DNA of 64,000 nucleotides from NCBI RefSeq assembly GCF_019175385.1, contig NC_083344.1, forward strand, positions 64,046,782-64,110,781, in the 5' to 3' direction. The notes under the pieces were generated by a model. The model saw nothing but the letters and a program-made list of their open reading frames with translations. It did no database searches and was not told the DNA's origin. Source of the stretch: Lycium barbarum (taxonomy: Eukaryota > Streptophyta > Magnoliopsida > Solanales > Solanaceae). Shown piece after piece: positions 1-64,000 of the stretch. Each line of letters starts with the position of its first letter. Positions within the stretch are counted from its first letter, which is position 1. The position numbers were made by a program, and so were the translations under genes.

Positions 1-948
1 ATAGTTCCTATGTTGCAGCAGTTTTTTTTTTTTTTACTTCCCACTAACCATCACCTTTCCTTAACTTCACCTCCTAACTCCAATTCAATCAATAACCATT
101 AAAAGTGCCTAAGGAGTAAAACAGGGATCCAACTAGGTCAATAAGAACAACGGGGGTAGGCTACTTGGCTGTTGTAGAAAGAAAAGCTAAAGGCTCAACG
201 GGGTTTACTAGGGATATACATACACAAAGGGTAGGCAAGCGACGTCTTAAAACTTTGGCTAACAAAGAAATGCCTAGATCACTTCCTCAACTTCTCACTC
301 AATTTCGCTTCACCAACACATCGGGCAAGTTCTAGTCATCATTATCAAGCGTGGATCATACCAGAGTTTCCTCACATCACACATAGCGCATAATCAACAC
401 AAACCAGATTCATACAACCATCCCATCAAGCAACTATCACAAATCATGCCAAGTGGGTCATAATGAGTCAATGCAGTCTACTACAGCAATATTTCGAGGT
501 AGGTCGCCTAATTATTTAAGCATGCTTTTTAAAGATCTTCCAGAAAAACTCATGGTTTCCACATTCCACCTAACTTGAACACCTAACATTCGAGTGGTCT
601 GACAGGCTTGACTCCAATGACTTTGCTACAAAATCTAAAAAATCTAACCCGGTTCAAAAGTTCCCCCTCAGGAAAGAACCGAGGTCATAAGAAAAGCCAA
701 AGGGGTGGATGGTGTGTGCCACTACGAAGGACTCAAGAAGCTACCAAAAAATTGAAAATCTTTTTTTTTTAAAGACTCAAACACTAACAAAAAGAAAACC
801 TATGGCAACTTGATCACCATCCTTAACCTCAAAATGTTTTTACAAGGGACGTATTTCCCACCCCACACATAAATCATGCTTTGCCCTCGAAGCATATAGA
901 TGGAAAAACAATGTAAGGCAAGAAATACTCCCTGAGGCCCACTAGGGC
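1..948 (-). other. Athila 3' noncoding region
   Basis: No open frame of useful length and no LTR match. The stretch holds poly-T and poly-A runs (near 21-35 and 762-770) and lies between the third ORF and the 3' LTR that must sit left of the window. Nothing else recognised. Confidence 0.6.
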
Positions 949-2223
949 CTAGTCGTCATCCTCATCATCCTCAGCCTCGCCACCAGACGGCTCGGAATCT
1001 TCTTCTTCATCATCATCAGCATCTTGTGCCTCGGATTCTTCTTCACTACCCTCCTCCATGTCAGCGGCTATGAGATCCGCAGAACACAAATCCTTATTAG
1101 CGGACAGTCTGTCCTCCTCTCCAATGAGCACTCTTGAGTAAGTGGTATGAGGACACTCCGCAAACACGCTTGAGATATCTAGCTCAAACTTCTCACTAGC
1201 GAGTAACGCCATCTTGTATAGTTGTGTTAGCACGGTAGATTGAGCCGATCTTTCTTGTGCTGGAGTCAGGTTAAACTTGCTCTGCTCGGGGCCTTTGACA
1301 TTAGAGATATCGATCGGGTTATCTGGGCACTCAAGGACCCTGTCATGCCTGCTCTCCAAGTGCGCGACCAACTTCCTCGGATATGCTGTGAGTGTATTTC
1401 CAAAGCTAAGCTTGAGGGATATTCCCTCTCCGATGCGGATCATATCCTGAAGCATCCAGTATCCAATGTTGACTGGTTGCCTAGTCAGGAAGAAGTACAC
1501 TATTGCCACTCTCTCTTTCAGCACAGTGGTGAAGTGGTCAAGAGGCATAATGCGGTAATTTAGGAGCCGCAGCCACACTCGTGCCTCCTTCAGAAAATCG
1601 CCCATTAGCATCGTCTTATGCTTCCTCGGATCATCTCGGTATCTTGCCTAATTCGCCATGGAGTCAGGCCCACAAAAGGTTTCCCGAATGGCCTTATAGT
1701 CAGGCCTTTTTATGAACTTGAGCAACGGGCCTACAGGATGGTCTGGAACCCCCAAGTGTGCACACAAAGTGGAGGCTGTCAACGACACCCATTCACCCCG
1801 AAATTGCACGGAATGATGAGGCTCGCCACCCTCTGATCTTGCCAGAATGATGTTGGAATACAGCTCCAGAACTAGGTCAATGTTTACCGGCCCTGGGTTA
1901 TAAAATACCACCCTCCAGCCCATTCCGACTATTTGATTATAAATTCCTCTGAAATTCTTCTTTAATGCCACCTTGTTGACAGGTCGTTCGTGCACATATC
2001 CATCGGCCAAGGGGAACTCTTTGTACCACTCTTCTGCCAACCCAGTCCCATAAAAAGTAGGTCGAGGCCTCTGGGAAGAGGCCCGAGGGATAGGGACCAC
2101 TGGCTGCTTTCCACTATGAGTCGTTGCCCCTTTCTTTGTGGCGTTGTGCTTGCCACCTCTACTTCTTTTGGAACCTTGGGACGGGCCTGAGTCGTCCACT
2201 TTACCCTTTCCTTTGTTCACCAT
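949..2223 (-). pseudogene. Athila third ORF (plant transposon-protein domain), one in-frame stop
   Basis: Two open stretches, 2223-1648 (191 aa) and 1611-949 (220 aa), lie in the same frame and are separated by one stop codon at 1648-1650, where a Trp codon is expected. Together they make about 425 residues. The N-terminus is basic and low complexity (Lys/Gly/Ser rich). The middle carries the GWRVVFYNPGPVNIDLVLE and HLGVPDHPVGPL motifs that I know from the 'putative plant transposon protein' family found downstream of integrase in Athila/Tat elements. The C-terminal 35 residues are almost all Asp, Glu, Ser and Gly. The function is unknown; an envelope-like or nucleic-acid-binding role has been suggested for third ORFs of this clade but nothing here proves it. 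No signal peptide or membrane segment is visible. Confidence 0.75.
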
Positions 2224-3028
2224 CGTACCTGTTGAGATTCAAAACACAAACATCTAACTTCGTTAGCAAATTTTAAACCAAGTGGGGGCGTGAAACGACC
2301 CCACACTTATTGCAAGCCGTGTGTTTGGGCAATGAATACTCATGGTCGTTAATGACTCTCCAGTGGGGTGGTGAAACAACCCCACACTTACTTCCGACTA
2401 TGATACACAAAACTCAGAACGAAGAAGTTAACTATTTTTTTTTTCAGTCTAAGACGACAAACTTAGTGAATTAAAGACTATCCTAAAAAACAATGAAAAA
2501 GCATGTTGAATGCCCTATGAGTGTTCATGGCGGTACCCTACGCTGTTTCATGTTTATTTGCTACTCCAGACTTCACAAAAATCACATGACAATTCATTGA
2601 GGAATTTTATCAAGCAACTTGTGGGCATAGAACTATCCTTTAAAGTTTTGCAACAGTGGAGGGTTGTGAAACCGTCCCTCATGTTTGGGAATCATTGTTC
2701 TAGCGTCCCACAAGCTTTTCAAACAACACAATACCAAATCACCCATACGAATTCGCCCTAACCCATGAACCCTAATTTCTTAAACAGGGGAAAGAAGGAA
2801 TGGGATCTGTGGAGAAGAAGAAAACGCACGAATTCTTACCTTGTGTTGTGGAGGAGATGATTGACACCACTTCCCTTGGAGTTGGAAGGTATTGGGAGAA
2901 AGGCATTTTGGGTGTGGGTCCGGGTGGGGGCAGGTTTTTAGAGAGGGGGATTTGTTTTGTGAGAAGTGAAGGTTAATTGGGGGTGGCCGTGTCTTATTCT
3001 TTTTAAAAGAATTCAAACTGGGCTGACC

Positions 3029-3430
3029 TGTGCGTTAGCCATGCGTCGCATGGTAATCGCACACAGTCCCCCTTTCTGAAGTCTATACTTAGAAATTTTT
3101 TGCTCTGATCACCCTTCATGCGCTTCCCATGCGTCGCATGTTCAGCGCACAGAACCCCCTTTTCTGAACTTTATACTTAGCCAATTTTTTGGCTGTGAGT
3201 GCTTATCATGTGATGGACGTGCGACGCATCGTCATCGCACAATACACCCCTTTCTAAACTTTATACTTAGCCAAATATTTGGCTCTGAGTGCTTATTTTG
3301 TGATGGACGTGCGGCGCATAGTAATCGCACAATACATCCCTTTATGAACTTTGTACTTAGCCAAAAATTTGACCTGCTTACCCCTTGTGCGATTTCCATG
3401 CGACGCATGTGAATAGCACGTACAAACCTG
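3029..3430. repeat. Tandem repeat, about 90 bp unit, 4.5 copies
   Basis: Units begin near 3029, 3117, 3207, 3297 and 3385. Each pairs a short inverted word of the ATGCGTCGCATG type with CGCAC, then a shared CTTTATACTTAGCCAA stretch. Copies differ at many positions, so the array is old. The same CATGCGC/GCGCATG words recur in the LTR of this element at about 18068-18222. Confidence 0.8.
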
Positions 3431-3516
3431 GAGCTTTTTCGTTAACTGCGTTGCACGTTTCTTTCTCCTGCTCGTTAGATGGACATGCAACATGAACACA
3501 CACATGACATATATGC

Positions 3517-3650
3517 TACAAAATTGGGCTGCCTCCCAACCAGCGCCTTAGTTAAGGTCGTGGCAAGACACTATTTTTTTTTTAAAATTGTTACATTACA
3601 AACTCGGGTTGCCTCCCGAGAAGCGCTTGAGTTAACGTCGCGGCACGACG
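3517..3650. repeat. Diverged direct duplication downstream of integrase
   Basis: Two copies (about 3517-3572 and 3592-3650) share TACAAAa(t/c)TGGGCTGCCTCCC-like and GCGCTTGAGTTAA-like words, separated by a T-rich spacer. Differences between copies are scattered. Confidence 0.6.
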
Positions 3651-3661
3651 TATTTCCTTGT

Positions 3662-4760
3662 TTACTCATCATCGAGGAGCACTTGCTCCTTTTCCTTGTC
3701 AAAATTTCCGCCCCAATATCGCTTGAGGCGCTGCCCATTAACCAAGAACTTGCGCACCCCATCCATTGTTTGTATTTCGATGGCCCCATGGTGTGTGATT
3801 TGCGATACCACAAATAGGCCAGACCATCGGGACTTAAGCTTTCCCGGAAACAACCGCAGCCTAAATTTGAAGAGTAGTACCTGCTGCCCTGGGGCGAATT
3901 CACGATGCTGTATATGCTTGTCATGCCATCGCTTAGTTTTCTCCTTGTACAGCTTTGCATTCTTATATGCCCCCAGTCTGAATTCATCAAGCTTGTGTAG
4001 CTGCAACAACCTCTTTTCTCCAGCCAAGCTCATATCAAGATTGAGATTTTTAATTGCCCAATATGCTTTATGCTCTAGTTCAACCGGCAGATGACACGCC
4101 TTCCCATAGACTAACCTGTAAGGAGAAGCTCCGATGGGGGTTTTATATGCAGTGCGACACACCCATAAAGCGTCATCCAACTTCATTGCCCAATCCTTCC
4201 TCTGAGCATTTGCAGTTTTCTTTAAAATTTGCTTTACCTCTCTATTTGAGACTTCTACCTGTCCGCATATCTGTGGGTGGTAACCTGTAGACACCTTGTG
4301 CTTAACCCAATATTTCGCCAGAAGGTTCTTCAGCAAGCTGTTGCAGATGTGGGCTCCCCCATCGCTGATCATAGCCCGTGGAGTTCCAAACCTTGCGAAT
4401 ATATTCTTTCGCACAAAATTCACCAGCACCTTCGCATCATTGGTTGGAAGAGGGACTGCCTCTACCCATTTTGAAACATAATCGACGGCAAGCAGAATGT
4501 ACCTGCTACCGAAGGATGGTGGGAATGGCCCCATAAAGTCGATGCCCCAAACGTCAAATATCTCTACCTCTAATATGTTCGTCAGAGGCATCTCGTGCCT
4601 CTTAGAGATGTTTCCCGTTCGTTGACATCGATCACAACTTCTAGCAAATGCATGGGCATCTTTGAAGAGGGTGTGCCAATAGAAGCCAGACTATAATACC
4701 TTAGCCGCAGTACGATCACCTTGAAAGTGTCCCCCATATGGGGGAGAATGAGAACTCTCC
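3662..4760 (-). pseudogene. Athila integrase
   Basis: Reading in one frame from about 4760, the zinc-binding HHCC region comes first (PYGGH, then CDRCQRT) and is broken by one stop at 4691-4693. The open part from 4591 to 3662 (309 aa) holds the catalytic core: Asp in WGIDF, Asp in ISDGG and Glu in GQVEVSN, with 35 residues between the last two, the DD35E spacing of retroviral-type integrases. The C-terminal part has the [11 protein letters not shown] segment that is conserved in plant Ty3/gypsy integrases. No chromodomain follows, as expected for Athila. The protein would insert the cDNA into the genome. The catalytic triad looks intact, but the upstream pol frame is shifted several times, so no full polyprotein can be made. 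Confidence 0.85.
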
Positions 4761-4775
4761 AACACTTGACCCACC

Positions 4776-6546
4776 TCACTGTGGAATGCATCTCCACATT
4801 AGCTGATCGGTTCCTTGCTTAAACAAGTACGGCTCATCCCATATGTAAAACTGTGAGTCATGATATAGCTTCTTTCTCTGCTGTGAAGTGGCTTCAGGTG
4901 GGTACACCCCACTTACGATCAAATTCACAACATCAGCGTACCATGGCACTTCAGGAACAGGAATTGCAAATAGCTGCTCGTCAGGGAAACACTCTCGAAT
5001 TTGCACATCCTCCACAAAATGGGTATGGTTGTCTAATCTGGACAGTTGGTCTGCAACTTGGTTCTCCACTCCCTTCCGATCTTAATCTCAATATCAAATT
5101 CTTGCAACAGAAGAATCCACCAAATCAGCCTGGGTTTAGCATCCTTCTTGCTGAACAAGTAGCGAATAGTTGCATGGTCTGTGTAAACAATAACATGTGT
5201 TCCCACAAGATAGGACCGAAACTTATCAAATGCATAAACCACAACTAGTAGCTCCTTCTCTGTCACAGTGTAATTCGATTGAGCCGTATCTAACATCTTG
5301 CTGGCATAGTAGATAGAATGAAAAACTTTCTCTCATCGCTGGCCCAACATAGCCCCCACAGCATTGTCACTTGCATCACACATTAACTTGAATGGCAAGT
5401 TCCAGTCAGGTGCAATGATTATTGGTGTAATTACCAATCTCTTATTTAGACCTTTAAAGGACTTAATACATGCATCATCAAATAGGAATTTCACATCCTT
5501 CTCAAGTAATTTGCACATCGGACTTGAGATCTTTGAAAAATCCTTTATGAAGTGCCTGTAGAATCCTGCATGCCCGAGGAAACTGCGCACACCCTTGACT
5601 GATATGGGAGGTGGCAGCTTCTCAATGACCTCCACTTTTGCACGATCAACCTCCAGCCCTCTCTTTGAAACCTTGTGCCCAAGGACTACTCCTTCTCAGA
5701 CCATAAAGTCATATTTTTCCCAATTCAAGACCAGGTTAGTTTCTTCACATCTTGCCAGCACTCGGTCTAGATTTTGCAAGAAAACCTCAAAAGAGTTCCC
5801 GAATACCGAAAAATCATACATGAACACTTCGACGAAGTCCTCAACCATCTCTGAGAAAATAGCCATCATGCACCTTTGGAAAGTCACGGGTGCATTGCAC
5901 AACCCAAATGGCATGCGGTTGAAAGCATATGTGCCATACGGGCATGTAAACGTGGTCTTCTCCTGATCCTCCAGAGCAATAGCTATCTGATTATATCCAG
6001 AATAACCATCCAGAAAGCAATAAAACTCCTGCCCGGCTAACCTGTCAAGCATTTGATCTATGAAGGGAATAGGATAGTGATCCTTTCTGGTTGCCTCGTT
6101 CAGCTTGCGGTAATCCATGCAGATTCTCCACCCAGTGATTGTTCTAGTAGGGATGAGCTCGTTTTTATCATTTGTCACAACTGTCATCCCTCCTTTCTTC
6201 GGGACGTATTGCACCGGGCTCACCCACTTACTGTCTGTAATGGGAAAAATAATGCCTGAATCTAACCACTTGATTACCTTTTTCTTGACAACCTCCTTCA
6301 TCACAGGGTTTAGTCTTCGTTGATGCTATGCTCTGGGCTTATGGTCATCCTTCATAAGAATCTTTTGCATGCACAGTGCGGGGCTAATTCCCTGAATATC
6401 AGATATTTTCCACCCTAATGCTCTTTTGTGGGACTTCAATACTTTGAGGCAAACATTAACCTCTTCAGTGGTCAATTTTGCTGCCAATATCACTGGTAAG
6501 GTATCCCCCTCACCTAAGAATGCATATTTAAGATGGGCGGGCAATG
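4776..6546 (-). pseudogene. Athila reverse transcriptase and RNase H
   Basis: Order from 6546 downward: the linker after protease (6544-6326, in frame), RT fingers and palm (6304-5696), connection (5635-5333), RNase H (5296-5033) and its end (5069-4776, another frame). The first four segments share one frame and are separated by stops; a frameshift lies near 5065. RT shows WRICMDYRKLN, FLDGYSGY and MPFGLCNAP. The catalytic box reads FMYDFSVFG where Athila elements have an Asp-Asp pair, so the first Asp is Tyr and activity should be lost. RNase H is recognised by LMCDASD and [11 protein letters not shown]. This stretch continues the protein cut by element A at 6552/14560. Confidence 0.85.
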
Positions 6547-6551
6547 GCTTC
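6547..6551. repeat. Target site duplication of element A, left copy (GCTTC)
   Basis: GCTTC immediately before the left LTR is repeated exactly after the right LTR at 14561-14565. Five bases is the expected size for Ty3/gypsy integrase. Confidence 0.95.
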
Positions 6552-9352
6552 TGTTATATCCCGTATTTCGTACATTCAGATATTTAAAGGAAGTCGTGGT
6601 AAGTTAAGGGCAAGACTATTTTCCAAAATTATTTTAATGAACAAGTTGTTTATTAGTATGGTAATACTGTGAAAGGCTAGGGGCAAAATGGAAATTTCAT
6701 AAAATATTCAAGAAAGTTCTTGAAGAGGCCATGTTGGCCGTGTGGCATATAGGTATATGTCCACATTTTTATTTAATGGGGACTAATTATATATATGTGT
6801 GGACTAAAGCTTACATAAGAAGACAATTAGTCTTCTTTGTTTATTTTTAAGAAAGTTCAAGAAAAAGGAAGAAGGGGACATGTGTCCACCTTGGGTTGGT
6901 AGAGCCATATATATATATATAATTGATGACCAAAATAAGGGCAACTCATCATTTTGACTCTAGAACACTGGAAAAAAAAAGAGAAGAAGAAGAAAGAGAT
7001 ATAGTAGTGTTCGGCCATGGCTCAAAAAAATTGAGGCCATGGAAAGTGATCAAGAAAAATTATTTCTTCTCGCTTTTCTACTAAATGGAAGGCCCTTATT
7101 AACATGGAGTAATTGTTGGAACAAGCAAAGCATTCATTGGGCAATTCATAAGCCTAGCCGAATGAAGGAGTTAAGTGCAGAAGGTATGTATTCAATCTTC
7201 TTTCACATGTGTTAGGGGTGATTTGTGCATGTTATAGTATGTAGAAATGGATGAAATTCATGAAATATGTGTATATGGGTTGTGGCCGAGTAGGGCCAAG
7301 TTGGTAGAATGTGATGAATTGATTTTATTTAGTAGTTTGATTGTTGTCGTGGCAGATTCTATGATGTAAAATGAGGATTTAATGGTTGGAAATGAAGTTG
7401 TGATTGTTTGTGGATTATGGAAGAAGTTAGTGTGACATTAGTATGGTTTCTTATATTTGTAGGAATGATATTGCTAATGTGTAGGTTGTAAATATAATTC
7501 ATGAATTTGGAAGTGAGACATGTGTTGGAAGATTGTAAGTTGGGTTGTTGTGGTTGAATTTGAAAGAAGGAAATAGGTTGTTATTGTTCTCGTTGAGTTT
7601 GGAAGGTCTCGGGTGAAGTAGTATGTTGATTGGGTCGTTTTGAATGTTATGTGAATTGAATTAAATATAAATGAAATACCGTTGAATTGTATGACAAAGG
7701 TTGTTAATGTTAGAATGCGTCTTGAATCGATTGTTGATGTTGTTGGTATGATTGTTGGTATTGTTGTTGATAGTTCGGCCAAGTTTAATTCTCGGATTGT
7801 TGATTGATGAACGAGTTAGATTCTCGGGGATGGTGTATTTACAGGGGAGATGCTGCCGAAATTTCGGCAGATCATAAGTGAATTTATTTGAAAGACTAAG
7901 ACAAGTGTGTGTGACGATGAATCTAATGATTATGTAAATCTTCTTGAATGTAGACTAGCGATAACGAGCTTGGACAATTAAGCGTAGCTAATAGGACGTG
8001 GAGCAGGTATGTTAAGGCTCGTCCTTTTCTTTCAAGGCATGATTCCGATGCTATGATTTCATAATTGCTTCCATATTTTCCTTGTTTTTAAAAGTTAGAT
8101 GTTTATGATTCCAAGGCATGATTCTCTTCCCGATAACTCATAAACGTTTTTCCAAAGTGTCCGTATGCTACCAAAACAGAGGTTTATGATTTTATAAGCT
8201 CTTATGACAATAACGATGGATATGTTTTACAATGACAATGATGATACCAAGGATGAGAATATTTCTATGATGACTATGATGAGAATGATTTTCCAAAAAT
8301 GGCTTCTGAAACGTTCGTAGAAGGTTCTGTACTTCAAACGCTCATAACTTTCTTATACTAACTCGGATTGACCCGAAACTTGTTTCTGAGCCTTCAGGTG
8401 TCGGTAAGTATACTTGTCTATCAAGTCTTCCGTAATATAGTCGGAGGTTACCGACCTTACGTCACTCCGATAGAGACATAATATTCTTTGGGCTCTCCTG
8501 CATGCTGCTTACATGATATATGTATATGATATATGCATATGTATATGAGGAAGATGGGAAAAAGGGCCAGAGCGCTATAGACGCTGGGATATGCACACGA
8601 TACATGTATCTGTATATGACATGACATCATCCCGGACGCGGGATGCCCGGACGCGGGACATATGTGGTTAAATGGATCGGCTGCCGACGCCTCGGCAACA
8701 TGATATGTTCTATTTTCTATATATATGAACAAGAAATATTTTTCAAAGAAAGCTAAGCATGCATGGCATCCGCCCTAAGAGGTACTCACATGTACAGGTT
8801 ACTCTTTTATCTTATGATATGCTCTATATTTTCATTCGGTTATTATTCATATTTACAACCCTCACTATGTTACTATTAATGCCTTACATACTCAGTACAT
8901 TGCTCGTACTGACCCCCCTTTCTTCGGGGGCTGCGTTTCATGTCGCGCAGGTGTATACAGATGAGTAAAGGACATTGCTAGAAGATGCTTCAGCTGGATT
9001 GGCGAACTCCACATCCTTTCGGAGTGTTGCCGAGTCAGAGTACATGTGTTATGATTTCTGATTAATGTTACAGACTTTGCAGACAGAGTCGTGGGCATAG
9101 AATGTCAGTTTGTAAGCGGCTCCATCAGCCGATGTGTCTTATAGTATTATGTTACAGATCCATTATGATTACAGACTATACTTGATTTGAGTACGATGAA
9201 AGAAAAGTTTCCGAAGGCTTTACTATGTATTTCATTCTTATTCGATTTAAAGGTCCAAAGAGATTATGTATGTAATAAGAGTCAGCGGGTTCGCTCGGCT
9301 CCGAATGTGGGGTCGGGTGCCCATCACACCCTAGTAAGATCAGGGTGTGACA
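6552..9352 (+). repeat. Left LTR of element A
   Basis: Starts TGTTATATCCCG and ends GGGTGTGACA. Contains a TATA-like AT run near 6909, an 18-bp perfect palindrome at 7853-7870, and the CCCCC/GGGGG hairpin at about 8911-8933 preceded by CATACTCAGTACA. It is longer than the right LTR: about 150 bp near 8338-8480 has no counterpart on the right. Confidence 0.93.
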
Positions 9353-9355
9353 AAG

Positions 9356-9366
9356 TGGTATCAGAG
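9356..9366 (+). promoter_or_regulatory. Primer binding site of element A
   Basis: TGGTATCAGAG three bases after the LTR end, complementary to the 3' end of initiator-Met tRNA. Confidence 0.9.
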
Positions 9367-9398
9367 TAGGTTGGCTGCAAAGTCGTGTCCAGTAGAGT

Positions 9399-9438
9399 CC
9401 TGTTTATGGGTGTGAAGCCGGCCACATTTATAAACAGG
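9399..9438 (+). promoter_or_regulatory. Leader hairpin of element A
   Basis: CCTGTTTAT pairs with ATAAACAGG. The same hairpin sits at the same distance from the primer site in B (19357-19396) and C (42271-42310). Candidate dimerisation or packaging signal; that role is inference. Confidence 0.6.
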
Positions 9439-10248
9439 AGGCTGCAGGGTATCTAAGGATTGTTGACCTTCTTTCTGTCTTAGATCGTGCGATAGAGCCA
9501 AGTTATAGGAAAATGAGATTTCTTATATAAGTCTTACATACGACAGAAGGAGGTAAGTGATGATATGGGAAGTTATAGAAGTAAGCCTTGATATTTTGTT
9601 CTGTTACCTGAAATTGGAAGCTCTGGGTGGCTGGAGTATGTCGTATGACTGTATGCCCTGTGAGGCATTGTTGGTACTTGCTGCGTGCAGATTTTGAATA
9701 GTAAGAATGATAAGGGAGATTCCTCCAGAATAGTTCAGAAGTCAGGTCATTTAGTGAGATACGCCTAATAGGAAGAAGCGTGGAAAGGAAATACTATAAA
9801 CAGACGATAAGTGGTATGTGATATTTCAGAGGAGCTACGTATTTGGGCATGGCGTGAAAAATAACAGCGAGAGAGACGATTAGCAGTCCAGAGGATTAAA
9901 ATAGATAACATTCGAGGTTTAGTAAGAACAAGGTCTACTGAAGGATTCAGAGAAAGTTGACAATTAGTTTTCCTGTAAATTATTATGTATGGATGGTGAG
10001 TGGGAAATCCAAATGGGCTAATACCCGAAGCATTCATAAGTAACGGCGATGAAGGTATATTTACTATCATCGGGAATCTAGGAATCTAGGACGAGAGGTG
10101 GTTATACATATAAGTGAAAGGTGAATATTGAGGATTGAAAAAGGGCAAAATAGTAATTGTAAAGGGAAGGACGTGTTACGAAAATGTCTCGGAATCTGTA
10201 AGACTTCGACTTGCTCCAGATCATGTAATAAAGGTCATGCGAGGAAGT

Positions 10249-10351
10249 GGACGCGATTATATCAGCATTAAGGCACTGGATTCCATCGAAATTATGAGGT
10301 TAAGCGTGCTGAGGTGAGAGAAATTTTAGGATGGGTGACCCCCTAGGAAGT
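10249..10351 (+). pseudogene. 5S rRNA-derived segment in element A
   Basis: About 103 bases align without gaps to the plant 5S rRNA gene as I remember it, with roughly three quarters identity by hand count. The best preserved parts are GGTTAAGCGTGCT (box A region) and TAGGATGGGTGACCCCCTA (box C region), parts of the internal polymerase III promoter. Many differences are C-to-T or G-to-A. No TTTT terminator follows directly. The copy lies about 0.9 kb after the left LTR, in sense orientation. It cannot be a functional ribosomal gene in this state. Confidence 0.8.
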
Positions 10352-11894
10352 GAACTAAAAGTTCTATAAATTGAAACATAAGAGGCAAATGAGAAGCTAG
10401 AGTAACCTAAGGGGAACTAGAGTGTGCTGGATAGTTGGAGACCATAAAAGGTCGCATAGGATGAGACAGGCTAGACTGGAGAAGAGACAGAAAGTGTGTT
10501 ACAGCTCTGGAATTTGGATAGGCTTGAATAGCGTTTGGAAGTATTTTGTGGGCTAGTTGATAGTAATTATATATATATATATATATGAATGCGTATGATA
10601 TCTCATATGTAATTGTATTGGCGGGCATGTGATGTGTACCCCAGCAACCGGCATTACGGAATGGAAGGCATCAATCGAGTAAGGGTACCGAAGTTCAAGT
10701 GACAACAAAAGTAAGTGGTACCAGTGTTACGAGGTAAGCTGCTATTATTTCCACTAAAGGTTAAGATTGGAAAGTTCTAATACAACGATATTTGGAAAAG
10801 AAAGAGTGTAAATAAATGGAACGCAAGGAGATCAAAATGTCGGAAAAGGGAAAAAGGTAAGAAACCTCGGTGAATGAAACCCCCGAGAGAAACTACCGGC
10901 AAAGCACGAGACTACTTGGGTAAAACCTCAAAGATAGGAGTGTGAAGAAGATAAAGTGTGGTAATATGGAACAAAAGAGGAATGTGTGAGGTTCGAGAAC
11001 CAATTTCAATAAGTGGGGCTAAGAGAATAGTGACTGCGACAAGGAATGTGAGGTAAGAGAAACAATGCTTAGGCGTTGCGACGATGCTAGGAGATTTAGG
11101 CCCTTGAAAGGTATGTAAAGGGATAAGTGTGTAGCCATATTGATGTGGTTTCCTCGGACATGGAGGATCTTTCCTGAAAGGATGACTTAAGAGTAGAACA
11201 GACTTGTGCATTTAAAAGAATATTTCACGAACTTCAGAGCCGATGCCTCAAATGGCAAAAGGAAAAAGGTGCTCGAGTAGAAAGAAACCCAAGGAGGGTT
11301 AAGAATGAAAGTAGAAAAGGCATACTAACGGATTAGGCGAAGGAAGAGGAGAACATTTGGGAATGAAATGTAAGGAATGTACATGGGAGAGCCAACAAGG
11401 AATAACGATGGACGAAACGAGCGCCAATACAAAGAAATCAAAGACAAGTATAATTGTGTCGAGAAATGTGAGGGAAGGAGGTAAAGAAAAGTTGTGGCAA
11501 GAGCTCAAAGATGTTGCGAGCTAAGAAGTTAAGTGAACTCAGATCATAAGTTACCATAAGTGCAACTGGACTGCAATACTGTAGATAAAATGAGGGCAAG
11601 GAACAGCTTGTGGACATATTGGATCGTCGGATGCAAAGGTTACATACCAAAACATGACTTCTATTAAGACATTTTGACGAAACAGTAACAGAGAAGAGAT
11701 GATCTGGGAAGGACAAGAATAACGGGATGGCGCAGTGGATTGGAAAAACCTATGACACGGAGTAAGGACTCAAGTAAAGATCAAGAAGTTCGATTATAAA
11801 GTAAATAGGGTGAAATATAAGGAAGGGACGTGAAGGAAAGAACAGCTATAAGAGGGACCCTCCCGAAGTATTATAACACCCCATGAGGCCAGTT

Positions 11895-11931
11895 GAACAT
11901 TCGAGGACGAATGTTCTAAAGGGGGGGAGGA
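11895..11931 (+). promoter_or_regulatory. Inverted repeat and polypurine tract of element A
   Basis: GAACATTCG and CGAATGTTC pair around an AGGA loop. The polypurine tract AAAGGGGGGGAGGA follows and ends at the right LTR; it would prime plus-strand DNA synthesis. Confidence 0.85.
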
Positions 11932-12286
11932 TGTTATATCCCATATTTCGTACATTCAAATATTTAAAGGAAGTCGTGGTAAGTTAAGGGCAAGACTATT
12001 TACCAAAATTATTTTAATGAACAAGTTGTTTATTAGTATGGTAATATTGTGAAAGGCTAGGGGCAAAATGGGAATTTCACAAAATATTCAAGAAGGTTCT
12101 TGAAGGGGCCATGTTGGCCGCGTAGCATAAAGGTATATGTCCACATTTTTATTTAATGGGGACTAATTATATATATGTGTGGACTAAAGCTTACATAAGA
12201 AGACAATTAGTCTTCTTTGTTAATTTTTAAGAAAGTTCAAGAAAAAGGAAGAAGGGGACATGTGTCCACCTTATGTTGGTAGAGCC

Positions 12287-12317
<31 letters not shown>

Positions 12318-14560
12318 TAATTGATGACCAAAATAAGGGCAACTCATCATTTTGACTCTAGAACACTGGAAAATAAAAGAAAGAGATATAGTAGTGTTCG
12401 GCCATGGCTCAAAAAAATTGAGGCCATGGAAAGTGATCAGGAAAAATTATTTCTTCTAGATTTTCTACTAAATGGAAGGCCCTTATTAACATGGAGTAGT
12501 TGTTGGAACAAGCAAATCATTCATTTGGGCAATTCATAAGCTTAGACGAATGAAGGAGTTAAGTGAAGAAGGTATGTATTCAATCTTCTTTCACATGTGT
12601 TAGGGGTGATTTGTGCATGTTATAGTATGTAGAAATGGATGAAATTCGTGAAATATGTGTATATGGGTTGTGGTCGAGTAGGGCCATGTTGGTAGAATGT
12701 GATGAATTAATTTTATTTAGTAGTTTGATTGTTGTTGTGGTAGATTCTACGATGTAAAATGAGGATTTAATGGTTGGAAATGAAGTTGTGATTTTTTGTG
12801 GATTATGGAAGAAGTTAGTGTGACATTAGTATGGTTACTTATATTTGTAGGAATGATATTGCCAATGTGTAGGTTGTAAATAAAATTCATGAATTTGGAA
12901 GTGAGACATGTGTTGGAAGATTGTAAGTTGGGTTGTTGTGGTTGAATTTGAAAGAAGAAAATAGGTTGTTATTGTTCTCGTTGAGTTTGGAAGGTCTCGG
13001 GTGAAGTAGTATGTTGATTGGGTCGTTTTGAATGTTATGTGAATTGAATTAAATATAAATGAAATACCGTTGAACTGTATGACAAAGGTTGTTAATGTTT
13101 GAATGTGTCTTGAATCGATTGTTGATGTTGCTGGTATGATTATTGGTATTGTTGTTGATAGTTTGGCCGAGTTTAATTCTCGGATTGTTGATTGATGAAC
13201 GAGTTAGATTGTCGGGGATGGTGTATTTACAGGGGAGATGCTGCCGAAATTTCGGCAGATCATAAGTGAATTTATTTGAAAGACTAAGACAAGTGTGTGT
13301 GACGATGAATCTAATGATTATGTAAATCTTCTTGAATGTAGACTAGCGATAACGAGCTTGGACAATTAAGCGTAGCTAATAGGACGTGGAGCAGGTATGT
13401 TAAGGCTCGTCCCTTTCTTTCAAGGCATGATTCCGATGCTATGATTTCATAATTGCTTCCATATTTTCCTTGTTTTCAAAAGTTAGATGTTTATGATTCC
13501 AAGGCATGATTCTCTTCCCGATAACTCGTAAACGTTTTTCCAAAGTGTCTATATGCTACCAAAACAGAGGTTTATGATTTTGTAAGCTCTTATGACAATA
13601 ACGATGGATATGTTTCACAATGATAATGATGATATCAAGGATGAGAATATTTCTATGATGACTATGACAAGAATGATTTTCGAAAAATGGCTTCTCAAAC
13701 GTTCGTAGAAGGTTCTGTACTTCAAATTCTTTGGGCTCTGCTGCATGCTGCTTAATATACATATGTATATGGGGAAGATGGGAAAAAGGGCCAGAGCGCT
13801 ATAGACGCTGGGATATGCACACGATACATGTATCTGTATATGACATGACATCATCCCGGACGCGGGACATATGTGGTTAAATAGATCGGCTGCCGACGCC
13901 TCGGCAACATGATATGTTCTATTTTGTATATATATAAACAAGAATGTTTTTCAAAGAGAGCTAAGCATGCATGGCATCCGCCCTAAGAGGCACTCACATG
14001 TACAGGTTACTCTTTTATCTTATGATATGCTCTATATTTTCATTCGGTTATTATTCATATTTACAACCCTCACTATGTTACTATTCATGCCTTACATACA
14101 CAGTACATTACTCGTACTGACCCCCCTTTCTTCGGGGGCTGCGTTTCATGCCGCGCAGGTGTATACGGATGAGTAAAGGACATTGCTAGAAGATTCTTCA
14201 GCTGGATTGGCGAACTCCACTTCATTTCGGAGTGTTGCCGAGTCAGAGTACATGTGTTATGATTTCTGATTAATGTTACAGACTTTGCAGACAGAGTCGT
14301 GGGCATAGAATGTCAGTTTGTAAGCGGCTCTATCAGCCGATGTGTCTTATAGTATTATGTTACAGATCCATTATGATTACAGACTATACTTGATTTGAGT
14401 ACGATGAAAGAAAAGTTTCTGAAAGCTTTACTATGTATTTCATTCTTATTCGATTTAAAGGTCCAAAGAGATTATGTATGTAATAAGAGTCAGCGGGTTC
14501 GCTCGGCTCTGAATATGGGGTCGGGTGCCCATCACACCCTAGTAAGATCGGGGTGTGACA
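11932..14560 (+). repeat. Right LTR of element A
   Basis: Starts TGTTATATCCCA and ends GGGTGTGACA. Compared with the left LTR it has a longer AT run at about 12285-12320, lacks about 150 bp near 13728, and has one rather than two copies of a CCCGGACGCGGGA word. It keeps the palindrome (13241-13258) and the hairpin (14121-14138). Confidence 0.93.
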
Positions 14561-14565
14561 GCTTC
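14561..14565. repeat. Target site duplication of element A, right copy (GCTTC)
   Basis: Exact match to 6547-6551. Confidence 0.95.
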
Positions 14566-15326
14566 AATTCCAATTTCGGAGGCTCTTCAATTGATAACTT
14601 TGGGTTTACCCCCATTGTCCTGTCTAAGTGCTCAAACTCGCCTCTCCGAATATAAATTCTTGCCATATCCAGATTCTGCACCATCTCAAATGCCATAGTG
14701 TCATCAAAAATATCATCCTCCACTACGGCTCTCTCCAATGGATCATGAAAAGTGATGAATGGTCTTCGGGTATCATCATTCAGAACAGTGATGGCGGACA
14801 GCTCCCCATAGATTGCAGGCATCTTCAAAGCTTGGTATGCATTGAAGACCTCCACTTTATCATGTACTCGCATGGTAAGATGCCCAGCAGCTACATCAAT
14901 AAGTGCTCTCCCTGTGGCCACGAATGGACGCCCCAAAATAAATGGGTCTTTCGGGTCTGGCTCAAAATCCAGTATCACAAAGTCAGCAGGAATTATCAAT
15001 GACCCTACTTGTACCAATACATCTTCAATAATGCCTTCGGGTCTTGCTAACGATCTGTCTGCCAACTGAAGAACTATAGTGGTTGGTTTGGACACTCCCA
15101 AACCTATTTTCCGAAAGATAGACGAAGGCATCAGATTTATACTTGCACCTAGGTCACAAAGTGCTCGAGCAACAACCTGTGTCCCAATAGAAATCTCAAT
15201 AGTGAAACTTCCGGGATCCTTCAATTTTGTGGGCAACCTGTTCTGAATACGAGAAGTGCACTCCTCAGTGAGTGCAACCGTGGCATACTCTGTGAAACGG
15301 CTCTTATTTGCTACAATATCTTTGAT
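14566..15326 (-). pseudogene. Athila protease
   Basis: The frame continues that of gag after one stop codon (15327-15329), so gag and protease were one ORF. The aspartic protease active site is ALCDLGASINLMP, the DLGA form typical of Athila elements instead of D(S/T)G. A flap-like FILGRPFVATG motif follows, then the linker toward RT, cut by element A after ELK. The enzyme would release gag and pol proteins inside the particle. The open frame itself begins at 15236 and runs a few codons into the LTR of element A. The active site is intact, but the chain is cut off before RT. Confidence 0.85.
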
Positions 15327-16991
15327 CTACTTAGCATACTTTGGAATACCCTGTAGCATATCGACCAAGTGGACGTTCACGTTTACCTGCTTAAGAAAAT
15401 CAAGAAACTTCTTATAAGTAGCCTCTTCTTTTTGTCTTGCCAGACGTTGAGGGAATGGAGGCGGTGGCTTTGCAACCACGGCCTGTGGCTGTTTTGATCC
15501 TGATTCCTCAACAACCTTCCCTTTTTCACTCGTTTCTGTGGCAATCTTCTCTTTTTCAGCCTCTCCTCGACCAGCTTTCTTTGTAGTTACTTCCTCTAGC
15601 TCTCGCCCATTTCGCAGAGTTACATCATTGCAAGGCTTGGGATTCATATCTGTGTCACTTGGAAGTCCTCCAGGTGGTCTAGTATTTTGAGCACCAGCTA
15701 TGTGTCCCATCTGTCTCTCTAAATTCCGTATAGCCAAATCGCGATTCTGATTATCTGCTATCAACTTCTGCTGATCTATCATCATCTTCTGCATGTCACC
15801 CATCATCTTTTTCATCATCTCTTCCATACTGTTTGTGGGAGCTTGGGGAGTAGGTGCTGACTGATAGTTCTGCTTCTGATGACCTGAGTTGTCACTCCAC
15901 TTCAAATTCGGATGGTTCCTCCAATTTGAGTTGTAGGAATTTCCATACTGATTGTTGTTTCCTTGCCCCTTGCCTGCATTACCCACAAAGTAAATGGATG
16001 CGGGATTTGCAGGGCACTCATCACTGTTATGACCCTCTCCGCAGATATCACATAAGGCTATGGCTTGCTGCACTGCATGCACCTGTGGTGGCGCTTGTGC
16101 CACAGCTAACTTCCTGAGTTCGGTGTGCATGGCATCAATCTGTGCTGATAATGTTGTAAAATTGTCTACTTCATAGACACCCGATGCTTTCCTAACTGAA
16201 CTGCTAGCTGCGTCATCCTGCAAGTCTGGAGTGCTCTGAGTAAACCTGTTCAATAGTGTGAATAGTTCTTCATAGCTTAGATCGAGATCCTGCTCTCCTG
16301 CAGCAGTGTCCAGTGATGACTTATGTTGGGCATCCAGACTCTCAATAAATGTGTGTGCCAGAACTTCATTCATCTGATGGTGATGAGGGCAATCTCTGAG
16401 AAGACCTTTAAACCTCTCCCAGGCCTGATAGAAATTTTCTCCTTGTTTCTGCATGAATGACATGATCTCTCTTCGGAGGCGAGCAGTCTTTGCTGGTGGA
16501 AAGAACCTTGTCAAGAATTTCATTTCCAAATCATCCCACGTAGTGATAGAATTGGCGGGCTCTGCTAATAACCAGTTACTTGCATTCCCCAATATAGAGA
16601 AGGGGAACAGTGTCAGTCGAACATATTCTTTCGTGACCCTTCTAGTGGCAAAAGTATCCACAATCTGCAGAAAGGTATGGATGTGACGCTGAGGATCCTC
16701 ATGTGACATTCCCGTGAATTGGCCACTAGAGTGAAGAAGTTGAATCATAGCATGCTTCAGCTCAAAGTGCCCTTCGATGGTGGGCTTGACAATGCTTGAA
16801 GTGACATCTGCCACCCGAGGCACTGCAACCTCTCTCACTTTCGCCGGTTGATGATTAGCCATGACCACAGGTACTTCTGCGACAGCCTGTGGGTTCTGCA
16901 ATAAGTTCAAATCTCTCCTACGCCGATTGAAAGTCTGTTTAGGCTCAGGATCGAATTCCTCAAGATTGTTTTGACTCGCAGTCCTTCGCAT
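15327..16991 (-). CDS. Athila gag (capsid and nucleocapsid)
   Basis: One open frame of 554 residues starting MRRTASQNN, 105 bp after the primer site. Residues about 80-260 form the retrotransposon gag/capsid domain, with FPFSILGNASNWL and FYQAWERFKGLLRDCPHH motifs. A single zinc knuckle CDICGEGHNSDEC (CX2CX4HX4C) near residue 315 would bind the element RNA. An Asn/Gln-rich linker and a Met/Lys-rich predicted coiled coil (EEMMKKMMGDMQKMM) follow. The C-terminal region is Lys/Glu rich and leads into protease after a TAG stop. This is the best preserved ORF of the element. Whether the stop is damage or a readthrough site cannot be told here; damage is more likely given the other lesions. Confidence 0.88.
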   Translation of the reverse strand: MRRTASQNNLEEFDPEPKQTFNRRRRDLNLLQNPQAVAEVPVVMANHQPAKVREVAVPRVADVTSSIVKPTIEGHFELKHAMIQLLHSSGQFTGMSHEDPQRHIHTFLQIVDTFATRRVTKEYVRLTLFPFSILGNASNWLLAEPANSITTWDDLEMKFLTRFFPPAKTARLRREIMSFMQKQGENFYQAWERFKGLLRDCPHHHQMNEVLAHTFIESLDAQHKSSLDTAAGEQDLDLSYEELFTLLNRFTQSTPDLQDDAASSSVRKASGVYEVDNFTTLSAQIDAMHTELRKLAVAQAPPQVHAVQQAIALCDICGEGHNSDECPANPASIYFVGNAGKGQGNNNQYGNSYNSNWRNHPNLKWSDNSGHQKQNYQSAPTPQAPTNSMEEMMKKMMGDMQKMMIDQQKLIADNQNRDLAIRNLERQMGHIAGAQNTRPPGGLPSDTDMNPKPCNDVTLRNGRELEEVTTKKAGRGEAEKEKIATETSEKGKVVEESGSKQPQAVVAKPPPPFPQRLARQKEEATYKKFLDFLKQVNVNVHLVDMLQGIPKYAK

Positions 16992-17096
16992 TCGAGTAAA
17001 GTATCTGAAATCAGGAAAAAGCTAAGATCAAGACGTTAACACTTGGATAAAATGAAGCAATAAAATTTATTATGGAAAAAGTAATTGATTTCTAAG
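16992..17096 (-). other. Athila leader between primer site and gag
   Basis: Short untranslated leader, AT rich, no motif recognised. Confidence 0.6.
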
Positions 17097-17114
17097 TCCC
17101 CGGCAACGACGCCA
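17097..17114 (-). promoter_or_regulatory. Primer binding site of the Athila element
   Basis: Minus strand reads TGGCGTCGTTGCCGGGGA, close to the tRNA-Asp-complementary site usual for Athila/Tat elements, with one difference from the form I remember. It lies six bases from the LTR end. Confidence 0.85.
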
Positions 17115-17120
17115 AAAACT

Positions 17121-18478
17121 TGTTGCGTCCAAATATACACGCAACTGTACGTGGTCGTACAAGTAATAAAGTGATTATGTAAAATCGGATGTCGAACCCA
17201 CAGAGACTTATGACTAATATTTCACGAGAATAAACTATTGCTTACTATCTATGCAAGTGAAGAATAAAAGTGTTGGTTCTTTTATAACTAAATACTGTAA
17301 TGTAATTAACTACTAATGTAAAATAGGACTTGTACTTAGAACGTGATTAAGAATGGCTTTTATCAAGATTTTAGAAGTATTCCAGGGTCGTGGTTGGTTC
17401 ACCAATCCTATTGAGTCAATCAAGTATCTCAACTTAGCAACTTTGTTCACAATAGCTAATCAACTGGATTAGTAATCTTGTAGTATTCTTCCGAACCACT
17501 ACTAGCCGATTCAAGATAAATCGCCTCCTATATTCCTATGGTATTGACCTATCAAGAATGCAATAAGAGCACGATATATAATTGATTGTGGTAACTAAGT
17601 ATATTCATATCCTAGTCACAAATCCTAGCCCAACTCTAGGGATATTCAGATCACAATCTCATTACTTCTTCTCCAAACGAACGTGTTTCCCAAGCACATA
17701 TATCAATGAGTAGATAGAACTCAACTGTTGCGCAGACAATCAAGAGATTAAACACAGAAGCAATGAAGAAATTGCATACAAACAAGCTACTAAGATTGAA
17801 ATACTTGTCAAATATCAATATTCATGGCTACGCCACAACCCCAGAATTTAGGTGTTTAGTTACACATGATTCGATAAGCCAAAGAAGAATTCATCATCAC
17901 TTAGGGTTTTGATGTAAAGAAAAACAAGAGACGAGGAATAAAACCTAGAGAGAGTTTCACAATTCTCAAAAAGTCATCCCAGCTGCCCTTCTAATGTTAA
18001 AATGGCTATTTATATGCTAGGGTAAACATGGGATAAGTTGGCCCAATCCCGATCTGAATAGGATAACTGACGCCACTTGTGCGCTTGCTGTGCGTCATAT
18101 GGCCAGCGCATGACTTCCTTTTTTGTGCTTCTTGTGCGGCGCATGACTAACGCATGGTCTGTCTGAGATTCAGGAATGGTGTTTTTGTGCGCTGGTTGTG
18201 CGGTGCATGGCCAGCGCATGAGACCCTTCAGTGGTCTGATTTTTTTGCCTTCAAGTTCTGGAACTTCCTTCGCAGCATTCCATCGACGTACACAGCCTCA
18301 GAATCACTTATTTCTGCCCGGAATACCCTTCGTTGGTCCTTGTTGTACCTATTCATATAAACATACCAACATAAGCTCATATACAACAATTCACATTAAA
18401 AACTGCGATGAAAGCGCTAAGAAGTAAAGTGTAAATGACACTAAATGTAGATATTTGTGCCAAATATCAATATTGACA
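17121..18478 (-). repeat. Athila 5' LTR
   Basis: In the element's orientation it starts TGTCAATATTGATATTTGG at 18478 and ends GCAACA at 17121, 1358 bp. A TATA box (TATAAATA) lies at 18014-18007. Just upstream of it, 18222-18068 holds clustered CATGCGC/GCGCATG-type words. A CCCACAGAGACTTATGAC stretch (17197-17214) is typical near the 3' end of such LTRs. Confidence 0.9.
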
Positions 18479-19299
18479 AGCATGATTATGTTTCAAAGGC
18501 AAGTGTTTTGGTATTCTGAACATTGAACTTGTTTCATGTACTCCTTATTTCAGATATGCTCCTTTTACTGTATTTCCCGCTTTACATGCTTAGTACATAT
18601 TCCGTACTGACCCCCTTTCCTCGGGGGCTGCGTTTCATGCCTGCAGGTATAGATACTCGCTTTGGTGAGCTGCCAGCTTAGGACTTCCCTTCTGCTATCT
18701 TGGAGGGCTCCGTTGTTCCGGAGCCCAGATTTGGTATAGATCCTTTTTGATCTAAATATATATATATGTTGTCTAAGGGTACGACGGGGCCCTGTCCCGT
18801 CATATTTCATTGTTGAAACTCTTAGCGGTCTGTAGACATGTATGTGGGTTGTATTTCGATGGGATCAGTTGTGTGTATGATCAGTACGCGTGGTCTATCG
18901 TTGTAGCAGCCTTGCCGGCTTGCATATGTTGTCATGTTGTGGTAGCAGCCTTGTCGGCTTACTTGTGTTATTGTTGCGTAGTGGCAGCCTTGTCGGCTTA
19001 CTTGTGTTATTGTTGCGTAGTGGCAGCCTTGTCGGCTGGCATATATATATAGTTGGGACGTTCCCACATGTTATGACAGCCTTGTTGGGGTACGTACTGC
19101 GTTATCTGTTGATAGTTGTGACTCCTCAGGAGACAGGTTGCGGCACATATTTATACTTTTATGTGACAGCTCCGAGATTATGGTTTGGCCTTCATAAGTT
19201 CCATGCTATGTTTGTGTTGATTGATCATATAGCTAACAGGTGTGTATACGGGTGTCCATCTCGGGCACCAGTCATGGCCTACGGGGTTGGGTCGTGACA
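18479..19299 (+). repeat. 5' LTR remnant of element B
   Basis: Truncated on the left by the Athila insertion. Contains a CCCCC/GGGGG hairpin (18611-18627), the GACGGG/CCCGTC hairpin (18783-18801), a 39-bp tandem repeat, and the end GGGTTGGGTCGTGACA. Confidence 0.85.
18903..19040 (+). repeat. 39-bp tandem repeat in LTR, 3.5 copies
   Basis: Units start at 18903, 18942, 18981 and 19020, each opening GT(A/G)GCAGCCTTG. The period is exactly 39. The 3' LTR does not carry this array. Confidence 0.85.
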
Positions 19300-19303
19300 A
19301 AAG

Positions 19304-19315
19304 TGGTATCAGAGC
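19304..19315 (+). promoter_or_regulatory. Primer binding site of element B
   Basis: TGGTATCAGAGC, complementary to initiator-Met tRNA, four bases after the LTR. Confidence 0.92.
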
Positions 19316-19356
19316 GGTTCATCCTTGTAGTGTCTACAGACCGTGGCTAGTAGGGT

Positions 19357-19396
19357 CTTGTTTATCGGTGTGTTGTGCACCACATCTATAAACAGG
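19357..19396 (+). promoter_or_regulatory. Leader hairpin of element B
   Basis: CTTGTTTAT pairs with ATAAACAGG, one pair being G-U. Same position and loop length as in A and C. Confidence 0.6.
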
Positions 19397-19491
19397 AAGC
19401 TACAGGACATTTAGGATGTCATCTTTCCTTCTTATCTTAGATCGTGCGATAGAGCTATATTATCAGGAAAATCCCATTCTAACAGACTACT

Positions 19492-19848
19492 ATGTTTACA
19501 GCTATGCCTCCGAAGAAAGCAACAGCTGCCCAGAACGGCAAATCGATAGCAGGGAATACTAGCCAGACACATAGACTTACCAGAGCTCGTGGCCAGTCTA
19601 TGCCTGAGGTTGGGTTCCAGTCCGCGAGTTCTGCTACATCGTCACCTCCAGAGGAACCCAGAATAGCGATACCTCCAGGTCAGGGGGCGGCTCCACCGCC
19701 AGCTCCCGAATTCTCAGCACCTGAGCCTCCAGCTCCTCAGCCAGGGGCGGAGGATAGAGCTAGTAGGGATGCAGTTCAGTGGTTGACTAGATTAGTGGCA
19801 GGACAGGCTCGCAGACAAGGACTAGGGGTTGATAAGACTGTTCTGTAA
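19492..19848 (+). pseudogene. Gag N-terminal fragment of element B
   Basis: 118 residues; the likely true start is the second Met (19504, MPPKKATAAQ), as in related gag proteins. The fragment has a basic start and a Pro/Ala-rich linker. It ends with DAVQWLTRLVAGQARRQG, the beginning of the capsid domain. It then runs into protease sequence in another frame. Most of the capsid, the whole zinc knuckle and the protease active site are missing, so one deletion near 19835 removed roughly a kilobase of gag-pro. Element D keeps the missing knuckle and active site, which supports this reading. No particle could be built from this copy. Confidence 0.8.
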
Positions 19849-21845
19849 TTATATGCGGCCGAGACACTAAGGCAGATCTGGTGGAGTTAGATATGATCGA
19901 GTTCGATGTTATTATGGGTATGGACTGGCTAGCTTCCTGTTATGCTAATGTTGACTGCCAAAATAAGGTAGTTCGTTTCCAGTTTCCCGGGGAGCCAGTT
20001 ATAGAATGGGCCGGTAATACAGGATCGCCGAAAGGTAAGTTTATTTCATACCTTAAGGCGAAGAAAATGATCAGAAAGGGTTATTTTTATCATCTGGTTC
20101 GGGTACAAGACTTGACAGCAGAAACGCCGACTCTTCAGTCAGTTCCCGTGGTTAATGAATTTCCGGATGTATTCCCAGATGAGCTTCCAGGCCTTCCTCC
20201 AGAGCAGGAGATAGATTTTACTATTGATTTGCTTCCAGATACTCAGCCGATATCTATTCCCCCGTACAGAATGGCACCGGCAGAATTGAAAGAACTGAAA
20301 GAGCAGTTGAAGGATCTGTTAGAAAAAGGCTTTATCAGGCCCAGTACTTCGCCTTGGGGAGCCCCGGTATTATTTGTGCGTAAGAAAGACGGGTCGCTGC
20401 GTATGTGTATTGATTATCGGCAGCTGAATAAGGTAACTATAAAGAATAAATACCCCCTCCCCAGAATTGATGACTTGTTTGATCAGTTGCAGGGCGCCAA
20501 ATATTTTTCGAAGATATATCTTCGGTCAGGCTATCATCAGGTACGGGTACGAGAGGCTGATATTCCTAATACAGCATTCCGGACTAGATATGGGCATTTT
20601 GAATTCAGAGTTATGTCTTTTGGGCTGACTAATGCTCCTGCGGTATTCATGGATTTAATGAACCGGGTATTCAGGCCGTTCTTAGACATGTTCGTAATTG
20701 TATTTATCGATGATATCCTGGTTTATTCTCGGTCCGAGGCAGAGCAAGCAGATCATCTGAGAGCGGTACTTGGGGTACTTCGGCATCGGAAATTATATGC
20801 AAAATTTTCTAAATGTGAATTCTGGCTGGCTTCAGTGGCATTTCTGGGGCATATTATTGCAGCTGATGGTGTCCGGGTGGATACACAGAAGATTGAGGCC
20901 GTGAAAAATTGGCCCAGACCCACGACGCCCACAGAGGTACGTAGTTTCCTGGGGTTAGCAGGCTATTACAGAAGATTTGTGGAAACGTTTGCTTCGATTT
21001 CAGCGCCTTTGACAAGGCTAACTCAGAAGGGAGCCAAGTTCCAGTGGACTGATGCTTGTGAACGAAACTTCCAGTTGCTGAAAGAGAAGCTGACTACAGC
21101 CCCAGTTCTGACTCTTCCAGAGGGACCCGATGGATATGTTATTTATTGTGACGCTTCTGGCGTGGGATTGGGCTGTGTATTGATGCAGCACGGTAGAGTT
21201 ATAGCTTATGCTTCTCGGCAATTGAAAAAGCATGAAAAGAATTATCCTACTCACGATCTGGAGCTTGCAGCGGTGATCCATGCCCTGAAGATATGGAGAC
21301 ATTATTTATATGGCGTTCATGTTGATATCTATACAGATCATAAGAGTCTCCAGTATATTTTCAGACAGAAAGAGCTTAATTTGCGGCAGCGGAGGTGGCC
21401 GGAGCTCCTGAAGGATTATGATGTGGATATTCTGTATCATCCGGGAAAGGCTAATGTTATGGCAGATGCGCTTAGCTGGAAATCTATGGGCAGCTTGGCA
21501 GATTTACAGCCGGACAGGAGAGAGATAGTGCGTGACCTTCATCAGTTGGCTATTCTTGGGGTTCGTCTGGCCGAATCTGGAGGTACACGGATTTTTGTCC
21601 GAGGGGTTTCTGAATCATCTATTAAGGAAGATATCAAACGGCATCAATATGAAGATCCTGTTTTGGCACGATACAGAGACACAGCCTATGATAAGGAGAA
21701 GACTCCGTTCGAGTTCACTCCGGACGGGACTTTATTATTCAGGGGCAGGTTGTGTGCGAGGCACATTATGCTCGCTATTCGGTCCATCCTGGGTCTACGA
21801 AGATGTACCATGATCTCCGATGCTTATACTGGTGGGATGGCATGA
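19838..21845 (+). pseudogene. Protease remnant, reverse transcriptase and RNase H of element B
   Basis: Open for 654 residues from the Met at 19881, with protease sequence readable back to about 19838. Order: the C-terminal half of protease ([10 protein letters not shown]) without its active-site Asp; a linker; RT from about residue 95; RNase H from about 400. RT shows [17 protein letters not shown] and the FIDD pair at residues 277-278. The first catalytic Asp, expected in [10 protein letters not shown], is Tyr at residue 213, so the enzyme should be dead although the frame is open. RNase H is seen by YCDASG (Asp near 424) and [12 protein letters not shown]. Near the end the frame shifts, close to 21745, and the last residues are not integrase. 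D carries a closely similar protein with the Asp intact. Confidence 0.88.
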
Positions 21846-23119
21846 AACGGGACATTGCAGAGTTCGTCGCCTAGTGTCCCAATTGTCAGCAGGTCAAGAT
21901 TGAACACCAGAAACCGGGTGGACTGTTGCAGGAAATGGAAATTCCGACGTGGAAGTGGGAGATCATTATTATGGACTTCATTACAGGGTTGCCTCGCACT
22001 CCACGGAAGTATGATTCCATCTGGGTTATTGTTGATAGGCTGACAAAATCAGCCCATTTTCTCCCCGTCAGGACTACTTATTCCGCCGAGGATTATGCCA
22101 GGCTTTATATTAAAGAAATAGTGAAGCTTCATGGAGTTCCTATATCTATTATCACTGACAGAGGTGCTCAGTTCACAGCGAACTTCTGGAGATCTTTTCA
22201 GGAAGGATTAGGGACCCAGCTGAGCCTGAGCACAGCTTTCCATCCTCAGAGTGACGGACAGGCCGAGCGCACTATCCAGACACTTGAAGATATGTTGCGG
22301 GCCTGCGTTATTGATTTCAGAGGCAGCTGGGAGGATCACTTGCCATTGATTGAATTTTCTTATAATAACAGCTACCATTCCAGCATCCAGATGGCTCCGT
22401 ACGAGGCTTTATATGGTAGGAAATGCAGGTCACCTATTGGCTGGTTTGATATTGGCGAGACAGAATTAATCGGCCCAGATATGGTCCAGCAGGCAGTTGA
22501 TAAGGTGAAACTTATCCGAGAGCGACTATTGGCAGCCCAGAGTCGACAGAAATCATACGCTGATAAACGGCGTCGTCCTTTGGAATTCCAGGTTGGTGAT
22601 TGGGTATTTTTGAAGGTATCGCCTATGAAAGGCGTGATGCGGTTCGGCAGAAAGGGTAAGCTCAGTCCGCGTTATATTGGGCCTTATCTGATTGTGCGAA
22701 AAATTGGTAATGTCGCATATGAGTTAGATCTGCCATCTGATTTGGAAGCGGTACATCCGGTATTCCATGTGTCTATGCTCCGCAAATGCATTGGTGATCC
22801 CTCCAGAATATTTCCTGCGGATGATATTCAGATGACGGAGCAGTTATCTTATGAGGAGCAGCTCGTAGCTATTTTGGACCGCCAGGTAAGAAAGATCCGG
22901 AACAAACATGTAGCCTCTGTTAAGGTGATGTGGCGGAACGATAATAGGGAGGAAATGACCTGGGAGGCCGAAGAGGAGATGAAGAAGAAATACCCTCATT
23001 TGTTCCCTATGCCCTCAGGTAATCTCGAATCTTTGTTAAATTCCATTTCAATAACGAATGTGCTGTCTATAAACAGAAACTCCCCCGGAGCCTTTTCAAA
23101 TCCTATAAGATTAATTTAA
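21744..23119 (+). pseudogene. Integrase with chromodomain of element B
   Basis: The H2C2 zinc region (21753-21890) is in a different frame from RNase H and has a TAG before CPNC, where CAG is expected. From 21926 a 397-residue frame is open. Its catalytic residues are Asp17 (MDFITGLP), Asp78 (ITDRGAQF) and Glu114 (GQAERT), with 35 residues between the last two. The GPYLIVRKIG and VHPVFHVSMLRK motifs follow. A chromodomain-like tail (VAILDRQVRKIRNK, VKVMWRN, EEMTWEAEEEMKKKYPHLF) ends near residue 360; such tails steer chromoviruses to marked heterochromatin. The final 30 residues are probably an extension past the usual stop. Confidence 0.88.
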
Positions 23120-23153
23120 CATTCGAGGACGAATGTTCTAAAGGGGGGGAGGA
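23118..23153 (+). promoter_or_regulatory. Inverted repeat and polypurine tract of element B
   Basis: AACATTCG-AGGA-CGAATGTT, then AAAGGGGGGGAGGA directly before the LTR. Confidence 0.85.
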
Positions 23154-35511: not shown

Positions 35512-36844
35512 TGTTATATCCCGCATTTTGTGCATTCAGATAATTTAAGAAGATTGCGGGGAGTTAAGTGCAAGCCTATATTTTTTATCTCGTTCGGCAT
35601 ATAAGTTGTTCACAAAAATTTTGATGTGGAAATATTAAGAAAGGGTAGGGGTAAAAATGGAAATTCGCAAGATGACTCATGGAAATATGGATGGAAGGCT
35701 AAGGGCAAATTCGAAATTTGGAAAATTATATTTCATAAATTACAAGACTAGATACAAAAAACAAAAAAAAAAAAAGTGGGCTTAATGAATGGCCAAGGTG
35801 GCCGGCCAAGATACATGGGCCAAGGCCCATATGATAAAGTGCGCTAGTCCCTTCTTTTTCTAAGGCTTGATCCCTATGACATGACTTCCCTTATTTTTCC
35901 ATGACCTTCTTACATTCCGGAAACTATGAGTCTATGTTTATAAAGAGATTTTCATGAGATAAAGATAAGAGATATGTTACGAATATGATAATGATGATGA
36001 TGAGTCTAAGTCTAGAGATGCCAAAGCTTATGATATGACATTTGTATGAAGTTAATGATTCATCGATGTTATTTATTATTGCTAGACTCACCTCAAAATG
36101 CTGGTCCCTTCAAGGTGTGGCATGATGATCATGGTTACTCCATAATGGAATCGGGGGTTCTCGACCTTACATCCCCCCGATAGAGTTACAGTTTGGCTTT
36201 GAGTTCTTATGCATGCTTTATGATAAGTGTATGATGATGATATTACACCGTGCCTATATGGCCGGCCAGACACCGCTAAGGCGGGCGACATATACATCAT
36301 GTCTAGAGGGCATGGGCAGACACCACTAGTGGGCGGCATGAGATGGTTACCCCGGATGCGGGCTAAGGATGATCACACCGCACCGCTATGGCCGGGCAGC
36401 TTATATATACGTACTTGATATGATGTTGTTTATGATGTAAGTTAGCATACATTATTCCATCTTAAGTGACATTCAGCTACATGTTGTTTCATTACTCGAT
36501 GTTTCCTTACCTTTTTGATATGTTATTATTGTCCATGCCTTACATACTCAGTACAATGTTCGTACTGACGTCCTTTTTTTTGGATGTTGTGTTTATGCCC
36601 ACAGGTAGACAGGCAGGTGGCCTAGATTCTTAGGAGCTACTAAGCAGATTTACAGAAGCACCCCACTCTTTTGGAGGTGCCATTTTGAGATATTATTTTG
36701 TGTATATATTGGGCACGACGGGGTCCGGTCCCGTCCTTATATCTTAGTACTCTAGTAGAGGCTCGTAGATGCGTATGTCTGGGTGGTAGATGTCCCATGA
36801 TGACTACATTGTACATTTGTATATCATTCTTGCAGCCGTGAGGG

Positions 36845-36887
<43 letters not shown>

Positions 36888-37000
36888 GTGTTGCCTTCAA
36901 GATTATATGTGTCCAGGATGAGTATGATGACTAGCATAATGAGTGGTGCTCGGTAGTCAGCTCCGGCTACCCGTTATGGCCCTCTAGTCGGATCGTGACA
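35512..37000 (+). repeat. Chimeric LTR, plus orientation
   Basis: The first ~330 bp (TGTTATATCCCGCATT...) resemble the start of A/B-type LTRs. From about 35845 to the end (CGGATCGTGACA) it matches the right half of the D LTR (31092-32281). It has the hairpins CGTCC/GGATG (36569-36586) and GACGGG/CCCGTC (36717-36735). Flanks GGAAC and TCTTA do not match, so there is no target duplication. Confidence 0.75.
36847..36884. repeat. (TA)n microsatellite
   Basis: About 19 TA units in the LTR. Confidence 0.95.
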
Positions 37001-37621
37001 TCTTATTGAGATACAAAAATTGAATAACTATTCTTCCATTGGATTCACATGATTTTCAGAACTGATTTCTTTATGTATTATTGTACTCTATTTTCTTATT
37101 ACTTATTATCTCTGAGACACTCACTGAGTACGAAGTACTTAGGCATACCATTGTTATTTTTTATGGTATGTTAGGTAATGGAGAAGAGCAAGTTCTTGAT
37201 TCTCCGGACATATAAGAAGGACTTGCTGTAGCTGCTGATTTGGTGAGCCCACACGTTCATTCGTAAGACACCCTATTTATTTGTTTATTCATTATATTAG
37301 TTTTTCGGGCTGCGCCTCGATGAGTCAAACTATTATTGATTTATCTTAGAAGCTCCATAGTATACATTCTTGTGGGTAGTTGTTGAGTCATTGATTAACT
37401 CTCGGGCACGTTATTACGTTTGACTAAGTATTTGATTAATAAAGACTTCCACTGATTTAATTCATATATTCATGATTTGTTTATATTTATTTTATAAACT
37501 GTTGGAGGTGAATAATGAACTTGGCGGGTTCAAGTATTGTTATTGCATCTTTTAGGTTCTTCCGATATTGTTCATGACGTCGGATGCTGGTCACGTCTAG
37601 GGTGGGTTTTGGGGCATGATA
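37001..37621 (+). repeat. 5' LTR remnant of element E
   Basis: Matches 59268-59886 with scattered differences. Ends GGGGCATGATA before the primer site. Confidence 0.85.
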
Positions 37622-37625
37622 AGAT

Positions 37626-37635
37626 TGGTATCAGA
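37626..37635 (+). promoter_or_regulatory. Primer binding site of element E
   Basis: TGGTATCAGA, initiator-Met type, four bases after the LTR. Confidence 0.85.
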
Positions 37636-37848
37636 CCCTAGGTTTAAATACGTCCTAGGATTGTTGTTGGTGTCTGTAGAGCTGTGTCTAGTGGAGTTTT
37701 CCTTGTGCAGCCTAATCACCTGCATGACAGAGAAACTCCCACGACATTCATAGGTGTTTCCTATTCTTCTTGACTCTAGATAGTGTTGTAGAGCTTGAAG
37801 TCCTTTTAGGATCGTTCTAATTCGCTCGTTAATTCGTGCCTTGCAAAA

Positions 37849-39014
37849 ATGGCTCTGACGCGATCCAAAAACGGTAACCGAGCACAACCCGCGTGAGCTA
37901 ACCGAAATCTTGGGGGCGCGATTGTTGGTAATAGAAATGATGCTGGAAGCCAAGCACCACCTCCAGCACCGCCTGCTCCGGCTATTCCTATTGCGGATGT
38001 GCCTGAGATTGGTACCATGCAAAATGCTATTCAAATGTTGACTGCTTTGGTTGCGACTCAGCAGCAACGTGGAGGTGTGGGACCTTATGGTGGAGGCAGA
38101 CTTAAGCAATTCCTAGACTTAAAGTCACCATAGTTCTTTGGGTCACGAGAGGTGGATGACCCACAATACCTTTTAGATGAGACCTTCAAGGCATTGAGGG
38201 CAATGGATGCCCATGATTCTGAAGCTGTGATCTTATCAGTTGAAGGATGTTGCTCAAGCATGGTTTGGGATATGGGAATCTGAGAGGGGTGATACTGCTT
38301 TAGCTTTGACGTGGGCTAAATTTGAAGAGGCGTTCATGGAAAGGTTCTTGTCCGATGAAGAAAGATTTGCTATGGCTACGAAGTTTGATAAGCTGGAACA
38401 GGGTAATAAGTCGGTTCGTGAGTATAGTTTGGAGTTCACCCGTTTGTCAAAGTATGCTTTATACATGATTCCGAATAGAAAGGATAAGTTGACTCATTTT
38501 GTGAAAGGCTTGGTAGCACGTATCAAGTTTGCATGTGCTGCTGTTGCTATGTCTCCTACTTGTACCTTCTCATCTTTGGTTGGGTTTGCTGAACAATAAG
38601 AGAGTTGCAAAAATGAGTAGTGGGTGGATCCAGATCAGAATAAGAAGGCCTGTTTAGCGGGTGGTTTCAGTGGTAATAATTATAAGGGAGGCTAGAGTAA
38701 AGGGTATTCGGCACCTACTCAGTCCTGGTAGGCCAGGTGAAAAGAATAATAACCAAACTAGTTAATCCCAGGGTAGTAGTCTATCTGCTGTGTCGGAAGA
38801 TCGTATCTGTCATCACTGTGGTATTAGGGGGCATCTTAAGAGGGAGTGCAGAAAATGGCTATGCGAGGTGGCTTCTATGTCTAACCAAAGGAATGATTCG
38901 CCTGTTCCTGCATCTACTAGAAATCCGCCTGCTGGTAATGCTAACAATAATAATCAGAATGCTCGTAATAATGGCAAAGAAAAAGAAGTTGCTAGCATTT
39001 CTAGTGGAGGGATA
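37849..39014 (+). pseudogene. Gag of element E
   Basis: Starts MALTRSKNG at 37849. Stops at 37894 (TGA, CGA expected) and 38131 (TAG, CAG expected) and a frameshift near 38238 break the N-terminal half. From 38240 a 119-residue frame is open and holds the capsid domain (KDVAQAWF, FMERFLSDEER, KFDKLEQGNKSVREY). A zinc knuckle CHHCGIRGHLKREC (CX2CX4HX4C) lies at about 38811-38852. The protein would form the particle and bind RNA. Element C is inserted just downstream, before protease. Confidence 0.85.
39010..39014. repeat. Target site duplication of composite C, left (GGATA)
   Basis: GGATA directly before the first LTR is repeated exactly at 54228-54232. Confidence 0.95.
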
Positions 39015-42000
39015 TGTTACATCCGACATTTTTGTGTATTCGAAAAATTCAAGGTAAATTGACTTGTAATGGATAAGGCCACAATTGGACATTTCTTGGT
39101 ATGAATGTGTAGGGTATAAAAACAATGGTGTGGAATTACGAAAGGTGGCCAAGGGCAAAAATTGGAATTTTGGAAACTTGCCCCATGAATTACAATATGT
39201 AACCACCAATTTGGGCTCAATAAAAATTAATGAAACAAGGCCCAACAAGGGGAGGCCCAACCGGCCAAAGGGTCCAAGCCCCTTAAGTGATTAATTTCCA
39301 TGTGGAATTGTAAGTATACTTATCCTAAGAAGGTTCAAGAAGCAAAGCAAAAACCAAAGGGAAAAAAAAAAGAGGCGTTTCGGGTTTAGGAGGAAAAGAA
39401 GAGAGAAAAGAAAGAAAAATTTTGGGAGCCAAATCTTTGCTCTAAAAATCCAAGTTTTGTGAGATTTGTACTAAGCTCAAGGTTCTCTTCAAGTTGGTAT
39501 AAATATTGTGGCAAGAAAACACTTTCATCCTCCAAGTGAAGGGCTTGAAGAAAGGTGAGAATTTCATGCTTTTGTTGTGTTATAAATGGTATATGTATGT
39601 TGTAGTATGTGTGAATGAATGAAAAACATTGAAATTTTGTGTGTTGGAACTAGGGGTGTGTTGGCCGAATATGTACATGAAATTGCATGATTTTAATGGC
39701 TTGAATTCTTGTTGTAATCTAGTTGTAATATGATGGGAATTATATTAGAAAGGAAAGTGGAATGAATTAGTGAAAAATTGGGAGTGTGGGAGGTGGCCGT
39801 GTGGTGCTAGGTTTGATATGAAATATGAATTTGATTTTTGGTTGTGTGCTAATTGAGTTAAGGTGAATTGAATCTTGTTAGCATGTTAATTGTGTTGTTA
39901 TGGAAGATTGGTTATTAAGTTGTTGAAGGAAATTATTGAACTTTGTTATGATTTGTGTATAAGTGAAAATGAAAGTGTTAAGAGGCAAATTATGCTTATG
40001 ACAATGAACTTGGAATATAAAAATGTGTTGATGAGTTTGCATGTTGAAAGTTAGGAAGGGATTGGAAAAGTAGTGACTTGATGGAAAGTTGAATGTTTGT
40101 GAATTTTATGAATATCTTGTGAATATTATGTGAACATGTTATGGATTCCTCCGATGTGTGTCGTAATGATTTTGATGGATAATGGATATGAAAATAATAA
40201 GTTTTGGTTGGAAATGTAAGCTTGAAACGAAAGATGATTCGTCGTGTCGAAGGGTGGCTAATAATGCCATAGCGTATGATTTAGTGGTTATTGATGTTTG
40301 TTGTTGTTTGGATGTCTCCTCTGGGTTGTTGTGTTGCTAAATTGAGCCGAGCTAAGTCTCGGGGATGTCGTATATACAGAGGAAATGCTGCCGAAATTTC
40401 GGTAGGCAATTATGTGTAAAGTTAGAATATTGAAAGAATGGAACTAACCAAATGGTAAACTTGACCATTTCCAGATTTTGGGCGAAATTTGGATTGACGC
40501 CAAGAGAGCATAAGGCCCCATCGAGGTATGTGAAGCACTTCTCTACGTTCCTAGGCATGTTCTGGATGTGGTAGGCTCGACCGCGAGCCTTAAGTCCGAC
40601 TCCGTTCCCCGGAATTCGAGACGGAAAACCGCTCCAATTCCTTCAATTCAATTGAACCTATTTTCTTACAAATTGTCCTTAAAGTGAGATTTTGCACAAA
40701 AATTTCCCCAAACGGAGTCGGAACACTTCCGAATGAGTATGGGTGACCTCATAAGGTCAATTATCAATAATTTACGTATGTAGTCTCGGGTGGGTCCGAG
40801 GTGGGCCCACAAGGCCCGATACTCCCGGTACGATTTTAAAATACATCTGTTTTGGTCCGATGTTCTCCAAAAACTTCTGAACTATTGTTTTATGTATATT
40901 ATGGCTATTTTTGTGTAATTTATACAATATGATTTCTGAACAGTTGAGAATCCCATTCTGATAATAATCTGTCGTGCCTTCCCAACTAGGATATAGGCGC
41001 GTACTATGCATACTATCTGGATATTCTGATTTTGGCTCGCCGTTTGGCACCCTTCAATTTGATCGAGTCTGTATGTTGAGTCTGTAGGTAGGTGGTTTCT
41101 CATTTATCGATTCGTGTCTGTCTCAATGCATTCTTTCACTGCGACCCGGGCCAGGTTCTGTTATCGTGCATAATTCTCTGCATTGTTCACCGCGTCCCTC
41201 GGCGTACGGGTCGGGATCTGTATGTCTGTATGATCTGTGTATGGGGATGGCGGCCAGGATGGCATATGATCTGATTTGATTCTGTCTGTCCACCGCGTCC
41301 CGTACTAAGAGGGCCGGGTTCTGTTACCGCGCCCCCAGACAGGGCCGGGATCTGTATGAATATATGCGTGTGCCATCTGTATTTATAAAGCACACGCCTT
41401 TGTATGATTTTGTATGACTCTGTGCTACTCTGCATGCATAATTCTGTCCGTCATACTACTGTCTGTCCGTCTGTGTTACAACTATTTCTGTATGTCCGTA
41501 TGGCTTCTGCTTCTGTATGTCCGTATGGATTCAGATTCTGCTCGTCTGTCCGTATTATGATTCCGTTTGTCTGTCCGAACTATAATCCTGTTCATTTGTG
41601 TGTAACACGATTCTGTATGTCTGTCTGGATCATAACTCTGTCCGTTAGTTTGACTTATGATTCTGCCCGTTATATTTTTGTGACTATGTTTATATCTGTT
41701 ACGTTTCTGCTTTACATACTCGGTACATTTTCCGTACTGACCCCCGTTCTTCGGGGGCTGCGCTACATGCCCGCAGGTACAGACGCGCCAGGTGACACGC
41801 CGCCAGTGTAGGTTCTGACTCTGCCATTCGAAGAGCTCCTTTGACTCGGAGCATATCTTTTGGTATATATTTTCTGTCTTCTGTGTACTCCGTATGTATG
41901 TATATTCTGGGTACGGCGGGGCCCTGTCCCGTCATATGATCCTGTATGTCTGTAGAGGCCTGTAGATGGATATGTGGGTTACGGGTTTCGTCTGTATGTT

Positions 42001-42213
42001 AGCCTTATCGGCTTATCTGTAAATGTCTGTATGTTCAGGTATATGTATATATATATGTAAGTTACGCGCGTGCCGTAATTGTATCGGCCTACTTCTGTAC
42101 TTCTGTTTTGGAAAAAAAAAAAAAAACTCTGTATGGTTCGAGTTCGATCAGGTAGGTACGTATGGGTGCCCAGTTAGGGTACCAGTCGCGGCCACGGGGT
42201 TTGGGTCGTGACA
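39015..42213 (+). repeat. LTR C1
   Basis: Starts TGTTACATCCGACATT, ends GGGTTTGGGTCGTGACA. 3199 bp. Lacks 12 bp near 41684 that C2 and C3 have, and has a longer poly-A (42113-42126). Contains the palindrome 40388-40405, hairpins 41741-41757 and 41915-41933, and a stretch rich in CTGTATGTCCGTATG words (41400-41700). Confidence 0.93.
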
Positions 42214-42217
42214 AAAG

Positions 42218-42229
42218 TGGTATCAGAGC
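42218..42229 (+). promoter_or_regulatory. Primer binding site, first unit of C
   Basis: TGGTATCAGAGC, initiator-Met type, four bases after LTR C1. Confidence 0.92.
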
Positions 42230-42270
42230 GGTTAGTCCTCGGTATGTCTACAGGCCGTGTCTAGTAGAGT

Positions 42271-42310
42271 CTTGGTTATCGATGTGTTGTGCACCACATC
42301 TATAAACAGG
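42271..42310 (+). promoter_or_regulatory. Leader hairpin, first unit of C
   Basis: CTTGGTTAT faces ATAAACAGG with one mismatch. The surrounding leader is nearly the same as in B. Confidence 0.55.
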
Positions 42311-42498
42311 AAGCTACAGGGCATTTAGGATGTTACCCTTCTTTGAATTCTTAGATCGTGCGTTAAAGCTGTATGATTAGGACGATTCTCCCTTACGAAT
42401 TGCGGTATCTACAGCGGGGCTCCAAAGGAGCAGAAGTGTCGGTATTCGGGAAAATGTTTCTGACCCTCTCCTTGCAGGTAGTTGTAGGTTGGTGACGA

Positions 42499-43080
42499 AT
42501 GAAGAGGACGGCTTCCGACGATGAGGATGGGGGTGCCAAGAAGGCCCCCAGGTTGTCACCAGGGCCGAGTAGGCAGGGCCCCAGTTACTCGATCGAGACG
42601 GATCCTTCGGAGGATTCCCCGGAGGATAGCTACGATACGGATCCGTCGGAGGACCCATCTACGACTCCTCCAGAGACCCCGAACCCTGGAGCAGAGGATC
42701 CCGTGGAGGATGGCTACGATACAGATATCTCGGAGGATTTGGCGATGACCCCTCCGGAGCTTCTTACCTCCGAGGAGGAGGATAGTCATGAGGCAGGCCC
42801 GTCGGAGCATTCTTCTGGGATGACGCAGGAGGAGATTTTCAAGTATGCACCAGCTCTTATTATTAGGGAGAACCTTGATAGCCCGGCCACCTCGGAGAGT
42901 GCTATGGATTTCTCCTGTTCTTGGCCTGGGTCACCAGTGGGCCAGGATTTGTTTGATCGTCCATACCCCTCCGATTCAGATGCGGGTGATAATGGAAACC
43001 GGGTAGGTAGGGAGCAGACAGGCGTGGATGATAGTGGGCATACCTCTCACGGCAGCTCCCCAGGTCAGACTCGATATTGA
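42499..43080 (+). CDS. Unknown acidic Ser/Pro-rich protein of element C
   Basis: 193 residues starting MKRTASDDEDGG, 285 bp after LTR C1, in the position gag holds in coding relatives. A basic patch (AKKAPR) that could act as a nuclear localisation signal is followed by strongly acidic sequence. A degenerate internal repeat occurs: DSYDTDPSEDPSTTPPE and DGYDTDISEDLAMTPPE. No zinc knuckle, capsid motif, signal peptide or membrane segment is seen. Low-complexity composition suggests a disordered protein. I do not recognise the family. It may be a gag N-terminus worn down to a stub, or a gene kept by this element alone. The second unit has a stop in the middle of the frame. Confidence 0.55.
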   Translation: MKRTASDDEDGGAKKAPRLSPGPSRQGPSYSIETDPSEDSPEDSYDTDPSEDPSTTPPETPNPGAEDPVEDGYDTDISEDLAMTPPELLTSEEEDSHEAGPSEHSSGMTQEEIFKYAPALIIRENLDSPATSESAMDFSCSWPGSPVGQDLFDRPYPSDSDAGDNGNRVGREQTGVDDSGHTSHGSSPGQTRY

Positions 43081-43818
43081 TTATTTATAAGTGTATGAGT
43101 TTTTAGAACTTCCTATGTGTGTATGATATTTGTAAGACGTTGTTCTATGAAGACGACGGAAATTTAAAGGAATTAGAGACCTAGTGACCCCAAGGCAAGG
43201 GCGACGGAGATGTCCCCACCGTCAGTGTGAGTCTAGAAATCCTGGATGAAGGTAAACAGGAAGGTGCCTTCGATGCTGTTTGAGTTGGGCGCGTGTGGTA
43301 AGTGTCGACGACATTATAATTCTCATTTGAAGTTATCAGCCCCGTGTGGCTGCGATACGATATGATATGATATGTATGTATGTGTATATGAGTTGGCCCT
43401 GTGAGGCATGATTGGTATTTCTGGTGTATAGGTTTTGGATAGTAAGAAATGCAGAGGAAACTCTGCCCAAATATTTCCAGGAATATGGAGGTTAACATGT
43501 AGATTAAGTACAAAAAGGTCCCGCGATACTTGTCAGACTTTAGTTCCTTCTGTCGGTGGCCGAAGAACACCTTGCGGTGACATTTTATCAGATTCCACCG
43601 ATTATTTGGAGGCGGAATTCGTGTGACGAAGACTTAAATCCGTGGGTTATCTGTAATCATATGTATATGTGTATGAAAGTGAATGTTTAAGATTCAGAAA
43701 GGCGACATGGTAGTGGTACGACTTAGCCGGGGGTGGGACCCGCTACAAAAATTTTCCAAAAATTTGCGAAGACCCCGATTTGCTCTAAAATTACGTGACA
43801 AAGGTCGTGAGGGGCAAT

Positions 43819-43921
43819 CGACGAAATTATATTAGCCCTAACGTGTCGAAATGCATGAAAGTTTCGGAGTTAAGCGTGCTCAGGCCATAGCAATTCTGGG
43901 ATGGGTGACCCCCTGGGAAGT
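43819..43921 (+). pseudogene. 5S rRNA-derived segment, first unit of C
   Basis: 103 bases align without gaps to a plant 5S rRNA gene as remembered. The 3' half is strikingly preserved: GAGTTAAGCGTGCT (box A) and GGGATGGGTGACCCCCTGGG (box C). The 5' half and the stretch between the boxes are more diverged. A TTTT run lies at 43931-43934, ten bases downstream, as for a minimal polymerase III terminator. The flank upstream (from about 43740) resembles that in element A. Sense orientation. Confidence 0.85.
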
Positions 43922-44289
43922 AATGCAAAGTTTTGCTCAAGTGTAGGTATGACCGATATAAATGAAAACTTGGGGTAATCTAAAGGAAAAGAGAATGTAT
44001 GGAGTAATTAGCGCCTTTACAGATACCACACAGACCGACGCGGGTTAAATGGGCAAAAAGGAAAGGTGCGATACCACTCGGAAAACTTAGCGAATCTGGA
44101 TAACAGTCAGCGACGACCCGAATGTTGTCAGGGGATAGAAAAAGCCCAATTACATCATAAGTTAGTCTGGTATGGCGATGGTTGTAAAAGGAAAGAGAGT
44201 ATGGATAGTAGGGAAGGAGAGAGATAAGTAGAGCGAGTAAGCAGAAACTTTGAAAAAGTCGATAAGCGACACCCAAGACGATTTGTATG

Positions 44290-44690
44290 ATTGATTCTGA
44301 ATACGTTCCTGTCTGACATGTCTCTGTACGATTAAACCTGATTACGAATCTGTCTGACACACCTCTGTATGTCTGACTCTGGATATAAATCCGTCTGGTG
44401 TGCCTCCGTACGTCTAATTTTGGTCACGCATCTGTCTGATACATCTCCGCATGTCTGATTCTAAGTGTGACTCTGTATGATACATTTCTGTAAGCCTGAT
44501 TCCGATTTCGAAGTCCGTCCGATACCTTTTTATACATCTGACTCTGATCTCAGATCTGTCTGACATACTTCCGTATCTCTTCTTTTGATTATGAATCTAT
44601 CCGCCATAGTTTGGCATGTCTGCTTCCGATTACGAATCCGTCCGATATGCTTCTACGCGTCCGGTTCCAGTCCTGAATCTGTTGGTAAGA
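44290..44690 (+). repeat. Degenerate 43-44 bp minisatellite, about nine units
   Basis: Units share the pattern GATTACGAATCTGTCTGACA followed by a CTCCGTATGTCT-like stretch. They vary strongly, so the array is older than the insertion itself. Confidence 0.75.
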
Positions 44691-44976
44691 AGTGTCTGGT
44701 ATGAAGTGGGATTATATTGGTGTGGTAGAAATCTCCGGAGTGTAACAAGAAATGATACGGACTAGGACGTCTGGAAAGCGTTCGTCAGTTACAAGAATAT
44801 AGCTTATGGTTCGACGATTGCGTGGGGTACGAGAAGATATATTATGAAGGTATTTAAATCAGTGATGTGAAAAATTACCCCATAATGTTGGCAGAGAAGC
44901 CATGTCGGAAAGTCGGTAAAGGACGATTGTAAAGAGAACCCTCCCGAAGTAGTATGACGCCCCATAAGGTAAATTT

Positions 44977-45012
44977 AACATTCGAGGACGAATGTTCTAA
45001 AGGGGGGGAGAA
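44977..45012 (+). promoter_or_regulatory. Inverted repeat and polypurine tract, first unit of C
   Basis: AACATTCG-AGGA-CGAATGTT, then AAAGGGGGGGAGAA up to LTR C2. Confidence 0.85.
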
Positions 45013-48000
45013 TGTTACATCCGACATTTTTGTGTATTCGAAAAATTCAAGGTAAATTGACTTGTAATGGATAAGGCCACAATTGGACATTTCTTGGTAT
45101 GAATGTGTAGGGTATAAAAACAATGGTGTGGAATTACGAAAGGTGGCCAAGGGCAAAAATTGGAAATTTGGAAACTTGCCCCATGAATTACAATATGTAA
45201 CCACCAATTTGGGCTCAATAAAAATTAATGAAACAAGGCCCAACAAGGGGAGGCCCAACCGGCCAAAGGGTCCAAGCCCCTTAAGTGATTAATTTCCATG
45301 TGGAATTATAAGTATACTTATCCTAAGAAGGTTCAAGAAGCAAAGCAAAAACCAAAGGAAAAAAAAAAAGAGGCGTTTCGGGTTTAGGAGGAAAAGAAGA
45401 GAGAAAAGAAAGAAAAATTTTGGGAGCCAAATCTTTGCTCTAAAAATCCAAGTTTTGTGAGATTTGTACTAAGCTCAAGGTTCTCTTCAAGTTGGTATAA
45501 ATATTGTGGCAAGAAAACACTTTCATCCTCCAAGTGAAGGGCTTGAAGAAAGGTGAGAATTTCATGCTTTTGTTGTGTTATAAATGGTATATGTATGTTG
45601 TAGTATGTGTGAATGAATGAAAAACATTGAAATTTTGTGTGTTGGAACTAGGGGTGTGTTGGCCGAATATGTACATGAAATTGCATGATTTTAATGGCTT
45701 GAATTCTTGTTGTAATCTAGTTGTAATATGATGGGAATTATATTAGAAAGGAAAGTGGAATGAATTAGTGAAAAATTGGGAGTGTGGGAGGTGGCCGTGT
45801 GGTGCTAGGTTTGATATGAAATATGAATTTGATTTTTGGTTGTGTGCTAATTGAGTTAAGGTGAATTGAATCTTGTTAGCATGTTAATTGTGTTGTTATG
45901 GAAGATTGGTTATTAAGTTGTTGAAGGAAATTATTGAACTTTGTTATGATTTGTGTATAAGTGAAAATGAAAGTGTTAAGAGGCAAATTATGCTTATGAC
46001 AATGAACTTGGAATATAAAAATGTGTTGATGAGTTTGCATGTTGAAAGTTAGGAAGGGATTGGAAAAGTAGTGACTTGATGGAAAGTTGAATGTTTGTGA
46101 ATTTTATGAATATCTTGTGAATATTATGTGAACATGTTATGGATTCCTCCGATGTGTGTCGTAATGATTTTGATGGATAATGGATATGAAAATAATAAGT
46201 TTTGGTTGGAAATGTAAGCTTGAAACGAAAGATGATTCGTCGTGTCGAAGGGTGGCTAATAATGCCATAGCGTATGATTTAGTGGTTATTGATGTTTGTT
46301 GTTGTTTGGATGTCTCCTCTGGGTTGTTGTGTTGCTAAATTGAGCCGAGCTAAGTCTCGGGGATGTCGTATATACAGAGGAAATGCTGCCGAAATTTCGG
46401 TAGGCAATTATGTGTAAAGTTAGAATATTGAAAGAATGGAACTAACCAAATGGTAAACTTGACCATTTCCAGATTTTGGGCGAAATTTGGATTGACGCCA
46501 AGAGAGCATAAGGCCCCATCGAGGTATGTGAAGCACTTCTCTACGTTCCTAGGCATGTTCTGGATGTGGTAGGCTCGACCGCGAGCCTTAAGTCCGACTC
46601 CGTTCCCCGGAATTCGAGACGGAAAACCGCTCCAATTCCTTCAATTCAATTGAACCTATTTTCTTACAAATTGTCCTTAAAGTGAGATTTTGCACAAAAA
46701 ATTCCCCAAACGGAGTCGGAACACTTCCGAATGAGTATGGGTGACCTCATAAGGTCAATTATCAATAATTTACGTATGTAGTCTCGGGTGGGTCCGAGGT
46801 GGGCCCACAAGGCCCGATACTCCCGGTACGATTTTAAAATACATCTGTTTTGGTCCGATGTTCTCCAAAAACTTCTGAACTATTGTTTTATGTATATTAT
46901 GGCTATTTTTGTGTAATTTATACAATATGATTTCTGAACAGTTGAGAATCCCATTCTGATAATAATCTGTCGTGCCTTCCCAACTAGGATATAGGCGCGT
47001 ACTATGCATACTATCTGGATATTCTGATTTTGGCTCGCCGTTTGGCACCCTTCAATTTGATCGAGTCTGTATGTTGAGTCTGTAGGTAGGTGGTTTCTCA
47101 TTTATCGATTCGTGTCTGTCTCAATGCATTCTTTCACTGCGACCCGGGCCAGGTTCTGTTATCGTGCATAATTCTCTGCATTGTTCACCGCGTCCCTCGG
47201 CGTACGGGCCGGGATCTGTATGTCTGTATGATCTGTGTATGGGGATGGCGGCCAGGATGGCATATGATCTGATTTGATTCTGTCTGTCCACCGCGTCCCG
47301 TACTAAGAGGGCCGGGTTTTGTTACCGCGCCCCCAGACAGGGCCGGGATCTGTATGAATATATGCGTGTGCCATATGTATTTATAAAGCACACGCCTTTG
47401 TATGATTTTGTATGACTCTGTGCTACTCTGCATGCATAATTCTGTCCGTCATACTACTGTCTGTCCGTCTGTGTTACAACTATTTCTGTATATCCGTATG
47501 GCTTCTGCTTCTGTATGTCCGTATGGATTCAGATTCTGCTGGTCTGTCCGTATTATGATTCCGTCTGTCTGTCCGAACTATAATCCTGTTCATTTGTGTG
47601 TAACACGATTCTGTATGTCTGTCTGGATCATAACTCTGTCCGTTAGTTTGACTTATGATTCTGCCCGTTATATTTCTGTGACTCTAGTTCGGACTATGTT
47701 TATATCTGTTACGTTTCTGCTTTACATACTCGGTACATTTTCCGTACTGACCCCCGTTCTTCGGGGGCTGCGCTACATGCCCGCAGGTACAGACGCGCCA
47801 GGTGACACGCCGCCAGTGTAGGTTCTGACTCTGCCATTCGAAGAGCTCCTTTGACTCGGAGCATATCTTTTGGTATATATTTTCTGTCTTCTGTGTACTC
47901 CGTATGTATGTATATTCTGGGTACGGCGGGGCCCTGTCCCGTCATATGATCCTGTATGTCTGTAGAGGCCTGTAGATGGATATGTGGGTTACGGGTTTCG

Positions 48001-48220
48001 TCTGTATGTTAGCCTTATCGGCTTATCTGTAAATGTCTGTATGTTCAGGTATATGTATATATATATGTAAGTTACGCGCGTGCCGTAATTGTATCGGCCT
48101 ACTTCTGTACTTCTGTTTTGGAAAAAAAAAAAACTCTCTATGGTTCGAGTTCGATCAGGTAGGTACGTATGGGTGCCCAGTTAGGGTACCAGTCGCGGCC
48201 ACGGGGTTTGGGTCGTGACA
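45013..48220 (+). repeat. LTR C2 (middle)
   Basis: 3208 bp, same ends as C1. It acts as 3' LTR of the first unit and 5' LTR of the second. Palindrome 46386-46403, hairpin 47751-47767. Confidence 0.93.
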
Positions 48221-48224
48221 AAAG

Positions 48225-48236
48225 TGGTATCAGAGC
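48225..48236 (+). promoter_or_regulatory. Primer binding site, second unit of C
   Basis: TGGTATCAGAGC after LTR C2. The leader hairpin follows at 48278-48317. Confidence 0.92.
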
Positions 48237-48505
48237 GGTTAGTCCTCGGTATGTCTACAGGCCGTGTCTAGTAGAGTCTTGGTTATCGATGTGTTGTGCA
48301 CCACATCTATAAACAGGAAGCTACAGGGCATTTAGGATGTTACCCTTCTTTGAATTCTTAGATCGTGCGTTAAAGCTGTATGATTAGGATGATTCTCCCT
48401 TACGAATTGCGGTATCTACAGCGGGGCTCCAAAGGAGCAGAAGTGTCGGTATTCGGGAAAATGTTTCTGACCCTCTCCTTGCAGGTAGTTGTAGGTTGGT
48501 GACGA

Positions 48506-49087
48506 ATGAAGAGGACGGCTTCCGACGATGAGGATGGGGGTGCCAAGAAGGCCCCCAGGTTGTCACCTGGGCCGAGTAGGCAGGGCCCTAGTTACTCGAT
48601 CGAGACGGATCCTTCGGAGGATTCCCCGGAGGATAGCTACGATACGGATCCGTCGGAGGACCCATCTACGACTCCTCCAGAGACCCCGAACCCTGGAGCA
48701 GAGGATCCCGTGGAGGATGGCTACGATACAGATATCTCGGAGGATTTGGCGATGACCCCTCCGTAGCTTCTTACCTCCGAGGAGGAGGATAGTCATGAGG
48801 CAGGCCCGTCGGAGCATTCTTCTGGGATGACGCAGGAGGAGATTTTCAAGTATGCACCAGCTCTTATTATTAGGGAGAACCTTGATAGCCCGGCCACCTC
48901 GGAGAGTGCTATGGATTTCTCCTGTTCTTGGCCTGGGTCACCAGTGGGCCAGGATTTGTTTGATCGTCCATATCCCTCCGATTCAGATGCGGGTGATAAT
49001 GGAAACTGGGTAGGTAGGGAGCAGACAGGCGTGGATGATAGTGGGCATACCTCTCACGGCAGCTCCCCAGGTCAGACTCGATATTGA
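48506..49087 (+). pseudogene. Acidic ORF, second unit of C, premature stop
   Basis: Same reading frame as 42499-43080, but a TAG at 48764-48766 replaces a GAG codon after 86 residues. The rest (48767-49087) remains open in frame. Only a few other substitutions separate the two copies. The loss in one unit shows that this copy of the protein is not needed for the composite to persist. Confidence 0.6.
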
Positions 49088-49825
49088 TTATTTATAAGTG
49101 TATGAGTTTTTAGAACTTCCTATGTGTGTATGATATTTGTAAGACGTTGTTCTATGAAGACGACGGAAATTTAAAGGAATTAGAGACCTAGTGACCCCAA
49201 GGCAAGGGCGACGGAGATGTCCCCACCGTCAGTGTGAGTCTAGAAATCCTGGATGAAGGTAAACAGGAAGGTGCCTTCGATGCTGTTTGAGTTGGGCGCG
49301 TGTGGTAAGTGTCGACGACATTATAATTCTCATTTGAAGTTATCAGCCCCGTGTGGCTGCGATACGATATGATATGATATGTATGTATGTGTATATGAGT
49401 TGGCCCTGTGAGGCATGATTGGTATTTCTGGTGTACAGGTTTTGGATAGTAAGAAATGCAGAGGAAACTCTGCCCAAATTTTTCCAGGAATATGGAGGTT
49501 AACATGTAGATTAAGTACAAAAAGGTCCCGCGATACTTGTCAGACTTTAGTTCCTTCTGTCGGTGGCCGAAGAACACCTTGCGGTGACATTTTATCAGAT
49601 TCCACCGATTATTTGGAGGCGGAATTCGTGTGACGAAGACTTAAATCCGTGGGTTATCTGTAATCATATGTATATGTGTATGAAAGTGAATGTTTAAGAT
49701 TCAGAAAGGCGACATGGTAGTGGTACGACTTAGCCGGGGGTGGGACCCGCTACAAAAATTTTCCAAAAATTTGCGAAGACCCCGATTTGCTCTAAAATTA
49801 CGTGACAAAGGTCGTGAGGGGCAAT

Positions 49826-49928
49826 CGACGAAATTATATTAGCCCTAACGTGTCGAAATGCATGAAAGTTTCGGAGTTAAGCGTGCTCAGGCCATAGCAA
49901 TTCTGGGATGGGTGACCCCCTGGGAAGT
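49826..49928 (+). pseudogene. 5S rRNA-derived segment, second unit of C
   Basis: Identical to 43819-43921 by eye, exactly 6007 bp downstream, including the TTTT run ten bases after it. Confidence 0.85.
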
Positions 49929-50296
49929 AATGCAAAGTTTTGCTCAAGTGTAGGTATGACCGATATAAATGAAAACTTGGGGTAATCTAAAGGAAAAGAG
50001 AATGTATGGAGTAATTAGCGCCTTTACAGATACCACACAGACCGACGCGGGTTAAATGGGCAAAAAGGAAAGGTGCGATACCACTCGGAAAACTTAGCGA
50101 ATCTGGATAACAGTCAGCGACGACCCGAATGTTGTCAGGGGATAGAAAAAGCCCAATTACATCATAAGTTAGTCTGGTATGGCGATGGTTGTAAAAGGAA
50201 AGAGAGTATGGATAGTAGGGAAGGAGAGAGATAAGTAGAGCGAGTAAGCAGAAACTTTGAAAAAGTCGATAAGCGACACCCAAGACGATTTGTATG

Positions 50297-50697
50297 ATTG
50301 ATTCTGAATACGTTCCTGTCTGACATGTCTCTGTACGATTAAACCTGATTACGAATCTGTCTGACACACCTCTGTATGTCTGACTCTGGATATAAATCCG
50401 TCTGGTGTGCCTCCGTACGTCTAATTTTGGTCACGCATCTGTCTGATACATCTCCGCATGTCTGATTCTAAGTGTGACTCTGTATGATACATTTCTGTAA
50501 GCCTGATTCCGATTTCGAAGTCCGTCCGATACCTTTTTATACATCTGACTCTGATCTCAGATCTGTCTGACATACTTCCGTATCTCTTCTTTTGATTATG
50601 AATCTATCCGCCATAGTTTGGCATGTCTGCTTCCGATTACGAATCCGTCCGATATGCTTCTACGCGTCCGGTTCCAGTCCTGAATCTGTTGGTAAGA
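50297..50697 (+). repeat. Degenerate 43-44 bp minisatellite, second unit of C
   Basis: Copy of the array at 44290-44690. Confidence 0.75.
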
Positions 50698-50983
50698 AGT
50701 GTCTGGTATGAAGTGGGATTATATTGGTGTGGTAGAAATCTCCGGAGTGTAACAAGAAATGATACGGACTAGGACGTCTGGAAAGCGTTCGTCAGTTACA
50801 AGAATATAGCTTATGGTTCGACGATTGCGTGGGGTACGAGAAGATATATTATGAAGGTATTTAAATCAGTGATGTGAAAAATTACCCCATAATGTTGGCA
50901 GAGAAGCCATGTCGGAAAGTCGGTAAAGGACGATTGTAAAGAGAACCCTCCCGAAGTAGTATGACGCCCCATAAGGTAAATTT

Positions 50984-51019
50984 AACATTCGAGGACGAAT
51001 GTTCTAAAGGGGGGGAGAA
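50984..51019 (+). promoter_or_regulatory. Inverted repeat and polypurine tract, second unit of C
   Basis: Same as 44977-45012, directly before LTR C3. Confidence 0.85.
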
Positions 51020-54000
51020 TGTTACATCCGACATTTTTGTGTATTCGAAAAATTCAAGGTAAATTGACTTGTAATGGATAAGGCCACAATTGGACATTTC
51101 TTGGTATGAATGTGTAGGGTATAAAAACAATGGTGTGGAATTACGAAAGGTGGCCAAGGGCAAAAATTGGAATTTTGGAAACTTGCCCCATGAATTACAA
51201 TATGTAACCACCAATTTGGGCTCAATAAAAATTAATGAAACAAGGCCCAACAAGGGGAGGCCCAACCGGCCAAAGGGTCCAAGCCCCTTAAGTGATTAAT
51301 TTCCATGTGGAATTATAAGTATACTTATCCTAAGAAGGTTCAAGAAGCAAAGCAAAAACCAAAGGAAAAAAAAAAAGAGGCGTTTCGGGTTTAGGAGGAA
51401 AAGAAGAGAGAAAAGAAAGAAAAATTTTGGGAGCCAAATCTTTGCTCTAAAAATCCAAGTTTTGTGAGATTTGTACTAAGCTCAAGGTTCTCTTCAAGTT
51501 GGTATAAATATTGTGGCAAGAAAACACTTTCATCCTCCAAGTGAAGGGCTTGAAGAAAGGTGAGAATTTCATGCTTTTGTTGTGTTATAAATGGTATATG
51601 TATGTTGTAGTATGTGTGAATGAATGAAAAACATTGAAATTTTGTGTGTTGGAACTAGGGGTGTGTTGGCCGAATATGTACATGAAATTGCATGATTTTA
51701 ATGGCTTGAATTCTTGTTGTAATCTAGTTGTAATATGATGGGAATTATATTAGAAAGGAAAGTGGAATGAATTAGTGAAAAATTGGGAGTGTGGGAGGTG
51801 GCCGTGTGGTGCTAGGTTTGATATGAAATATGAATTTGATTTTTGGTTGTGTGCTAATTGAGTTAAGGTGAATTGAATCTTGTTAGCATGTTAATTGTGT
51901 TGTTATGGAAGATTGGTTATTAAGTTGTTGAAGGAAATTATTGAACTTTGTTATGATTTGTGTATAAGTGAAAATGAAAGTGTTAAGAGGCAAATTATGC
52001 TTATGACAATGAACTTGGAATATAAAAATGTGTTGATGAGTTTGCATGTTGAAAGTTAGGAAGGGATTGGAAAAGTAGTGACTTGATGGAAAGTTGAATG
52101 TTTGTGAATTTTATGAATATCTTGTGAATATTATGTGAACATGTTATGGATTCCTCCGATGTGTGTCGTAATGATTTTGATGGATAATGGATATGAAAAT
52201 AATAAGTTTTGGTTGGAAATGTAAGCTTGAAACGAAAGATGATTCGTCGTGTCGAAGGGTGGCTAATAATGCCATAGCGTATGATTTAGTGGTTATTGAT
52301 GTTTGTTGTTGTTTGGATGTCTCCTCTGGGTTGTTGTGTTGCTAAATTGAGCCGAGCTAAGTCTCGGGGATGTCGTATATACAGAGGAAATGCTGCCGAA
52401 ATTTCGGTAGGCAATTATGTGTAAAGTTAGAATATTGAAAGAATGGAACTAACCAAATGGTAAACTTGACCATTTCCAGATTTTGGGCGAAATTTGGATT
52501 GACGCCAAGAGAGCATAAGGCCCCATCGAGGTATGTGAAGCACTTCTCTACGTTCCTAGGCATGTTCTGGATGTGGTAGGCTCGACCGCGAGCCTTAAGT
52601 CCGACTCCGTTCCCCGGAATTCGAGACGGAAAACCGCTCCAATTCCTTCAATTCAATTGAACCTATTTTCTTACAAATTGTCCTTAAAGTGAGATTTTGC
52701 ACAAAAATTTCCCCAAACGGAGTCGGAACACTTCCGAATGAGTATGGGTGACCTCATAAGGTCAATTATCAATAATTTACGTATGTAGTCTCGGGTGGGT
52801 CCGAGGTGGGCCCACAAGGCCCGATACTCCCGGTACGATTTTAAAATACATCTGTTTTGGTCCGATGTTCTCCAAAAACTTCTGAACTATTGTTTTATGT
52901 ATATTATGGCTATTTTTGTGTAATTTATACAATATGATTTCTGAACAGTTGAGAATCCCATTCTGATAATAATCTGTCGTGCCTTCCCAACTAGGATATA
53001 GGCGCGTACTATGCATACTATCTGGATATTCTGATTTTGGCTCGCCGTTTGGCACCCTTCAATTTGATCGAGTCTGTATGTTGAGTCTGTAGGTAGGTGG
53101 TTTCTCATTTATCGATTCGTGTCTGTCTCAATGCATTCTTTCACTGCGACCCGGGCCAGGTTCTGTTATCGTGCATAATTCTCTGCATTGTTCACCGCGT
53201 CCCTCGGCGTACGGGCCGGGATCTGTATGTCTGTATGATCTGTGTATGGGGATGGCGGCCAGGATGGCATATGATCTGATTTGATTCTGTCTGTCCACCG
53301 CGTCCCGTACTAAGAGGGCCGGGTTCTGTTACCGCGCCCCCAGACAGGGCCGGGATCTGTATGAATATATGTGTGTGCCATCTGTATTTATAAAGCACAC
53401 GCCTTTGTATGATTTTGTATGACTCTGTGCTACTCTGCATGCATAATTCTGTCCGTCATACTACTGTCTGTCCGTCTGTGTTACAACTATTTCTGTATGT
53501 CCGTATGGCTTCTGCTTCTGTATGTCCGTATGGATTCAGATTCTGCTCGTCTGTCCGTATTATGATTCCGTCTGTCTGTCCGAACTATAATCCTGTTCAT
53601 TTGTGTGTAACACGATTCTGTATGTCTGTCTGGATCATAACTCTGTCCGTTAGTTTGACTTATGATTCTGCCCGTTATATTTCTGTGACTCTAGTTCGGA
53701 CTATGTTTATATCTGTTACGTTTCTACTTTACATACTCGGTACATTTTCCGTACTGACCCCCGTTCTTCGGGGGCTGCGCTACATGCCCGCAGGTACAGA
53801 CGCGCCAGGTGACACGCCGCCAGTGTAGGTTCTGACTCTGCCATTCGAAGAGCTCCTTTGACTCGGAGCATATCTTTTGGTATATATTTTCTGTCTTCTG
53901 TGTACTCCGTATGTATGTATATTCTGGGTACGGCGGGGCCCTGTCCCGTCATATGATCCTGCATGTCTGTAGAGGCCTGTAGATGGATATGTGGGTTACG

Positions 54001-54227
54001 GGTTTCGTCTGTATGTTAGCCTTATCGGCTTATCTGTAAATGTCTGTATGTTCAGGTATATGTATATATATATGTAAGTTACGCGCGTGCCGTAATTGTA
54101 TCGGCCTACTTCTGTACTTCTGTTTTGGAAAAAAAAAAAACTCTGTATGGTTCGAGTTCGATCAGGTAGGTACGTATGGGTGCCCAGTTAGGGTACCAGT
54201 CGCGGCCACGGGGTTTGGGTCGTGACA
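51020..54227 (+). repeat. LTR C3
   Basis: 3208 bp, ends GGGTTTGGGTCGTGACA. Palindrome 52393-52410, hairpin 53758-53774. Followed by the GGATA duplication. Confidence 0.93.
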
Positions 54228-54232
54228 GGATA
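54228..54232. repeat. Target site duplication of composite C, right (GGATA)
   Basis: Exact match to 39010-39014. Confidence 0.95.
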
Positions 54233-54720
54233 GCTCGACTTTATGGGCTGATTCGTAGGGAGGCAACTGAGGTTTCTGACTCTGTGGTTATAGGTATCCT
54301 TACCATCTGTTCTCATGATGCTTATTCATTGATTGATTCGGGTTCAAATTTATCCTATGTGATGCCTTATTTCACTCTTGATATGGGTATGAAACTCGAA
54401 CCTTTGTTGGAACCCTTTGATATTGATACACCTTCTGGTGTTCCTGTTATTGCTTCTAGAGTGTATAAAAATTGTGTTGTTGTGATTAAAGGTCATGAGA
54501 CTGTGGCTGATTTGTATGAACTTGAGATTGTGGATTTTGATGCAATTATGGGGATAGACTGGTTGTCCGCATGTTATGCTAATGTGGATTGTCGCCATAA
54601 GTTAGTTCGTTTCACCGTTCCTGATGAGCCTATTATTATGTGGGAGGGTGAAATTGCTAAACCAAGGGAAAATTTATTTCCTATCTTAAAGCTCATAAAA
54701 TGACCACTAAGGGGTGTAAT
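54233..54720 (+). pseudogene. Protease of element E
   Basis: Continues the E polyprotein after composite C. The aspartic protease active site is SLIDSGSNLSYV, followed by VDFDAIMGIDWLSACYANVDC, the block conserved in all chromovirus proteases in this window. The frame shifts near 54672, in a run of A residues, where related elements read [12 protein letters not shown]. The enzyme would process gag and pol. The active site itself is intact. The reading seen back to 54176 runs into LTR C3 and is not the true start. Confidence 0.85.
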
Positions 54721-56360
54721 TACCATTTGGTTGTTGTTACTTATACAAAAGCCCTAGTACATGAATTTGCATTTGTTCCCATAGTTAGTGATTCTCCAAA
54801 AGTATTTTCTGAAGATCTTCCTGTTATTCCTCCTGATAAAGTTATTGATTTTGGGATCGATGTTATTCTCGACACCCAACCTACTTATATTCCACCTTAT
54901 CGTATGGTTCCAGTGGAGCTAAGGGAATTAAAGGATCAGTTAAAGGACTTGTTGGATAAGGGCTTCATCCGACCAAGTTCCTCACCTTGGGGTGCTCCTG
55001 TCTTGTTTGTTAGGAAGAAGGATGGTTCTCTTAGGATGTGTGTTGACTATCACCAGCTTAATATGGTTACCATTAAGAATAAATATCCTTTGCCTAGGAT
55101 AGATGATCTATTCGACCAACTTTAGGGTGCTACGTTCTTTTCGAAGATTGACTTAAGGTCTGGGTATCACCAATTAAAGATAAAGGAGGAGGATATTTTG
55201 AAAACCACTTTCCGCACTCGTTATGGGCACTTTGAGTTTGTAGTGATGTCTTTTGGGTTGACTAATGCGCCTGCTGCATTTATGGATTTGATGAATCATG
55301 TGGTTAAGACTTATCTAGATCGCTTCATTATTTTGTTTATCGATGATATCTTGGTGTATTCTAAAAGTCGTGAGGATCATGCTAATCATTTGAGAATAAC
55401 TTTGACAACACTCGAGGAGAACAAGCTTTATGCGAAATTCCCAAAGTGTGAATTCTGGCTTGAGTCTGTGGCTTTCTCAGGTCATGTGGTGTCTAGACCC
55501 ACCAGTGTGACTGATATTCATAGTTTGTTGGGCTTGGAAAATTATTACATAAATTTTATGGAAGGATTTTCGTCTATAGCCTCTCCATTGACTATGTTGA
55601 TGGAGAAGACTGCTAAGTTTCAGTGGTCCGAAGCTTGTGAAAAGAGTTTCCAAGAGCTTAAGCCAAGATTGACTTCGGCTCCTATTTTGACTTTACCTTC
55701 TAGGTTTGATGGATATGTAATGTATTGTGATTCTTCTAGAATTGGTTTAGGTTGTGTGTTAATGCATAATGGTAAGGTGATTGCTTATGCTTCGCGACAG
55801 TTGAAAAAGCATGAGAAGAATTACCTGACTCATGACTTGGAGTTGGCTGCTGTGTTTTTTTCTTTGAAAATTTGGCGTCATTATCTGCATGGTGAGTATT
55901 GTGATGTTTTTACTATCACAAGACTCTGCAATATATCTTCAAGCAGCGAGAGTTGAACCTCAGACAAAGGAGGTGGTTAGAGTTGTTAAAAGATTATGAC
56001 TTGAATATTTTGTATCATCGTGGCAAGGCCAATGTGGTTGCTTATGCTTTGAGTAGGAAGTCCATGGGCACGTTGGCGTATTTGCGTGCACATGACATGC
56101 CTATAGGAAGAGAACTTCGACGACTTGCTAGTCTTGGTGTCAGACTTGATGAAACCGAAGAGGGTGAGTTAGTGGGAGTCACGTCAGCGCGATCTGATAT
56201 CTTGGAGAGGATCAAGTCAAAGCAGTATGATGATGAATTTTTGGCGAAATTGCGAGATGGAGTGGAAAGGGGTAAGTACACTTCATTCACTGTTGGAACG
56301 GGCGATAGTGTTCTGCGGTTGCAAGGAAGATTGTGTATTCCCGATGTTGATGGTCTTTGA
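54700..56360 (+). pseudogene. Reverse transcriptase and RNase H of element E
   Basis: Four pieces. 54700-55125 covers the linker and RT fingers up to DDLFDQL, then a TAG where CAG is expected. RT continues with [13 protein letters not shown] and [11 protein letters not shown], so both catalytic sites are present. Near 55495 about 25 residues of RT connection are deleted (GHVVS runs directly into RPTSVTD). RNase H ([10 protein letters not shown]) loses its frame near 55912 inside the conserved VFTDHK motif. 55953-56360 resumes with [21 protein letters not shown] and ends before integrase. The order matches B and D, but the sequence is distinctly different. Confidence 0.85.
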
Positions 56361-57645
56361 CAAGAATTAACGATGGAAGCTCATAGTTCGAAATATTCTA
56401 TTCATCCGAGATCCACCAAGATGTATAAGGATTTGAAACAACACTATTGGTGGAAGAGCATGAAGGTTGATATTTCTAACTTTGTGGCTAAGTGTCTAAA
56501 CTATCAACAGGTGAAGGCTGAACATCAAAGGCCTGGTGGCTTGGCTCAAAACATTGAGATTCCTCAATGGAAGTGGGAGATGATAAATATGGACTTTGTT
56601 GCAGGTTTACCTCGCACAAGGGCCAAGTATGATTCGATTCGGGTGATCGTGGATAGAACTCATGAATTCTGCCCATTTTCTTCCTGTGAAGACGTCATAT
56701 GCCACGACGGAGAATGCCAAGTTATATTTGAAGGAGATTGTTAGGATGCACGGTATTCTGGCATCCATCATATCCGACAGAGGTACGCAATTTACTGCTC
56801 TTTTCTGGGAGACGTTTCAAGAAGGTTTGGGGACTAAAGTGAAATTGAGCACTACCTTTCATTCTCAAACTGATGGGTAGGCAGAGAAAATTATTCAAAC
56901 TTTAAAGGATATGTTGCGTGCTTGTGCAATCGATTTTGGAGGAAGTTGGGATGAACACCTACCTCTAGTGGAATTCGCTTATAATAATAGCTATCAAGTG
57001 AGTATTCAGATGGCTCCTTATGAGGCTCTTTATGAGAGGCGTTGTCGGTCTCCAATTGGTTGGTTTAAACCAACGGAAGTAGAGTTGTTGGGTCCTGATT
57101 CAGTTCACGAGGCGATTAAGAAGGTAAATCTTATTGTCCAGCGACTGAAGATCACTCAGAGTAGATAAAAGTTTTATATGGACATGAGGCGTAGGGAATT
57201 GGAATTTGCTGTTGGTGACATGCTTTTCTTAAAAGTGTCACCTATGAAGGGGGTAATGCATTTTGGCAGAAAGGGCAAGCTTAGTCCTCTCTATATTGGT
57301 CCTTACGAGATTACAAAAAGGGTTGGGAACGTAGCTTACGAGTTGAGATTACGGGCTGAGATATCCATGGTTCATCCAGTGTTTCACAGTTCGATGTTGT
57401 GATTGTACAAACCTGATCCTTCCCATGTGTTGCACCATGAAGATATTGAAATTGATGAAGCTCTGTCTTATGAAGAAGAACCAATTCAGATTTTTTATCG
57501 TCAAGCTAGAAGGTTGAGAACAAAGGATGTAGCGTCGGTTAAAGTGTTGTGGCGAAACCATAATACTAAGGAAGCTACTTGGGAAGCAGAGGAGGACATG
57601 ATGAAAAGATATCCTCACTTGTTCCCTATGGCAGGTATGAGCTAG
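56361..57645 (+). pseudogene. Integrase with chromodomain of element E
   Basis: The zinc region has HSSKYSIHP but reads CLNYQQ instead of CPNCQQ, so one zinc-binding Cys is lost. The first Asp (NMDFVAGLP) is in the first piece; a frameshift near 56665 precedes SAHFLPVKTSY. The second Asp is in ISDRGTQF. The Glu follows a TAG at 56878 (CAG expected). Further stops lie at 57166 and 57400. The chromodomain tail (DVASVKVLWRN, EATWEAEEDMMKRYPHLF) is complete. The protein is non-functional. Confidence 0.85.
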
Positions 57646-57760
57646 CATTCAAATTATTCGTAGATGAATCTTTGTGTTGTTTGAAACAACTTGTGGTTTA
57701 GTGAATTCTTTCTAGGCTACGATCCTCATTCGAGGACAAATGATCATAAGGGGCGGATAA
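57646..57760 (+). promoter_or_regulatory. 3' end and worn polypurine tract of element E
   Basis: CATTCGAGGACAAATG is a decayed form of the inverted repeat seen in A-D. The tract AAGGGGCGGATAA precedes the LTR. Confidence 0.65.
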
Positions 57761-58637
57761 CGTAACACTCCGTAGATCCGAGTTAAGTACGAAAGTGTCT
57801 TGGAGAATTGGACTTTACTGTTTTTGTCAAATGTAAAATATGGCCAGAGTTTACGGCCCGTATTTTGAAATATAACCCGTATTTCTGGACGTATTTCACC
57901 TATTCCCTAAGACTGCTCATTGTTTTCATTATTGTTAAATACGGCCACAGAATAGGGCCCGTATTTTGAATTACGGTCCATATTCCTGGTCGTATTTCAC
58001 CAGCCGCCAGCTGTGTATATAAATAGTGGGATTCCGTTAATTTTATGAATTTTTCTCATTCTCATAAACCCTAAGGACGAAAACCTTTTCTCGAAGTCGC
58101 CAAACCTTAAGGTTTGCAAAGTAATCCTTCTCAAGGTGACTCATGCTAGGGTTTTGGGTGTTCTTCGTTGTAAAAGTAAATTGTTGAATTACGTAAGGCA
58201 TAATTAAGGTATGTCTCTTTTGAAAATCTTATTTTGGAATGCATGAATTCTTTTCAGAAGTTCTTTATTGAATAGAAAGGTGAACTTCTCATATTTTGAA
58301 ACCCTAATTTAGGTTTTTATCATGGTTGGTGTGTGTGAGGGGGCAAGCCCACATTAGACCTTAATTATGCTATACCCTATTCATGTATATATGATCCCAA
58401 CTGTTTTTCCTCTATAAGAGATGATCAATAATAAGGGTTAATGGTTGGTAATGAGGTTTTCATGAGAAACTATGACAATTGAACCTTGTTTAAGGAAGTG
58501 GAAAGGTTTTCAAGATTATCAATGAAACGACGTATCTTTGTAATGACATGATGAACTTAAATGCTAATTGATGATGTGACTACCTTGAGATAAATTGTGA
58601 ATCGGCTTCTATGCTATGAACTTTGTTGTTGTGTTTG

Positions 58638-58790
58638 GCCTAGCTACTCGGGAGGAAGGGTAGTCACTATGGATCCTAGTGTGGTAATTGCCTAGCCATT
58701 CAGGAGGAAGAGTGGCCATTACCGGGTTCTGTACCCAAAGTGAAGTTTATGCCTAGCTATTCGGGAGGAAGGATAGCCACCGAGAATTAC
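58638..58790 (+). repeat. Tandem repeat of 52-61 bp, three copies
   Basis: Units start at 58638, 58690 and 58751, each with GCCTAGC(T/C)A(C/T)TC(G/A)GGAGGAAG. Confidence 0.8.
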
Positions 58791-58818
58791 ATGTTCCGGT
58801 GTGGTGCGCTGTGACTAG

Positions 58819-59100
58819 GAGCCTGTTTGGATGGGCTTAAAAAAAGCAGCTTATAAGCTGAAAACAGCTTATAAGTCAAAAAAAAAAATAAGTTAGGGTA
58901 GCCCAACTTATTTTTTGTGGCTTATAAGCTGTTTTCAGCTTATAAGCTGCTTTAGATAAGTTAAGCCAAAAGGGCCTAATTATTGTTTTGGACATATTTT
59001 AAGCACCAAATGACTTTAAGCTGGCCAGCCAAACACTCAAAAAGCTGAAAACAGCTTATAAGCTGTTTTGAGCAACTTATAAGTCAATCCAAACGGGCCC
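58819..59100. mobile_element. MITE inserted in the E LTR
   Basis: About 280 bp, noncoding, with terminal inverted repeats (AGCCTGTTTGGATGGGCTTA left; the right end read in reverse is GGCCCGTTTGGATTGACTTA). Inside are several AGCTTATAAGCT palindromes. CTAGG occurs at both edges, but a clean 8-bp or 3-bp duplication is not seen, so the superfamily is uncertain; hAT-like is my best guess. Confidence 0.75.
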
Positions 59101-59886
59101 TAGGGAACCTCTATGGTCATCCCTTCGATGTGCTTGATTCTCGAGCCTGTATTGGCATATGTGATATTCTTATTTTCTCATGGAATTGTTGTTGTTAATT
59201 ATGATCAATTGAAAGGCATATTTGAAGTTGTACCTTAATAAGAGGCCTTATAATCGGTTTTGATAATTCTTATTGAGATACAAAAACTAAATAACTGTTC
59301 TTACATTGGTTTCACATGTTTTTCAGGACTGATTTCTTTATGTATTATTGTACTCTATTTTCTTATTACTTATTGTCCCCGAGGCACTCACTGAGTACGA
59401 AGTACTCAGGCATACCATTGTTGTTTTTTATGGTATGTTAAGTAACGGAGGAGAGCAGGTTCTTGATACTCCGGGCATTTAGGAAGGACTTGCTATTGCT
59501 ACTGATTTGGTGAGCCCACACGTTCATTCATGGGACACCCTATTTTTTTGTTTATTCATTATATTATTTTTCTGAGCTGCGTCCCGATGAGTCAAACTAT
59601 TATTCCTTTATCTTAGAAGCTCCATATCATACATTCTTGTGGCTAGTTGTTGAGTTATTATTAACTCTCGGGCACGTTATTATGTTTGACTAAGTATTTG
59701 ATTAATAAAGACTTCCGCTGATTTAATTCATATATTCATGATTTGTTTACATTTCTTTTATAAACTGTTGGAGGCGAATATTGAACGTGATGGGTTCATG
59801 TATTATTATTGCATTTCTTAGGTTCTTTCGATGTTGTCCATGACGTCGGATGCCAGTCACGTCTGGGTAGGTTTTTGGGCATGATA

Positions 59887-61109
59887 CCGCACCAGCTCAG
59901 CCAGCGGCAGTACCAGTTCTACCAAGAGCTGCAGCTGCTCAGGGTATACCAGATGCTATGGCACAAGTGCTAAATTGGTTGTACGGGTTAGCATAGGCCG
60001 GAGCAATACCAGCCGGTCTAGCAGGTAAGGGCGCAGGAGTGGCACCTCGCTTGGAGGAATTTTCTAGTTTTGAGGCCTTTTCGAGGCTAGTTGCAGGGCC
60101 GGTAATGACCAGCGAGGAGCATGATCTATTTTTAAGGTTCACTAAAATGAATCCTCCTGTGTTCTATGGTACTGAGTCAGAGGATGCATATGAGTTCATC
60201 ATCGAATGTCACGATAGGCTCCATAAGATGGGGGCTGTGGAAAAGTACGGTGTAGAGTTTGTGACCTTCTAGTTCTTGAGTGATGCCAAGCTATGGTGGA
60301 GGGCATATGTGGAGTGCAGGCCAGCTGGGTCTCCTCCGTTGACTTGGGTTAAGTTCTATTATATGTTTTTGGATAAGTATGTCCCGCGTGCTCTGAGGGA
60401 CTGAAGGAAGGATGAGTTTCCTACTACTTATCAGGGGAACTCGTCTGTTGCTATGTACGAGTCCCGTTTCCACTCCATGTCCCGATATGCTCTTCAGTTG
60501 CTGCGCTCTAAGGGAGAGAGGATCCGGCGGTTCGTGAAGGGTTTGAACACTGGATTTCAGCTATCATCACTTCAGTTTGTAGCCACTGAGGCTTCATTGT
60601 AGGAGGTAGTGGAGCGTGTCCGTGTTGTTGAGGGCATTAAGTAGGAGAGTCATGTGAAGCAGGTAGAGAAGAAGTCCTGAAGGAGTGGGATTTTTAGCAA
60701 CTCCTTCTCGAGGGGTCAGAGTTTGCAGGTACATTCAGGGCGTCCAGTTCAGTCTGCGATGCAGGTGTCAGCTAGGGGTCCATCAGGGGAAAACTATCAA
60801 GCTTCCGGACAGTATGGAGGCTATACTGATTTATCAGCTTCTGTTCAGCGACATACGCTGGACCGTGCTTGTTTCGAGTGTGGTAAGATGGGGCATATTA
60901 GGAGGTATTGCCCTAGACTTAGAGCTCTGTTTGCACCAGATCGAGGTGGTAAAGACGGTGCACCGGCAGGGCGAGGCGGCCACACCTCGGGAAGGGGTGG
61001 TGCCCAGCCTAACCGAGGCGGTCCCCAGGCTGTAGAGGCAGACATCTGCTCGGCAGGGGTGGGGCTCAGACTGGTCATGGTAATCACATTGGTTCACAGT
61101 ATATAGAAG
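59887..61109 (+). pseudogene. Gag of element F
   Basis: Reads in one frame from the E junction with stops at about 59994, 60270, 60402, 60601, 60642 and 60678. The stops replace Gln, Arg or Trp codons. The start and first part are missing. The capsid domain is seen from DAMAQVLNWL through FYGTESEDAYEFIIECHDRLHKMG, DAKLWWRAYV and MYESRFHSMSRYALQLL. After a Gln/Ser-rich linker comes one zinc knuckle, CFECGKMGHIRRYC (CX2CX4HX4C), at about 60871-60912, and a Gly/Arg-rich tail. The protein would coat the RNA, but this copy cannot make it in full. Confidence 0.85.
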
Positions 61110-61640
61110 GGCACAATAATTTGTACGCTTTCCCATGTAGACCCGAGGCTGAGGCCTCCGATGCGGTTATCACAAGTATTATCTCAATTTATTACCGGAT
61201 GTCTTCTGTTTTATTTGATCCCGGCTCTACTTTTTCTTATGTGCCTACATATTTTACTGTGGGTCTTGATATGATGTGTGATACCCTTGATGCCACTATT
61301 TATGTATCTACTCTGGTTAGGGATTCTATGGTGGTGGATAGCGTCTACTTTTCTTGTGCAATTACTTTTATGGGGTATAGTACCTGGGCGGATTTGATGA
61401 TCTTAGACATGGTAGATTTTGATGTTATTCTGGGCATGAGTTAGTTGTCCCCGCATTATGCAATTCATAATTGTCACACTAAGACTGTTACCTTAGCTAT
61501 GCTCGGGGCACCTAGACTCGAGTGGAAGACTAACCTTAGTCCCCTCCCTAAGAAAGTTATATCCTTTGTTCATGCTAGGAAGCTAGCAGAGAAGTGTTAT
61601 CTAGCTTATTTGGCACATATTCGTGATACCAGTGCAGATA
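61110..61640 (+). pseudogene. Protease of element F
   Basis: A new frame relative to gag opens at 61121 (MYAFPCRPEAEASDAV). The active site VLFDPGSTFSYVP is intact and the conserved block is MVDFDVILGM. A TAG at 61442 replaces a Trp codon in this block; the frame then continues to the RT linker. The downstream half (ARKLAEKCYLAYLAHIRD) matches the usual chromovirus spacer. It would process the polyprotein. The gag-to-protease change of frame, near 61108, is best read as a small indel. Confidence 0.8.
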
Positions 61641-63296
61641 CTCAATGTATTGATTCGATTCCAGTAGTACGCGAGTTTGTAAATATGTTCCCCGTGGACT
61701 TTCCTAGTATGCCACCAGATTGTGGCATTGATTTAAGGATCGATTTAGACCCAGGGACTCGTCCTATCTCTATCCCACCTTATAGAATGGCACTAGCAGA
61801 ACTCAGAGAAATGAAAGAGCCGTTGCAAGATCTTTTTAATAAAGGGATTATTCGCCCGAGTGCCTTTTCTTAAGGTGCTCCTATGTTGTTCGTTAAGAAG
61901 AAGGACAGTTCTATGCGCATGTGTATTGATTACCATAACTGAATAAGGTAACTGTCCGAAATAAGTATCCCATTCCTCATATTGATGTCTTGTTTGATCA
62001 TCTACAGGGAGCTTTTGTGTTCTCAAAATTGACGTAAGGTCAGGGTATCATCAATTGAAGATTCGGGGGGAGGATGTTCCCAAAACAGCTTTTCGAACCA
62101 GGTATGGGTACTATGAGTTCTTGGTTTTGTATTTCGAGCATACTAATGCCCCAGCTGCGTTCATGGATCTGATGAACAGTGTGTTTAAGCCCTATTTGGA
62201 CTCTTTCATAATAGTATTCATTGATGATATCCTAGTGTACTCTAGAAGTAAGGAGGAGCATGAGAAACATTTGAGAATTTGTCTTGGGGTACTGCGGGAG
62301 AAGGAGTTGTATGATAAATTCTCCAAGTGTGAATTCTGGTTGTCCTTTGTGTCATTTTTGGGGCATGTTATTTCGAATGAAGGTAGTATAGTGGATCCTC
62401 AGAAAATTCAGGAAGTCAGGGAATGGGCTAGGCCCACATCAGTGACCGAGATCCGTAGTTTTGTGGGTCTGACTAGTTACTATCGTCGGTTTGTGAAAGG
62501 GTTTGTCTCTGTTACTTCTCATTTGACCCGCTTAACTCAGAAGGAGGTACCGTCTCAGTGGTCCGACGAGTGTGAGGAGAGCTTTCAAAAACTCAAGACA
62601 TTGTTGACTATAACACCGATTCTAGCATTGCCCGTGAAGGGCAAGGATTTTGTTGTTTATTGTGATGCTTCACGTTCTGGTTTGGGAGCTATTTTGATGC
62701 AGGAAAAAAAGTCGATTGCTTATGCTTCTCGGCAGTTGAAAGTGCATAAGAAAAACTATCCTACTCATGATCTAGAGTTGGCAGCGGTGGTGTTTCCGTT
62801 GAAAATCTGGAGGCACTACTTGTATGGTGTCCATTGTGAGGTGTACACAGACCATCACAACTTGCAACATGTGTTCACTCAGAGGGATCTAAACTCTAGG
62901 CAGCGGAGATGGATGGAAATGCTGAAAGACTATGACATCATCATTCTGTATCGTTCTGATAAGGAAAATGTAGTGGCTGACGCTTTGAGCAGGAAGTCGG
63001 CTAGTATGGAAAGTTTGGCTCGTTTGATTTCTTCGAACCGTCCGTTGGCTAGAGAGGTTCAGACTCTGGCTAACAGTTTTATAAGGATGGATATTTCTAA
63101 CACAAGTAGGGTGCTGGCTTATGTTGAGGCTCGGTCATCATTTCTGGAGCAGATTAAGGCTAAGCAGTTCGAAGATGCTAAGCTGTGCAAAATTCGTGAC
63201 AAGGTGTTGCATGGTGAGGCCAAGGAGGCCGTGATTGATGGGGAAGGCGTGCTACGAATGAAAGGGCGTGTATGTATGCCACGTGTGGCGATTTGA
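61641..63296 (+). pseudogene. Reverse transcriptase and RNase H of element F
   Basis: The linker and RT start ([19 protein letters not shown]) end at a stop at 61871 where PWGAP is usual. After two small frameshifts (near 61938 and 62030) a frame of 413 residues is open from about 62055; its apparent TTG start is only where the frame resumes. It shows [13 protein letters not shown], the FIDD catalytic pair with ILVYSRS, the connection ([15 protein letters not shown]), then RNase H with [15 protein letters not shown] and [12 protein letters not shown]. The first RT Asp is readable just upstream, before the Val-Arg-Ser-Gly-Tyr motif. Both catalytic domains look chemically intact. Confidence 0.86.
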
Positions 63297-64000
63297 TCAA
63301 GACCATTCTGACAGAGGCTCATAGTTCGAGGAATTCTATTCATCCTGGCGCTACTAAGATTTATCGTAATTTGAGGCAACATTACTGGTGAACTAGGATG
63401 AAGCGTGACATAGTAGAGTTTGTTGCTTAGTGTCTGAATTTCCAACAGGTGAAGTATGAACATCAGAAACCTGGGGTACACTTCAGAGGATGCCCATTCC
63501 TGAGTGGAAGTGGGAAATAATAGCCATGGATTTCGTGGTGGGTCTTCCGAAGATGCTAGGGAAGTTTGACTCTATCTGGGTTATTGTTGACATTTTGACT
63601 AAGTCTGCCCACTTTATTCCGGTGAAGATAACTTATGATACGAAGAAATTGGCTAAAGTCTACATTCGTAAGGTGCTTAGGCTTCACGGGGTTCCTATCT
63701 CCACCGTGTCCGACAGGGGCACCACGTTCACATCCAAGTTTTGGGAGTGTTTGCATGAGGAGTTGGGTACAAAGTTCGATCTTAGTATAACCTTCCACTC
63801 TCAGACTGACGGGCAGTTTGAGCGGACTATTCAGGTTCTTGAGGATATGCTTTGTGCCTGTGTGATAGACTTTGGTGGGCATTAGGATCAATTCTTTCCT
63901 CTGGCCGAATATGCATGCAATAATAGCTACCACTCGAGTATTGATATGGCCCCATTTGAGGCGTTGTATGGAAGGATGTGTAGGTCTCCTATTAGATGGT
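63297..64000 (+). pseudogene. Integrase of element F, cut by window edge
   Basis: The zinc region (HSSRNSIHPG, then CLNFQQ where CPNCQQ is usual) has stops at about 63389 and 63428 and lost one Cys. From 63490 the core is open for 131 residues: Asp in AMDFVVGLP, Asp in VSDRGTTF and Glu in GQFERT, with 35 residues between the last two. A TAG at 63883 (TGG expected) ends this piece; the frame goes on (AEYACNNSYHSSIDMAPFEALYGR) to the edge of the window. The C-terminal part and any chromodomain are outside. Confidence 0.85.

Follow-up and report, generated by a model that had tools for sequence, protein, structure and literature searches.

A 5S rRNA gene-derived segment in the internal regions of large non-autonomous LTR retrotransposons of Lycium barbarum

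The window, that is, the whole stretch of 64,000 nucleotides of Lycium barbarum DNA that was analysed, contains two large LTR elements, A and C, and a related element, B1. Element C is an array of three LTRs and two internal regions (39010-54232) with a single flanking target-site duplication; the length of one unit is 9206 bases. Each internal region opens with a primer-binding site, TGGTATCAGAGC, which we take to be of the initiator-tRNA-Met type, and is closed by a polypurine tract. Element A spans 8009 bases. Paired LTRs, the primer-binding site, the polypurine tract and the target-site duplication are all present in A and in C. The parts are as follows.

39010..39014, no strand, left target-site duplication GGATA of element C
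39015..42213, plus strand, LTR 1 of element C
42218..42229, plus strand, primer-binding site of element C, read from the sequence
42499..43080, plus strand, acidic repetitive ORF of 193 amino acids in unit 1 of element C, without Pfam match
44999..45012, plus strand, polypurine tract before LTR 2 of element C
45013..48220, plus strand, LTR 2 of element C, common to both units, 99.6% identical to LTR 1
51020..54227, plus strand, LTR 3 of element C, 99.75% identical to LTR 1
54228..54232, no strand, right target-site duplication GGATA of element C
6547..6551, no strand, left target-site duplication GCTTC of element A
6552..9352, plus strand, LTR 1 of element A
11932..14560, plus strand, LTR 2 of element A, 97% identical to LTR 1 over 2610 aligned columns
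14561..14565, no strand, right target-site duplication GCTTC of element A
19881..23119, plus strand, pol region of element B1 (reverse transcriptase, RNase H, integrase, chromodomain), from Pfam

The ORF of 193 amino acids contains SYDTDPSED-type repeats, and its copy in unit 2 (48506-49087) is interrupted by an internal stop. It has 22 database relatives, two from L. barbarum (the best being 99% identical), 11 from L. ferocissimum and nine among ENA proteins; in the viral collection viral_contigs three stretches were matched and none was confirmed. The internal regions of C contain no further start-codon ORFs of at least 150 amino acids, the internal region of A contains no ORF of that length, and neither chromodomain integrase nor reverse transcriptase domains were found in A or C. 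In P0001, a protein of L. barbarum, the last ten residues correspond to LTR positions 41776-41805 and their copies, as if a gene model had been spliced from the ORF into the LTR. A different part of the internal region of C, 44284-44682, consists of direct repeats, each about 200 bases long, that have diverged to 62-64% identity.

B1 is a chromodomain Ty3/gypsy element; such elements are presumably of the Tekay/Del type. Its LTR is about 60% similar to that of C, and the LTR end together with the leader is 79% similar. On this LTR and leader similarity the A/C lineage is probably related to chromodomain Ty3/gypsy elements. B1 has pol and the chromodomain. The pol ORF of B1 begins about 580 bases past the LTR end at 19299, and therefore the element looks internally shortened, with most of the gag region seemingly missing.

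Over an alignment of 2478 columns, the LTRs of A and C share 57% identity. At such low identity the two elements belong to distant subfamilies. With a substitution rate assumed to be 1.3e-8 per site per year, the LTRs would have split about 25 million years ago, which is a rough estimate, as a forced alignment at 57% nears saturation.

The internal regions of A and of both C units contain a segment derived from a 5S rRNA gene, embedded in A and C in a homologous block.

43674..44083, plus strand, block of about 410 bases in element C, homologous to 10115-10512 of element A
43819..43921, plus strand, 5S rRNA gene-derived segment in unit 1 of element C, 5S positions 1-103 without gaps (cmscan, ungapped comparison)
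43868..43915, plus strand, internal control region in element C (box A, IE, box C; 5S positions 50-97), the best-conserved part of the block
49826..49928, plus strand, letter-identical 5S segment in unit 2 of element C (cmscan)
10115..10512, plus strand, block in element A homologous to 43674-44083 of element C
10249..10351, plus strand, internal 5S segment of element A, homologous to those of element C and diverged from them (cmscan, nhmmer, ungapped comparison)

An earlier note on this DNA, made from the letters alone, had reported the segments of C. Its description was accurate: a gap-free 5S match of about 103 bases at 43819, the same letters at 49826, a TTTT run about ten bases downstream (nine bases lie between), and a position inside a large non-autonomous LTR element, one that has no pol genes, and outside the LTRs, unlike Cassandra. 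The two C segments, being identical, are not independent. The comparison with the Rfam 5S model RF00001 that the note had proposed gave a significant match, although one under the curated cut-off. In C it extends across the full 120 positions of the model and scores 37.3 bits at 43822-43936, as it does at 49829-49943, with E-values of 4.2e-6 for 601 bases and 4.5e-4 for the whole window and all families. The gathering score is 38 bits, and so a default Rfam scan does not list the segment. In A the match scores 27.8 bits (E 0.15 over the window, 7e-4 over 301 bases), and nhmmer finds the segment with E 3.1e-16. The query of the latter search and of all direct comparisons was an assumed plant 5S gene sequence, which we take as the reference.

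Without gaps, 75 of 120 reference positions match in C, with +1 at 43819, and 83 of 120 in A. The best plus-strand placements of 200 shuffled 5S sequences in the window average 50.8 matches and do not exceed 60, and a chance match was therefore rejected. A functional 5S gene was rejected as well: within 103 positions there are 31 departures from the reference in C and 22 in A, the scores are under the gathering score, and positions 104-120 are nearly unmatched (3/17 in C, 2/17 in A). The RF00001 matches are confined to internal regions, at three places, 1605 bases into the internal region in C and 896 bases in A. No match with E up to 1 falls in any LTR of A or C, and location of the segment within an LTR was rejected. 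Exact-pattern scans for the 5S core in viral_contigs and genome_contigs, which by their descriptions hold viral, bacterial and archaeal sequences and no plants, gave no match, a result of little weight, and a protein search with the minus-strand frame across the C segment gave no candidate.

The blocks of A and C can be aligned over 419 columns with 64% identity (E 4e-30), and a two-row profile made from them finds the three known places alone in the window. They are preceded, in the same order, by a second motif common to both elements (43378-43477 and 9636-9736). In both the 5S match starts at +1 and fades after about +103. At 14 sites of 5S 1-103 both copies differ from the reference, and at 10 of these they have the same base; a few of the ten could be natural Solanaceae 5S variants. 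Since the block is homologous and derived changes are common to the copies, the simplest explanation is that the capture took place once, long ago, and these comparisons argue strongly for a single 5S capture before the divergence of A and C. The absence of the 5S block, and of any RF00001 match, from B1 may be a secondary loss. Two ORFs from ENA, P0023 and P0024, 90% and 75% identical to the frame of A, cross the same block into the 5S part as far as about +75, short of box C, which means that at least two further copies exist. The 5S segment is thus older and more widespread than the two units of the earlier note, which had named absence from all other family copies as counter-evidence; its presence in A and in the two ORFs settles that point in favour of the note.

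No trace of 5S spacer elements was seen beside the segments of A and C, and 5S RNA or a 5S-headed element fits as the source of the capture equally with a 5S gene. Insertion of a 5S SINE into the element was set aside, as there is no clear duplication around the segment; an old insertion could have lost one. The longest direct repeat flanking the segment is 6 bases in C, a length reached by 93% of 500 shuffles, and 8 bases in A, reached by 21%. The repeat of A, AGGAAGTG, occurs at 10242-10249, just before and over 5S +1, and at 10345-10352, where the 5S match ends. It may mark the old capture junction, a reading to be set beside the 21% of shuffles that do equally well.

The internal control region is conserved between A and C in excess of its surroundings. 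Positions 50-97 are identical at 39/48 sites, as compared to 205/338 in the remaining block (Fisher p 0.0034). This test omitted positions 98-103, all six of which are identical; with them added to the remainder (211/344) p is 0.0044. Positions 1-49, with 29/49 identical, evolve like the flanks. Against the reference, 33 of 39 box positions are kept in each copy; outside the boxes the counts are 39/64 in C (p 0.009) and 48/64 in A (p 0.18, not significant). This supports the earlier claim, made for C, that preservation is concentrated on the promoter boxes. Base-matched permutation agrees, with six box changes observed in C against 11.4 expected (P 0.012) and P 0.23 in A. Direct comparison of A with C inside the segment gives 32/39 in boxes and 42/64 elsewhere (p 0.056). 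The matches to the reference, in C and A respectively, are 13/15 and 12/15 in box A, 4/6 and 5/6 in IE, and 16/18 and 16/18 in box C; IE is poorly kept between the two copies (3/6 identical).

Conservation was also scanned along the local alignments of A with C in 2561 windows of 56 columns. Within a single unit of C, distinct peaks of at least 42/56 fall on two LTR motifs (48 and 49), the leader (44 and 43), the motif at 43392 (43), the control region of 5S (47) and the polypurine tract (50); the control region is thus surpassed by the tract and the two LTR motifs alone. The scan window at 43866 scores 46/56 and is exceeded by 104 of the 2561 windows. Compared to all other aligned columns (2019/2858, both LTRs of the unit counted), the 5S core gives no more than p 0.038. 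Coming from two lineages, these data suggest constraint on the promoter region at the level of DNA, and they give moderate support to selection on the internal control region.

The observed 5S identity, internal location, homology of the A and C blocks and excess conservation of the promoter region would, among functional readings, be fitted best by a docking site, with a decaying passenger close behind. We tentatively prefer a single old capture whose control region has been kept as a putative docking site for 5S promoter factors, and consider the chance of this to be slightly under even. According to it, a lineage of non-autonomous LTR elements, akin to the chromodomain Ty3/gypsy group, would in a single ancient event have acquired the body of a 5S gene, from +1 to about +103, in its internal region and have passed it down to at least two subfamilies. 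Box A, IE and box C would be retained at the DNA level for docking of TFIIIA and TFIIIC, with Pol III recruitment possible. The segment would not produce the genomic RNA, its distance from the start of the internal region being about 1.6 kb in C. It cannot be a genomic promoter of the Cassandra type, since RNA started from it would lack the 5' LTR and the primer-binding site.

It is also quite possible, if somewhat less than probable, that after the same single capture the segment has decayed without function, the boxes having been spared by chance or by regional differences in mutation. Of the departures from 5S, 13 out of 31 in C and 13 out of 22 in A are C>T or G>A, the changes expected when methylated DNA decays; box sparing in A is not significant in either test; and the external promoter elements and the terminator are not kept. 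However, functionless decay does not readily account for the difference between 39/48 and 205/338, for the rank of the promoter region as one of the highest conservation peaks in the element, or for the permutation result in C, which stays at P 0.012 with base composition matched.

The earlier note had also suggested that the segment could drive an independent short RNA. As an explanation, an independent Pol III unit yielding such an RNA from the internal region appears improbable. Boxes A and C are largely kept, and in C a TTTT run stands at +113, nine bases beyond the segment. However, A has no such terminator: one TTTT lies inside the segment at +76 and the first one downstream is at +296, so that no terminator common to A and C was found. 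In Solanum the upstream elements of 5S genes are TTTAATA at -30 and GC at -12, and T at -1 is present in more than half of the species (PMC9043955, from the part of the article consulted). A scan found neither TTTAATA nor GC kept at the usual places in A or C, the best TTTAATA matches being 6/7 at -25 in A and 5/7 at -35 in C; T at -1 is present in both. The segment RNAs do not fold better than their shuffles, which equal or surpass them in 175 and 147 cases out of 200. We also considered, and dropped, a conserved hairpin following box C, with equally stable shuffles at 3.5% in A and 41% in C. No tRNA-like promoter was detected in the window by ARAGORN in its bacterial setting. Coding use of the segment was dropped too, as the frame of C that starts from 43683 stops just after 5S +1; A-like copies are open in one frame across the segment, and ORF look-ups select open copies.

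Very improbable is a mimic at the RNA level, in which the segment within genomic RNA would bind TFIIIA or ribosomal protein L5 and aid export or packaging: C keeps 17 of the 20 inner 5S pairs (13.8 under random placement, P 0.054) and has pairs changed on both sides, three among the inner pairs and one outside, but A shows no excess (17 pairs, 16.3 expected, P 0.45), one pair of its helix III is broken and two are G-U, which weakens the helix, and neither segment folds better than shuffled sequences.

A and C resemble Cassandra in being non-autonomous LTR elements with a 5S segment whose internal control region is best kept, and C further resembles it in forming a tandem array with common LTRs (PMC7215508, PMC4717578, in the excerpts consulted). 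The excerpt of PMC10853983 places the 5S sequence of 81 Cassandras near the LTR middle and never at the LTR ends, and that of PMC10886601 gives element lengths of 565-860 bp. According to the consulted part of a survey of plant TRIMs, no TRIM besides Cassandra contains 5S sequence (PMC4717578). As far as these excerpts go, the 5S piece of Cassandra thus lies in the LTR of small elements, whereas in A and C it lies between the LTRs of elements of 8-9 kb; of the Cassandra/TRIMp3 features, a 5S piece in the LTR and a size of about 1 kb or less, neither was found in A or C. Ajax, a TRIM of two nemerteans, carries partial 5S sequence in its LTR (PMC10886601, in part). The likeness to Ajax and TRIMp3 is the capture of a small-RNA promoter region, from 5S in the case of Ajax, by a non-autonomous LTR element; in the same excerpt they differ in that the captured piece is in the LTR, the elements are 421-434 bp long and the hosts are animals.

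LARDs are, in the consulted text of PMC7215508, large, LTR-flanked, devoid of retrotransposon proteins and presumed to be moved in trans. By that description A and C are alike in the first three respects; the difference is that C has an ORF of its own, the one with 22 database relatives. Another kind of mobile element with a 5S-derived internal promoter is SINE3, the 5S-headed SINEs, which are non-LTR elements. The block of A and C, in contrast, lies within LTR elements with no clear insertion duplication around it. To our knowledge, no LARD with a 5S segment has been described. Among the matches listed in a search of titles and abstract beginnings of open-licence papers, with subscription papers and preprints outside its scope, no report places 5S sequence between the LTRs of an element. 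A and C are a structurally new variant among 5S-carrying LTR retrotransposons.

The position in the LTR lets the 5S piece of Cassandra and Ajax start and end the genomic RNA. An internal copy cannot do this, and so would serve another purpose, if it is under selection. One possibility, which we regard as rather unlikely, is a second, independently evolved use of the 5S gene by LTR retrotransposons. In a large non-autonomous family an internal control element, recruiting TFIIIA and TFIIIC or mimicking 5S RNA, might have been maintained for perhaps tens of millions of years for a purpose other than the genomic transcript; it might, for example, influence chromatin position, counteract silencing, act as an insulator or give rise to a regulatory RNA. 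If this is true, capture of Pol III promoters extends beyond miniature elements, and the A/C family is a system for asking what a site for 5S factors gives to an element of the Pol II type. For annotation, scattered 5S-like matches in nightshade genomes may be parts of retrotransposons.

Several other features were observed in the window. The LTR motif GTACTGACCCCC..TTCTTC..GGGGG is strongly conserved in A (14085-14160), B1 (25696-25767) and C (41708-41763), and by eye it may form a hairpin. The motif at 43378-43477 in the internal region of C and 9636-9736 in that of A recurs at 26037-26146 in the LTR of B1, and by eye a part of it resembles a conserved LTR motif at 40348. The possibility that it is an internal LTR relic was rejected: it matches the LTR of B1 and not that of its own element, and it was therefore treated as a motif in common. 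A match to plant snoR71 at 16381-16474 (44.6, gathering score 40) lies on the strand opposite to a gag-like ORF (15327-16991). The region 58825-58970 is a long imperfect inverted repeat with weak matches, far under the cut-offs, to several plant microRNA families, and is perhaps a small inverted-repeat transposon.
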